Shown here one piece after another: positions 1 through 64,000 of a stretch of DNA of 64,000 nucleotides. Under the pieces are notes generated by a model. It was given only the letters and a program-made list of their open reading frames with translations, searched no databases and had not been told where the DNA came from. The position numbers were made by a program, and so were the translations under genes. The stretch is from Owenia fusiformis (Eukaryota; Annelida; Polychaeta; Sabellida; Oweniidae), in the NCBI GenBank assembly GCA_903813345.2, contig CAIIXF020000009.1, positions 27,318,740 through 27,382,739 on the forward strand. Direction: 5' to 3'. Each line of letters starts with the position of its first letter. Positions within the stretch are counted from its first letter, which is position 1.

Positions 1-429
1 CCCGCAGATAAAAATCTAATGAGATTTATGTCCAGTGAGTGTGGCATGTCTCAGCATTTGGAGCATGTTTTGTTAATAATCATAATATTGTGATCATTTG
101 ACATAGACCAATGAAACTTAGTGGAAAGAAGGGACATTGAACAAGGTTTAATTGTGTTTTAAACCCATGCTGAATGACTGAGTTATCAAAATGTATTTGT
201 TTGGGTTACCCTTTTTGGCATACCTTTATTGAGCTAATTTCCTTCAATGCACTGTACTAGGGATTTTTAAACTCGCACATGACAGATCACTTAACATTCT
301 AAATATGAATTTAATTATTTATCTTGCCATGTTTCATTTGTTCATATATCATGATTGGAAACAATATTATGATTCATCATGCATTCAAGTATTTGAACCT
401 GACTTCATCACACATGATCATTAATAACT

Positions 430-552
430 TGTTTAATGGAGTGTGCATTTCCACATTATTGTGAAAAGTAATGAACCATTCATTGTTGATTTAAATGTAT
501 TATGACCCTGAGTTCATTGTGAGTAGTAATGAACCATTCATTGTTATTTTAG
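430..552 (+). repeat. Partial tandem copies of the following exon
   Basis: Two diverged copies of the start of the 553-624 exon occur just upstream with a spacing of about 57 bp. They share the motifs TTCATTGTGA and AGTAATGAACC with the exon. The copy at about 497 has lost the AG acceptor and carries an in-frame TGA, so only the last copy is usable. The rest of the first 430 bases is AT-rich intron with nothing recognised. Confidence 0.7.
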
Positions 553-624
553 GTGTATTATGGCCCTGAGTTCATTGTGAATAGTAATGAACCGTTCATT
601 GCTGTTGAACTTCCTAGTAGACAG
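553..624 (+). CDS. PTPN13: PTPN13-like exon preceding the FERM domain
   Basis: A 24-codon exon between an acceptor (TTTTAG, 547-552) and the donor GTATGT. It reads VYYGPEFIVNSNEPF and ends PSRQ, in phase 0 with the next exon. PTPN13 has a short basic lead-in just before the FERM domain, which fits. The sequence upstream at about 455-540 is a diverged partial copy of this exon that lacks a usable acceptor. This exon is less certain than the FERM exons because no diagnostic motif falls inside it. Confidence 0.65.
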
Positions 625-3600
625 GTATGTTATTATGGCATTATATATATTTTTATGTCGCCACCAAAAGTGGTGATAAACTTTTTTGACTGCAGTTGGT
701 GTCCGGCATCTGGCATTCAGTGTTTTGTGTCTGTAACAAATAGCAGGTGGTGCAATTTGGCTTGTTAGTGCCTTGTTCTCCTATTTTGTGGGGGTGGGTG
801 TGGAGATTAGGACAATAGATCCCTGTGGGTCAGTAAAATAGGTAAACAGAAAATGTAGCAATCCCTTGTATTTTAAACCATATAAAAGAAGTTCCCCATG
901 TTCATTTACTCATGATAGAAATGATTAATATAATTCCTTTAAAGTATCACTCTTCACAATTTCTTACAACAGAATGTGATTCAGGATTTATTTGAAACTG
1001 TTTGTGTGACAATAGTGTATTTCAGTAAAGGTGAGTTTCTCATTTCAGAAAACTAAAGTAAAGAACCTAAGAGAATTTACAGTGGTTCTATTAAATGGAC
1101 AGAAATTAGCTGCTCTTTGTGATCCGACAACTCCTTGTAAGGAGCTGCTTGACGTTGTTGTGTCGTATCTACGTCTGCCTGAGCACTACTTCTTTGGTCT
1201 GACACACATAAAAGGTAATTGTCTAAAACTTAAAATGTGCGATGTAAAAGTATCAGTACATTCTCATTATTTTAGCAAGAAAAAATTCAATTTTCAGTTC
1301 GGTACATTTTTAGAGGTTTTAATTCAAATATTAGATTTAGTGCATTATTTTATCAATGTACAACAATTTCACATCTTTTATTTTCTATGTTTATACTTTG
1401 TAAATCATACAGAAAAAAGTAAGGATTAGTATGCAAATAATACTCAGTACATAGATTTGTTGGATTGTTTAAACAGGGTGAATTTTCATTTTAATAGCTC
1501 TGAAAGAGTACCAGTCATTTGTTTTACCAGAAATTAATGTTTCTGGCCAGTAGTCCCAATGGTTGCATGTATCTTGTACATCACATAATGGACCTGTCAT
1601 ATACCTGTTAAAAAGTCTGCAGCTTGCACATGCATTATACCACCAAGGCCCCTTGTCAGTCACTGCACAATTAACAGATGGGTGTCTATCATTATCACGG
1701 TCTGATGTGGTAAAAAACATGGCATTGTGATAGTTCAAAGAATCACCAGCAGTCCCACTGAAGCCCCCTACTGTCAACCTCCATTTGTCAGTCTCTGCTC
1801 CAATATCAAATATTGCATATTCTGCATAACGTGTCTCATTTTGCCAAGTTGTCATCTCTATTCTTAGTTTATATTGGCCTTCTCTGAGAACTGCCAAGAG
1901 GTTATCAAAGCCAATGAAATGCTCAGCCAAAGGGCTACCGAATCCGTGTTTGTAGTCTTTCCATTTCAAGTTAAAGTCAACAGAACCATCAAATCTATTG
2001 GTGACAAGCAACCATTCATTCTCACACATGGCTTGGAATTCCCGGCCTGATCTTGTGATAATCTTAGTCATTCCATTCTCTTGTCCTTTGCAGTCTGGGG
2101 TCAATTTAGGACCTGGAACAAATTTGTCAACTTGCGAGAAAATAAAATATTTCATGAATCCCTTTTTAAAATAAACATCTCGAATTGTGAATTTTTTATG
2201 GCCCTATTTCAGGATATCACATTATGTTATACCGATGGTAGCAAGCCTAAGCAACATCCATTTTTGACAAAATATGTTAGAGAGAAATCCTCAAAGATAT
2301 GTATCAAAAATGCACCACTGGAAAAACCCCAACAGCTACAAAAAGGAAAGGAATGATCAAAGTCCCACCATCTGAACCAACAGTGTCAAATGACCCCTCT
2401 TCCCTGAAAGGTTTTGAAAATAAAAAGGGATCCCTGTCACACTGCAATACCATGAATAGTTCATACTCTACTACAGTTATCCTGATCTTGATCTAATCGT
2501 CATCTTCTTGATAAAATTCAATTACATTTCATATGCTTTCATTTGATTATACATACCTTTGGAATCTAAGCAGTTTTCCATATCTTTTTTCATACTGGTC
2601 AACTCCTCTTTCAGTGATACAATTTCAGTTTTTATAGAAAGAGCATTTGTGTTTGGTTTCTTGCCTTTCCTCTTTGCTGCATCAGCTGCACCAGTGATAA
2701 TTACAATTGCTATGGTGATCATGCAACAAGCTTGGTAGTTGCTCATGTTGTTCATCTTTGCCATCTTGTTGTCTTTACTATTAGTGAGAGACTGCCTTAT
2801 ATTTTTGTTTTCAGTTAATCGGATTTATGCTGTTTACACATTATGGCCACCTGTGTCTAAATTATTGTCATTTTCAAAGCCTGTGTATCTTTTATCTCTT
2901 CTTTGAAAGCATTATTTAATTCCTAGAATATTAAGAAATGCGTTACTGTATTTAAATCCATATATGGTCTAATGAGTTTTTGACTGTTGCACCTTTGATA
3001 TCAGTGTATTATAGTATTAACATATGGGGGTGCAAAGTCCTTTGTAATAAGATACATACCTCACTTTATCTTAAATTGTGTGTCCAAATTTTATAAATAG
3101 ATCTGTTAAACTTTAGAAATAAAAAACAGCTGTGTTTGAAAACCAACGCCAGGAAAGGGGAAGGAGAACAAGACAATGTCATATTGTACTTATGGGTATG
3201 AGTACAATTATTGTTAGTTTGTAGATGAAGAGTTATGTGTCTTGGAATTGACCGATAAACTTCTAAAATCTGGTAGAGCGGTGTGAAGATCAAACTCCAA
3301 AAAGTAAACCAAGTTATTAAACACTCACAGGTTATACATTTGAATTGAAATTTCTTTATTTATAGATGGAGAGCATTGTTTCCTTGAGCCAACTTCTAAA
3401 CTCCAGAAAGCTAGTAGAGAGGGGTGGAAGACCAAGGGTCAGGCAGGGATGCGGGAGCCAGACAGTACAATGCTCTACTTCAGAGTTAAGTTCTATGCAG
3501 ATTCTATTGAGTCAATCAGGTAAGACATTTGTGAAATTTATGGAACATTGTCTGGAATGTATTTTAGTAATAAATCATGATAGGCCATTCAATGTGGTGA

Positions 3601-6600
3601 AATTCAGCCCGAGTGTACTAAGCACAAATTATATCAATACATCTCTCTTCATTTTTACTAAATATCTCTACATTTACTATTTTAAAAAAAAAATTCAGCT
3701 CTTAATTTTGGATATTTTACTTTAGAAAATCCTGAGTCACACATACGCAAAAAATGTAAAATGTAAAAAATGTAAAAATGGCATAGCATTATTACATACA
3801 TTAATGATATTCTAGATTTTTCTGTTTTAATGATTTTCTAATTTAGTAAGGGTAATTGAAGGACATAACACTGCATAATACCTTGAATTATACCACTGAC
3901 ATGTACTCATCCCATTAGCATTAGCCCCTTTGTTGAAATGAGCCAGGCTATGTGTAACTCGTTCTTTGACTCCAGGCATGACACAACACGCCATCTATTC
4001 TATCTGCAACTCAGAAGAGATATTCTGGAGGAACGTTCCCAGATCACACCAGAACAGGCAATAAAACTAGGTGAGAATTGTGGGATTGCATTTCCTCTTT
4101 AGACTACTGGTGCCTTTACCAGTACTCATGTTATCATTTTAACAGATGTTGGACTTTTGTCTTATCTTTTGAAATGAACGTTTTATTTTAAGCTTTTTTA
4201 ATAAATTAGAATTTAAAAATAGTATAAGAACTGTTTCCTTACAAGAGGTGCAGTACTGTGCAATGTACCACTAACAGGCAGAATGTTGGAGTGTCGGATC
4301 TCAAACACAACCAAACTGCTCTCATATTCAGCACTATGTAGACCTTGCTTTACCTTACACTATAGGTGTTGTACATTCAGAATACGAGGACTGTGATGTT
4401 GGAGCTCAAACGCAACTAAACTATTGTAAAATTGCGCATTTTGTTAACATAACTCTACACTATACAGTGTTCACAGGATTTTTTCTCAAGTAGGTGCAAA
4501 ATTCTCATTTTCACAATTCAGACCAAAATTGGTCAAAATATGTTAATTTTTCTCATTTTCAAGTGGACGCAAATAGAATTTCAGGTGGGTGCAAGCTTAT
4601 ATTCAAAATCTCAGGTGGGTGTCGGGCCCACTTGCTTTAATGCTGGGGAGATCACTGCTATAGGTGCTCTAGCTATAAAGGCAGAATATGGGACTATGAT
4701 GTTGGAGCTCAAACGCAACCAAACTTGTCAAATTGAGCACTATGTTAACATTACTCTAATTTACACTATAGGTGCTCTAGCTGTACAGGCAGAATATGGG
4801 ACTATGATGTTGGAGCTCAAACGCAACCAAACTATTGTCAAATTGAGCACTATGTTAACATTACTCTAATTTACACTATAGGTGCTCTAGCTGTACAGGC
4901 AGAATATGGGGACTATGATGTTGGAGCTTAAAAACAACCAAATTATTGTCAAATTGAGCACTATGTTAACATTACTCTAATTTACACTATAGGTGCTCTA
5001 GCTGTACAGGCAGAATATGGGGACTATGATGTTGGAGCTTAAACACAACCAAACTATTGTCAAATTGAGCACTATGTTAACATTACTCTAATTTACCCTA
5101 GGTGCTCTAGCTGTACAGGCAGAATATGGGGACTATGATGTTGGAGCTTAAACACAACCAAACTATTGTCAAATAGAGCACTGTGTTAACATTACTCTAA
5201 TTTACCCTAGGTGCTCTAGCTGTACAGGCAGAATATGGGGACTATGATGTTGGAGCTCAAACGCAACCAAACTATTGTCAAATAGAGCACTATGGTAACA
5301 TTACTCTACATTTACTTTATGCTATAGGTGCTCGATCAATATGGGGACTATGATGTTGGAGCTTAAACGCAACCAAACTATGATGTTGGTGCTCAAACGC
5401 AACCAAACTATTGTCAAATAGAGCAATATGTTAACATTACTCTAATTTACTCTAGGTGCTCTAGCTGTACAGGCAGAATATGGGGACTATGATGTTGGAG
5501 CTCAAACGCAACCAAACTATTGTCAAATTGAGCAGTATGTTAACATTACTCTAATTTACTCTAGGTGCTCTAGCTGTACAGGCAGAATATGGGGACTATG
5601 ATGTTGGAGCTCAAACGCAACCAAACTATTGTCAAATAGAGCATTATGTGAGCCAGAGAATCATACAGCATTTGGGCAGTGTTTATATCATGGACAATCT
5701 ATCTACCTCTCACTGGGAAAACAAAGGACTTCTTGACCATGAGGCAGAGATGGACTTCATATCAGTATGTTATTTTATATCAGTTACAAATTGGCTATGG
5801 AAGCTGCTATGTGCTCTACATGTATATGTACATGTAGATGGTTCACTGTAAATGTAAAAAGAACAGAATTTGTTGACTCGCTTTGGCCATTCTGAAGAAG
5901 AATATTTCCACATTCTATAGTGTCATTTGAGACCTACACATTGCATTATTTTCAGGCCGATAAGATTTTTTAAAATAAAATTTTGATCATATTCTGAATG
6001 TGTAGGATTGAAGTTAACATTCAAAATTTCAAATGTCATCAAGGTTATTCAGTTTTAATTTGAATAATAAGTTATATTTTATCTCAACGCATTATTGCTT
6101 ATAAAATGGATCTTAATAATTAATTTTGCCGTCATGGTTGAGATCTGTTGAGTTGTAACTTTAATAAACAAATGTCACAAATATTTGTTCAACTTCAAAT
6201 TTATCGAAGCAAAACCATTGATGGTTAATATTAAAACAAACAAGTAGTTGTTTATTACTGCAATAACATTTCCATTTCAAATGTCATCTATTTGTTTCAC
6301 ACGTAAGGTTTATATGAGTTGGCTACTATATTTAGCAAATATTTATGTTTCGCATTTTACTCGCAGGCTTTTATGAAAACACCAGAATATGGCATACACT
6401 TTTACCGGGTGTTCCGTAGAAAGAATGAAACATCCAGCCCCCTGTGGGTAGGGGTATGTAGCCTGGGGGTATTGACAGCAGAGACCAGGGGTGGGCATAG
6501 AATTATCACCCACAAGCACTCATGGCAGAATACTCAGAAATTATCCTTCAACAGAAGACGGTTCAGTGTGTTGCCAAAATCTTCAAGTGGGGCCATGAAA

Positions 6601-9600
6601 CTGACTAAATTAAGCTATTATACAGATAGTTACCGCAAGTAAGTTGTTTTGACTTCTTAAAATTGTCATTTTAAATGCTAAAATGCCATACACAAATGGC
6701 ATGCTCGTTATTTGAAGCCAAAGAAGTTAAATGTTGAATAATGGTATCATTCATGTGTTTTTGTTATAAGAGGCACTAGCACGTTACCTTTTCATCTTCG
6801 TCATATTCTTGAGATGTTCCCAATTATTGCGTGGCTATTAGAGCACTGCTGCATATTATTATGTTGTAAATGACTCTTAACAATACACAGATTGAAATAA
6901 TTACTGCTACCCTTGATTTAAGCATTAGTCATTTTAAAAGTTAATATGACCTGATACTTGAATTGCTTTAATGTAATGTTGCTGTGTTCTAAATAATCTT
7001 TTGTTCTTACGGGAATGGCATTTTTCATGTTTCACAAGTTTGTACTGATCACTTGTTTTATTCATTCAGGCGTCATCCTGTCAGTTTTTCTCCCTCTCTA
7101 TCACATTTGCGTACAGCCATATTTTCTTCTTATTTCTTTTACCTTGTGACATTGAATATTTTCAGGGGTCAATACTTGCTACAGTTTGCCACATCTCACC
7201 ATGTGTTTCACCTTAAGATGCGGGCAAGAGCACAAAGCTTTGAGAGGTTTCAACCAAACAATGGCCACCAACAAGGTATGACACACAAATTTTGCAATGG
7301 TTGTCCCATGAATTTAAAGCATCTAGTGAAAGTATAAATTGTTCATGAATTATTGTTTATCTTAGCATACAACTCAAACACATATTGTTCAAATTGTTCG
7401 TAAATCATTGTGAATCTTAGCATACAACTCAAACACATATTGTTCAAATTGTTCGTAAATCATTGTGAATCTTAGCATATAATTCAAACACATATTGTTC
7501 AAATTGTTCGTAAATCATTGTGAATCTTAGCATATAATTCAAACACATATTGTTCAAATTGTTCGTAAATCATTGTGAATCTTAGCATATACTTCAAACA
7601 CATATTGTTCATGAATCATTGTTTATCTTAGCATATACCTCAAACACAAATTGTTCATGAATCATTGTCACAGTATCTTAGCACATGAATCAGACACAAA
7701 TTGTAAATGAATCATTGTGTATCTTAGCACATAAATCAAACACATATTGTTCATGAATCATTGTTTATCTTACCATATAATTCAAACACAGATTGTTCAA
7801 ATTGCTCATGAATCGTTGTGTATCTTATAGTGGTGCAACTCGCAAGAAAAATGCTATTCGAGTAGAAAGTGTGAAAATGCCACTGTAAAATGAGGGAAAA
7901 ATTTTAAAAAAATAAAAAACTCACCTAGTCGACTGTTTGAAGACCAAATAGATACAATTTCTTAGTTTCTTCTATATGTTATTGATGTTAGATATAGTTT
8001 GTATCAATTTAGTGAGAATAAATGTAGTTATTCATGCCATAATTGTGTTTGTTTGTTTGTTTTTAAATATTTTCATTTTGTTTCCGGAATCGATACTTTA
8101 TTTCGTTCATTGCATACAAAAAAATCATCATTCCCGGGGTTTAAAACACTTCATAATAAAACATGCCTACTCGAGTTTGAAAAAACGTACTCGAGTAACT
8201 ATCTTGGACAGGTTCAACGAGTGAGTGGCGAGTACTGGCATTCGAGTTGCACCACTAGTATCTTAGCACATGAATCAGACACATATTGTAAATGAAAGCA
8301 TTTCTTCAGCAGAAATTTTGTTGTTAACGAAAATATTTAAAGAATGTATTCTGATTGCAGAATCCCCTGAGCCTGTTCAAAGTGGAAGTCAGGTCCCTGA
8401 TGATACTAGGCGACCACGGTACAGTCAACAAGAGTACAGTGAACAGCCAGATACTCTCTCTCAAGGTGTGTGGATATTGTATACATATTCTCGAACTTCC
8501 TATCCGAGTTTGTATTGTCTGTCTCTTAAACTACATCTTTCTTCTAATGTGATGACCTAAAGCCATATATGATATACTCCAACCAATCCCAAATTTGCTT
8601 TCTCTCTGTAAACAGCCATATCTTTTTTTGTACTGTGATCTCATTCACCAATGTGGACTTCTTTCAGATAATAAACTAGTACTCTTTATTTGAGATAAAT
8701 ATAGTTTCATATTGATTTCTCATCTATGATCTTCAATATATATATATATAAGGGTTATGTACTGGGAAGTTTTGGATACAGGGTTTATCCCAAGGGAAAT
8801 ATATGTATCTCCCGAGGGACTGCAGGACCGAGGGAGAAACAGATATTTCCTGAGGGATAAAATCTGTATCTGAAACCGACCGTACATAACAGATGTATTA
8901 CATACAATCCAACCTATTCCATGACATATGCTTACTCCCCTTATTTGGAGTAATTGGCAAGTCTAAAAAACACCCCTTTATAAAAAAGTGGACTGGCCCA
9001 AGTGGCCAATATCGATCCCCAACTCATTATGTATTCATATTTAATTCTTGCCACGTAGGAGTAATTGGAAAATTTTTCAAGTCAATATTTATCGTACGAT
9101 CTATTCACTCAACAAATTTCTGTTACTTATAAGTCAGAATTTGTTTTTTGAATAGAGAGTATCATAGTCATAACATTAGTCTAGTATGGCAGAACAGGGC
9201 TCTATTCAGGGTGAAATTACTTCTGAATTGAACTTGAACGGTCCCTCGACCTCGTCAACTTTGACCGGGAATGAAGTGATAAACGACGTCTCTTTGGCTA
9301 CCACATCCGTCACAGATTATGTCCAATCCTTAGTGGAAGAGGCGGTGACTAGGAAAATGGCTACCCTTGGAAACAGGCCACCAACGAGACCTCCTTCTGA
9401 CCGTAGAAGCCCGTCTTCAAGCTATTTACACAACTCGGAATACTCGCTTCCGAGAGAGCAGTCCCCCCGGAGCAGTAAGAAGGCCGTAGAGACGGGAAAA
9501 CGAGGTAACGATTCGCACCGAAATGACACCAAATTTCGTGACTACAACTATTCCGCCACACACCACGTGGACGTAAGTAGGTCAACTTTTCGAAATCGTT

Positions 9601-12600
9601 CAAGATCTCCCGTTTCTCAGCTTAGAAGCCCTTCTAGATTGTCTCACCACTCCTACTCTCACACTAATAGACCCTCTGATAGTTCGCCGAGTAGGATTTC
9701 CGGGACTTCACGTCAGGGAACTCAGAATTCACGATCTATTATCAACAATTTTAGTTCCAAAATTTCACAATCTCAAAATTCAGATTCTAAACCTCGTATT
9801 TTGGATTCTGATGACAACGAGCCGTCTAAATCTAAGTCCTCTGAAGAAGAAGCGGTCTTGTTAGTTCGTTCCTTATGGGATTCAACCATATCAGCCTTAG
9901 AAATTGACCAAGTCAACAGCTCCACTAATTCTAAAGAATCTTTGACTAGGGTAGCTCTCCAGAAAGTTGATGAATCTTCAGTCACTAAAGCTTCATTACC
10001 TTGTCCCCCAGTGTTCCATCAGTTGGTGCAGAATATCAATAATCAGATCTCATCTGCCACTTCCGGTTTCAACACAAAGGGAAAACTCTTCAGAATCAAA
10101 TCTTCAAATTATAGATTAGCCAAGGGAGATGATTCAGTCGTACGGCCCCTCAAACTCAATAATTCACTTGGAAACTTAGTCCCAAATGATAAAACCTTCA
10201 GTGATTTCTTCAAGAATGCTGATACTAAAACTCAACTCTCCAATAAAAACTGGAAGGGTCTCGAAGAGAACTTGAGGGCTGTCCTTCAACCTTTGGTGTA
10301 CTCAGAGTGGTATATAGGTTCTGTTTCAAAGTTAGTTACCCAACTCACAGCACACTTATCCAACAACACGGATCCACTAGTTACCCAGTTGTTAGATTCC
10401 ATGGGCGATTTACTCCTTAGGGGTTCGACAGCCTCTGTTACTGCTACTGAAGGTATTCTCAAGACTCTCACCAACTCAGCATTACTTCAACGTGATCTGA
10501 TTCAAGAACAAGTACCAACACGCTTCCGCGAATCTATGAGGGTACTACCAGTTGAGCATACATCTACTACTTTGTATCCAGAGTCACAACTTAAAGATTT
10601 GGTTGACTCAGCCTCCTCAAATCTGACAAACCAAGCACTTGTTACCTTGGCCCAGTCCAGTTCTAGATCTAGTAAAGACAAAGACAGGTCCCAACGCCAA
10701 TCCAGGTCTGACTACAGGAAGAAATCTTCTAACAAAGATTGGTCCAAATCACAAGACAAATCCAAGTCAGATTTTCGTGATTCCAAGAAGAAATACGACA
10801 ATAAAGGTGGTAAGCACTTCAACAAAGACAACAGATTCTCCAAGAAGTGACCATTCTATGATCCCAATCTTCACAATTCCTCCATTTCCAGGACCTGTAG
10901 GGGGAAGATTGATGTTTTTCCTTCCGAATTGGAAGCTGTTAACGGAAGATCCGTTTATACTGAAGATGATCCAGGTAGGATACATCCCACAGATGAATTC
11001 AACTGTGACGTTATGCACCGAACCAAACCAGTTCGAGTCTTCAACATCGAGCAAAGCAGCTCGTTTCAGCAGAGTGGTAGAGGACCTTCTGCAAAAGAAT
11101 GCTGTAGAAGAAGTTCTAAACAGACATTCTCCAGGGTTTTACAGCAATCTATTCTTGGTCAAGAAGAAGAATGGAGAAGACAGACCCGTCATCAATTTGA
11201 GAACTTTAAATCAAGTCTTAATAGTTCCCAAATTCAAAATGGAAACAGTACAGCAGTACATGACCTCCTTCCAACAAGGCGAATGGGCAGTATCCTTGGA
11301 CCTTCGGGATGCTTATCTTCATATAATGATGAAAGAGAACTTCCGGAAGTATCTCCGTTTTGTCGTCAACGGGAAAATTCTGCAATTTCGAGTACTCCCT
11401 TTCGGTCTGGCAACAGCACCGATGATTTTCACCAAGATCCTGGAACCCCTAGCCTCATTCTTCCACAAGCTCGGGATAAAACTCCACCGGTATTTAGACG
11501 ATTGGTTAATCCGAGGAGCATCGCCACAGGAAGTCTCAGATCACCTACGGATTGTGATGACGGTGACGGAAAATCTTGGCTTCATCATCAATCACAAGAA
11601 ATCGCAGTTGATTCCGTTGCAGATCTTCGACTATGTAGGTGTACGGTGGGACCTTCATCTAGGGATGTCCTATCCCCCCCAGGACAGAATAGACAAAATT
11701 CTACACCTAACAGACTGGTTCCTCACAGAAAGTCGAGCAACAGCCAAGCAGTGGATGTCTCTTCTGGGATTACTGGCATCAGCAGAGAAACAAGTCCCAC
11801 TGGGGAGATTGCACATGAGGTTCCTCCAACAATGCCTGTCTCAGAATTGGTCTCAACTCAGAGATCCATTGGACAAGATGATAACAGTAGATCGTACTGC
11901 AAGATTGGACCTGTTGTGGTGGAATCAAGGCCAGCATCTGGAGAAAGGGATGACTTTAGCTCCATTTTCACCAGAAGTGACAATATTCACAGATGCTTCA
12001 ACAGCGATGTGGGGAGCTCATATGGATCTGAACATATCGAAAGAGTGCTGTGGAAACTGGTCCCAATCAGAATCCAACAACCACATAAACTGGCTGGAAC
12101 TAAAAGCCATACAGAAAGCCCTTCACCACTTTCAGACTCACCTCCAAGGAAAGATGGTGTTAATTTGTGCAGACAACACAACTGCGACAACCTACCTCAA
12201 CAAACAAGGGGGAACACAGTCAGCAAAACTGACAGAGTTATCTCGACAGATATGGTTATGGGCCGATTTACATCAAGTCCGTCTTCGCGCAAGACATGTG
12301 CCAGGTCGACTGAATCGAAGAGCAGATCTGTTGAGCCGGGGAAATCAGATAGTTGCGACAGAATGGTCCTTACATCCAGCAGTTGTCAAACAGATGTTCA
12401 AGATATGGGGAACTCCAAATCTAGACATGATGGCGACATGCTACAACAACCAACTACCAGTGTATGTCTCACCAATACAAGATCAAGCAGCTTGGGCAAC
12501 AGACGCTCTATCCCTAAGCTGGCAAAATCTTCATCTGTACATCTATCCCCCCATGCCAGTGATAGGATTAGTTCTACACAAGATAAAGGATCACGACTGT

Positions 12601-15600
12601 TTAGCTCTAGCAATCCTTCCAAAATGGCAGAATCAGCCGTGGTTCCCAGAACTATTGGATCTTCTAGTGGACTATCCAAGGGAAATCCCCCCATTGGAGA
12701 AACTTCTCAAAATGCCAAGAAGTCAGATCTTCCATCAAAATCCAGAACTTTTCCATCTTCACGCTTGCAAACTCTCACGAAATCTCTCACTCAGAAGGGT
12801 TTTTCAACACAAGTGTCAAAAAGAATCGCATCAGATGCTAGAAGACCTTCCACCAACAGAGTCTATGATGCCAAATGGAAGAAGTTCTCTATTTGGTGTT
12901 CTGAGAGGAATCTGGATCCCTGCACAGTCTCTGTTCCAGAAATAGCTGACTTCTTACTTTATCTTCATTCAGTAAAGAAGTTAACAGTGAGTACCATTGA
13001 AGGTTATAGAACTGTCATCAATCAAGTCCTTCAACATTCAAGTGGCACATCACTCTCGTCGACTCAAGAAATCTCTGATCTGATCCATTCTTTCAAATTA
13101 GAAGATGCTCAGCCTAAAGATCTGATGCCTAAGTGGGACCTAGTGTTTGTACTACACGAGTTAACCAAACCTCCCTTCGAACCAATGTCGACAGCTGATC
13201 TCAAACACGTATCGTGGAAGACACTTTTCCTTCTACTGTTAGCTTCAGGGAAAAGACGTTCTGACATCCATGCCATAGACATTAGGCGTATACAATGGAC
13301 TAGAAACAACTTGGAAGCGGTACTTTTCCCTTTTGTTGGTTTCCTGCCGAAATCATTGAATTGCGCAGAAGGACAGTCCAGATTCCAACCAATCACTATC
13401 AAGGCTCTAGCTAATTTCGTTGGAAATGAAACGCCAGATAAATTCTTATGTCCTGTGAGGGCCCTAAGATATTATCTTCAAGCCACAGTTCCTATCAGAG
13501 GAGTCAGGAATAGACTTTTCATCCCCTTCAAGAAAGGATGCAGTTCTGATGTACACCCTAACACTCTCTCTAGTTGGGTGAAACAACTGTTGAACTATGT
13601 CTACAAGAATGCCTCAGAAGAAAGCAAGTTACAAGGGAAGATACGACCACACGAGACAAGAGCCATATCTTCCTCACTAGCTCTACAAGCCAATGCCTCA
13701 TTAACAGCACTCTTCAAGACCTGTTCATGGGCATCCCACAACACCTTCACAAGTTACTACCTCAGAGATGTGACAGTAATGGAGAAAGGCATGCACAAGC
13801 TGGGCCCGGTGGTACTAGCTGGCACTCTCTGCAACTTTTAGACGTAAGTGTTCTTCACTCACTATATATCTGCAGATGGATTCACGTGGGAAGCTTGGCC
13901 TCGACTGTTTTGCAGAAGGGTTCAACTCAACTAGCTTGTGACCTGGACCCTTGAAGAACTGCAACGGTTACCTCGTTTGGTTTAAACGGCCCTTTCTTGG
14001 TTAACCAGTCTCTATTCATAGGAGTTGGTCATTACCCTTAAATGGCTAAGACTGCTCACTCTGATAGGACATAACAGTCTCCAGTTGGACATGTAACAGC
14101 CTCCGTCTTGGATCCAACTAGCAGATGGGGGTAATGGTACATGTACTATTCTTTGGGTGACATCTCATTAGGATGGTAATATAGTTCTTTTGTACTTTTA
14201 GTAACGAGGTCCCCACCTCCTTAACTTTTTATTCAGCATATGTCATGGAATAGGTTGGATTGTATGTAATTGAGAAATTTTACCAGTAAATTTTCTATTA
14301 ATTACAATACAAACCTATTCCATGACCAGAGGCCCACCCAGCCTCCCCGCCTTTGGGAAAATGGAGGTTATTTATTATTTTGTTAGCGTATTAAATATGA
14401 ATACATAATGAGTTGGGGATCGATATTGGCCACTTGGGCCAGTCCACTTTTTTATAAAGGGGTGTTTTTTAGACTTGCCAATTACTCCAAATAAGGGGAG
14501 TAAGCATATGTCATGGAATAGGTTTGTATTGTAATTAATAGAAAATTTACTGGTAAAATTTCTCAATTCCATACCTACCGAGGTTCTAGATACATTATAA
14601 CTCATAAAGTTCCAAATGTATAAGCTTGTTGTTTCCCACATAGGTGATGTTGATGATGCTGAAGATATGGTTGACTACTTCAATGATGACCTTGACAGCT
14701 ATGAAGAGAGTGACCAGGAGATGCCCAATGATGACCAGATGGACATACATGAGGTTCAGAACATTCAATATTTAATAAGTTAAAATGCATGTCATATGAC
14801 TCAATATGTTGTTTTCAATAAGTTAAAATGATTTTACACAAATTGATGATATTACTCCGTATGCTAATCATGATGTTTCTGAAAATGATGATATTACTCA
14901 ATAGGAAAAACATGCTTTTATTCAAAATGATGATATTACTCAATATGCAAAATATGATATTACTCAATATGCTAAACATGATGCTCCTCAAAATGATGAT
15001 GATATTACTCAAAATGTGAATCATTATTGTATTGAAAATGATGATATGACTAAATATGTGAAACATGATGTTACAAAAAATGATGATATTACTCAATATG
15101 AAAAATATGATATTACTCAATATGCTAAACATAATTTACTCAAAATGATGATAATATTACTCAAAATGTGAAACATGATTGTATTGAAAATGATGATATA
15201 ACTCAATATGTGAAACATGATGTTACTAAAAATGATGATATTACTCAAAATGTGAAACATGATGTATTGAAAATGATGGTATATTATTTAATATGTGAAA
15301 CATGATGTTACTGAAATTTATGATATAAGTTAAAGTGTAATGTGACTCAAAATGATGATATTACTCAATATGGTAAAATGATGTTATGCAATATTTCCAG
15401 GTGTCAAATGACCAACACCACGAGCCCAATAATTCTACCAAGGCAAGTCGCACCAGTAAATACTCAAATCGTACACCTATGTCATCTCAGCGTCCCCCTT
15501 CCAACACAGACAGCACACCCCCAGAGCCACCTCAGCGTAGCAGTGCCTCCCATTATTACACAGAACCTGAGGGGGCATATGGAAGACCCAAGGGGGCACA

Positions 15601-18600
15601 CTCTAGACTGGAGGGGGCACACCCACATGCAGGTCTTCATTCTTACAACCAAAGAGGTCATGCTCCAACCTACGAGAGCCCCATGAAAACACCCAAGGCC
15701 TATGTAGTTGGTATGGAATATGTGATTTCATTTTCTTTGATTTGAAATAGATATCATTAATTTATCTTCAAGCCTGTAGTATGTTGTAATGTGAGATGAT
15801 TGGTTGAAACTTTCCCTTTACTAAATAACATTGATAAATAACATTGAACAAATAGTATTCTATAACATATTGTTCAGTAAATTGTTTGTAGAAAAACAAA
15901 GCATTAATCTTATAATTATAACTAATATGGTTATAGTATCCTCATCCTCCATAATGTGTAGCAATACAAGGTGTCTCAGAAGTAAAATATGATATTATAT
16001 AATTATTACCACCTTGCCGGGCCAGTTCTAGGGCTTTTAGTGCTAGTTTAGAAGGCATTCATTTTACTATATCGACCTGAGCAATATGTGACGTCATAGT
16101 GACGGTCAATATTGCCAGTCAAGAATGCCTTCGGTCCAATATTTCACTATATTGCCCTTTGATATGATGTTATTGTACTATTATCCCAGAGGGATATAGA
16201 GAAGCGCCATCCATCCAGCCAGCCATCCTTCCATCCAAATAAATTCTGGTGCCATTTCTTGCCCTTCTCTGCTCAAATTTTCAAGATGGCTGCTGAATTG
16301 AAATGGCCACCATTTTTCATGAAAAATATCATTTTGGATAACTAAAACACCAGTAGTCAGATCTCATTTATTGATGTCATACGGACATAGGACAGTTAGG
16401 AATCTGGTCAAGATGGCTGCAGAATTAAGAATGGCTGCCATTTTCTGGGAGAAGTTGGTCAAAATTTTACAGGCAGAATTGGTATGAAAGGGTATGAAAT
16501 AAAAACAGAATGATGAACTGTTTTCATTTTGAATTATATTTTTATTTCTTGTGTAGAATCTGTGTTTATTTAGTACAATGAAAATTCTTTTTTGAAACTG
16601 CTAGTCATTCATTTGTCATGTTTTATTTCTTGTCAAGTTTTATTTCACAGATGTATCTGTGATTAAGTGTACATTCACGATCATGCCATTTGTAGGAATC
16701 TGGTGCCCACAGAATATGGCACAATTGGTTGACTTTGGCGCCCTGACCATGCACCCATGGTGCGAAAGACATTAGCTTGGTGTCAAATGATTCTCCACCT
16801 ATCCATTGCCATTCACCATTTATTCTTGTTCCACCAGTAAAGAAAGATTCCTCATTAGATCCTGGCCAGTTCAATCCCTTCTGTTTGATTTCACTGTATA
16901 TGAAATTCAATTCAGCTTGTGTTTCTATATCAACCAGGTTTGCTCCCATGGCCATGCAGAATGAAAGGGCATTATACCAATTTGTTGGCTCTTCAATCAC
17001 AAAATTGTAGCATGAACCAAATTGAGCATTGTAGGTAAAACTTTTAGGACAGGATTTCTTCGGTACATCTTCAATAAAACAACAAAATTATTTGCCTTCA
17101 ATTTAACCTAAATACTTATTATTCCATCGAAAGTACTTCAGGGCAGTAACCCAAATACAGTTGGCCCAAAATCATTTACAGTAGAACCTGTTTATCTGAA
17201 CACCTGGCTAATCCGAACACCTTCCAATTTGAACACTTTTTTTCGGTCCCATTTTTTCCTCCCGTTGACTCCCATGTTAAAAAAACCTTGAAATCTGAAC
17301 ACCTCCTAATTTGAACAGTGAACAACCAGATTTGAAAAAGTGACCTGTCTAATCTGAACATTTTTATCAGAAATCAAATGTCTGGACATTTCAATTAAAG
17401 CCACATATTGAGTCAATGTTATAGTTGTTATTTATCTTTACATATATACAAATGTAATCAAAGAACCAATTGTCCTAATTAACTTATTTAGTCTCAGTGA
17501 CATCCCTAATTTGTGGAAAACAACAGGATGTTTTGGAAAGGTGTGAATACAGGAGTTAATTGGTTTATCCTATTAGAAAAGAACTGAATGTTTTATTTTT
17601 GGATAAGAGGAAGGTGTGAATCAAGAAGATAATTGATTTATCATTATTGGAAATTACCTGGATGTTTTTGATTTGGATTAAGAGAAAGGTGAGAGTCTGG
17701 GAGATAATTGGTTTATCCTTATTGTAAATTAACTGGATGTTTTTGATTTGGATTATGAACAGGTCTTAACTGTTTTATATCCCATGGGTCTGTTATGATA
17801 GCTAACATTCAATCAGTAAATGTTTTATAATCACAAAGACAACACAGACGCCATTTGCAGACACGATTATATCACGAGAAGGAGAAAAAATTCAACTTCG
17901 TAATATTCGCATACATCTGACATCCTGAATGCCCTTGATATTTTGAAGGATTATACATCATCTCGAATGAACACTCATGAAAAATTATTTTTACTTGAAG
18001 AGGATATCTACTCAAATATTGCTAATGCTAAAAGTGCCAAGAAACAAACAACAATGAAGGACTTTTTCAAGCAAAAGTAAAGCAGTGCTATATAACCATA
18101 ATATGGGATAAGCCATTTGATAAGCATAAGATTTCCTACGAGACTATCATATACTTTTACAGTGTATTACAAAGTTTTTGCCAAAATATAAGAGTTATTT
18201 TTACTAAAATGATGAAATTGTTCAAAATATAAATAAAACATAGCATATAGGCTATAGGCCTATTGTAGAATTAACTCATCAAACCCATGTATTGTTTTCT
18301 GTCTTAGTATTAAGTGTTCAATATAGTGCACTGAACAATGAAAATCCCCTCCCCCCGACCCAAAAAATCCTTGAAATTTGAACACCTGCCAATTTGAACG
18401 CTTTTGGCTGGTCCCATGGGTGTCTGGATTAGACAGGTTTTACTGTACTAGTATATTTTACACATACTGGGTGTCCCAAAAAATGAGTCGCTTTTTGACA
18501 AGAATTATCTCGGCAACTGATAAACCAAATTCACTGAAAATTTGAACAAAATAGCCTTAGAGTATCATTAGCAAGTTGTTAAAATATATAAAAGATCAAG

Positions 18601-21600
18601 TAGATATTTTGTGAGTACCAAGAAATTCAAAATACCATGTCAAAAATTCTCATACTGGAGCCCTGAAATGAGACCTCTATAGTGTTTGTACCAGCTATCA
18701 TCTTCGCATGCTCAGTCTTCACTGCGTTCAATGGGAGCAGACTGATGTCTGATTAATGATTTTCAATCATCCCAAATATCCTAAATCCTATTCATTCTCG
18801 AAACTCATTGGAGGTGATATTGTTAGAATAATACGGAAAGGTATTCTTGCTTGGAAATGGATTACTGGGTGACTTTTAGATTGATATTGGTTATTTTGAC
18901 ATACTGTTTTTAATTCTAAAATACACACATAATATGAGACCAATCTCATACATACAGGGTGTTCCAAAAGTAACAGGACTGGTGCTGACATTTTGTCAAT
19001 TTTGCACTGAGTGTCTTGAAATTTTCACAAATTGTACTTTGAAGTATTGCAACTAAAATTGTAAAGTTTCAGAAAAAATTATGAAATGCGGTTAGAGTTA
19101 TCGTTACTATAGTAACATGACATTCCAATACCCGGTGCAACTTTTTCCTGAAAATGTGATATCTACCATTTTTGTATTTCTGAAGAAAGTATCTGATTCA
19201 CCTATTATAATACAACATTTCTTGTTTATTTTATTAGTTGCTTTGTTGTAAAGATGTTGCTATACAACTCAGATTCAGGTATAATTTCATAATGATAATA
19301 ATATTTATTCAATCTCCTGGAATATCTTGTACTGACCAAAGAGGAGCCTATTTTTCAAAGTAGAGGATACATAGGAATATCGAATGATGTAAGACAAATG
19401 TAATTCCCACCAGTTGTTGCATTTCAATTTTGATATGGCATGTACAAAATGATATGGGATGTACAAAATGCTTAATGTCTCTGTAACTTTTTGCGTGGAA
19501 TGTTCCCCGGGTATTGTGATGTCATGTTACTATAGCATTCATAACTCTACCCGAGTTTCATATATTTTGTAGAAACTTTGCAGTCTTAGTTACGATACAT
19601 GAAAGAACATTATGTAAAATTTTGAAGACGATTGGTGCATATTTAACAAAATGCTAGCACCAGTCCTGTTACTTTTGGAACGCCCTGTATTCATGGTACT
19701 AGCAGAAGATACCCTAAAGTGCCCCGGGTAATGTTTTCAAAGAATTTGGCTCATCTAATGCTAGAAATTACTTGTCCAATTGCTTCTCATTTTTTGGTAC
19801 AAACACTAAGAACTTTCATTGTGTTGCTCCAGTCTGGGATATTATGACATGCCATCTTGAATTTCTTAGTACTCACATAACATTCACTTGATTATATTTT
19901 TGAACCTTGCTAACAATACTCTTGGGCTACTTTGTACTTTTCAGTGAATTTAGTTCTTCAGTTGCTGAAATAATACTTGTCAAAAAGTGGCTCATTTTTG
20001 GGACACCCAATATATGCCCCATGTGAGTACAAATTCTGCTAGAAAGTTGATTTTCAAAATGATCACCAGTTTCAAAATGACCAACTGCTTCTCCAGTTAC
20101 AGCGAAAATCATAAAACAGCATGTACACGCGGTGCTAACTTCGACCGTTAATTTGAATTTTTGACCTACCGGATGTTTGAAAATCAAGGATTACGAGTTT
20201 CATACTGCACCGTTTTTCTTCAAACTTATACCATTAAAAGCAAAACAAAATTGCCTTTCCGTCGGTGCATTACTTTATTGTAAAGAGTCCCTCGTTCTAG
20301 CAGCGTTTTGGTCCCCAGCTATTAGAAGGCCTTCTTACATCTGGGGACCAAAATGCCGCTGGAAGTAGGGACTCTATTTAAGAGAATAATGTACAAACAG
20401 AAAGGGATTTTTGTTATGCTTTGAATGGAACAAGTTTGAAGAAAAACGGTGCAGTATGAAACTCGTAATCTTTGATTTTCAAACATCCGGTAGGTCAAAA
20501 ATTCAAATTAACGGTCGAAGTTAGCACCGCGTGTACATGCTGTTTTATGATTTTTGCTGTAACTGGAGAAGTAGTTGAGCATATACTTTCCGGCTCAAAT
20601 ATTGTGAGAGAAATGGGTTTTTTTCAGTGTATAAACAGTCAATTTATTAGAATATCTTGCTATAGCAAACTGTCAAAATGGATGAAGCATGTGGTATAAT
20701 TTTTTGACCAAAATGTTGATGGACTTCTCCAACATAATGAGAATGAGAACACTTTAAAGTTGCACCAAAACCATTTTACCCGATTGAGATATATTTATGC
20801 TATCTTACCGTATGAAGGCCACACTTAAAGATATTGAACCATCAACAATTCCAAAAGTTCATTTTATCTTGATATCGAGCATATAAAGTCAGCACATATC
20901 TGTTTTTGCGGCAAAACTGATTTCATTTTCAGAGCAGACGTTTTATGTCACGTGACATGACGTTTGTGGTTGGAACAATTTGCCGCGAAATACGATTTTG
21001 TCGATAAAATGAAACCCTGGCTTTCAAAAACGAGTTATTTGCTCTTATGTTGAGCCAATAATTGCATGATTGAGGCTATTCTTATCAATTTTCCCATAGG
21101 GAAAACTCATGCTATCCATTGTTTTCACATAATTATGGTCATTGAAAATTGATATATCTTCAAAACTAAATGTTCAATACAATTCTACTTTTGAAGAAAT
21201 TTTACACCCCTTGTTGAAAAATCTTTTCATGCAATAAAAATCAGAAAAAGAAGATCCTCTTTTGAGTAAAGAGGTTCAACATTTTGAAAAAAATGTTGAC
21301 ACGGGTCTCTATTCATAATTTTTCGAATTGTTCGACTGATATTTTTATCATCGTGGATATTTCACTTGAAAGAAAACATGTTGTTTTAATAAAAAACACT
21401 GTATTCATGTCCAGAAAGTACTCATGGTGAAATATATGACTGTCTAAAATCACTTGCCATACTGCACATGCACTTTCGTTTCGGAATTCCATGTAATTGT
21501 CAGTAAATGTTTTAGTGCTTCGATAAGTTGAATTTTTGAATACATTTGTCAGAATTCGATCTTTCTCCATTTGTTGTAAGATTTTGAATACTTTCTTGGG

Positions 21601-24600
21601 ATGACTTCCTGATACAACTTCACTGCTTGCCATGTTGGCATTCTGCCATAATCCCCGGGAATTAAGTGATGTGACGTCATTTAAGTGAATACCACTATAT
21701 ATTCACTATATATATCAAAATGATGTCATTGCAGGGGAATACACTCTACACACATTTTCAAAGCAGGGGTACATGGAATGTACCTCTATGTATTTTTAGT
21801 CACATGGTATCTGATTTGCCAATGAGAGAACAAGTATCACAGCATGGAAATATTAACTAGTATTATCTACCTTGTTTCTTGCACTGGTCCAATTGGCGTT
21901 TCATATTGGCAAGGTTTGTTCTACATCTGTTCAGATCCCTCCTGCAATTAGCAAGCACTTCAATACTACATTCTAACAACATCACCATGGTAACCAGTAC
22001 ATATGGTAGGTTGTTCTTCATGTTTCCTCTAGGGTGACTTTGTCGGTGATATGAGTTGATGTGATCCGGCTGAAATGTTCATGGTTTGCAAAATTGAAAA
22101 ATAAATATGTTATTGTTATGTTGTTATGCATCACTTCGATTCACTTGGCATATCCAACAACAAACACATAAAAAAGTTTTATTCAACATTTTAAGATTTT
22201 ATTGCCACATTTCAAATAAAACAAGTGGAATGTGCATATGCCATTTTAATTTCTGTTTAATGTTTGCCTATTAATGAGTATTATATCATCCATAACTGAA
22301 GCTCTAAATTATGAGAATTTTATGGGCTTATGTCTTATGAGTAAAGGACCTGTAATCGAGAAGGTATTTATGATATGAAACCATGTCACATCATGGGTAC
22401 AGATTTTACCAAAGACAATATTACTATAATAATACATACTATTTTGTTATGTTCAAAATGACAAGTGATTTGGGTGGGGATTTGCCATCTTCTAGTTTCT
22501 GTTTCTTTTCAAACATCTCAAACTGTTACTTTTTCCCTTTCAACTATGAGCCTAGTTGTATTAAGTTTATGGCCATACAGTAGTTGTATTCAACAATTTA
22601 TGGTAACTGTCTTTCGAAATAAAAAACCGAATGATTAACGCGTTCATTTTGAAACATATTTTTATTGTGTAGTCTTTGTTTGTTTACAATCAATGTAAAT
22701 ACCCTTTTCTTACTGCTAGTCATTCTCTTGTCATGTTTTATTTCTTGTCAAGTTTTATTTCACAGATGTATCTGTGATTAAGTGTACATTCACGATCATG
22801 CCATTTGTAGGAGTCTGGTGCCCACAGAATATGGCACAACTGGTCACTGTTGTTCCCTTGACCTTGCACCCATGGTGCAAAAGACATCAGCTTGGTGTCA
22901 AATGATTCTCCACCTATCCATTGCCATTCTCCATTTATTCTTGTTCCACCAGTAAAGAAAGATTCCTCATTAGAACCTGGCCAATTCAGTCCCCTGCGTT
23001 TGATTTCACTGTATATGAAATTCAATTCAGCTTGTGTTTCAATAGCAACAAGATTCGCCTTCATGGCCTGGCAGAATATAAGCGCAATTGATACCAAAAT
23101 GTTGGCTCTCTCGTGACAAAATTGTAGCATGAGCCAAGATCAGCATTGTGGGTAAAACTTGAAGGACAGGTCTTGGCTCCATCTTTAATGTCTTCAATTT
23201 AACATTAGACTTGTTTTATTTCAAGCGAAATTATTAAAGATATTAAGCATAATGTATTCTTAGCTTGTATTCGCAAATGCAACTAACGCCTGTCAGCTAC
23301 CGGATTAACCTTCTATTTTATGGGCAACTGATTTAAATATGAATAGTACCTACCACTATTCCATCCATACTTAAATTAGTTGGTCATAAAATAGTACTTT
23401 AATCCGGTAGCCGGCAAGTGTGAGTTGCATCACGAATACAAGCTTAATCCCATTGAAACATACCATTGGATAGCATGGAAAATTGGTGATTTTATTTTAT
23501 AAACATCTTGTGTCAAAGTAGGCTTTTTGATAAAGGTGCCATGTGCAGTGAAACCTGTATTACCGACCAACTCTTTCATCTGAGCACCTCTCAATGTGAA
23601 CATTTTTTCTTGGTGCCAAAAGATTGGTATCCATATGGCGAATTGAATTCAACATTGTTATTCTCTGAAACCAATTATTGAAAACATTCTGTAAAAAACA
23701 CAGTCCTTTATGTAATGGTCACAACAATTTAATGTGAAAATTATTTACATAACTGTTTTTGTTAACATTTTTTGTTTTTTAGTGCAATTGTTTTTTGTTC
23801 CTTTCTACCAATTCCTTGAGAATGAAATAAAATATCTTTCTGAACCTTGTTAGAACAAAATAACATATAACATGATTATACAACATTTTCTTAGACCTCT
23901 CAATATTATAGTTATACAAAGGAAAGTTTGGTTCATTTAACAAAAAGTATTTAGTTAACAACTGTAACAAGATCCTTTTTTAAACTACAATATTGAGAGA
24001 CCTAAACATGTTTTGTATATCTCATTTTGTTCCAAAAAGGCTTCGGATTGATGTTTCATTTCATTACGAACATATGATACCATGAACAAAAGAAGTATAT
24101 ATATTTTTTTCAAATAAAATTGCAACCATTCAAAAGATGATCATTAAATTCATGAAGTGTAAAATTTCCTAAATTTTTTGATGACTGGTTTAAGAGAAAT
24201 GTGTGTTCAATTCAATTCGCCATATCGATACCAATCCTTTGCTATCTCATTGACTCACATATTTCAAAAGCAAACACCCTCTAAATGTGAACACCCTCTA
24301 ATCAGAACATCTTTTGCTAGTTCCAGAGGCATTAAACAGGTTTTACTTTACTTGTATGACAATAATGATATAGTATTCTATATATCTACTATTACATACC
24401 TTGATTCTTGTACTGTTCCAATTGTCTTATCAGAATGGCAACGTTTTTCCTACATTCATTCAGGTCGCTCCTGCAATTAGCATTAGCATTAGCACTCCAA
24501 ATCTACTTTCTAACAAAATCACAATGGTAACCACTACATATGCTATGTTGTTCATCATGTTCTCACTTGGATGTCTTTGTCAGTGAGAATCGTTGATGTG

Positions 24601-27600
24601 ATCTGGAATGTTCATGCTTTGCAAAATTGTATATAAATATGTTATTGTTTTGCATCACATAGCATATCCAAACAACAAACACATAAGTTTTATTCAATAT
24701 TTTAATTTGTCATTTGTCACTTTTCAATCCAAACAAATGGAGTATGCCATTTTAACATTTGCCTGTAATGACTATTACAGTATATTATCTGTAAATTAAG
24801 GACTTACATAATTTTATATTTATTTGAGTTTATATAATATAACATTAATATAATTAAAGATTTGTTTTTTTTCATTTATTTTATATTATAAGCATAATGA
24901 ATTTGTTATTCCATTGGAACATATCATTGAACAAGAGCATGGTTTTATTTATTTAAATATCTGGTATCAAAGTACGCCTTATAATAATGTTTCCTTTTAA
25001 AGCGAAACCTCTATGTCTGAACATCTCTCTCATTTGAACACCTTTCAGTGTGAAGACTTTTTCTTGGTTCTCTATTTGTTATCTCACATTGACTCAAATA
25101 TTTCAAAAACCTTGAACTGTGAACACCTGGTAATCTGAACACTTTGTGTTAGTTTTAGAGACATTCAGAGTAGACAGCTTTTACTTTACTATTATCTGTG
25201 TAATAATTTTCAGATTTCAAACAAAACAAATAGAATGTTTACAAAATACTTCTATAATTCCTGTTTACTTAAAAAATATCAATCTGAGGCATAACTGTTA
25301 GAATTGTAGAAGTTATAGCTATCAATGTCTTTTTTAATGTTGATAGACAAAACTGAGTTTATTTTAGATTTAATGCATTTAGATAATTTTGAGACCTTCT
25401 AAAGATAAACAATGTGTTTGTTTCAAACTTTTGTACAGTCTGTATACAGGCTGGATGTTACGATTATCTTTAACTGCTCTCTGATAATTTTTTGTGTGGT
25501 GATGTTTGTAATTTCAAGTAGCATTCAATTTCTCTTGAATCATCATCTATAAAGAAGCTATAAATTATTTTATTGGCTAGTTTCTTATGAGCAAATGACC
25601 TCTACTCACACTGCGTGAAATATGGGATTCCAACTCTTGACACGTCTAGAAACTGGTCTTTACACGCCGGGTTTCTAGACGTGCCAATTATTTACACCTC
25701 TTGACACGCGATGAATTCAACTCTTTACACCTCTTTGCACTTCTTGGCACACGCAGTGCAAAGACGTGTAAAGACCATGTCAAAAAGTCTTTACACGCCC
25801 TGTGACAATTAATGGAATCTCTTGACACGCTCTTGGCACACTGAACAACATAATTATGTGTAAACAACTAACCTAATTACCAATAGCAATACATACAGTA
25901 TTTTAACGATTGCAAGTATTTTCTCTGATACTTTTAATTGATATATTTTTAATCATTCTTTCGCAGACTGTTTGGAACAAGTACATGTAGCAAATATTAA
26001 ACAGACTATTTTGTATGTACGCTGACACATTGACTTATTTAAACATTTTGGCAATTTCATGGCGCCTTTTGAAAATATAAATCAGTTACAGGCAATGCTA
26101 ATCGACGCATTGATCCTAACTGAAGGAAATACATATCATGATAAGAAAAAGAAAGGCGTTTCAAGGATAAAACGTGCAATAAACTTTGAAAACACTGATA
26201 CATCAGGCCTATTTATATATTTATTTTGTATTAGCTTAATATAAAGATAACCTTACTTTTCGATGAGTATTTGGATTTCGGAGTAATTTGTTTCAAGTTA
26301 AGTCAATACAAATTATCGCCGACTTAACTTGTAATATATGATAAATGAGGGGCATTTTAATACACAATTGGGCAAAACAAGCATATTCAATCGAATGTAC
26401 CATTCTCTCTGCTGTTCTTTCCCAGCCTATCCATAAACAGACAGGTACAAGTTCCCATAGTTTTCGCAACATCTAATTCTATGATCAATTGCTAGACACA
26501 GCAAATATACTAATTAATTGTCTGATTGTGATTCGGGAACGTAGGGTTTTTACATAAACAGGATACTTGGCTGTACATAGCCTGAGAACACCGGATTGAC
26601 CCCCCCCCCCAATCGACGCCTAGGCGCTGCTTATGTTTTAATAAGAAACATTCCCTTGTAAAGAATTATCGGGATATAAATTGATACAAGGTCAAGTATT
26701 CTGCCCCTTTTGTGTGATAAAAATATGTATTTAATTGGTGCTTTAACTTTTTGAACAAAGAAATGAAATAATCGCACTGAATGTCTCAACATAAATCAGT
26801 GATGTTTAATTAATAAATGACACTATTATGTCAGTCTACGCACTTCATGGACATGGACATGGACATGGACGGTTGGGTGTGAGTTACCCATTCTAAAATG
26901 GTTAAATTTTGTATTAAAGAGTAATCAATAGGTCGTGAACTCCGATTGATAACCAACTGTAGCATACTACTTAATTTGTTTGACTATTGATATTAAAAAG
27001 GAGTGAATTTATGATATTCATAGAGGTACCTTGTATTGGTATTAATATAATAATGATATTGGGGACCATAAACCACTTTGTTTCGCAAGTAGCTTTAGGA
27101 TCGCGGTTTTATCTTCACATGTTGCCCTTTGTGCAATTCGAAAATGAAATATTTTAATCTATAATTTATATATCATTTGCAAAATAAATGTAATTAAGAG
27201 ACATGGGGGAGGGGGGGGGGGGTTAACGGCCAGAATTTGGAATGAATTTGGGAATTTCAAGGATTGATTCACTTAATGTTGTTCACTGGAGTCGATACAC
27301 ACACCTGCATAACAATCGGAGACAAAACTGACTTAATCTGATATGATAACAAAAGATTAATAACTTAGTCTATGTTTTTGTTTTTATAATTGCGGAAGTG
27401 TACCAAAACCACCTTGATTACAGAAGATATCGTCTAGGCTTTAGATTTAATGAATAGATTTTTTGCCCTAGTCTCATTTAATAAAACAGGCTATTTGCGT
27501 ATTTAATTAATATTTGTGACAAAATATTTCAGTTAGACTCAAAATCAAAACGAATTTCTCCATTATAGCCCCCTTGCAACTGTCCCGAGTCTGCATCTGT

Positions 27601-30600
27601 TTTTCATGCTTCCGATCCACCTTTGGGATAGAGAGAATAGATGTAGATTTGTAATTTGGGGGGGGGGGGGTGGCATTAAATGTGTTCTCATACAAACTAA
27701 AATAAACCCCAAAAAGCCATATCAAATGTCCAAACACAAGACCAATGCCATGTCAAACATCCAAATATAGAACCAATGCCATACCCCCGGGTACCAAATA
27801 TCCAGAATATAAGACCAAGGCCATTCGAAATATCGAATGCCCCGAGAAGAAGGCAGATCTTTGAGTAAAATGGTCATAAACAACCTCAAATGAAGGATAT
27901 GTGTAACAACTAGACCAATGCCCCGGGACCAATGCCGTACCACAATTGAGGGGTAACATATTTTCCACACCGATTCTTATACCAGAAAATGGAAAAATCT
28001 GTCTTAAAATGTGGGTCCATTGGCTTGACATACCAAATGTAAAAAAGGTACCCCACCTGAGCCGAGTGTGAACCCCCGGGGTGAATGGTGAACACACGGG
28101 GCAAGGAATTCTTCGATTTTGATTCAAGTAATTTTTTTTATAAAATTCATACTCATGTTAATAGCGGACGCCTTGGCCAAATAATCGTTCAAATCATGCA
28201 CTTTCCAAGTGATTTTGTAGCAAAATTGTGATAATATATGAACCCTTGGAATTATTCAAAGACGGACCCCCGCCAGCCCATCCCCCATTCTTACCTATGC
28301 TAAACACTAAGATAAACATATAGAATGGTATCTTACACTTTTTTCTAAATGTTGATATCCAAAAAACATATCTTTTTGGTTTATCAACACATACCGCTCA
28401 CAATATAACAAGTATACAGATTGTAACATAGGTAAGCGAATTGGGGAAAATTACAATCCCTTTGATCAAATTATTATAAGATTTAATCTCCAGCTGAGGT
28501 GCAATCAAAATGTTGATACACATAATTAGCAGTCAGAAAGATGCTCTTACCACTGTAGTTTTCAATATTCCCTTTGTTGTAACATCTTATTTCAAAAGAA
28601 TGGATATTGATGGTTGTATGGAAGTATTCATATCAAACATTCACATTATAGTTTACAGTGGAATTCCCTCCATAAATGCAACATATTTACCATTTAAGAT
28701 TTCATATTGGACTTTCCGCATAATGATAAAAAGTTGACGATATAGTTTTCGATAAAACCCCAGGGCCGCAGCCAGCTTTCAGTCGGGTGGAGGGGTGATG
28801 CAATCACCAAAATATTTTAGGTTTTCAGTCGGGGGGTGCGATCGTGACATAAATGAGGCAAAAAATATTTGTTTTGAATTTTTACGAAAATGATGCAACT
28901 TCCTTCAAACCTGAGCTAGAAGCTTCAAACAAAAAATCAATTTAATGCTCTTTTCTTCCTCTACCTTATGGTACCTTTTATTGCTTGTAGGAGAGGGTGC
29001 GAACCCACCGCTTCTCCTCGTTACGCTTATAAACCAAATAACGTATTCCCAAGGAATCGACTTTATTAATTTATATGTGAAAAATGAGCTTGCATGTACA
29101 AATTGCATCGTATGCAAACCTTCCCCTGACCGACCCGGTCATGTTTATGTCTTTTGAATGATGTCTACCCCTTGATGCATGCATCCTTTAATAAGTGGTG
29201 TTAAGAATATTGGTGTAGGCCCTGGTGAAGGGATATGTCATAAAGATTTCACGTTATCGCGATATACATGTAGCAGCGTCCCCTTTGTCTTTATCCTTCC
29301 AAACGCAAACGGCAGATAAGAGGGGTTCTTAGTGATTGATCTGATGCTTAATGAGCCACTTACAAGATACAGTTTTAAATATTGATATTGTGTAAAGTTT
29401 TAACACATAGGCGTAACCAGGGGGGGGGGTGCGATTCGTGAATGATCGCACCCCCCCCCCTGCTTAACCAATAGAGAAGGAAGAAGAAAGGAGCTTTGAA
29501 TGGCTTTCATTTGAAACTTCTAGTTCAATTTTGAAGGAATTTGCAATGTCTGGTTCACATTTGCTCAAATTCATCGTCCGGCCTCCGGCCGATTGAGTAT
29601 TTTGTTTAAAATTGTTTTCATGTTTGAAAAAACACTCAATCGGCCGGCCCCCGGCCGATGAATCGGAGCAAATATGACCCAGGCATATGAGGGGCAACAT
29701 TTTAGATATAGTATTGTTTGAAATCCTGGGAAAATGGACTCCCCCAATTTTGCAAATCTGGTCTGCGGTGCTAATGAACCCTCTAATTTGTTTTCGTTTG
29801 AGCAACTAACAGATATGTTTATTCTCATTCTGTCTCAGCTTGATTTTAATTAAATTTTACCCCCACCCTTCGAACGTCTTTGTCTCCCTCATTTTTGCAA
29901 CCCTACATTCAGTTTCTTTTTAAACCAAATCAAGATATATCCGTCCACATATCAGATATTAAACCAATAGTTGTTCATTATAAGAACAACCATATATTAT
30001 ATTTATAGATCATAAGCTATTTTTAATTTCAGCTATAAAATTAGCCCTCTCTCCCCTCCTCTATCTCTAGATACGCAGAGTTTCTAGACCGGCTAAGCAC
30101 GTCTAAAAATTACTAGAAATTCCACAATTTATACAGTGATATGGATTTCATGTTTCTATTGAATCCCTTATTTTGAAGTCTAGCTAAATAATCGAGTTTG
30201 ATTTTAAACGTTTTCGGGGATCCGGGCAGAACTCAGGATATAGTACTTGAGTACATTTGCATTCAAAATAATTCAAAATTCAAAATTGCAAATATAATGG
30301 AAGTTGATTGCAATTATGTTCGATGATCGTCAACATGAAAGAACAATATGTCTGAATAATTAGCTATTAAACATCTTTATCAAAACTTTCCTACACTTTT
30401 AAATGTTGATCTTGTCAAAGAGTACTCTCCATCTGAGATTCAGATGTAGATCGAAAATCAAATTGATTTCAAAGGTATTTATAGATGGTTTACATGAGGG
30501 GTTCTGTCCGGGTGGTGTATTCCTTTCATAACAAAGAGTTGTTTTGCTTCCGGGGTCCTAAATTATTCAATTTTAAATAGTAACTAATAAGATTAAACAG

Positions 30601-33600
30601 ATCAAAAAGACTCGGGGCACTGCCGTCGCCCCATCATGATCAATACAGGTGACAATAAGCGACACATGTTTCAGCGTCATGATAGTAAACCATGACATCT
30701 CAAATCTTCCCAGCCCTTGATTTTTGAGATCTTTCATCCCAGCTCATATTTCATCTAATTGGGGTCATAAAACTTGTGTAACTGTGCCTGTTGCATCCTC
30801 GCTGGAAGGGTATTTTACAAGTATAAATGAAGTCCTTTGAAGAAGGATGTGCCTGTTGTTAAATACATGTACAATGCCTTACTACATTATGTTATGTATT
30901 GACATTAAGGTAGATGATTACATGATAACAATCACACTTATTGACATTCATAACTCTTCCCATCTGATATGCTCAGATCACAGAATATGCTTCATTATAT
31001 CAGAGCATGTTTCAGGCGTTTCAGACCCATAGCAAGGATTTGCCAAGGGGTGGGTTACTTTTTTAAGAAATTCCAGGGGGAGTTTACTTTTGGCAATGTT
31101 AGTTCAAAAATGAGCAAAATAATTTAAAAGGTGCTCAGTATTGGGTAAAAAATGCAATTTTGGTCACGGAGGGGGGGGGGGGGGGGGGGGGGGGCTCGCT
31201 AGAACCAATCTATCCCCCCTGTATTCGGGCCTGCATGTGCTATCTACATATTTGACAATTTGATTGACACGGTTCAAAGTGGACTTTGTTAATTATTCAA
31301 ACTGTTTTAATATCTAGGAATATGCGTCCAAGTTAAAATCACTCGAAATCAGGGTAGATAAACCTAAGAAAAACACATTTCTTGTTTTCATTTGATCTTT
31401 AACATGATCCTGTAAAAATGTCAGATTTAGCAAAATACATAGGCGATCTCTATCTGCACACATCCACTCATTTCGACTAAGCTATTGCCTATACTTACAC
31501 GCACACGCATACTTTTAAATTAATTTTATTTTGATAATGATTTAAAAAACACAAATTATTATTAACACGAAATTAAAATGATTGTTATATTCCAATCCTA
31601 GTAAAGTATAATTAAGCGCGACTATAGGGCATAACAACATGTGGCCGGTCTAATTATACTGTTTGTTTTGATAAGGCTGTGCAAAGAGATATCAAAACTC
31701 TTGACACGCTCTTTACACGCGAGGTCTTTGCACCTCTTGACACGTCTTGGAATCTCTAGATACGCGGAGTTCCTAGACTATCTTTGCACGTCTAGAAATT
31801 GCTTGGAATTTCACATTTGACGCAGTGTCATTAGTACTCAAGAAGCTGTTCTTTTCTTAATGGCCACCATTTTTTGTTGAAAAATATATCGTTGATGAGT
31901 CATATACCATTTGACATTTTTCGTTTAAATATATGCTGATGCCTTATAGATATAATATCTGCTCAAGAAGGAATTCCATTTAGTGACTGCTGAATTCAAA
32001 GTGGCCACCTTATTTCATAAAAAGAAATATTTTCTTGATGCCTCACATACCAAGTATCAGTTTTGGTCAGATTTTATGTGCCAATGCTCTATGGACTTTG
32101 AACTCAAGTCTAGGCTGAATTCAAAATGGCTGCCTTCTCAGGAAAATATGATTTGATAAGATTTCGACTCAAAAAGGTTATCAGATTTGAATTTTGTATG
32201 AATTTTTGAAATTTTATAAATTTGACTGCTTCTACTCAAAAAGGAATTTTTTATATGGCCTCACATCACATTATGTGTTGAGATTTTGTCAAATGGAGTC
32301 AACGTATAATACGTGGTCTACTACTTTCTGGTTATTTCTACTTTGTAATGTCCAAGCCAAAATATGTTCTGTTTGGTTGGATTTGCTACTCTGGCGAGTT
32401 GCTATTTTTATGTCACTGCCAGAAGTGGTGACATATTGTTATAGTCTCCAATTTTTTTGGATCGAAAAATTCCATATGTCATTTCTACAAAATATATTTT
32501 GAAATCAACACCCAGTATTTTAAAATCAAAGGTGGATTGTATATCTTACTTTTGTGACACCTTGTGCACTAACTGTACAATCTCAAACCGGACCCTATGT
32601 TTGTAACACCCTATACACATAAGATAACATCGCAGAGTCATAATCTAACCTGAGCCTATGTTTGTAGATGAGAGTGTCCATTCTGTTGATAAAACACTCC
32701 TTCCTGCAGAGGAAACTATAAGTGGTATGTACTTGTAGTTTTTTATCATAAATATGTGTACTATTTATTTCAAAAATGGTTCATAAAACCATCATAACCA
32801 CCATGTATTTATACTTTTAGTCATATATAATCAATCTTTAACAACAATGTACAAGGACCTCCTCTAAGATTCCATGACCCAAAGTTTTATGGAAATAAAA
32901 AGTAAACATCCCAAATCATCCAGAAAATAAAAAAATGCAAGTTTCTGAGTTCATATATGAAATGGTAACTGGTCAACTCGTACCCAAGACAACTCGTACC
33001 CAAGTATATATTTTGTTTTGAATCAAGCGTTGGACTGGGAATGTGAATAGATATACATGTACATATTATAATTGTAACATACTGTTCAGAATAGTTTAAA
33101 GTTTGAAGAAGAATTTTCGGAAGAAATTGATTTAATTTTGTGACATTTTGAGCTGAGTGTCAATTTATATTGACTATTTTTTTATATTGGTCACAGATTC
33201 AGGATGTTTGAGTGAAGAGACATATGTTTATTCCACATATTCATAATATCATTTTTCAAAATATTGTATGTTTATGAGTGTTTGGAACAAGTGTCAGATC
33301 TAATGTTGTAATTATATTCATTTACATATATGTTTGACAAAATAATGTTCAGAACAAGCGCTTCAAGCACTTCTTTTATTTAATAAAAAATGCTTTACTG
33401 ATCCATTGAAAAAAAAATGTCTTCTAAATTCAAAAAAATATTGAGGCTTATTTGATTCACATTATAACATGAAAGCATTACAAACTCAATTTTTTCCCTA
33501 ATATGCACCCATAATACTGAAAATAATCTTGGGTATGAGTTGTCTTGGGTACCAGTTGTCTTGGGTACGAGTTGTCTTGGGTACCAGTTGTCTTGGGTAC

Positions 33601-36600
33601 CAGTTGACTAGGAAGCTATGAAATTACTTGTAATTAATCATATAGAGCTCTTAGTCTCATTTCACAATGCAGTAACTGTCATTTGTTTTTTTCATCCACA
33701 GATTCATTATACAGAAGAATGGACAATATCCCATCTCCAGAGGTGCCAGAACGGCGCGTTATTGTCGTTGAGTTGACGAAGGTGGTGCCATATGGTATAG
33801 GGCTTACTATAGTAGGGGGAGAGAGTACCAACTCACTGGATCTGGGAATATTTGTCAAGTCTATCATACCTGAAGGCCCAGCACACAGAGATGGTCGATT
33901 ACAGGTAAATTATTGAAGGTTTAGGTAAATTTTTGAATATTACAGGTAAAATGTAAATCGATTACCTGAGAGATGATTTGTATTGGCTTCGACATACCAC
34001 ATTTGCCTTTTATAATACACTAGAAATTTTCATACCACATTTGACAAATGTTCTTTTCTCAGTAAAGTATGTTTGTTTTAGGTTGGGGATAGAATCATTG
34101 CCATCAATGGCCAGAGCCTTGAGGGGATGGCCCACAATGAAACTGTAGGGCTGATTAAACAGTCCCCTGGAGTGGTTCAACTACTCGTATCTCAGCTTGT
34201 TCCCCTCAGAGGCACCCCATCACCCCTTCCAGTAGTAGGCTCTTCCATGGATACTCACATGGCAGGAAGATCTGTGATGTCAAAAATGGAGACCCCACAT
34301 TCAGGAAGTAATGCAAGATCTCAAAATAGTGCCTATCGCCAACACCAGAGGGCAGAGTATGATAAAGATAATCACACAGGGAATTATGGGAACACAGATA
34401 CGGAAGTTGAAATGATTTTACCTCAGGCAAGAACAATTCCTAAACCTCCACGGAAATCCTCGAAATCCAGAAATTCTGCAGACATATCAAATCAAGGATC
34501 TTTCATGGAAAAACCTCCTAGGAGAGCCCACTCTGGATTTTCATCCCCAAGAAGTAAAGTAGGGGATCAATCTCAGGACATGTCGCAAAATAAGCCAGTC
34601 CCTGTGACCAATCAAAACAGTCTTCCTGAACAGTCTATACCTCCACCTATTGGGTTCAACCAACAACAACAGTCTAAAACAGGTAGGTAGAATTTATGAT
34701 ATTTACCATCATAATATATTGAACAATTAGGTAACCTATATTGTATGAAAAATGATTCCTGACTTGCTCATCAGTACATCATATATTAATTATATTAGAA
34801 ACATAATGAAACCTTGATTATTTTATTTTACTTCTGGCAAATATTTTAAATTTCGTTTGAGGCGTATGCTTACTTTTTGGGTGGCTTTATCATCCATGCC
34901 TTTGATGTGGCATTTACATGTAGTGACCCTTTGCTCAACTTCAAAATCATCCACCATTATAGCCTACACATATTGGTCACTTTTTATAATAACAACAAAT
35001 AGTTAGCTAAAAGTGAGAAATTATCATTTCCAGGTTATGAGAGTGAAGATTCCTTTGAGAGTGACATAGATGATATGGAGGCTTCATATGGAGCAATGAG
35101 GACATCTATTGATGCAGACCCTGAAGACAATGCATCATCTTCAGATGAGGAACTCCCTGGGTTGCAACATGTGAACCCCTCGGAATTGAAAGAAGGGGAT
35201 ACATATAAAGTGGTGCTTCATAAACTTGCTGGATCTCTTGGATTGAATATAACAGTAAGTGATGTAATGAAACAGTAATATGATGAAATAGTATTAGTAT
35301 ATAAGTAAATAGAGATTATCCTATATGAGGTTCAGGATATTGGGATTATCCCGAGGCCAATATAATATATTTGCCCGAGGGCCGCAGGTCCCGAGGGAAA
35401 ATATATTATATTGGCCAAGGGATAATCCCAATATCCTGAACCGACTATAGGATAATATGTTTATCCCATACCAATCTTGGTCATCTGGTTCACATTGTTC
35501 AATCGTGGAAATATTTTAGAATATTCATGTCCAGTTTTGTTTTCTTGGCCATGGGCGGACTTTCTTGTTCTCTCAAATATTCCCACATTTATTTTCTCGA
35601 ATTTTTTGATTGATTAAGTGGATGCTCCTTCCCTTTTTTAAACCATCAAACAGATCCCAATAGTCTGTGTTTTCTCCATTGTCGTTTACAGTCATTACGC
35701 GAACGTTACAAATTATGAACAAATATGCGAGCGGTGATTATGACGTAGCGGGCAGATATACTATATCTGCCCGCTCGGAGCAGGACGTAAAGCTATATCT
35801 GCCCGCTGATGAAAATACAAGATTTTACAAACCGGCTTTATGTACCTAACACGTCCAAGTATGGGATAAAAGACATTATTACATATAGAGTATACCAAAA
35901 TCACAATCCTTTGGTACATTAAGTTGAATAAATTAACAACAAAAGTGGTGCTATCCAACATTTGATTTGACTTGTTTCTTTAGTTCTTACATGAACAAAA
36001 CTACATAAATGAGGGCTCTATTTGTCTATGTTATTTCAGGGTGGTGTAAATACAAGCGTTAAACATGGGGGTATCTATGTGAAATCCCTTGTCCCAGGAG
36101 GAGTAAGTGACAGGGATTCAAAGATCCAGGTTGGGGATCGTGTACTAGAGATTAATGGCCAGTCTCTAACTGGCTTTACACACAAACAAGCTGTTCAGAC
36201 CCTCAGAGAATCCCCTGATGTCTGTACCCTTTATATGGAGAGAGGTGTCCTGCCAAAGAACTCGAGGATGGAGACCCCAAAGCCAATGACCCCCAGCCCA
36301 TTCCCATCTACTTCAACTCCTACACGTAATACTACAGAGGGGACATATTCTTCCCCAGCATTGACAGTAGGAAAGGAAGCCGAGTTTACTACTTCAGATG
36401 CCACCCAGTCTTATCCAAGTCAGGGCCCTACACCATCAAACTCAAACCCTGATACTGCTCAGCATACTAAACAACCTGAAGGAGCTACACCCAAGAGGTC
36501 TTTGTTTGTTACCCCTGGGGAATCCAGTTATTCCCAAAGTCCTAATACAACAGTAGAAGAGGATATCTCATCATCTAAATATATTCCCAGCCAGAATGTG

Positions 36601-39600
36601 AACAAAGTGGACAAGCCTAGTAGAGTTGATGAACATGAGAGTTATATTCCAACAGGGCTCAAGCCCAACAATATGCTCAGTGATACCAGAGATGACACCA
36701 GGACAACCAGAGGTGACACCAGTCCTACCAAAGGTGACATCAGTACTACCAGAGGTGACATCAGTACTACCAGAGGTGACATAAGCACTACCAGGGGTGA
36801 AGCCAGTAATAACAAGACTGATCCTAAATCTGTGCAGGATGATTCAAATGAGTTCAGTTTGAGTCTTGGTGACAGCTGGGATTCAAGTCCTGATTCTACT
36901 CTTAATGATTCATTTATGACTGATACTCCAAAAGATATCTCTAACCCACCCAATATACCCCCTTTACCTTTGTCCCCACCCCCGGGCACGCTACCTCCAT
37001 CCCAAGGGAGCCTACCCCCAGCTTCAGATATTGACAAACAGGACGTATCTGATAAACCCCGTGAAGCTCCTGATTTTCCATTTGTTACAAAAGGTAGGCA
37101 CTCTACTGTTACCTTAATAGTTTTTCATAATATAGTTCCAAATTGGAAAATAGCTATTCAATTTTTGATAGGCAGAACTAACTTCATGGGAAAAGCATAC
37201 TTTTGAGATAAAATAGATAAAAGTTAATTTTTAGAAATATCCTGATTTGTGTGACTTCAACATACACTGTACTGTTATTTCAGAAAACACCTTTGATGTG
37301 CCTCTACAGAAAGGAAGTCAGGGATTGGGATTTAGTGTTATCGGAGGTAGAGGGAGCCACTCTACAGACCCGTTGCAATGCATCGCTAGAATACGTAAAA
37401 TATTTCCCCTTGGTCCAGCTGCGTCAAGTGGCAAAATGGAGGTTGGCGATATAATCCTGGAGGTCAATGGGAAGAAGCTGAAAGGGCTTTCTCACAATGT
37501 AAGTAGCTCATTAGTTAACAACTTTAGTGTTCCGAACAGTTAAATAACAGCATATACATTGCCACCTGCTTATGTTTCTGAGCATTTAGCTGATCCATTT
37601 TTCTTTAATGAGTATATTAATTTTGAAGTTTGCAGAAATACCCCAAAAATGTATTCCCAATATAGTTAACTCCATATATATATATTTAAATACCTTTTTA
37701 GGAGACAGTAACTCTACTACGTACTACACCTTCTGAAGTGCACCTTTTATTGAGTCGTCCTGATCCTGGTGTGCTACCCCCAATTGCTGATATCCATGAT
37801 GTTTCCTATGATCGTGACATCATGTCATCTCCAGTGAAATCACCACCAAGTCAATCGGTGGTTCAGTCCCCATTATTAACCCCGAAGACAAAAGAGAGCA
37901 AAATTAACAATCAGACAGCGAACAACTCAAAATTGAACAATATTAGTTCTCCTGGTGGAAGTGCGATGACATCAACTTTAAATTCTCGCAATGAAACTCC
38001 AACTTTAGAGAAAACGGAATCTCAGTCTGTTGGTCAAGAATACAGCCAAACACAATCAAGCTTTGCTTCAAATAAATCTGTTGTCAAATCTCCTGATAAG
38101 AATTCCCGTCAAAGCTCTTTCCAGAAACAATCAAATGTTAACAGTGAAACCGAATCTGATTCTGAATTTGAATTCAGTCTACCTGATTCATCTGTTACTG
38201 CAACTCCCCAAACTCAGAGTGAGGCTGCGACCCCTTACACTCGAAGTGGCGCTGTCACTTCAGAATCCAGCTTTGAGTCGTCATATGATGAATCAACAAC
38301 AACTACACCAAGGCTTATATCACGAGATGCTAGCATGAAACAAACAACAAAGACTCCTTCTAATAGCACCAAAAATGATGAACACGCATCAACGGAAAAG
38401 GTTATGTCACCTATTCGGACCCCTGGTGCTAAAAGTGCAACAGATTCAACTGCAAGTTTTAATGTGATATTTGATGACAATAAGGAATATGCGAGGGATG
38501 TAATGACGCCATCTTTACATGATAGTAGCCAATCGTATATTGAATCTCCACCACAAGGGGGATTAAAGTACGATGATAACCTAAAACCAGGGGTAAGTCA
38601 TTTTTGGAATACACAAATATTTTATTCTGTTGATGTGAATACTTGTGCATCTTTCAAAGGTAACAGTCACAAAGCCTGAAAGAATAGGGGAACATTATGC
38701 AGGAAAGTGACGCATTATTTACTGAGATTAGAATGAAAGTGGTGACATATTGTAATCTCCTCGAGCCAAGGGGTGTAACAAATGGCAGGTGGTGAGATCT
38801 TGCATGTTAATTCCTTGTTGTTCACTGTTATTACTCTCACTCTGATTTGGCCACTATTTACTACAGTAGGCCAAATATAGATGAAGACATGCTATTTTAA
38901 ACATTGCAATATGTCTGTTATAGTGAAAATATAAATAACATCAAATCAAGTAGAATTTCATTTCACAATCAATAGATAAAAATAGATTGGTGAAAACCTG
39001 TAGGAAAAATGCAGATATTCAAACTGGACAATTAAAGTATGCTTAAACTCTGTGTGTCTTTGTAACATTACATTCTAGACTGGGATATGGTGTCTTATTT
39101 CCAAATCACACAGACTATTCGAGAAAAGAATTTTATGAGAAAGACGTGTCAATAATACAGCAAATCAAAAAATCGTCATTGTTAAATTATCAAAGCAAAT
39201 GGTTCAATATGTAATGGATATTTGCAGGAGTTTGAAGTCTCCCTTACAAAAGCAGACAAAGGAGGTCTAGGATTCACAGTAGCAGGGAGTTCTGGGACAA
39301 CAGGGGGCTGCTTTGTCAAGGCAGTGGTACAAGAGCCTGCTCTCTCTAATGGCAGGATTAGACCAGGGGACAAGCTTATACAGGTGACGGATATATATAT
39401 ATATATTCTTAACTCTCAATATTTGTACTTTCAGGAATTTGGTTCAAGGTATTTTTGGTAAAAAAATAAATTCAGTATTTCTTGTTCTTAAGAATTTTTT
39501 TTGATTAATAATGATTTTGGGAAACAGTGTTCCTATTGAATTACCCAAATGCGAGTAGGTAGTTACCAGTTTCACAACCAGGTGGCTGATTCGGGTCAGT

Positions 39601-42600
39601 TAACATGGCAGGTATACAAGAAAGTTCCCTTAAACTTGAATATCATCAACTTAAGTGGCTCAATTTTCATATAACCCTTATGCGTCTGATACTTATACTA
39701 ATGAAAATATGTCCAGTAAAGCAAAATATTATCTGTCCACTAAAAGAAAAGATATTTCATTTTTAGTGATTTTATAGCATGGGGTCTATGGGGAATCTCC
39801 CCGAGCTAGAAGTCACATTTTCAAAGAAAATTAATTTTTCAAAGTTGATTAACACTTTTTAAAACCACATTTCTAGATGTAATTTTAGATGTAGATTTCA
39901 AATATGATATTACTTTGACTGAATTTTGAATTTTTAATGACGTAAATCAAGATTATTTCTACTCGCATCTGGGTTATTTGCCACTCAGTGCAGTTGCCAT
40001 TTTTTAGTGTAATTCTGATATCTGTTATTTAAGGTCAATGAACAGGATATGAGAGATTTCACTCACGTTGATGCTGTATCATATCTCCGCAAAACTCCCC
40101 AAACTGTCATCATACGTCTATTCCGTGATCCATCACTTGATCTTGACATTACTACCTCCCCTGAGAAGAGTCTTCATGAACCACCACATAGACATTCTAC
40201 ACCTCGGAGAAAGGTGAACAATAACTTTAATGTTTGATGTGTAACCTGTGCAATTTCAATTTCCTCGATTAAAAATACAATTTTTATTAAAAACAATGAT
40301 GGCTGAATGTTGTTATAAAAAAGAATTCATTGTTCAGTCGAGTAAAAATATGTTACCCATTTTTGAATGGTAGATTTATGAATATATAAGCGCACCTATA
40401 AGGTTGGTTTGCTTTCATAGCAAGCACTATATTTGACACTTACTTTTTCTATCCAGTCTGACTCAGATAGCTGGTCCACCTCAGATGAGGGTAGTTCTGG
40501 TGTTCCAAAGATCTCCGTAAAAAATATGATCAACAACTTTAACAACAGTGCTTCATTGATCAAACCTAAGGACTATAAAACTCAGGACGTTAAACCCCAG
40601 GACAGAAATTCCTTGGAGAATGAGACAAAGAATGAAGATATTGATGGAGATGGTAGTAAACCTGGTTTATTATCACCTGGAGATAGGAAGGATAAGTCAG
40701 GTAAGGACAAGATAGAATTGTTGATCTGTCCAGAGGTTGACAATCAACCGACTTGATAGGTATATTACACATCTCTAGTTGGCTCAATAGAACTTTACAG
40801 TGAAATCTGTTTTCTTTCATTAATTTCTGTTTTATTAAGATAAACATGTTTTACATATTTGTATAACAAACATTTATAGTTTTGGTCATGTAGGTATAAT
40901 TATAGTGACATGACATTATGTACTTTTTGATGAATAGTTCTGAGCTTCAACGTTTTTTTACTGTTTTTTTTTATATTTATTAGATTCTCGAGACAGGACA
41001 TCCAGTTTCTCATCATTTGGTGACGTCAGTTTGCCATTATCTGGTGGTGAGGAATCAAGTCAGAAACCTAGTGATGACATTACAACTAAGAAGGGAAATG
41101 TATACCAGCCTGAGGTATGCATTGAATGAATTGCCTAACATATTAGCCTTACAATTGATGACAATGATTGAATTATTTCATAATATAAAAATACCTGATA
41201 CCATATGGGACATTCAACATTACTATCAAATCATTAAATACATTTTTGTGCTTAAGTAATCACTATGATACAGGCATTCCTAAAGTTATTTGAAATAATA
41301 AGGCTTAGTGTTTGTTCACTGATGCAATGACTGTACTCTGTTATGTATCTACATTGATAAGAAGCAGATTAAATAATTTGAAAAAATTGAAATTATAGAG
41401 TGGTCAGATCATCATAGAGTTGGAAAAATCCCAGGTTGGAGGTCTGGGGTTCAGTCTAACTGGAGCAAAGAAGGGAATATTCGTGAAGACAATAACAAAG
41501 GGAGGTCCAGCAGAGAAAGATGGCCGCCTCAGAGTTGGGGATAGGATTCTTCAGGTAAGAGGTGTTATCTCATAGAGATGGGATATGGGCCATATCTTAG
41601 GAGTATGTTAGAATATAAATGATATAATGGTCAGCTCAGGGTGGTTGATAGCTTTTTTGGTAAGGGTGTAAATTTAAAATTTTTATCAATATCCTATTGA
41701 CATTGAATAAGGATATTGATATGTTATGATAATTTAATAAGCAAAAATGGCAGCTTCGTCACTGGGATAGAATTCTTCACAATCATAAAGAAAGAAAATT
41801 CAATATTTACTGTTTAGGGAAGAAAACAACCAAGACATGAGACCATCAATTTCTCCATGTATAAATAAGTTTCAGACATCACAATATATCCAATTCATTT
41901 AGTATGTTTTGTGTTTATTTTGCAGATAAATGATGAAACGGTGATTGGCATGACCCACAGTAAGGCAGTAACAATCTTAAGAAAGGCAAAGAACTCAGTT
42001 GTCTTAGCAGTGTCAAGGTAATTATTTTGATATCTGATATTTGGTTTGACAGTTATGTTATTTAGCCTTGTCAAACTTTATTACATGAATTATTCTATCT
42101 ATTACATTATATGAAGTAAATTATTTTAAAAAACAATTGGCTATACTGAGTACAGGTAGAGTGAAGATCACAGGCTAATGCTACAAGATGGGAAAATGCC
42201 AAAGAGAAATTCTTTTCAATTTTGCAGTGGCGTAGTAATAAGACATACAATAGTATAGTCTCTAGTATTAAAGCCAATAGATGGGTGCTTAGATAAATGA
42301 ATGACCACAAAATAAAGATATACTATAATACAGATATAATACTCCTGTAAATGGAATTTACAAGATTGTCAAAAAGTCAACTTATCCACTCATTAAATGA
42401 CTTAATTTTTAGTCAAAAGTTTTTAAAGAAAAGTTTCAGTTGATGTATTGGTTTGAAAAACTTCATAGAATGAATTTTTCAACTATTTCGGGAGAATCAC
42501 TTTTAATTAACCATATCACTGATCCATTAATTCCTGTATTATAGAACCTGATTCAACTCTATTTTGAGTAGATTATCTCAAGCTCTTAGTATTTACATGT

Positions 42601-45600
42601 ACTTTACTACTTTGGTTTATGAACTCTTTGAATTTCATTGTAAGTGGAATGCAGTGAATGAAAATTGTGAAGTTTGGAGGAAATATTTTTTCATTTAGTT
42701 CAAAATAGTGACAAGTGTTTTATATCTCACTTTTAGAAAATTAGATGTTTTTTCAAATGTTATTTGATGAACAAGGTAATGGATAATAAGACATTATTAA
42801 TGTTAAATATATTCCATCAGAAAAATGCAGTTTTGTACTAATATAGTGTGGACAGCGCATAACAACGATTTAGTTACAAAAATGTTATGTACTTTTCAGA
42901 CCTAAAGATGATCCTTCAAACAATTTAAGAAAACACAGTGGGGCATCTCAACCACAAACTGGTGCTCCCTCCCCCAGGGATCCCCCCTCCAGGCCAGAGT
43001 CTAGGGAGGATTTCTCTCTGGGGTCTATGATCTCAAATAATCAGACAACTGATAGTGAACTTGACTTTACATTTGAAATCCCAGAAGATAAGACACCTTT
43101 GAGAAAGCATTCTGATTCCCAGGGACATCCAGTTGCTTCCACCCCGGAGCTTTATCAATCAGGGACAGGCACTGGGACATATAACTCAGGAGCAGAAGAT
43201 CGTATTCAGAAGTATAAACTTCCGCCCCTCCCCAGGGATCCACCCCCAGATTCAGACACTGATTCTGACAGTTCCTGGGGAGACAATGATAGTGTACCCC
43301 TCCCTGGAGACGAATCATACCAATCCAACATGTCTGCCAATGACAGCATATCCGCAGTGACTGAAAAGCTGACAGATGATTGGTTGGATAATATGGAGAT
43401 TGTTAAAACAGTGGATGGGAGGTTATACTCTGGTAGGGCATTGGAGAACACCATTGGGCAGTTGAAGGGAAAGATAGAACAGGATGACCCAATAGAGGAG
43501 TATAAAGACCTACGTCAAGTGAAGGCCACGGATCACTGTAGTGTGGCCAAACAGGCCAAGTTTAAGACAAAGAACCGATATAGGAATGTTCTACCATGTG
43601 AGTATTCATCTCAGATATGATCATGTTAGACAGTTATCTTGATATTCACTGACAAAACTCCCAGTTGAAAATGGTCAATGATAAAAGGTCGCAAAAATTT
43701 TGTAATTTTTGTAGTCAATGAAATTCTCTTGGAGATGAATATTGGTCTTGATATCTGGAATCCGTCAATACCTTAATATATGAAAAACTAATGTACTTAA
43801 GTCAAATCTCACAGCTTTAATATACTTGGTTTGACCCCGTCAGTAACCAATGATGAATTAAAATATGATGTTATTCAATATTTCAGATGATAAGAACCGA
43901 GTTCAACTATCTACCACTCCAGACTACATCAATGCCAGCCACATACGCATTCATATAAACAAAGACACACTTCATTACATCGCATCTCAAGGACCCCTTC
44001 CAAACACCACTCCTGACTTTTGGCAGATGGTCTGGGACTACAAGGTCAAGGTCATCGCCATGGTGACATTGGATGTTGAAGGAGGGAAGGTGAAGTGCCA
44101 TAGATACTGGCCTGACTCTGCAGTAAGGCCTATAACTGTATTTGACAGGTAAGCCTCCAAGAGTCTTGTCTTGAAAAACTTAATTTTTGTGTTCCTTTGA
44201 TTCATTTTTTTTAGGGCAAGTTTCTTGTGACTTATGAGTGTGATTTTTATTCCTCAAACATATTAAGTACAATATCAATATATTAATATAATACAATATA
44301 TTAATACTTGAACTAGTTAAAAGTAAAAGTAGCAGAATATGTGAAGAAACGAAAGGACTGTTTTCTACTTAGCAATAATGCTTGCAGGTTGGAGCTATTT
44401 TAATTTTTTCTTGGTTTGATAACAGTATAGAAAACAACCCTGAACATAATAATATAACATACTATAATTAATGTTGACTTTAATGTTATTGTCATAAAAT
44501 AGAGTACAGTAAACTAGCGATGATCTCTCCTCCACATGTCTACTGGGGTCACCATATCTTGTGAGAACAACTTGGTTTACTGTAAAGTTTACTGTAAACA
44601 AAAAAGAAATCAATGCCTATTACTGAATAGAAACATAATTATGAATATGTAATTACACGAAACAGTCAATTAAATGACTTTTGGATGTTTTCCATACTCA
44701 ATATATTGAACATTGAAATTGTTGTTTTTCAACATATGTTGATGTGAATCCCCTGACCCCAAAATTTATTAAAAATTGTTTCATACAAATAATATGAAAA
44801 ATTGGTTGACCACTTACATGATGGTATCCATGACCATGTGGAGCAACATATCCGTTGGGTCCAACAACCTTTCCACTCTGGGCATCAATGTAACCACCAT
44901 TGTCTCCAACAATCAGACCAGATGGGGATTTGACAACAGCTCCGTTGGGTCCAACATTGGCATATGGGTAGCCATCTCCATATGGGGTGTAATCATGGGC
45001 ATGGTGTCCGTGGAAGTGTCCGTGGTGTCCATGGAAATGTCCGTGGTGTCCATGGAAGTGTCCGTGTCCATGTCCATATCCATAGTCGACTTTGCCATCA
45101 CGGTTAGCATCCAAAATGTCTGGGACACCGTCATTGTTCTCATCACCAGAATATCCACTGGGGGCAGCAGTTGCCAGGGCAACAAGAGCGAAAAGACACA
45201 CAAAACGCATTTTGATTGATATTCTGAAAAACAAAACTTAGAATAAGCAGGAGTATTTTTCATCAAAATATACACTTTTTTTGTTTATTTGGTATACATG
45301 CGTACAAATAAAAAAAATCATGCAGTTATGCATCCTGTTGTTTAACCTGATTGAATTGTACAAAATTAACCAAATTGCTAACTTACCTTTGTGTATTAAC
45401 CCAATGAGTTGAATGATTTCCAGTCAGTTTGTCTTAGTTTATATAGTCCTCTTTGCACCTTAGGCCATAACACTATTCATGTGGCCACTCCATGTTTGAA
45501 TGAATTAACGAATAAACAATATTAATATATTCATCAATACAATAGGACAGCCATGGGTGATTTGGAAATGAGTTCAGAGTTAGATAATAAATGCTTTTGG

Positions 45601-48600
45601 CTCATTATATTGTTATCCCATCGAACGAAGTTCGGAGGGATATAGGGAACGCCTCCGTCTGTCCGTCCGTCCGTCCGTCCGTCCGTCCGTCCGTCCGTCC
45701 GTCCGTACGTCCGTCCGTACGTACGTACGTATATAGGACATTAATAAAGCTAGAAATGTAGATATTAAAGAAACACATGGCAGCCATCTGAAAAATGGCG
45801 GCCTTTACTCGTTATTTTACGATTTTTGCTGTAACTCGAAAAGTAGTGGAGGGATTTTGTTCATATTTGGTATGTGAATACTATAAACATTGCACACTGT
45901 CTAAAGACACTTTTGGTAGAAGGTGGCCATTTTAAAAAATGGCCACCATTTTAACCTATTTTACTATAACTCGAAAAGTAGTGAAGCAATTTTGTTCATA
46001 TTTGGTATTTGAATACTATAAGGATGGCACACTGTCTAATGACACTTTTGGTAGAAGGCAGCCATTTTTCAAAATGGCCGCCATTTTAATGTATTTTACT
46101 ATAACTCGAAAAGTAGTGGAGCGATTTTGTTCATATTTGGTATGTGAATACTAAAAGCATGACACACTATCCTATGACACTTTTAGTAGAAGGTGGCCAT
46201 TTTGAAAAAAATTTTGAAAAATGACCCCCATTTTAATGTATTTTATAATAATTCGAAAAGTATTGAAGTGATTTTGTTCATATCTGGTATGTGAATACTG
46301 TAAGCATGGCACACTGTCTAATGACACTTGAAAAATGGCCGCCATTTTAACGTATTTTACTATAACTCGAAAAGTAGTGGAGCGATTTTGTTCATATTTG
46401 GTATGTGAATACTAGAAGTATGGCAAATGGTCTAATGACACTTTTGGTAGAAGGTGGCCATTTTGAAAAATGCCTGCCATTTTTGCTATATACTTTGTTT
46501 GTAAAAATGCCATCCATGGCTGTTCGATGGGATTCGCTACGCTTTGGCGTTGCCGTTGTTCTGGTTAAAACAGGAATGTTGAGTCCTTAGAATAAGGTGT
46601 CTTTTCACAAAACTTTCCATATATTTTCAAACAATTTACCTACTGAAAAGGTTGTTTCTAAAAACTCTCTCAGTGGTCAAATTTAAAATATTGGAAGTGT
46701 ACAGTGGCAGCTTTTTAAAAGTTTCTGACCCTTGTTATATGGCCCTTTTTGTGTCTAGGTTTGAATGATGTAGATATTATGTATTTCCAGGTACGAAGTG
46801 TCTCTAGTAAAATTGATAGAACTCGAGAAGTTTGATGTCCGTCAACTGAAAATGACCGATCGAGAATCGGGAACATCTCACAATATTGTACACCTGAATT
46901 ATACAGGCTGGCCTGACCATGGTGTACCACACACAGCCAGGAGTATATTACAGGTAGGGGATAGATATGGTAGTTCAATGCTTGCTGTCTTTTGTCTGAG
47001 GTGATATCTTATGCCTTGGTCACATTTTCTACGATTTTCACTACGGCGCCTGGCCACTTGCGTATTTTGTTCAAAATTGAATACAATATTGAGCAAAACA
47101 CTAATCTGCCAGGCGCCAGCTGATGGATCGGAGTAAATGTGACCCAGGCATTAACCTGATCTTTGGGACTGGTAATCCTAAAGTCTCAAACCCAAGTTGT
47201 CTTGTCTCACATGCTATAGAAGAAGCGGGAAGGTCACTGGAAAGGTGGCACTCTGTACTAACTGAAATATAGGAATCCTAGTTTTTCTTTAGAACATCAA
47301 GTATCATCTTAACTTAAGGTTAGTGGGATCCATAGTTGTCCTCTCAAAGTCATCATACAAGGTCAGCTTAACCTTGGATTATTAATGGTCAATTCCCTAA
47401 CGTACCCTTTTACGTCTTTCCCCAACTTGGAACAAAATAAACTTAAACGCTTCTAGTTTTAGGATTTTTCAGCAAATAGGCATGTCCTGGACTAAATGAG
47501 AGAGAAAAATTGTAACTATTTTTTTCAAAACTTACTTACACGACTTATAACTAGTTTGTAAGTTGCCAAACTGTTCAGTTTGATTTCATTATCAAGACAG
47601 AAAATATGAATCCCATACACATGTGCAGTGAGACATACTTTGTTATTCTTCAGTATGTGCAGTTGATTCATACATTCAACAGTGGTGGACCAATCATTGT
47701 TCACTGTAGTGCTGGGATTGGTAGAACAGGGGCAATCATTACCATAGACACAGTGTTAGCTAATATACAAAGAGATCACAGGGTAAGTGTCGTTCATATT
47801 TATTCTTGCAAATCAGGCTTTAGAAAAGTCTCAACATATTGAATACCACACACGAAAGAGGATGTAGCAAACGAGAGCATTTGCATATTTTACCGTTTTT
47901 TTGCAATATGATTCCGATAACAATTTTTGGTGAGATCATTGAAAATTCCTTAGCATTTTCATTTTTTAAATTACCACCAGGCAGTAATGCCATTTTGTTA
48001 TAGCCTCCATTTTTGTGACCAATCATTGCAGTCAGTATCAGCATCTATACCAAATGGTTCAACTTTTTAATCGCAACCAGGTGGTTATATTTTGTCATGT
48101 TAACTTCTTTAGTGTAATATTCGACTCATTTAACATGTATGAGTACATGCTCCTTATGGCAATGTATAACTATTACATTATGCTAATATTTGTTTTGAAA
48201 CCTTTCAGTTTGATATCCATGAGATAGTACATACACTACGTAAGCAGAGACAGGGGATGATACAAACTAAGGTAAGTTGAGTCAGGTGTCCCCAGTATTT
48301 GTGTCTAGGTCTGCAAAAAACAGTCTCCATCATCATAGCTTGCATTTGAAGTCTAACTTCTCCACCTTTTTCGTTTGAGCATATGAATATTAGTTACGTA
48401 TAGGCAGAAAATGGGAGTTTGCTGACTTCATATCCTGCTGATATATAGGCTTTAGAAAATAATTAACTATGATTTAAAGAGGGTAGATAGGATGAAGCTA
48501 TTCCAAAGGGCATCTTCTATGATTTTCTTCAATGTGATCTCAGTTGGTCAAATGAATTCTACATTATCCCTGATTTTCTTGTTCTTTTTGTTTCAATAGT

Positions 48601-48846
48601 TTAAGATAGTCCTGGGCTTTCAAGTAGAAATTATTGAAAGTCCATGAAATAGTTTAGTCCCAAACTATCATTATTTGAGGAATTGTCATTCCAATTCCAT
48701 TTAATTTGAATATTTTGACTTTGGCTATGGTTTCTACAATTATTTGTGAATTATTTATTTATTTTCAGGATCAGTATCTGTTCTGCTATTCTGCTGCTTC
48801 AGAAGCTCTGCAGTTTCTCCTTAACAAAGATGAGGGTAAAAAGTGA
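553..48846 (+). CDS. PTPN13: PTPN13-like protein tyrosine phosphatase (FERM, 5 PDZ, PTP), 5' end outside the window
   Basis: A multi-exon gene for a large cytosolic, cortex-associated tyrosine phosphatase. FERM domains bind membrane lipid or receptors, PDZ domains bind C-terminal tails, and the PTP domain removes phosphate from tyrosine. I chained 29 exons by GT..AG ends and codon phase; every junction is phase-compatible and the sum is 7188 nt, an exact multiple of three. Approximate residues in this partial product are FERM 30-355, PDZ1 565-650, PDZ2 880-970, PDZ3 1245-1340, PDZ4 1613-1705, PDZ5 1850-1935 and PTP 2105-2390. FERM plus five PDZ plus PTP is the PTPN13 layout; PTPN3/4 have one PDZ and PTPN14/21 have none. 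The KIND domain expected at the N terminus would lie before base 1. Extra phase-symmetric exons in the 17-kb intron after 15710 cannot be excluded. Exon coordinates are given in the domain entries. Confidence 0.93.
1049..7275 (+). CDS. PTPN13: PTPN13-like FERM domain exons
   Basis: Six exons: 1049-1214, 3366-3519, 3976-4070, 5565-5764, 6367-6638 and 7166-7275. F1 begins EFTVVLLNGQKL and includes PEHYFFGLTHIK. Exon 2 to exon 3 joins F1 to F2 (GWKTKG, then MLYFRVKFYADSIESIR). The third piece reads HDTTRHLFYLQLRRDILEE, a typical F2 helix. The fourth reads ALAVQAEYGDYDVG and ends EAEMDFIS. F3 follows with EYGIHFYRVFRRK, LSFNRRRFSVLP and KGQYLLQFATSHHVFHLKMRA. The domain is about 325 residues, normal for FERM. 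The lobes should bind membrane lipid or cytoplasmic tails. Introns here carry a nested fibrinogen-related gene and a tandem array built from the exon at 5565. Confidence 0.93.
1469..2764 (-). CDS. Secreted fibrinogen-related lectin (FReD), two exons, nested in a PTPN13-like intron
   Basis: Exon 1 is 2557-2764 (start ATG 2762-2764) and exon 2 is 1469-2130; together 870 nt, 289 residues plus stop. Exon 1 encodes a signal peptide (MNNMSNYQACCMITIAIVI) and a short Lys/Glu heptad segment likely to form a coiled coil for oligomers. The donor is AAAG|GTATGT and the acceptor GCAAG|TTGAC, phase 1. Exon 2 is a fibrinogen C-terminal domain: NRFDGSVDFNLKWKDYKHGFG, GEYK-like YKLRIEM, AGDSLNYHNAMFFTTSDRDND and GPWWYNACASC. 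The DRDND calcium site and the Cys pair are present. Such proteins are secreted pattern-recognition lectins (ficolin or FREP-like); the ligand cannot be read here. A TATA-like site lies at 2795-2802 and an AATAAA signal at 1377-1382, both on the minus strand. There are no introns beyond this one and no breaks. Confidence 0.9.
2795..2802 (-). promoter_or_regulatory. Possible TATA box of the fibrinogen-related gene
   Basis: On the minus strand the sequence reads ATATAAGG, about 31 bases upstream of the start codon. A short 5' UTR would follow. The position suits a TATA-driven inducible gene, but no initiator is clear. Confidence 0.4.
4240..5564 (+). repeat. Tandem array of a FERM exon's 5' part with its 3' splice site
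   Basis: About ten copies of a roughly 109-bp unit precede the true exon at 5565. Exon-like starts (AG|GTGCTCT or variants) lie at 4365, 4664, 4772, 4882, 4993, 5102, 5211, 5328 and 5456, with a decayed copy near 4248. Each unit holds about 75 bp of exon and about 32 bp of the preceding intron end (TAACATTACTCTAATTTAC, then TAG). None includes the exon's downstream half or its donor. Copies at 4664 and 4772 lack one G and shift frame; 4882, 4993 and 5102 carry an in-frame TAA; 5211 and 5456 stay open over the shared part. Confidence 0.9.
7323..7830 (+). repeat. Minisatellite of about 64 bp
   Basis: Six to eight imperfect copies of a unit containing CATATTGTTCAAATTGTTCG and ATCTTAGCATA. One further fragment of the same unit resumes at 8258, after the inserted hAT-type element. 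It lies in the intron between 7275 and 8361. Confidence 0.85.
7828..8257. mobile_element. Non-autonomous hAT-type MITE with 8-bp target duplication
   Basis: A 430-bp insertion with a perfect 15-bp terminal inverted repeat, TAGTGGTGCAACTCG at the left and CGAGTTGCACCACTA at the right. The 8-bp flank GTATCTTA is duplicated at 7820-7827 and 8258-8265. The flanks rejoin within a minisatellite unit, confirming the insertion. TAGTGGTG ends with an 8-bp duplication are typical of hAT. The interior has no transposase; short internal repeats of CTCGAGT are seen. Confidence 0.9.
8361..32724 (+). CDS. PTPN13: PTPN13-like FERM-to-PDZ1 linker exons
   Basis: Four exons: 8361-8465, 14644-14753, 15401-15710 and 32668-32724. 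They encode a polar, probably disordered linker. The second is strongly acidic (DVDDAEDMVDYFNDDLDSYEES) and the third is rich in Ser, Pro, His and Gln, with EGA and KGAH repeats. All junction phases match. The exon ending 14753 has a weak donor (GTTCAG). The introns are occupied by the DIRS retrotransposon (before 14644), an AT-rich minisatellite (before 15401) and about 17 kb of transposons and lectin genes (before 32668). Homology cannot prove the linker exons, since such linkers diverge quickly; support comes from phase, splice sites and composition. Confidence 0.78.
8752..8892. mobile_element. Short fold-back element
   Basis: An imperfect palindrome of about 140 bp: the left end TTATGTACTGG and the right end CCGTACATAA are complementary, and the centre carries CCCGAGGGACTGCAGGACCGAGGG. 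A related element occurs at about 35320-35465. The DIRS element is inserted immediately after it. Confidence 0.7.
8901..9045 (+). repeat. Left inverted terminal repeat of the DIRS element
   Basis: About 145 bp, reverse complement of the copy at 14390-14527. Shared motifs include AACCTATTCCATGACATATG, GTGGACTGGCCCAAGTGG and CATTATGTATTCATATTTAA. Confidence 0.9.
9186..10850 (+). CDS. DIRS element gag-like protein
   Basis: A 554-codon frame starting at the first ATG after the left terminal repeat. The N-terminal 200 residues are rich in Ser, Arg and Asn; the middle (about 260-480) contains a more ordered segment (FSDFFKNADTKTQLSNKNWK, LVYSEWYIGSVSKLVTQLTA). The C terminus is Ser/Lys/Asp-rich and basic, suitable for nucleic-acid binding. 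No CCHC knuckle is visible, which is usual for DIRS gag. The end overlaps the RT frame by 212 nt. Confidence 0.82.
   Translation: MAEQGSIQGEITSELNLNGPSTSSTLTGNEVINDVSLATTSVTDYVQSLVEEAVTRKMATLGNRPPTRPPSDRRSPSSSYLHNSEYSLPREQSPRSSKKAVETGKRGNDSHRNDTKFRDYNYSATHHVDVSRSTFRNRSRSPVSQLRSPSRLSHHSYSHTNRPSDSSPSRISGTSRQGTQNSRSIINNFSSKISQSQNSDSKPRILDSDDNEPSKSKSSEEEAVLLVRSLWDSTISALEIDQVNSSTNSKESLTRVALQKVDESSVTKASLPCPPVFHQLVQNINNQISSATSGFNTKGKLFRIKSSNYRLAKGDDSVVRPLKLNNSLGNLVPNDKTFSDFFKNADTKTQLSNKNWKGLEENLRAVLQPLVYSEWYIGSVSKLVTQLTAHLSNNTDPLVTQLLDSMGDLLLRGSTASVTATEGILKTLTNSALLQRDLIQEQVPTRFRESMRVLPVEHTSTTLYPESQLKDLVDSASSNLTNQALVTLAQSSSRSSKDKDRSQRQSRSDYRKKSSNKDWSKSQDKSKSDFRDSKKKYDNKGGKHFNKDNRFSKK
10639..12945 (+). 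CDS. DIRS element reverse transcriptase, RNase H and putative methyltransferase-like region
   Basis: A 768-codon frame. RT begins near residue 150 (NAVEEVLNRHSPGFYSNLFL, VKKKNGEDRPVINLRTLN), continues SLDLRDAYLHI and LPFGLATAPMIFTK, and has the catalytic YLDD at 11491-11502. RNase H follows: TIFTDASTAMWGAH, NWLELKAIQKAL, ICADNTTATTYLN and RRADLLSR, retaining the acidic D, E, D and D residues. Beyond it lies a conserved DIRS segment (NLDMMATCYNNQLPVYVSPI, YIYPPMPVIGLVL) usually labelled a phage-type methyltransferase; its enzymatic status is not shown here. The first ATG lies inside gag, so translation of this frame may instead rely on frameshifting or reinitiation. The real N terminus is unsettled. 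Confidence 0.9.
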   Translation: MLPWPSPVLDLVKTKTGPNANPGLTTGRNLLTKIGPNHKTNPSQIFVIPRRNTTIKVVSTSTKTTDSPRSDHSMIPIFTIPPFPGPVGGRLMFFLPNWKLLTEDPFILKMIQVGYIPQMNSTVTLCTEPNQFESSTSSKAARFSRVVEDLLQKNAVEEVLNRHSPGFYSNLFLVKKKNGEDRPVINLRTLNQVLIVPKFKMETVQQYMTSFQQGEWAVSLDLRDAYLHIMMKENFRKYLRFVVNGKILQFRVLPFGLATAPMIFTKILEPLASFFHKLGIKLHRYLDDWLIRGASPQEVSDHLRIVMTVTENLGFIINHKKSQLIPLQIFDYVGVRWDLHLGMSYPPQDRIDKILHLTDWFLTESRATAKQWMSLLGLLASAEKQVPLGRLHMRFLQQCLSQNWSQLRDPLDKMITVDRTARLDLLWWNQGQHLEKGMTLAPFSPEVTIFTDASTAMWGAHMDLNISKECCGNWSQSESNNHINWLELKAIQKALHHFQTHLQGKMVLICADNTTATTYLNKQGGTQSAKLTELSRQIWLWADLHQVRLRARHVPGRLNRRADLLSRGNQIVATEWSLHPAVVKQMFKIWGTPNLDMMATCYNNQLPVYVSPIQDQAAWATDALSLSWQNLHLYIYPPMPVIGLVLHKIKDHDCLALAILPKWQNQPWFPELLDLLVDYPREIPPLEKLLKMPRSQIFHQNPELFHLHACKLSRNLSLRRVFQHKCQKESHQMLEDLPPTESMMPNGRSSLFGVLRGIWIPAQSLFQK
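10929..13841 (+). CDS. DIRS element tyrosine recombinase (domain at about 12733-13841)
   Basis: The frame is open for 970 codons, but only the last 370 look like a recombinase. A core-binding part (STNRVYDAKWKKFSIWCSER) is followed by the catalytic part: Arg in ASGKRRSDIHAI (13251-13262), HxxR in RPHETRAIS (His codon 13650-13652) and Tyr in FTSYYLRDV (13755-13760). These match the R-H-R-Y tetrad. The enzyme would integrate the circular DNA form. The upstream 600 codons overlap RT/RNase H in another frame and show no domain; the true start probably lies nearer 12700. The C terminus is intact. Confidence 0.88.
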   Translation: MEAVNGRSVYTEDDPGRIHPTDEFNCDVMHRTKPVRVFNIEQSSSFQQSGRGPSAKECCRRSSKQTFSRVLQQSILGQEEEWRRQTRHQFENFKSSLNSSQIQNGNSTAVHDLLPTRRMGSILGPSGCLSSYNDERELPEVSPFCRQRENSAISSTPFRSGNSTDDFHQDPGTPSLILPQARDKTPPVFRRLVNPRSIATGSLRSPTDCDDGDGKSWLHHQSQEIAVDSVADLRLCRCTVGPSSRDVLSPPGQNRQNSTPNRLVPHRKSSNSQAVDVSSGITGISRETSPTGEIAHEVPPTMPVSELVSTQRSIGQDDNSRSYCKIGPVVVESRPASGERDDFSSIFTRSDNIHRCFNSDVGSSYGSEHIERVLWKLVPIRIQQPHKLAGTKSHTESPSPLSDSPPRKDGVNLCRQHNCDNLPQQTRGNTVSKTDRVISTDMVMGRFTSSPSSRKTCARSTESKSRSVEPGKSDSCDRMVLTSSSCQTDVQDMGNSKSRHDGDMLQQPTTSVCLTNTRSSSLGNRRSIPKLAKSSSVHLSPHASDRISSTQDKGSRLFSSSNPSKMAESAVVPRTIGSSSGLSKGNPPIGETSQNAKKSDLPSKSRTFPSSRLQTLTKSLTQKGFSTQVSKRIASDARRPSTNRVYDAKWKKFSIWCSERNLDPCTVSVPEIADFLLYLHSVKKLTVSTIEGYRTVINQVLQHSSGTSLSSTQEISDLIHSFKLEDAQPKDLMPKWDLVFVLHELTKPPFEPMSTADLKHVSWKTLFLLLLASGKRRSDIHAIDIRRIQWTRNNLEAVLFPFVGFLPKSLNCAEGQSRFQPITIKALANFVGNETPDKFLCPVRALRYYLQATVPIRGVRNRLFIPFKKGCSSDVHPNTLSSWVKQLLNYVYKNASEESKLQGKIRPHETRAISSSLALQANASLTALFKTCSWASHNTFTSYYLRDVTVMEKGMHKLGPVVLAGTLCNF
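14236..14325. repeat. DIRS internal complementary region
   Basis: The first part (GCATATGTCATGGAATAGG on) is the complement of the left outer end. It joins directly to the complement of the right outer end (TGAGAAATTTTACCAG on). This is the splint expected to align both ends when the circular DNA is made. Confidence 0.88.
14390..14568 (-). repeat. Right inverted terminal repeat of the DIRS element with terminal extension
   Basis: Reverse complement of the left repeat up to about 14527, followed by about 40 bp not present on the left (AATAGAAAATTTACTGG and on). Such an asymmetric extension is normal for DIRS. Confidence 0.88.
14815..15375 (+). repeat. AT-rich minisatellite, unit about 36 bp
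   Basis: Imperfect copies built from AAAATGATGATATTACTCAA and TATGTGAAACATGATGTT. It fills the intron between 14753 and 15401, ending about 25 bp before the acceptor. It yields low-complexity open frames on both strands that are not genes. Confidence 0.88.
15950..16490. repeat. Diverged interspersed repeats
   Basis: This stretch holds a weak fold-back around GAAGGCATTC/GAATGCCTTC (about 16048-16134). After it comes ATCCCAGAGGGATATAG with a CCAT/CCAG microsatellite, then two copies of an AAGATGGCTGC..AATGGC(C/T) unit. The latter half resembles the element at 45610-46560. No gene is seen. Confidence 0.5.
16623..22021 (-). CDS. Secreted C-type lectin, two exons, nested in a PTPN13-like intron
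   Basis: Exon 1 is 21871-22021 and exon 2 is 16623-17068; together 597 nt, 198 residues plus stop. Exon 1 encodes a signal peptide (MKNNLPYVLVTMVMLLECSI) and a short Cys/Lys-rich neck (NRCRTNLANMKRQLDQCKKQ). The donor is CAAG|GTAGAT; the acceptor TTGAAG|ATGTACC matches phase 1. Exon 2 is a C-type lectin-like domain: SCPKSFTYNAQFGSCYNF, ALSFCMAMGANLVDIETQAE, TGGTRINGEWQWIGGESFD, QLCHILWAPD and KWHDRECTLNHRYICE. The six Cys of a long-form domain are present. WHD stands at the WND calcium position, but no EPN or QPD triplet is seen, so canonical sugar binding is uncertain. AATAAA lies at 16541-16546 (minus). The 4.8-kb intron is filled by transposons. Confidence 0.85.
17179..18445. mobile_element. 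pogo/Tigger-like DNA transposon relic
   Basis: Left end CAGTAGAACCTGTTTATCTG and right end (complement) CAGTAAAACCTGTCTAATCC are inverted repeats, flanked by TA on both sides. These are typical pogo/Tigger ends. The subterminal parts repeat (T/C)TGAACACC. The interior is largely lost but retains the tail of a transposase reading frame at 17904-18080. Confidence 0.85.
17904..18080 (+). pseudogene. C-terminal remnant of a pogo-like transposase with a PIP-box-like motif
   Basis: The frame reads TSDILNALDILKDYTSS, then EKLFLLEEDIYSN and ends KKQTTMKDFFKQK, stop. QTTMKDFF fits the PCNA-interacting PIP consensus found at the C termini of pogo-like transposases. It is preceded by an in-frame stop at 17901, so the protein is truncated. 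Catalytic residues are absent from the window. Confidence 0.65.
18467..20010. mobile_element. Mariner-like element with inverted repeats, carrying a nested element
   Basis: The left end CTGGGTGTCCCAAAAAATGA and right end (complement) TTGGGTGTCCCAAAAATGAG share about 38 bp and are flanked by TA. Length 1544 bp including the inner insertion. No transposase is evident. Confidence 0.8.
18955..19687. mobile_element. Nested mariner-like MITE
   Basis: Left CAGGGTGTTCCAAAAGTAAC and right (complement) CAGGGCGTTCCAAAAGTAAC are inverted repeats of about 30 bp with TA flanks. It lies inside the 18467-20010 element. About 733 bp, non-coding. Confidence 0.82.
20081..20580. mobile_element. Fold-back element with long arms
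   Basis: Arms of about 145 bp (20081-20225 and 20431-20580) are reverse complements (GGTGCTAACTTCGACCG against CGGTCGAAGTTAGCACC). The centre is also self-complementary (GTTTTGGTCCCCAG against CTGGGGACCAAAATG), so nearly the whole 500 bp can pair. No coding capacity. Confidence 0.85.
20581..21870. other. Unannotated stretch within the C-type lectin intron
   Basis: About 1.3 kb of AT-rich sequence. The one minus-strand open frame (21313-21633, 106 codons) has no recognised domain, signal peptide or splice context. I see nothing else. Confidence 0.5.
22738..24558 (-). pseudogene. Tandem duplicate of the C-type lectin gene, broken by two frameshifts
   Basis: Exon 1 relic is about 24407-24558 and exon 2 relic 22738-about 23190, with the same order, splice sites (AATCAAG|GTATGT; TTGAAG|ACATT) and flanking sequence as the intact copy. 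In exon 1 a GCTAAT repeat has grown, giving 8 extra bases and a stop soon after (GCG ACC TGA). In exon 2 there are 2 extra bases after TTTTGGTAT, leading to a TGA; the two shifts do not cancel. Downstream of the second shift the frame is clean and close to the parent (TGGTRINGEWQWIGGESFD identical). AATAAA is at 22661-22666 (minus). Unspliced it still shows a 130-codon open frame, which is only the domain's latter part. Confidence 0.8.
23546..24348. mobile_element. Degenerate pogo/Tigger-like element in the pseudogene intron
   Basis: Left CAGTGAAACCTGTATTACCG and right GGCATTAAACAGGTTTTACT are diverged inverted repeats of the same family as the element at 17179. Subterminal GAACACC(C/T)TCTAA motifs are repeated. 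No open frame is recognised. Confidence 0.65.
25000..25190. mobile_element. Short pogo/Tigger-like MITE
   Basis: About 190 bp, beginning AAGCGAAACCTCTATGTCTG and ending AGTAGACAGCTTTTACTTTA. It shares internal TTGACTCAAATATTTCAAAA with the copy at 23546-24348, so it is probably a deleted version. Confidence 0.6.
27507..28127 (-). other. Decayed repeat with spurious minus-strand open frames
   Basis: Overlapping minus-strand frames arise from a short repeated motif (GACCAATGCC with variants). No domain is recognised. Taken as non-coding. Confidence 0.5.
29541..29690. mobile_element. Fold-back MITE
   Basis: About 150 bp; the arms run from GTTCACATTTGCTC and from GAGCAAATATGACCCAGGC, with a GGCCGGGGGCC-rich inner stem. 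The same family occurs at 47014-47152 (ends TCACATTT and AAATGTGACCCAGGC). Confidence 0.7.
31830..32480. repeat. Degenerate repeats with ATGGCCACCAT-type motifs
   Basis: Several diverged units, each containing (A/G)TGGCC(A/T)CC or TGGCTGCC and a C(T/C)CACAT(A/C)C motif. It ends in a short copy of the GTGGTGACATATTGT dispersed repeat (32420-32470). No gene is seen. Confidence 0.45.
32972..33607. mobile_element. Element with iterated inverted termini
   Basis: The left terminus has two copies of a 19-bp unit (CAACTCGTACCCAAGA). The right terminus has about five copies of its complement (TCTTGGGTACCAGTTG and variants) at 33528-33607. The 640-bp interior is AT-rich and non-coding. It lies in the intron before PDZ1. 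Confidence 0.75.
33702..34682 (+). CDS. PTPN13: PTPN13-like PDZ1 and following linker
   Basis: Exons 33702-33904 and 34082-34682. PDZ1 starts near RRVIVVELTKVVPYGIGLTI; its carboxylate-binding loop is YGIGLTI in place of GLGF. The domain continues GIFVKSIIPEGPAHRDGRLQ, intron, VGDRIIAINGQSLEGM and ends VQLLVSQL. The intron cuts at the Q|VGD position. The second exon then runs about 150 codons into a Ser/Pro/Gln-rich linker with proline-rich stretches (ARTIPKPPRK, PPPIGF) that could serve SH3 or similar partners; that role is inference. Confidence 0.92.
35034..37093 (+). CDS. PTPN13: PTPN13-like PDZ2 and long linker
   Basis: Exons 35034-35254 and 36040-37093. The first exon has an acidic Ser-rich lead (YESEDSFESDIDDMEAS) and the first PDZ2 strand and loop (YKVVLHKLAGSLGLNIT). 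The second exon resumes GGVNTSVKHGGIYVKSLV, then VGDRVLEINGQSLTGFTHK. PDZ2 of the mammalian protein is the best-studied peptide-binding module of this phosphatase. The intron falls inside the binding-loop region rather than at the Q|VGD site used in other PDZs here. About 270 codons of low-complexity linker follow, including an in-frame tandem GDISTTR repeat at about 36711-36800 and a proline tract (PPLPLSPPPGTLPP). Confidence 0.92.
35318..35468. mobile_element. Fold-back element of the CCCGAGGG family
   Basis: An almost perfect palindrome of about 145 bp: TCAGGATATTGGGATTATCC at left and its complement at right, centre CCCGAGGGCCGCAGGTCCCG. Resembles 8752-8892. A smaller palindrome with GCGGGCAGATATA arms follows at about 35750-35810. 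Confidence 0.8.
35745..35812. repeat. Short inverted repeats (GCGGGCAGATATA)
   Basis: GCGGGCAGATATACTATATC is followed by TGCCCGCTCGGAGCAGGACG and a further TATATCTGCCCGC. Probably the core of a second fold-back relic in the intron between 35254 and 36040. Confidence 0.5.
36711..36800 (+). repeat. In-frame 21-bp tandem repeat inside a coding exon
   Basis: About four copies of a 21-bp unit encode the seven-residue repeat GDISTTR (variants GDTSPTK and GEASNN). The period is a multiple of three, so the frame is preserved. It lies in the disordered linker after PDZ2, where copy-number change would be tolerated. Confidence 0.85.
37284..38592 (+). CDS. PTPN13: PTPN13-like PDZ3 and linker
   Basis: Exons 37284-37498 and 37702-38592. 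PDZ3 begins TFDVPLQKGSQGLGFSVIGG, the canonical GLGF loop, then RKIFPLGPAASSGKMEVGD, ILEVNGKKLKGLSHN, intron, ETVTLLRTTPSEVHLLLSRP. The second exon then adds about 270 codons of Ser/Thr/Gln-rich linker with acidic patches (ETESDSEFEFSLPDSS). Donor GTAAGT at 37499 and acceptor TTTTTAG before 37702 are both strong. Confidence 0.92.
39228..40213 (+). CDS. PTPN13: PTPN13-like PDZ4
   Basis: Exons 39228-39383 and 40034-40213. The first reads EFEVSLTKADKGGLGFTVAG, CFVKAVVQEPALSNGRIRPGD, KLIQ. The second reads VNEQDMRDFTHVDAVSYLRK and TVIIRLFRDP. The canonical GLGF loop is present, and the intron is again directly after the Q of the LIQ|VN strand. The intron between them carries a MITE-like element (39540-39985). 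Confidence 0.92.
39540..39985. mobile_element. MITE-like element with inverted ends
   Basis: The left end TTACCCAAATGCGAGTAG and the right end CTACTCGCATCTGGGTTATT are inverted repeats; about 445 bp apart, interior AT-rich. It sits in the intron that splits PDZ4. Confidence 0.65.
40457..41114 (+). CDS. PTPN13: PTPN13-like PDZ4-PDZ5 linker exons
   Basis: Exons 40457-40700 and 40984-41114, both with clean acceptors and donors (GTAAGG, GTATGC). They encode Ser/Asp/Lys-rich sequence (SDSDSWSTSDEGSSG; KDYKTQDVKPQD). No domain is recognised. Phases link PDZ4 to PDZ5 without a shift. Confidence 0.82.
41399..42017 (+). CDS. PTPN13: PTPN13-like PDZ5
   Basis: Exons 41399-41554 and 41926-42017. The first reads SGQIIIELEKSQVGGLGFSL, TGAKKGIFVKTITKGGPAEK and DGRLRVGDRILQ; the second reads INDETVIGMTHSKAVTILRK and SVVLAVSR. 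The loop is GLGF and the intron is after RILQ, as in PDZ1 and PDZ4. This is the last PDZ before the phosphatase. Confidence 0.93.
42900..48846 (+). CDS. PTPN13: PTPN13-like linker and catalytic tyrosine phosphatase domain, with stop
   Basis: Exons 42900-43597, 43887-44148, 46791-46953, 47654-47782, 48209-48271 and 48769-48846 (TGA at 48844-48846). The first exon is a Pro/Ser/Asp linker, then the start of the PTP domain (LTDDWLDNMEIVKTV, ending KNRYRNVLP, the pTyr-recognition loop). Next come [30 protein letters not shown] and KCHRYWP. The general-acid loop GWPDHGVPH is at about 46909-46935, and the nucleophile P-loop HCSAGIGRTG is in exon 47654-47782. The Q-loop is QGMIQTKDQYLFCY. All catalytic residues expected of an active classical PTP (Cys, Arg, Asp, Gln) are present. 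The protein ends ten residues after LQFLL, as usual for this family. Confidence 0.95.
44818..45210 (-). CDS. Secreted His/Gly-rich protein, main coding exon, nested in a PTPN13-like intron
   Basis: A 131-codon exon starting at the ATG at 45208-45210. It has a signal peptide (MRFVCLFALVALATAA), then a calcium-site-like segment DENNDGVPDILDANRDGKVD with two DxNxDG-type loops. A His/Gly tract follows with three GHFHGHH repeats, and then VGPNG repeats (VGPNGAVV, VGPNGYVAPHGHGYHH). The exon is bounded by acceptor CAG at 45227-45229 and donor CAT|GTAAGT (44812-44817). Without the donor the frame would run on to 44698. The 3' exon is uncertain; an acceptor near 44560 would add only two residues. Composition suggests a metal- or mineral-associated secreted protein, perhaps of shell, byssus or mucus; function is not established. 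Confidence 0.75.
45387..45420 (-). other. Probable 5' UTR exon of the His-rich gene
   Basis: On the minus strand this small exon ends AATACACAAAG|GTAAGT. Its 5' edge is set only by the TATA box about 25-30 bp upstream, so the start is approximate. Confidence 0.55.
45439..45445 (-). promoter_or_regulatory. TATA box of the His-rich gene
   Basis: Minus strand reads GGACTATATAAACTAAG. It lies about 230 bp before the start codon, with a spliced 5' UTR between. A strong TATA suits a tissue-specific, highly expressed secreted-protein gene. Confidence 0.65.
45610..46560. mobile_element. Element with inverted ATCCCATCGAAC ends, CCGT microsatellite and internal tandem repeat
   Basis: ATCCCATCGAAC at 45615-45626 is inverted at 46522-46533. 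Inside are a CCGT microsatellite (45657-45730) and about five copies of a roughly 135-bp unit (AACTCGAAAAGTAGTGGAG anchors near 45833, 45968, 46103, 46250 and 46364). The unit also holds ATGGCCGCCATTTT, itself palindromic. No coding function; it sits in the intron before the WPD-loop exon. Confidence 0.75.
47014..47152. mobile_element. Fold-back MITE, same family as 29541-29690
   Basis: The arms are TGCCTTGGTCACATTT and AAATGTGACCCAGGCA, with an inner stem GGCGCCTGGC/GCCAGGCGCC. About 139 bp in the intron between 46953 and 47654. Confidence 0.72.
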
Positions 48847-49602
48847 TGAATTATTCCCATTGGTTATATATTCAGTAGGATGGAGATTATTTAAATTATT
48901 AGATCATGTATCAAAAGGTACATGATGTACCCTGCACACAGAGTCTAGTTATAAACTACCCTTTGCCTAGTATAGACTATATTAGTTGAAGGGATGCAAA
49001 GGGTATACTAGTATCTAATGGGATAGGATATGCATGGGCCAAACAATACCTTATAGGATATGCATGGATCTTAGTATGAAATTCATTGTAGCAACCAATG
49101 TTGACATTATTGCAATCAATGAGGACATTCTAGGAACTGTGGATATTGTCTGTTGCAAGCAATGATGACATTGTAGCAATCAATACTGACATAATTGCAA
49201 GCAATGAGGACACTGTAGCAGAGGTTTAAAGAACAGTGTATTAAAGCTTTGAGGTTTGAAAATAAGGTCATGAAATCATACCACTGAGGACTTTACTGGT
49301 TTTCGAGATTTACTAATAAGTACATGTAATTGTGAATCATAACATGGGTGGAGGATTTATAAGATAATCTACTGTGCAGCATACTTAGCAGAAGTCTATG
49401 TGCATGAATTATTAATAAACTATAAGAGATGGTCTCAGTCATAAACATATCTTACGACAGTATAGGACAGGATTTATATTAGCCCAGAGCTTTGGATACT
49501 CTTAACTGGGAACACTGAACGGAACATATATGGATATGATGTCCATAGTAGCTGGAGTGTTCCAAAGAGAACTAAATCTAAGAATTCTTTGTATATTGTA
49601 CT

Positions 49603-49809
49603 TCTACTTAATTTGGTGCTACTTATTTTGGCGGATTTGTTGTTTAGGTGGCTACTTAATTTGACGGACTTGCAATATTACAATGTACTAATGGTACTTT
49701 ACATGGTACTAAAATAACTGGGAAATTTGGAGGCGACTTAATTTGCCGGACTTCAACAATTTGGCGGATCCTCCAAATTAAAACGGCCGTCAAATTAAGT
49801 AGAAGTTCA
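49603..49809. mobile_element. Short MITE with inverted ACTTCTACTTAATTTGG ends
   Basis: About 205 bp; terminal inverted repeats of 16-17 bp and further internal GGCGGA and GGCTACTTAATTTG motifs. Non-coding. Confidence 0.65.
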
Positions 49810-50173
49810 GTAGTTAACTACATGTGTGTATGATGGTAGAAAATTGAAAATTGCTCATTTAAATAAGTAACAATTAAAAAAGTAAGCAGGATGTTTGATT
49901 TTATTAAGTGTGATCTCTTTTAAAAATTCATACATGTAATATGATGATTAATTTTAAACACTTAAAGCTTGCCAAAGTCAGTCCACTCTGAACATTAAGC
50001 CTTAAACATGGGTCTTACTCAGTATACCATTATTCAACATGTTATAGATTATTTGAATAATCAAAACAATATGAAGTATACACTAATGATGTTCATAACA
50101 GAATGAGAAATGGAAAATGAACATTCAAGATATTCTCAAACTAAATGAACATGTTGAAGTAAGTAGCAAAAAG

Positions 50174-50370
50174 CAGGGCATGGGTGTAGCGCCCGTTACG
50201 CTGGGTACGCACAGGCGTACCAGATGGTTGCAAATTCGCTCCAAATACAACCAAATTTCAAAATTTTCCCAGACCCCCCTTAATGCTCGTCTTTTAATCC
50301 ACTCAACCCTTGTTCCTGTGGTGGTGGCAGCATACTACTTAGAAAAATAGCGCTACGCCCATGCAGGGGT
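50174..50370. mobile_element. Short MITE with GCATGGG(C/T)GTAGCGC ends
   Basis: Left GGGCATGGGTGTAGCGC and right GCGCTACGCCCATGC are inverted. About 195 bp. The open frame it contains (50117-50350) is not treated as a gene. Confidence 0.6.
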
Positions 50371-51488
50371 ATACAGTACTATATCGCATTATAATTTTTA
50401 TGGTGCTAAAATGAACTAGAGATGGCAAGCTAGATATTAGATACTTTCAATTCATTGTAATTTAAACTCAATATTACTCAATATTTATCACTGAATATAA
50501 TATTGAACTGAATTTTTACTCTTGTATTATTGTGATAGAATACAAAAAATACAAAAATTTAAAAGGTGATCAGGTAGATTTAAGAATTAATATTTTTACA
50601 ACAAAATTTTGTACATATTAGTCAAAATCATTCATCCATCCATCCATCCAACCATATTATTTGTATATATCCTCTCTACAGTATATTTATCCATCCATAA
50701 TATTGATACTCAACCAGTGTGTGGTGATATGTGGTATATATTTACATGTATAGGAAATGTGCAATATTTTTGTAAATAAGTAAACATGTGTATGACTCAA
50801 ATCAGAATATACTGTATTGTAAAACATGTGAATTTTATATGTACTGAATAAGTAATTTTACCGTTGATAATTGAACATAATAGTGAAATATGTGTACTGG
50901 TCATTCTTTATGAAGCAAAGTCTAAGTCAGTGCTAGAAATTCAGTTTCTGAAAATGAAAATGAATGAATTAGACATGTTGCCATGGTAACATTACATAGA
51001 GATGGTCTCCAATGTCAACAATGTGATAAAGGACAGTCATCAATAAACCAATGTTGTTTCAGAGACTCCATTCTTAAATTCTGTCTCTCCTCCCTTTTAT
51101 TCATTGTTTAGTTTCAGAAGCAATCTACTCCTTTTGTGGCTTCCTAAATCATCCTTGAGCAACACAGTCGATTTGTATTGAATTTTAACATGTTGAATCC
51201 ATAATGATTTGTACCTTTGTGTTTTATAGTAAATCATTATTACCAAACAGAGATATTGTGTCACTAGTTTTTAGGATTGTTCACCACTTTGTACATGTAT
51301 AGTTTTTGGTCCTTTGTGTTTATACCTAGTTTGTTTATTTTATCTATATTTATTAATATGATCACTTAAGCAGTTTCATTTCTGTTAATTAGCAGAATGT
51401 TTATGATGTTCTTTGGGGATCAGACTTTCAAAGTGCCTATCAAAATATACAATATATGCAAGTTACAGAGACCAAATGTTGGTTAATA

Positions 51489-51686
51489 CAGTTAAACCTG
51501 GAAAGTGGAATAGCTCTAAGTGCAATTGTAACACCTTCATCTGTGGAACACCTTCATAAGTGGAACTGTTTTTAAGTGCTGTTACCCATTAACTTGATAT
51601 GAAATGAACCTCCGCAAATGCAACACCTCCAAAGTTGAACCCTATTTTTAGGTACCAAAGGTGTTCCACTTTCGCAGGTTTTACTG
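51489..51686. mobile_element. pogo-like MITE with TA flanks
   Basis: 198 bp. Left CAGTTAAACCTGGAAAGTGG and right (complement) CAGTAAAACCTGCGAAAGTG are inverted repeats flanked by TA on both sides. Internal AACACCT motifs are repeated. Confidence 0.78.
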
Positions 51687-52839
51687 TAATAGCTTTTATA
51701 AGGAAGGGGCATGAGCATTACATAACGTTAAAAGCATTTATGTATTCAAGTGCACCTTATTTCATATTGCATATTTGGTTACTGTTTTATGATTTATCAA
51801 TAAATTATACAGATCTGAAGATTGGAAAGTGAATAAAATACATGTATTACAATAAACATACTATAATTGTTCTTTGTTCTGTAAACACTTATCTGGGCTG
51901 CTTTAGTATTGTATCCCCAATTTATAATGATTTGCACATCTTTTTTCAATTATTTGCTATGTTACAAGCCATAATGTTACAAATAATGATTTTTTTGGTA
52001 CAATACATATTGGTACAACCAGGACAATATCGTTTGGACAATACCGTTTGGTATTATGAGATTATCCAATGAATCACTAATCACTAAAATGAAGAATTCT
52101 GTCATTTGGTTTTGGCTAACATCAAAATGTTTTTTTTTTAGTTTTAACCTTAAAAATGAAGTTGATGACATCCAATCTTTTGCGATGATTACAAAACATG
52201 ATTATGACATAGACAAATTAAGTAGAGAATTATATACACTTAATTTATGAATCTTTATAGGTTTAAATAACTAGCTTAAAAAATACAAAGATAAGATAAT
52301 TTGATAAGATACAACTTTCCCAATTAACTAATCCTTACTTTTTGTTTCTGTAAAAATATAAATGAAAAAGATTTTATCAAGAAATTCACTAAGTAATGGT
52401 TGGTCAAACTAGATATGAGTGAATGTCAAACTTCTCATTTACCCCCTGACATGTAATTCGATATTCATTGAGTTCTATTTTAAGGCAATGAAACCATTTT
52501 TCTACCATGGATTTGATACATTAGGTATTTGGATTGGATTGTACATGTATTTTGATAGGACTGCTAGAATCTACAACTTAAATTGTTTTAAAGATGTCTC
52601 ACTAACATAATACCCAGCGACATCTATAAATCATATTTATGATTATACTGAAGTCTACTACATATCTAGAAATTACACAATTATAAACGTATATAAAATC
52701 AAATTCAATTAACATTATTCCTTCATCTTATTGAGCAAAAGTAAATGTCATATCATAAATGCAAAATATAAGGAAAATAGATTGAAGTTAGTATAGAATA
52801 AAAGCCTTGTCATGAGACGCCACACAAAGATTATTAGAC

Positions 52840-53049
52840 ATGGACATTTCAAACACAGAAATGGAACAAAATCACATAGAACATCGGAATAATGGAACGT
52901 TACACGACCATGAGCCAATACAGAATGGTTGGGTGAAGTTGAATATAGGTGGGACGCTGTATATGACAACAAGAGCAACTTTATGCCGAGATCACAAGTC
53001 ATTTTTATACAGACTCTGTCAAGATGATCCACACTTGAATTCAGATAAG
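52840..53049 (+). CDS. KCTD2/5/17-like BTB (T1) protein, first coding exon
   Basis: A 70-codon exon from ATG 52840 to donor AAG|GTAGGG. The N terminus is polar, then NGWVKLNIGGTLYMTTRATL, CRDHKSFLYRLCQDDPHLNS, DK. This is the first half of a BTB/T1 domain closest to the KCTD2/5/17 group, pentameric adaptors of CUL3 ubiquitin ligases. The exon ends in phase 0 at DSDK-like LNSDK, a natural family exon boundary. The second half (GAYLIDRDP-type motif) was not found in the next 11 kb, so the following exon is probably outside. An in-frame Met at 52861 is an alternative start. Confidence 0.88.
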
Positions 53050-53816
53050 GTAGGGCTCAGGCAACACTTATTAAATAAAGATGCATCACTCAGTATACCA
53101 TAGATTTCTCTCCCAGACAATCTATGATGTCCCATTATTATTGCTTATATTCACAGTCAGCACTATCAATGGTATATCCTAAAAATATAGGGAATAGTAT
53201 ATAGAGACTAAAAGTCCAAAAGGCTTTTGTGACAATATTTCCCGGAAGTGTTATATTTCCATTTATCCTTCAAACTGTGACATTTATGCTAATAACTCGA
53301 CATGTATATGATTCTTACATACCCAATACGATCAAAAACGTTACTAACATACCAAATGAAAGGTGATTTCCTGGTCAAACTTGCAAAAGTTTGTCCAAAT
53401 TCGCACTTGAACCGAATATTTACCGGAAGTGTTTATATTTCCATTTAGGTGTCACTACGGTAAATCATTGAAAAATATTGAAAAAATCACAAAATTCAAG
53501 TTTGGGATACATATCGCCATTTTCGAACGAATTAGCCCATACAATAACTATATTTCTGCGTTCCCCTATACATAACCTTCATCTTGACCATACATTTAAC
53601 ATAGGATTTACGTCTCGATTTTTAAATATCACTACGCCAACATAGGGACTCATTTTTAGGTAAAATCCCTGCTTCACCGATGAAAATTAACGAATAAAGT
53701 AGTTCCAGTTTACGGCACTATATTTTGGCGATTTCTTTCTAAAATGGCACATTTAGAAAGTAATTGGCCTCAGTGCAGCTTTACATACATACCTCAAATG
53801 GCCACAATGCATATAC

Positions 53817-54554
53817 TTAAGGTGCCATGGAAGTTAACAGGAAATGACAAAACAGGAATTGACAATTTTTTTTGTATTTTTAGACATTTTTTGAACAAAG
53901 ATAACAGAGTTCTGTTTTGACCTCCAGTCAATTCAACTAGTTCCAAATACCATTTACAGGTCCAGGATCACAATGTTCATGGTCAGAATGACCCTAAACA
54001 TGATGAAATAACCTTTTCCGCCCTATGAAAATGTGACTGAAAAATAGCTAAAAGTAGGTGCTCAGGAAAGGTCAATGAACAGAATCTTGTGATTTTTCCA
54101 GTAAATGTGTCCAATGTATTGCTCTAATGATACAATCTTTGAAAATTTGATATCATTCATAGAAAAAGAAAAAAAATGAAAAAAAACTGATTTGAAAAGC
54201 AATCTATTTTCCTTTTTATGACCGCCATTTTCAAAGATTGTATCAGTTAGAGCATTATATTGGGCATGTTTTCTGAAAAATTCAAAAGATTCTGTTCAGT
54301 GACCTTCCCTAGCTCCTACTTTTAGCTTTTTTTCAGTCACACTTTCAAAGGGCTAAAAAGGTTATTTCATCATGTTTAGGGTCATTCTGACCATGCACAT
54401 TGTGATCCTGGTCATGTAAATGATATGTGGAAATAGTTAAATTGACTGGAGGTCAAACCAGAACTCTGTTATCTTTGTTCAAAAAATGTCTAAAAATGCA
54501 AAAAAAATTTCACTTCCTGTTTCGTCATTTCCTGTTAACTTCCATGGCACCTTA
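53817..54554. mobile_element. Large fold-back element with TTAA at both ends
   Basis: Arms of roughly 340 bp run inwards from TTAAGGTGCCATGGAAGTTA and its complement, meeting near 54190. Many internal blocks pair (GACCTCCAGTCAATT against AATTGACTGGAGGTC; CCTAAACATGATGAAATAAC against its complement). TTAA at each outer end could be a target duplication or part of the repeat. Non-coding. Confidence 0.82.
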
Positions 54555-55238
54555 AACCTACTATGCACACCATTGAAGTTGGCATGGCTTCGTTTTTAAG
54601 TATTAAAAAACACTGTCCTACCCGGAAGTGGTATTTACCGTAGAAACACCTTAATATCCAAAAATGGAAAAATTTTACCATGATAATTTATGCTCATTCA
54701 GCATTTTTTCAAACAATTGAGTTATTTCATGCTCAAAACAGCTGGATTTTCAAACTTTTAACACATTTTCTACAAAATCTAGTCATATTTGGGGAAATAG
54801 GTGAGGGCTGAGTCTCTAAAAACTGGCCAAAATGACCTAAAATTGGGTCATCAACTTCAGACATCTCATGCAAAAAATTTAGATGCAAAATCCCCGAGAT
54901 TATCTCATTTTGTAAATCATTATAGCAATGCCTTTCAAGTATTACACAGAATGTACTGAAATGTATGTTGCTAAATGCAAATATTTTGAGTCAAATGTGG
55001 TCCCCATGTGGAAAATCTGCCCTTTTCTCCCCTTTACGCCAGTTAGGCCCCAGTGTATTGTGACATCATACTCATACCATTGCTACAATGTAGCATTTTA
55101 CAAATTAATCATGATTACTCTTCCTGTGATACACAGTTGAACACTGTTTTTGCATCGTGATATTCCCCAGTGTGTTGACTGATTACACGCCAGCTTATTT
55201 AGTTACTTACTAAGTACGCAACAACCACTATCAAAGAC

Positions 55239-55605
55239 CTGCCGGCACCTATTTATTTTTGGGTTGGTAATGGAATTTTACAAGGGCAATACGAGAAGAA
55301 TTCAATTTTTTAGAATTTCATGATAATTACGGTAGATTTTACGGTAGTTTGAACAAGAATACTTTAAATTCCAGCAGAAATATTGTAGTTTTCAAATATT
55401 TACGGTATATTTTTAGGCTGTTCTTATAGAAAAAATCGAATTATAATAAAATATTGTACGGTAGATTTTGGTAAAATTACAGTAGATTTTTTACGGTCGT
55501 TTTTACAGGAAAAAACAGTAATTTTTACGGTATTTGTGTTTTTTTTACCGAAAAACGAATATTTTATGGTAGATGCCGGTAAAAATACGGTAGGTTGGCA
55601 GGTAT
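55239..55605. mobile_element. Possible MITE made of TACGGTA motifs
   Basis: ACCTGCCGGC at the left and TTGGCAGGTATG at the right are inverted. The interior repeats (T)TTACGGTAGATTTT in both orientations. Very AT-rich; boundaries approximate. Confidence 0.5.
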
Positions 55606-55607
55606 GA

Positions 55608-56885
55608 GTTACCATGGCAACCTTGGAAATGGGTAAAAATGAGAGCAAAAAACACCCAGACCCGCCATAATGGCACTTATTTTCAAAATATTTCGAGACA
55701 TACAAATTTTCTTAAACTTTGATATCATCTAGAACACTTCTAGACAACAAAAATATCAAAAATTGGGGGAAGGTTTATCACTTCAATTTTTTGCAAGCCT
55801 TGGTCAAAGTAAAGCTACGAAAAAAGCACTCATTTTCACTTTAGAATCACCTATTATCGCCCAAATGGCTATATGTTGTCCAGGTCGCCATGTTAAAAGT
55901 AGAATTAGAATGCGCTTCAGACAATGTTAGATAGCTTTCCTTTATCACGGAACAAAGATCTTTGCACTGGTATGCCCATTTCCATGAGATAATGCACGTG
56001 ACCCACCATGGTTTGGGACCATTATTTTTTAAACATTGGATTGAAAATGATGTAATATATATAAATGATATTGTTAAAGATGGAATGTTATGTTCATATA
56101 ATGTCATAGTTCAAAAAGTACAGCGCAATTGACAAACCATGCTGCAGTATAATATTTTAAAAGCATGTGTTAAACAAGAGTTAATTACAAAGTATGGAAA
56201 TGAAGAGAATAATAACAACTTGAGATTTGTAAATAGAGAATTTTGTAAATCAGATTCAAAGTATATACGATCAGAGTTAGTCTTGGCAAGAAAATGTGAT
56301 ATTAAATCTGATAATACATTGATAAGTAAGGATGTGTGGAACACACTTTTTAATTGTACAAAAGATAATAAGCTCAAAATTATCCAATGGAAGATTATCC
56401 ATAAATTTATCCAAGTGGCAAATATCTCAAACAGTGTAAAATACAAGATTCAGATAAATGTAAATATTGTGATAATGAAATTGATGATGATATGCACTAT
56501 TTCATGTATTTTCTGAAGTGTAAAGAAGTTTTAAATATTTTGAACACCTGTGATTGTAATTGTCTCAGTGATAAACAAAAACTTGGTATTGAAAATTTCG
56601 CACAAGAAAAATATTTTAAAAGTGTGATTATAAAAATAGCTATCCATATGTTTAAATGTGATCTGCTGAATGAGCAGGAAACTTTGAAAATGATAGATAA
56701 TAGGGAAAAATCATTTTACAACATGTAACCTTTATATGTAAATGTATTAATTGTACTGTATATATGTTTTTGATTTGAAATATAGTTTTTTAATAAAAAA
56801 AATGGTGGGTTTGGGTGCTTTTTTGCTCCCATTTTTTACCCCATTTCTACGGTTGCCATGGCAACTATTAGGCTTTGGTAACCAT
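55608..56885. mobile_element. Inverted-repeat element that carries a LINE fragment
   Basis: Left GAGTTACCATGGCAACC with GAGCAAAAAACACCCAGACC is matched at right by the complement of GGTTTGGGTGCTTTTTTGCT and GGTTGCCATGGCAAC (about 56803-56865). The LINE fragment lies between the repeats. Confidence 0.6.
55985..56795 (+). pseudogene. 5'-truncated LINE, C-terminal end of pol with zf-RVT-like finger
   Basis: Pieces in successive frames resemble the tail of an L1-type pol: PLFFKHWIENDVIYINDIVK, stop, MLQYNILKACVKQELITKYG, KIIQWKIIHKFIQVAN. After a frameshift come DSDKCKYCDNEIDDDMHYFM and YFLKC, the zinc-finger pattern Cx2C..H..C of zf-RVT. It ends with a TTTTTTAATAAAAAAAA tail. One stop and at least one frameshift make it inactive. 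Confidence 0.65.
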
Positions 56886-57009
56886 GCCAACTTGATTTTT
56901 GAAGGACATCCACCTGATAGTAGTTGGGCCAGGTTTGATGGAAAATGGGCCTGGTTTGATATGCTGGCAGTGAGGCTGATTGTGGCAAGTAGTGAAACGG
57001 CAAAACAAT

Positions 57010-57246
57010 GGTGGAGTCTTGTACTATAATTTTAAATTAGAGCTCTCCAAGAGAAATATTATCATGTAATGCAACAGGTAACTTATGTAAACAAATTTTT
57101 AAATTTATGTAATCTTTTTTTAATTATCTGAAATAAAAAAAATTAAATATAAAAAAAGGAATGCAATACAAAGAGAGAATTGTATAATAATCACAAACTT
57201 TTAATAAATACATGCTGGTATAAAGTAAAAAAAAAAAAAAAAAAAA
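57010..57246 (+). repeat. Possible retroposed end with poly(A)
   Basis: An AATAAA at about 57202 is followed by 18 or more A at 57229-57246. This could be the tail of a LINE or SINE. No body is recognised. Confidence 0.4.
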
Positions 57247-57695
57247 GGTGGAGTTATACCATACCGCAGTTGTGAAACAAAATGGCAAAAAGCTTTTGAA
57301 CTTTTAGGATTATATCTAAAGGTATAGTATACCATTGATAGTGCTGACTTTGCTTATATTATATCTTATATCTTGAGACCACGAATAGAACAGGAAGTTC
57401 TACTAGATTGTCCCGTTCATTGTAATGAATGTTCACTATTCATAAATTTATCAATATTTTAAAAGTTAAGAATAAATTTTGGATCCGTTATATAAGTTGC
57501 AAAATTGACCATTTTTGTACACTTTCGTAAGTCATTCATACTTTTTCAATTGTTTTGAGCTAGATTTACGCCGGGGATTTACGATTGGGTTGACATCATA
57601 TTCCACCGTTGTCAGGGCAGATAATACAAGAAACAGGATTCATCTTACTTCCTGCGAAAGCTATGTGGATTTTGATATAATAGCTTTCCCATGAA

Positions 57696-58108
57696 TTAAG
57701 TCGATCAGGGGCTTACTTTTGGTCTCTAACTGTGTCTTCCATCAGTATCATCAATCCGTGCAAGTATTGGAGCGCTGAAATACTTCTTTTTCGATCAAGA
57801 CTTGTAAATTGTTCATCGAGTGAATGTTTTTTCGACCCATTTCCAATATGGCGGTTTGCTAGGAGCGTGATACGCAACGAACGAAATGAATTTTGAGAAT
57901 GAGTTAGGTTCGGACAACCTCCGGAGATTTACGAAAATGTCCAAGCAGAAAACGCCATATTGGACTACATTCACTCGACTAACAATTACAAGTCTTGATC
58001 GAAAAGGAAGTACTTCAGCACTCCAATACTTGCATGGAAGGATGATAATGATGTATGACATAGTGAGAGAACAAAAGTAAGCCGCTGATCGACTTAATTC
58101 GTGTTTCA
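57696..58108. mobile_element. Fold-back element
   Basis: Arms about 160 bp (57696-57855 and 57945-58108) pair: GATCAAGACTTGTAA against TTACAAGTCTTGATC and CAAGTATTGGAGC against GCACTCCAATACTTG. Both ends carry (GAATTAAGTCGATCA)/(TGATCGACTTAATTC). Non-coding. Confidence 0.75.
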
Positions 58109-58109
58109 A

Positions 58110-61100
58110 AGGTCACTATTATTCAGCTGTCCATTTCCCCGTTCGAGAGCCATAAGTTTCAAAATCTAACATGGCTCTCGAAGTGAGTAAGATTTATCAA
58201 AATAAATCAAAGTTATACAGTAAGACCTGTATAAAATTAAGGTTTTATGAAAAATACTAAGTTGATCATGGTGTTGCCCTTTGCATTCTTGAATTATGAA
58301 TGATAAAACGTCCCAAATCACAAAATAAAATAAATAAAAAGCTATTCACAAAGTTATGAGAGAGTCAGAGGTGCTATTATTAAATCTACGAATCCTGGGA
58401 TGACCTCACTTATTTCGTAATTTTACGAACTGTTTGTTACTTCATAAATCTTACAAGAATGCAATTTGAAAATTGAACAATGGACTTACGAAAGTTCGTT
58501 ACTATGAGCGATACAAAAAAGCATCCCAGGTTATAGAAATAAAATTCCTAATTTGCGAAAATAAGGTGTAGCGCATCTGATTTGACAAATTTATATCGGA
58601 CCAACTTATGGGTTTATCATTGACAATATAATGAAATAATCAACAAAACAAGGAACTACCAAAATTGAACACAATTGATTTCACAACCATTGGGGAGAAT
58701 CCTCGTCAAGTGACAGGCGCCCACATGCCTTGAACTGAACCAGGCCGCCAATCAGGTTCAAGAAAACAAATTGAACGGTCAATCAGATCCCGGTTTAATC
58801 AAACTTTAGATTGAATTAATTTCTGCAAAAGTAATTTGATTGGTCAGAACAATTGCAAAATTAGCACTGACCATTGAAAGCAGGGGATTTGGGACTTCTT
58901 GGTTGGTAAGCAGATAGTTACTCAATATGCGAAAATGACCAGGGGGGGTCTTGATTGTGCTGTCCTATGGTATAGATTCTCTACATGTTAATGCCTCTTT
59001 TATGAACTACACCTGATGGAGATTTACTAGGCCTAATTGTTTGTACAGATTGTGGTGTTAACTCGTTAAGCCTCGTTAGCTTTAGACAGAGACATAATAA
59101 AATGGGTTTTATGAGATGCTTATTCAATTATGATGGTCCCTCTGGAGTCTGGGCATATTGCAGATTGTGATTCACTGTTGGTCTATTGAACATACCTTCT
59201 TTCTTCCAAATCTGGAGAATATGTTTTGACAATAGAACAGTTCAATATCTTTTCTGTAGAATTCCACTTTTTAATGCACATCAATCTGCCATGAGGAAAA
59301 CCTAAATAAGATGTGAATATTTTTCCATTCAGTAGATTTAGAGGATGAAGAGATTTGGCAGATTATATAGTGTATACCCAAAAGGAGTATTTTGGAAGAA
59401 AACCCATAAAACACCAGGGGGTACCATTTTTTGTGAATACTAATTTTCTGTACCCTTGTTGTTAAGAAGTGAATACAACCCCCTAAGTAGGTCTTAAAAA
59501 ATTGGAGCCATAAAAGCTTATTTTCAAAAATATTATAAGTTACAAATTGTGGAGATAATGAATTCCTGCCATTGGATGTTGTTATTTAGTCTTACATATT
59601 GCACCATGTTCTAAAGACTCCTCTCCCATTTACTTCACCTCTACAGGTGAGATCAGATGGGCTTGATGCAAGACTAAACAGAACTAATATTTACAGATCA
59701 ATATCACTTCTAGTTTATAAAAACTTATGTCACTTAGCTCGCCTCTCTAAAAAGGACACTGAAACTGTTATTAGGACTTTTGCTCCCGGACTATATGTTC
59801 TCATGTTCGTTCTAAGAGTAAGGGTAAAAGAAAGTAAAAATATATGTTGATGTGGGTTACAAATATGCAACATTGATCCCTTCATTTGAAAACTTAGACC
59901 AGCTGAACGTGTTCCCTTTCATTTTTAGTATATGTGCCTGGGGTTTTGAACTCCATAAACTAAGAACAGTTTAGTAACTAAAAAAGATCTGTTGAACGAA
60001 ACAGGGAGTTGTCCTTTTGAAGATGACATCATCAACACTTTATAGTGAATCACTCAAGTCAAAGCTTTTGAGTAGAACATGATATGTTAGGCCAGGTCAT
60101 AATAAACTTATGTTTCATGTTTTTCTAGGTAGAACATGGGGGTATTAGGCCATGCTGTCATCTTGATTTTTGATATGTTAGGCCAAGTCATAATAAACTT
60201 ATGTTTCATGTTTTTCTAGGTAGAACATGGGGGTATTAGGCCATGTTGTCATCTTGATTTTCAATGTTTCAGTTGTTCCATCTTAACCTTGATGTTTCTA
60301 GAATATATATGACTCCCGACTGAGAAAAAATACAGGAGTTTCACTTTCAGTTTAGAAAGAAAATAGAAAAAATCGGGCCTCCAAAGGTCTGGGGGGGGGG
60401 GCGCTAATAGGGACATGGGCGCCAATTACAGCCAATATGGTATAAGTGAGACTACTGGTGGAACAAATATTTAAACACTATTTAGAAACATTTTGTGCCT
60501 AGCCCTGTGGTATGTATTCGTTGATATAACACATGCTCTGAGGTCTATATTACGATTCAAACATAAAAACTCACCAATTTTTTTCCAATTTTCATTATGG
60601 GCCCCCATTATTATGGCCTGCCATTATGACGTCATGCATTACTCATATTAACAGGTGGAGTGTTGATGAATATATACTGGGTGAAATGTTGACTTAATGC
60701 TCACATTTTATAGAAGACGTGAATACAGTTATGTTCGAATCACCTATATGACCACCTAGATTGATCAATACTGGTATATGTCATTAATTAGGTAAGGTAC
60801 TAGAATATTGAATATTCAATATTTTAGAAATTTTAAAGCTTTTGTCTTAGATCATGATTCTTCTCTGAGAGCTTGGCATTTATACTCTATACTTAAATGA
60901 GGGATAATTATTTCATATAGCCTGTATCCAATTAAAAAGGTCATGGCTGCATTTTGTGGCTGTAAAGAGGATAGTGTTTCTAGCTGATGGTGATGCAGGG
61001 TAGTTATGATGGATCTAGCCACTCTTAATCTAATTCTTGAAGAATCAATAGCAAGCAGAGTGGAATACAAAGCCAATTTGTAATGAAATAGCTGTTATAA

Positions 61101-61200
61101 TTAGTCCATGTTCATCCAATGAATCATATTATTTGGATAATGGAAATATATTACACCCAGCCTTGTCTAATTAGAAAAACTGATTGGGTTGTCTAGATCA
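58110..61200. other. Unannotated AT-rich stretch, presumed KCTD-like intron
   Basis: A 94-bp unit is duplicated at about 60078-60265 (GATATGTTAGGCCA, GTAGAACATGGGGGTATTAG). An open frame at 59599-59850 follows a possible acceptor (CTACAG) but has no recognised domain. Nothing else stands out. Confidence 0.5.
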
Positions 61201-61229
61201 GTGACTTACCAATGTGTTATTTCAGTTAT

Positions 61230-62910
61230 GGGACATTCCAACCCCATGCTTTAAGTCAGTTATGGGACATAACACAGGCCAACCCCATGCTTTATGTCAG
61301 TTATGGGACATGTCAATCCATGCTTTATGTCAGTTATGGGATATGTCAACCCATGCTTTATGCCAGTTATGGGACATGCCAACCCATGCTTTATGCCAGT
61401 TATGGGAATCCATGCATTACGTCAGTTATGGGACATGCCAATCAATGCTTTATGTCAGTTATGGGACATGTCAACCCATGCTTTATGTCAGTTATGGGAC
61501 ATGTCAACCCATGCTTTATGTCAGTTATGGGACATGTCAACATGTGCTTTATGTCAGTTATGGGACATGTCAACCCATGCTTTATGTCACTTATGGGCCG
61601 GGACATGTCAAACTGTGCTTTATGCCAGTTATGGGATATGTCAACCCATGATTTATGTCAGTTATGGGACTTGTCAACATGTGCTTTATGTCAGTTATGG
61701 GACATGTCAACCCATGCTTTATGTCAGTTATGGGACATGCCAACCCATGCTTTATGCCAGTTATGGGACATGCCAACCCATGCTTTATGCCAGTTATGGG
61801 ACATGCCAATCCATGCTTTATGGCAGATATGGGACATGCCAACCCATGCTTTATGTCAGTTATGAGACATGTCAACCCATGCTTTATGTCAGTTATGGGA
61901 CATGTCAACCCATACTTTATGTCAATTATGGGACATGGCAACCCATGCTTTATGTCACTTATAGGACATGCCAACCCATGCTTTATGCCAGTTATGGGAC
62001 ATGCAAAACCATGCTTTATGTCAGTTATGGGACATGCCAATCCATGCATTACGTCAGTTATGGGACATGCCAATCAATGCTTTATGTCAGTTATGGAACA
62101 TGTCAACCCATGCTTTATGTTAGTTATGGGACATGTCAACCCATGCTTTATGTCAGTTATGGAACATGTCAACCCATGCTTTATGTCAGTTATAGGACAT
62201 GTCAACCCATGATTTATGTCAGTTATGGAACATGTCAACCCATGCTTTATGTCAGTTATGGGACATGTCAACCCATGCTTTATGTCAGTTATGGGACATG
62301 CCAATCCATGCTTTATGTCATTTATGGGACATGTCAACCTATGCTTTATGCCAGTTATGGGAATCCATGCATTACGTCAGTTATGGGACATGCCAATCAA
62401 TGCTTTACGTCAGTTATGGGACATCCCAACCCATGCTTTATGTTAGTTATGGGACATGTCAACCCATGCTTTATGTCAGTTATGGAACTTGTCAACCCAT
62501 GCTTTATGTCACTTATGGGACATGCCAACCCATGCTTTATGCCAGTTATGGGAATCCATGCATTATGTCAGTTATGGGACATGCCAATCAATGCTTTATG
62601 TCAGTTATGGGACATCCCAACCCATGCTTTATGTCAGTTATGGGACCTGTCAACCCATGCTTTATGTCAGTTATGGAACATGTCAACCCATGTTTTATGT
62701 CACTTATGGGACATCCCAGCCCATGCTTTATGCCAGGTATGGGACATGTCAACCCATGCTTTATGTCAGTTATGGATCATGTCAACCCTGCTTTATGTCA
62801 CTTATGGGACATGCCAACCCATGCTTTATGTCAATTATAGAACATGTCATTGTCAACCCATGCTTTATGTCAGTTATGGAACATGTCAACACATGCTTTA
62901 TGTCAGTTAC
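61230..62910 (+). repeat. 33-bp minisatellite of about 50 copies with higher-order structure
   Basis: The unit is CAACCCATGCTTTATGTCAG plus TTATGGGACATGT; the period is 33 bp (for example unit starts at 61472 and 61505). Because 33 is a multiple of three, long open frames appear in all plus frames and in minus frames. They encode trivial 11-residue repeats such as MSVMGHVNPCF and are not proteins. A six-unit higher-order block of 191 bp (one unit lacks 7 bp, GGGAATCC variant) recurs at 62361 and 62552, with the same variant unit near 61406. Confidence 0.93.
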
Positions 62911-62919
62911 TGATCCTAC

Positions 62920-64000
62920 ATTTTGATTTAATTTTGATATATTTTAAAATTGGTAAATTAATTTTGATATATTTTATATTTTGATTTCATTTCGATATAT
63001 TTTAAAATTGTTAATTATTTCATATTTATCAGCCTTATATCCCTGAGTTGATTTTTAGGCATTTTAAAGGTTATGTCGACATAGAATTGCATTGCAATAT
63101 TACTGCTTGTTAAAAAGAATATTCTTTAGAGTGACTTATGAAGAACACCCTGCATGTTCACATCAGGACATAATTTTATTCGTACTTTGTTATTATGAAG
63201 CCTTGATATCCCGCTACCATAATCTGAAAAAACATGTGGTTTGCAATAGTGAAACAGTAAAACATGTATATTCAGGAAAATCTGATTTAAATGCACCAAG
63301 TTCACGACTCACGAGCGATCAACATACTCGTTCTACATGACGTGGATGTCTACCTACCTCACGCAGCTATCAATTTGGAATTTGATAATCAGTAATTACA
63401 TGAATATATTAATTATAGGTAAACCAGTAATGGAGTCTTGTTTTCATGACAGATACCCAGGTGTGATCTGGAAGTGTTACCTAAGTCTAGTGCTCATTCC
63501 AGGCACTTATTTGCGTGTTTTTTACATTATAGCTTTAGGGGGATGAGTGTAGAAATCTTAGGATGAAGAGTCAACAGATCCAACTATTAATTTCTTATTT
63601 GGATTTTTTTGAGGGGGGGGGGGGCTCTTTCATAGAAAAACTATGAGGGTTCAGTATGTTTTCACTCTATCTCATGCTGCAGAATCAGAATTTGAAATTT
63701 GCTCAAAATTACCAAATAGATTTTTAAGGATCTTAAAGGTTGGCAATTTGTAAAAGATATTGGATACTAAAGAATATAAATCTGGTGTGAGGAAGGTGTA
63801 TTAAGTTGCAACATCTTTTCATCTACTGGTGGTATGATATTAAATTATTTTAGACGGGAGGGGGGAGATTAGCAGGACAAGGTGACTTATTCCCTTAATT
63901 AAAACATCAGTGTAGTTTAAACTCATGCATTTTGATGTAGTTAGGATATGTATATCGTCAGAAGTCTTGCTTTAAGGAAATATATTGCAGAAAAATATTG
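62920..64000. other. AT-rich end of the window
   Basis: TTTTGATATATTTTAAAATT-type repeats (62925-63010) and a G-homopolymer (63613-63624). No gene or exon is recognised; the next KCTD-like exon may lie beyond. Confidence 0.5.

Follow-up and report, generated by a model that had tools for sequence, protein, structure and literature searches.

In the window, the 64,000-nucleotide stretch of the Owenia fusiformis genome analysed here (contig CAIIXF020000009.1 of assembly GCA_903813345.2, positions 27,318,740 to 27,382,739), the start of one FERM exon recurs many times in the intron that precedes it, each time together with what resembles a 3' splice site. The locus raises the question of how such a series of apparent acceptors arose and what it means for the splicing of its host gene. 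The first-pass annotation had regarded it either as a burden on splicing or as an acceptor-selection device that tunes the amount of productive mRNA.

The host gene lies on the plus strand of the window. Pfam matches place FERM N, central and C domains on its joined exons, a PDZ domain on an exon at 33.7 kb and a tyrosine phosphatase domain on exons at 43.9 and 47.6 kb, a domain order (FERM, PDZ, tyrosine phosphatase) from which the gene is here called PTPN13-like. The joined exons including the FERM exon at 5565-5764 match FERM_M with E=2e-27, and acceptor 5565 alone yields a protein aligning to ezrin and other FERM proteins. Within the 3' splice region of this exon, the motif TTAAC, picked out by eye only, may represent a candidate branch point. 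The elements of the genuine exon are as follows (a bar marks the splice junction):

3976-4070, plus strand: preceding FERM exon, followed by a phase-1 intron, donor CTAG|GTGAGA
5541-5564, plus strand: genuine 3' splice region TAACATTACTCTAATTTACTCTAG, the 24-bp intronic part of the repeat unit
5565-5764, plus strand: genuine FERM (central domain) exon, 200 nt, acceptor TTTACTCTAG|GTGCTC, donor TCA|GTATGT
5565-5649, plus strand: 85-nt start of the FERM exon, forming the exonic part of the repeat unit

The repeat unit of about 109 bp consists of the last 24 bp of the intron and the first 85 bp of exon 5565-5764. Since it spans the intron-exon boundary, every additional copy resembles a 3' splice site with the 85-nt exon start attached. 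TRF identified a 109-bp unit with 6.6 copies at 4658-5381 and 2.5 copies at 5377-5649, a second repeat-finding pass returned 11 copies (at least 60%) over 4282-5702, and the pattern AG|GTG occurs at 4248, 4366, 4664, 4772, 4882, 4993, 5102, 5211, 5328 and 5456 in addition to the genuine 5565; it also matched 4494, within an inserted dispersed repeat. All three approaches thus bear out the first-pass annotation, according to which the exon start and its acceptor are reiterated about ten times upstream, and, as it had also stated, the second half of the exon and its donor are absent from every upstream copy. It had correctly recognized the exon start as the repeated part, the length of which is 85 bp rather than the 75 bp given. 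Eight of the ten upstream copies are close to the exon (head identity 0.93-0.98) and two are decayed (0.82 and 0.86); the usual unit length is 108-111 bp, the units starting at 5211 (117 bp) and 5328 (128 bp) being longer. From distal to exon-proximal, the array is composed of the following units:

4248-4365, plus strand: oldest decayed copy, head identity 0.82, heavily gapped
4366-4477, plus strand: old decayed copy, head identity 0.86
about 4474-4658, plus strand: dispersed repeat, about 185 bp long, inserted where the array is older
4664-4771, plus strand: decoy unit, 108 bp, one G lost
4772-4881, plus strand: decoy unit, 110 bp, one G lost
4882-4992, plus strand: decoy unit, 111 bp, carries TAA, CACTATAG-type tail
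4993-5101, plus strand: decoy unit, 109 bp, carries TAA
5102-5210, plus strand: decoy unit, 109 bp, TAA where the exon has CAA
5211-5327, plus strand: decoy unit, head identity 0.98, holds ATG|GTAACA, a weak donor-like site
5328-5455, plus strand: rearranged decoy unit, head partly deleted, extra 30-bp duplication, in-frame TAA
5456-5564, plus strand: most exon-proximal decoy head, 85 bp with identity 0.98, then the genuine splice region

As the two distal copies are decayed and split off by the dispersed repeat, the distal copies are older and the exon-proximal ones younger. The dispersed repeat occurs at 39 other places in the genome with 86-93% identity, among 40 scored of 2859 candidates. 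The array itself was found nowhere else when the genome (498.3 Mb in 525 contigs, of which C1-C12, at 31.9-62.2 Mb each, make up 477.5 Mb together) was searched with very common words skipped; the two matches were the array itself and its own old copies. The GC content of the genome is about 0.35, and three matches to Eryth_link_C, a domain that marks annelid extracellular haemoglobin, lie close together on C6, while a COX1 model had no match; amphioxus has a higher GC content and more chromosomes.

When the exon ending at 4070 is joined to any of the ten upstream acceptors and read to donor 5764, a premature stop results in all ten cases. Use of acceptor 5456, for example, would produce a 309-nt exon with a frameshift and a stop. 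A TAA (units from 4882, 4993, 5102 and 5328) or a lost G (4664 and 4772) is present in six of the eight close copies, the occurrence of both changes having been annotated before. The copies could act as decoy 3' splice sites, and use of any of them would destroy the reading frame. At the three codon positions, 11, 13 and 28 mismatches separate the copies from the exon, and this lean to the third position may stem from a few shared changes counted repeatedly.

Two further boundary arrays were found in the PTPN13-like gene, one of them on the donor side:

458-601, plus strand: second acceptor-crossing array, a 58-bp unit present 2.5 times over the acceptor of exon 553-624
33897-33950, plus strand: donor-side array after the PDZ exon, 20 bp, 2.6 copies, AG|GTAAA repeated

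The former repeats the acceptor and the head of exon 553-624, and its one scored decoy acceptor reads AA, not AG. Because of these two additional arrays, the genome was sampled. The first sample comprised 190 matches (23 of 25 listed for FERM_M, 88 of 99 for Y_phosphatase and 79 of 92 for Myosin_head) with 550 bp on each side, giving 112 stretches with 193,969 bases and a GC content of 0.347; the second comprised 55 of 60 Cpn60_TCP1 matches in 24 stretches with 51,655 bases. Left out were two FERM matches, both in the window, 11 PTP matches (three in the window, six in long open frames, two on C11), 13 myosin matches (12 in a cluster of alternative exons, one more on C9) and five chaperonin matches (three in long open frames, one at a contig end, one full of stops). 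At C9:37986009-37994334, twelve Myosin_head matches with near-same model positions (about 18-84) follow one another on the strand that also carries the myosin heavy chain exons at 37.977-37.983 Mb, an arrangement suggestive of a large set of mutually exclusive exons.

Arrays were detected by self-comparison and TRF and then read. In the first sample, tandem copies cross an exon end in 15 of 190 matches, eight times at the acceptor (L025, L026, L027, L074, L078, L079, L110, L111) and seven times at the donor (L028, L029, L046, L058, L072, L077, L086). The chaperonin sample contains 7 such cases among 55 matches, three at acceptors (L123, L127, L137) and four at donors (L117, L120, L124, L125). 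Together, 22 of the 245 matches sampled from this genome (9%) are affected, with acceptors and donors contributing 11 cases each, and the cases are distributed over nine of the twelve large contigs. Some matches represent less than a full exon, and many arrays are cut off by the ends of the stretches. Initially, 18 loci were flagged in the first sample and 13 counted, L046 and L078 being added from TRF arrays. Reading led to the rejection of L010 (exon fragment only) and L067 (abuts only), and L034, L049 and L063 were dropped on coordinates alone; L132 (exon fragment only) was discounted from the chaperonin sample. Among the accepted cases, L025, L027, L079 and L111 are weaker and were accepted by eye.

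Several of these arrays are extensive within the sampled stretch. L110, in a myosin gene, carries 15 decoy acceptors in a 32-bp unit, all with AG, and L077 carries 13 intact decoy donors; ten decoy donors each are present in L058 (all GTAAGT), L086 (nine with GT) and L124 (all with GT). In the chaperonin array L127, at least six decoy acceptors match the genuine acceptor at every position along 52 nt, and each leads to a stop if used. Use of a decoy would shift the frame or introduce a stop at 93 of 96 decoy positions in 15 survey arrays, and the other three positions all belong to L123. In this chaperonin gene (C11:134315-135567) the unit is 96 bp long and each of the three decoy acceptors keeps an open reading frame in phase with the exon; choice of an upstream site would thus insert 32, 64 or 96 residues into a CCT subunit. 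In the L110 stretch (C9:5823549-5824843), the myosin exon with the 32-bp array across its acceptor also has a different 26-bp array at the start of the next intron.

TRF arrays of period 15 or longer cover 7,954 of 119,480 background positions, i.e., positions away from exon matches, in the first sample (6.7%) and 2,670 of 30,388 in the chaperonin sample (8.8%; 10,624 of 149,868 in total), whereas they cross 11 of 380 match ends (2.9%) and 7 of 110 (6.4%), respectively, or 18 of 490 in total; these end figures are lower bounds, since a Pfam match often stops inside its exon. Among the 18 crossed ends, the arrays of L009 and, on the 3' side, of L110 adjoin the exon without entering it, and the count includes the second TRF row of L120 (2832-3119), taken as computed. 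Exon ends thus show no enrichment of arrays over plain intron, and the comparison rules out in both samples that they are hot spots of array formation. A rule against unit lengths divisible by three was likewise rejected, as units of 18, 39, 48 and 96 bp occur.

If decoys were used to a noticeable extent, the resulting premature stops would lead to nonsense-mediated decay, and the arrays would represent a slightly deleterious load under weak selection. Such a burden would agree with the stop obtained from all ten upstream acceptors and with the splice dinucleotides kept in most decoys, and the low share of crossed FERM, PTP and myosin ends (11 of 380 against 6.7% in the background) could reflect purging. 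However, among chaperonin exons, where a load should hurt most, 7 of 55 matches are struck and 6.4% of the ends are crossed, itself a lower bound, against 8.8% in the background. A burden on splicing is regarded as unlikely.

The second suggestion of the first-pass annotation, that the array is kept as an acceptor-selection device tuning the share of productive mRNA, was founded on the conservation of the acceptor. The retention as such is real: AG is present in 10 of 10 upstream copies, both decayed ones included, AG|GTGCTC in eight and AG|GTGCTCT in seven, and for the eight close copies this amounts to 16 of 16 AG bases. When the units are aligned to the exon, 638 of 665 positions match in the heads and 170 of 176 in the tails. 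Among the latter, 22 are self-matches of the reference, and their exclusion leaves 786 of 819 other positions matching. At this rate, 16 of 16 bases would be kept without selection with P about 0.52, so that conservation of the AG beyond the rest of the unit was not found in the eight close copies. Stops and frame losses show up more than loss of AG because any one change within 85 bp suffices for the former while the latter has a target of two bases.

The decoy dinucleotides of the other arrays lead to a similar picture. The decoy scan was ungapped, and as gaps were disallowed only six of the ten decoys of the 5565 array were scored. In the first-sample scan, 11 of 14 arrays, the 5565 and 553 arrays included, had a scored decoy (those without were L025, L111 and the 33904 donor); the second scan covered nine arrays, L046 and L078 from the first sample among them, and L027 and L079 stood outside both. 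With the expected number of intact dinucleotides taken as identity squared, the first-sample scan gave 25 of 26 intact acceptors (21.9 expected) and 39 of 46 intact donors (35.8 expected), in total 64 of 72 (57.7 expected), and the second 13 of 13 acceptors (12.2 expected) and 25 of 32 donors (23.7 expected), in total 38 of 45 (35.9 expected). Over the 20 arrays of both scans, 102 of 117 decoy dinucleotides are intact as compared to 93.6 expected, a slight excess which is not read as selection since the copies are not independent. Within its own unit, the splice dinucleotide ranks at a mean percentile of 0.54 over seven arrays and 0.55 over all 13. Decoy dinucleotides are thus lost at about the neutral rate, with neither purging nor special preservation. 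Together with the AG retention expected from copy identity, the lost decoy AG in the array at 458-601, the equal frequency of donor and acceptor arrays (11 and 11) and the finding that arrays are no commoner at exon ends than in plain intron, this makes an acceptor-selection device very improbable, and the conservation of the acceptor does not support one.

As AG|GTG occurs in each copy, every copy might also act as an acceptor and then as a new donor in a recursive splicing ladder that removes the intron stepwise. The regenerated donor TAG|GTGCTC, however, scores -1.8 against 7.3, 4.8 and 4.5 for three real donors nearby, on a rough consensus scale that is itself weak, the genuine 5764 donor scoring -1.0, and several other acceptor arrays (L026, L074, L110, L078) do without AG|GT, which renders such a ladder hardly credible. 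Tandem repeats are hard to assemble and the copy number could be wrong, but an assembly artefact is scarcely conceivable, as the copies differ by substitutions, deletions and the insertion of the dispersed repeat and the 22 survey cases are spread over nine of the twelve large contigs.

Arrays of this kind have a precedent. The name mirage was given in amphioxus Adh3 to tandem repeats that extend across intron-exon boundaries (PMC3087553). According to the same account, the amphioxus globin gene BflGb6 repeats an intron end and an exon start in units of 150-160 bp with 81-100% identity and its copy number differs between two haplotypes, while BflGb9 has repeats at the other boundary; AG/GT is kept in many but not all repeats, somatic length changes are cited, and RT-PCR suggested regular splicing of the globin and Adh3 mirages (PMC3087553). 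In lancelet PGBD5, 60-bp and 108-bp repeats are described to overlap exons 3 and 4, and two sequences differ in their numbers of copies (PMC3902484). The tandem unit across an intron-exon boundary is common to the amphioxus mirages and the array at 5565; the former are reported in cephalochordates, whereas the latter belongs to an annelid and is known here from the sequence of one assembly.

Other known systems share single features with the array. In human segmental duplications, internal tandem repeats (minisatellites) at exon-intron boundaries can alter gene structure and may cause new introns; in recent paralogs, exons or introns become longer through them or introns are newly formed (PMC2812944). 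In the present array, by contrast, the copies are intronic and leave the coding exon as it was. Intron gain by tandem AGGT duplication (Rogers model) resembles the present case in the AG|GT at the unit edge but makes a new intron, while here none is seen and the array enlarges an existing one. Earthworm metallothionein genes likewise contain annelid intron minisatellites; the available part of their description places these within the first intron and names no exon boundary, whereas the 5565 array spans one (PMC12783039). No annelid mirage was found in the literature, and with partial coverage and few subscription papers this is weak evidence of absence. The kind is hence already known and, under that name and in that form, was found only from amphioxus in this partial search. 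The array at 5565 adds a further member of this kind, in what is probably a new phylum for it, and belongs to a broader pattern across the genome.

We consider it highly likely that the array is a mirage minisatellite which arose as a near-neutral by-product of intron minisatellite growth, and we infer both its neutrality and the use of the exon-proximal site in splicing. Its unit spans the boundary and only the terminal copy, at 5565, continues into the exon body and the donor; acceptor and donor boundaries are both affected in this genome, and many but not all repeats have AG/GT (102 of 117 decoys). The array would have started with a tandem duplication of 24 bp of intron and 85 bp of exon and may have grown by unequal exchange or slippage. 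Selection on the protein would hold only the copy that runs on into the exon body, leaving the other copies to drift. Most likely, splice sites are paired over the exon itself (exon definition), so that its donor would be matched to the closest acceptor upstream and the decoys would mostly be skipped and be nearly neutral. In the simplest account, intron minisatellite growth would ignore exon boundaries, and whenever a unit takes in a boundary its copies would mimic splice sites.

In older work, Reed and Maniatis reportedly observed with duplicated 3' splice sites in vitro that the site nearest the intron's donor was favoured. Such a preference would predict trouble at mirage arrays, and the question therefore becomes testable in living tissue with the arrays described here. 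With about 9% of the sampled matches carrying competing splice sites, the genome offers a natural experiment on how the spliceosome weighs site strength, closeness to the other end of the intron and exon definition. At L127, sequence within 52 nt cannot decide site choice, since at least six decoys are identical there. The published developmental transcriptomes of Owenia fusiformis (PMC9977687) could answer the question of site choice directly. At a frequency of 22 in 245, it is also conceivable, albeit quite unlikely, that decoy copy number forms a widespread, fast-mutating and heritable rheostat on gene output. If so, each added decoy would divert slightly more pre-mRNA into nonsense-mediated decay, and array length would give rise to expression differences between individuals at many loci.

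The window contains further repeats and frames. An intron of the PTPN13-like gene harbours gag-like, reverse transcriptase-like and recombinase-like frames in the ORF list (9180-13841), together suggestive of a putative DIRS-like retroelement. Opposite-strand intron frames at 1472-2203, 16626-17087 and 22738-23139 (all minus strand) comprise one with a fibrinogen C-terminal domain and one with a C-type lectin domain, both by Pfam match, and a second lectin-like frame that resembles the first closely in the ORF list. A 21-bp repeat in six copies (36684-36808) lies in a long open frame of the PTPN13-like gene and encodes a TRGDIST-like motif. At 60080-60261, a 91-bp unit is present twice, each time with TTTTTCTAG|GTAGAAC, in a place with no known exon. 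Finally, a 33-bp minisatellite of about 50 copies at 61284-62909 has several frames open up to 546 codons, as its unit length is divisible by three.
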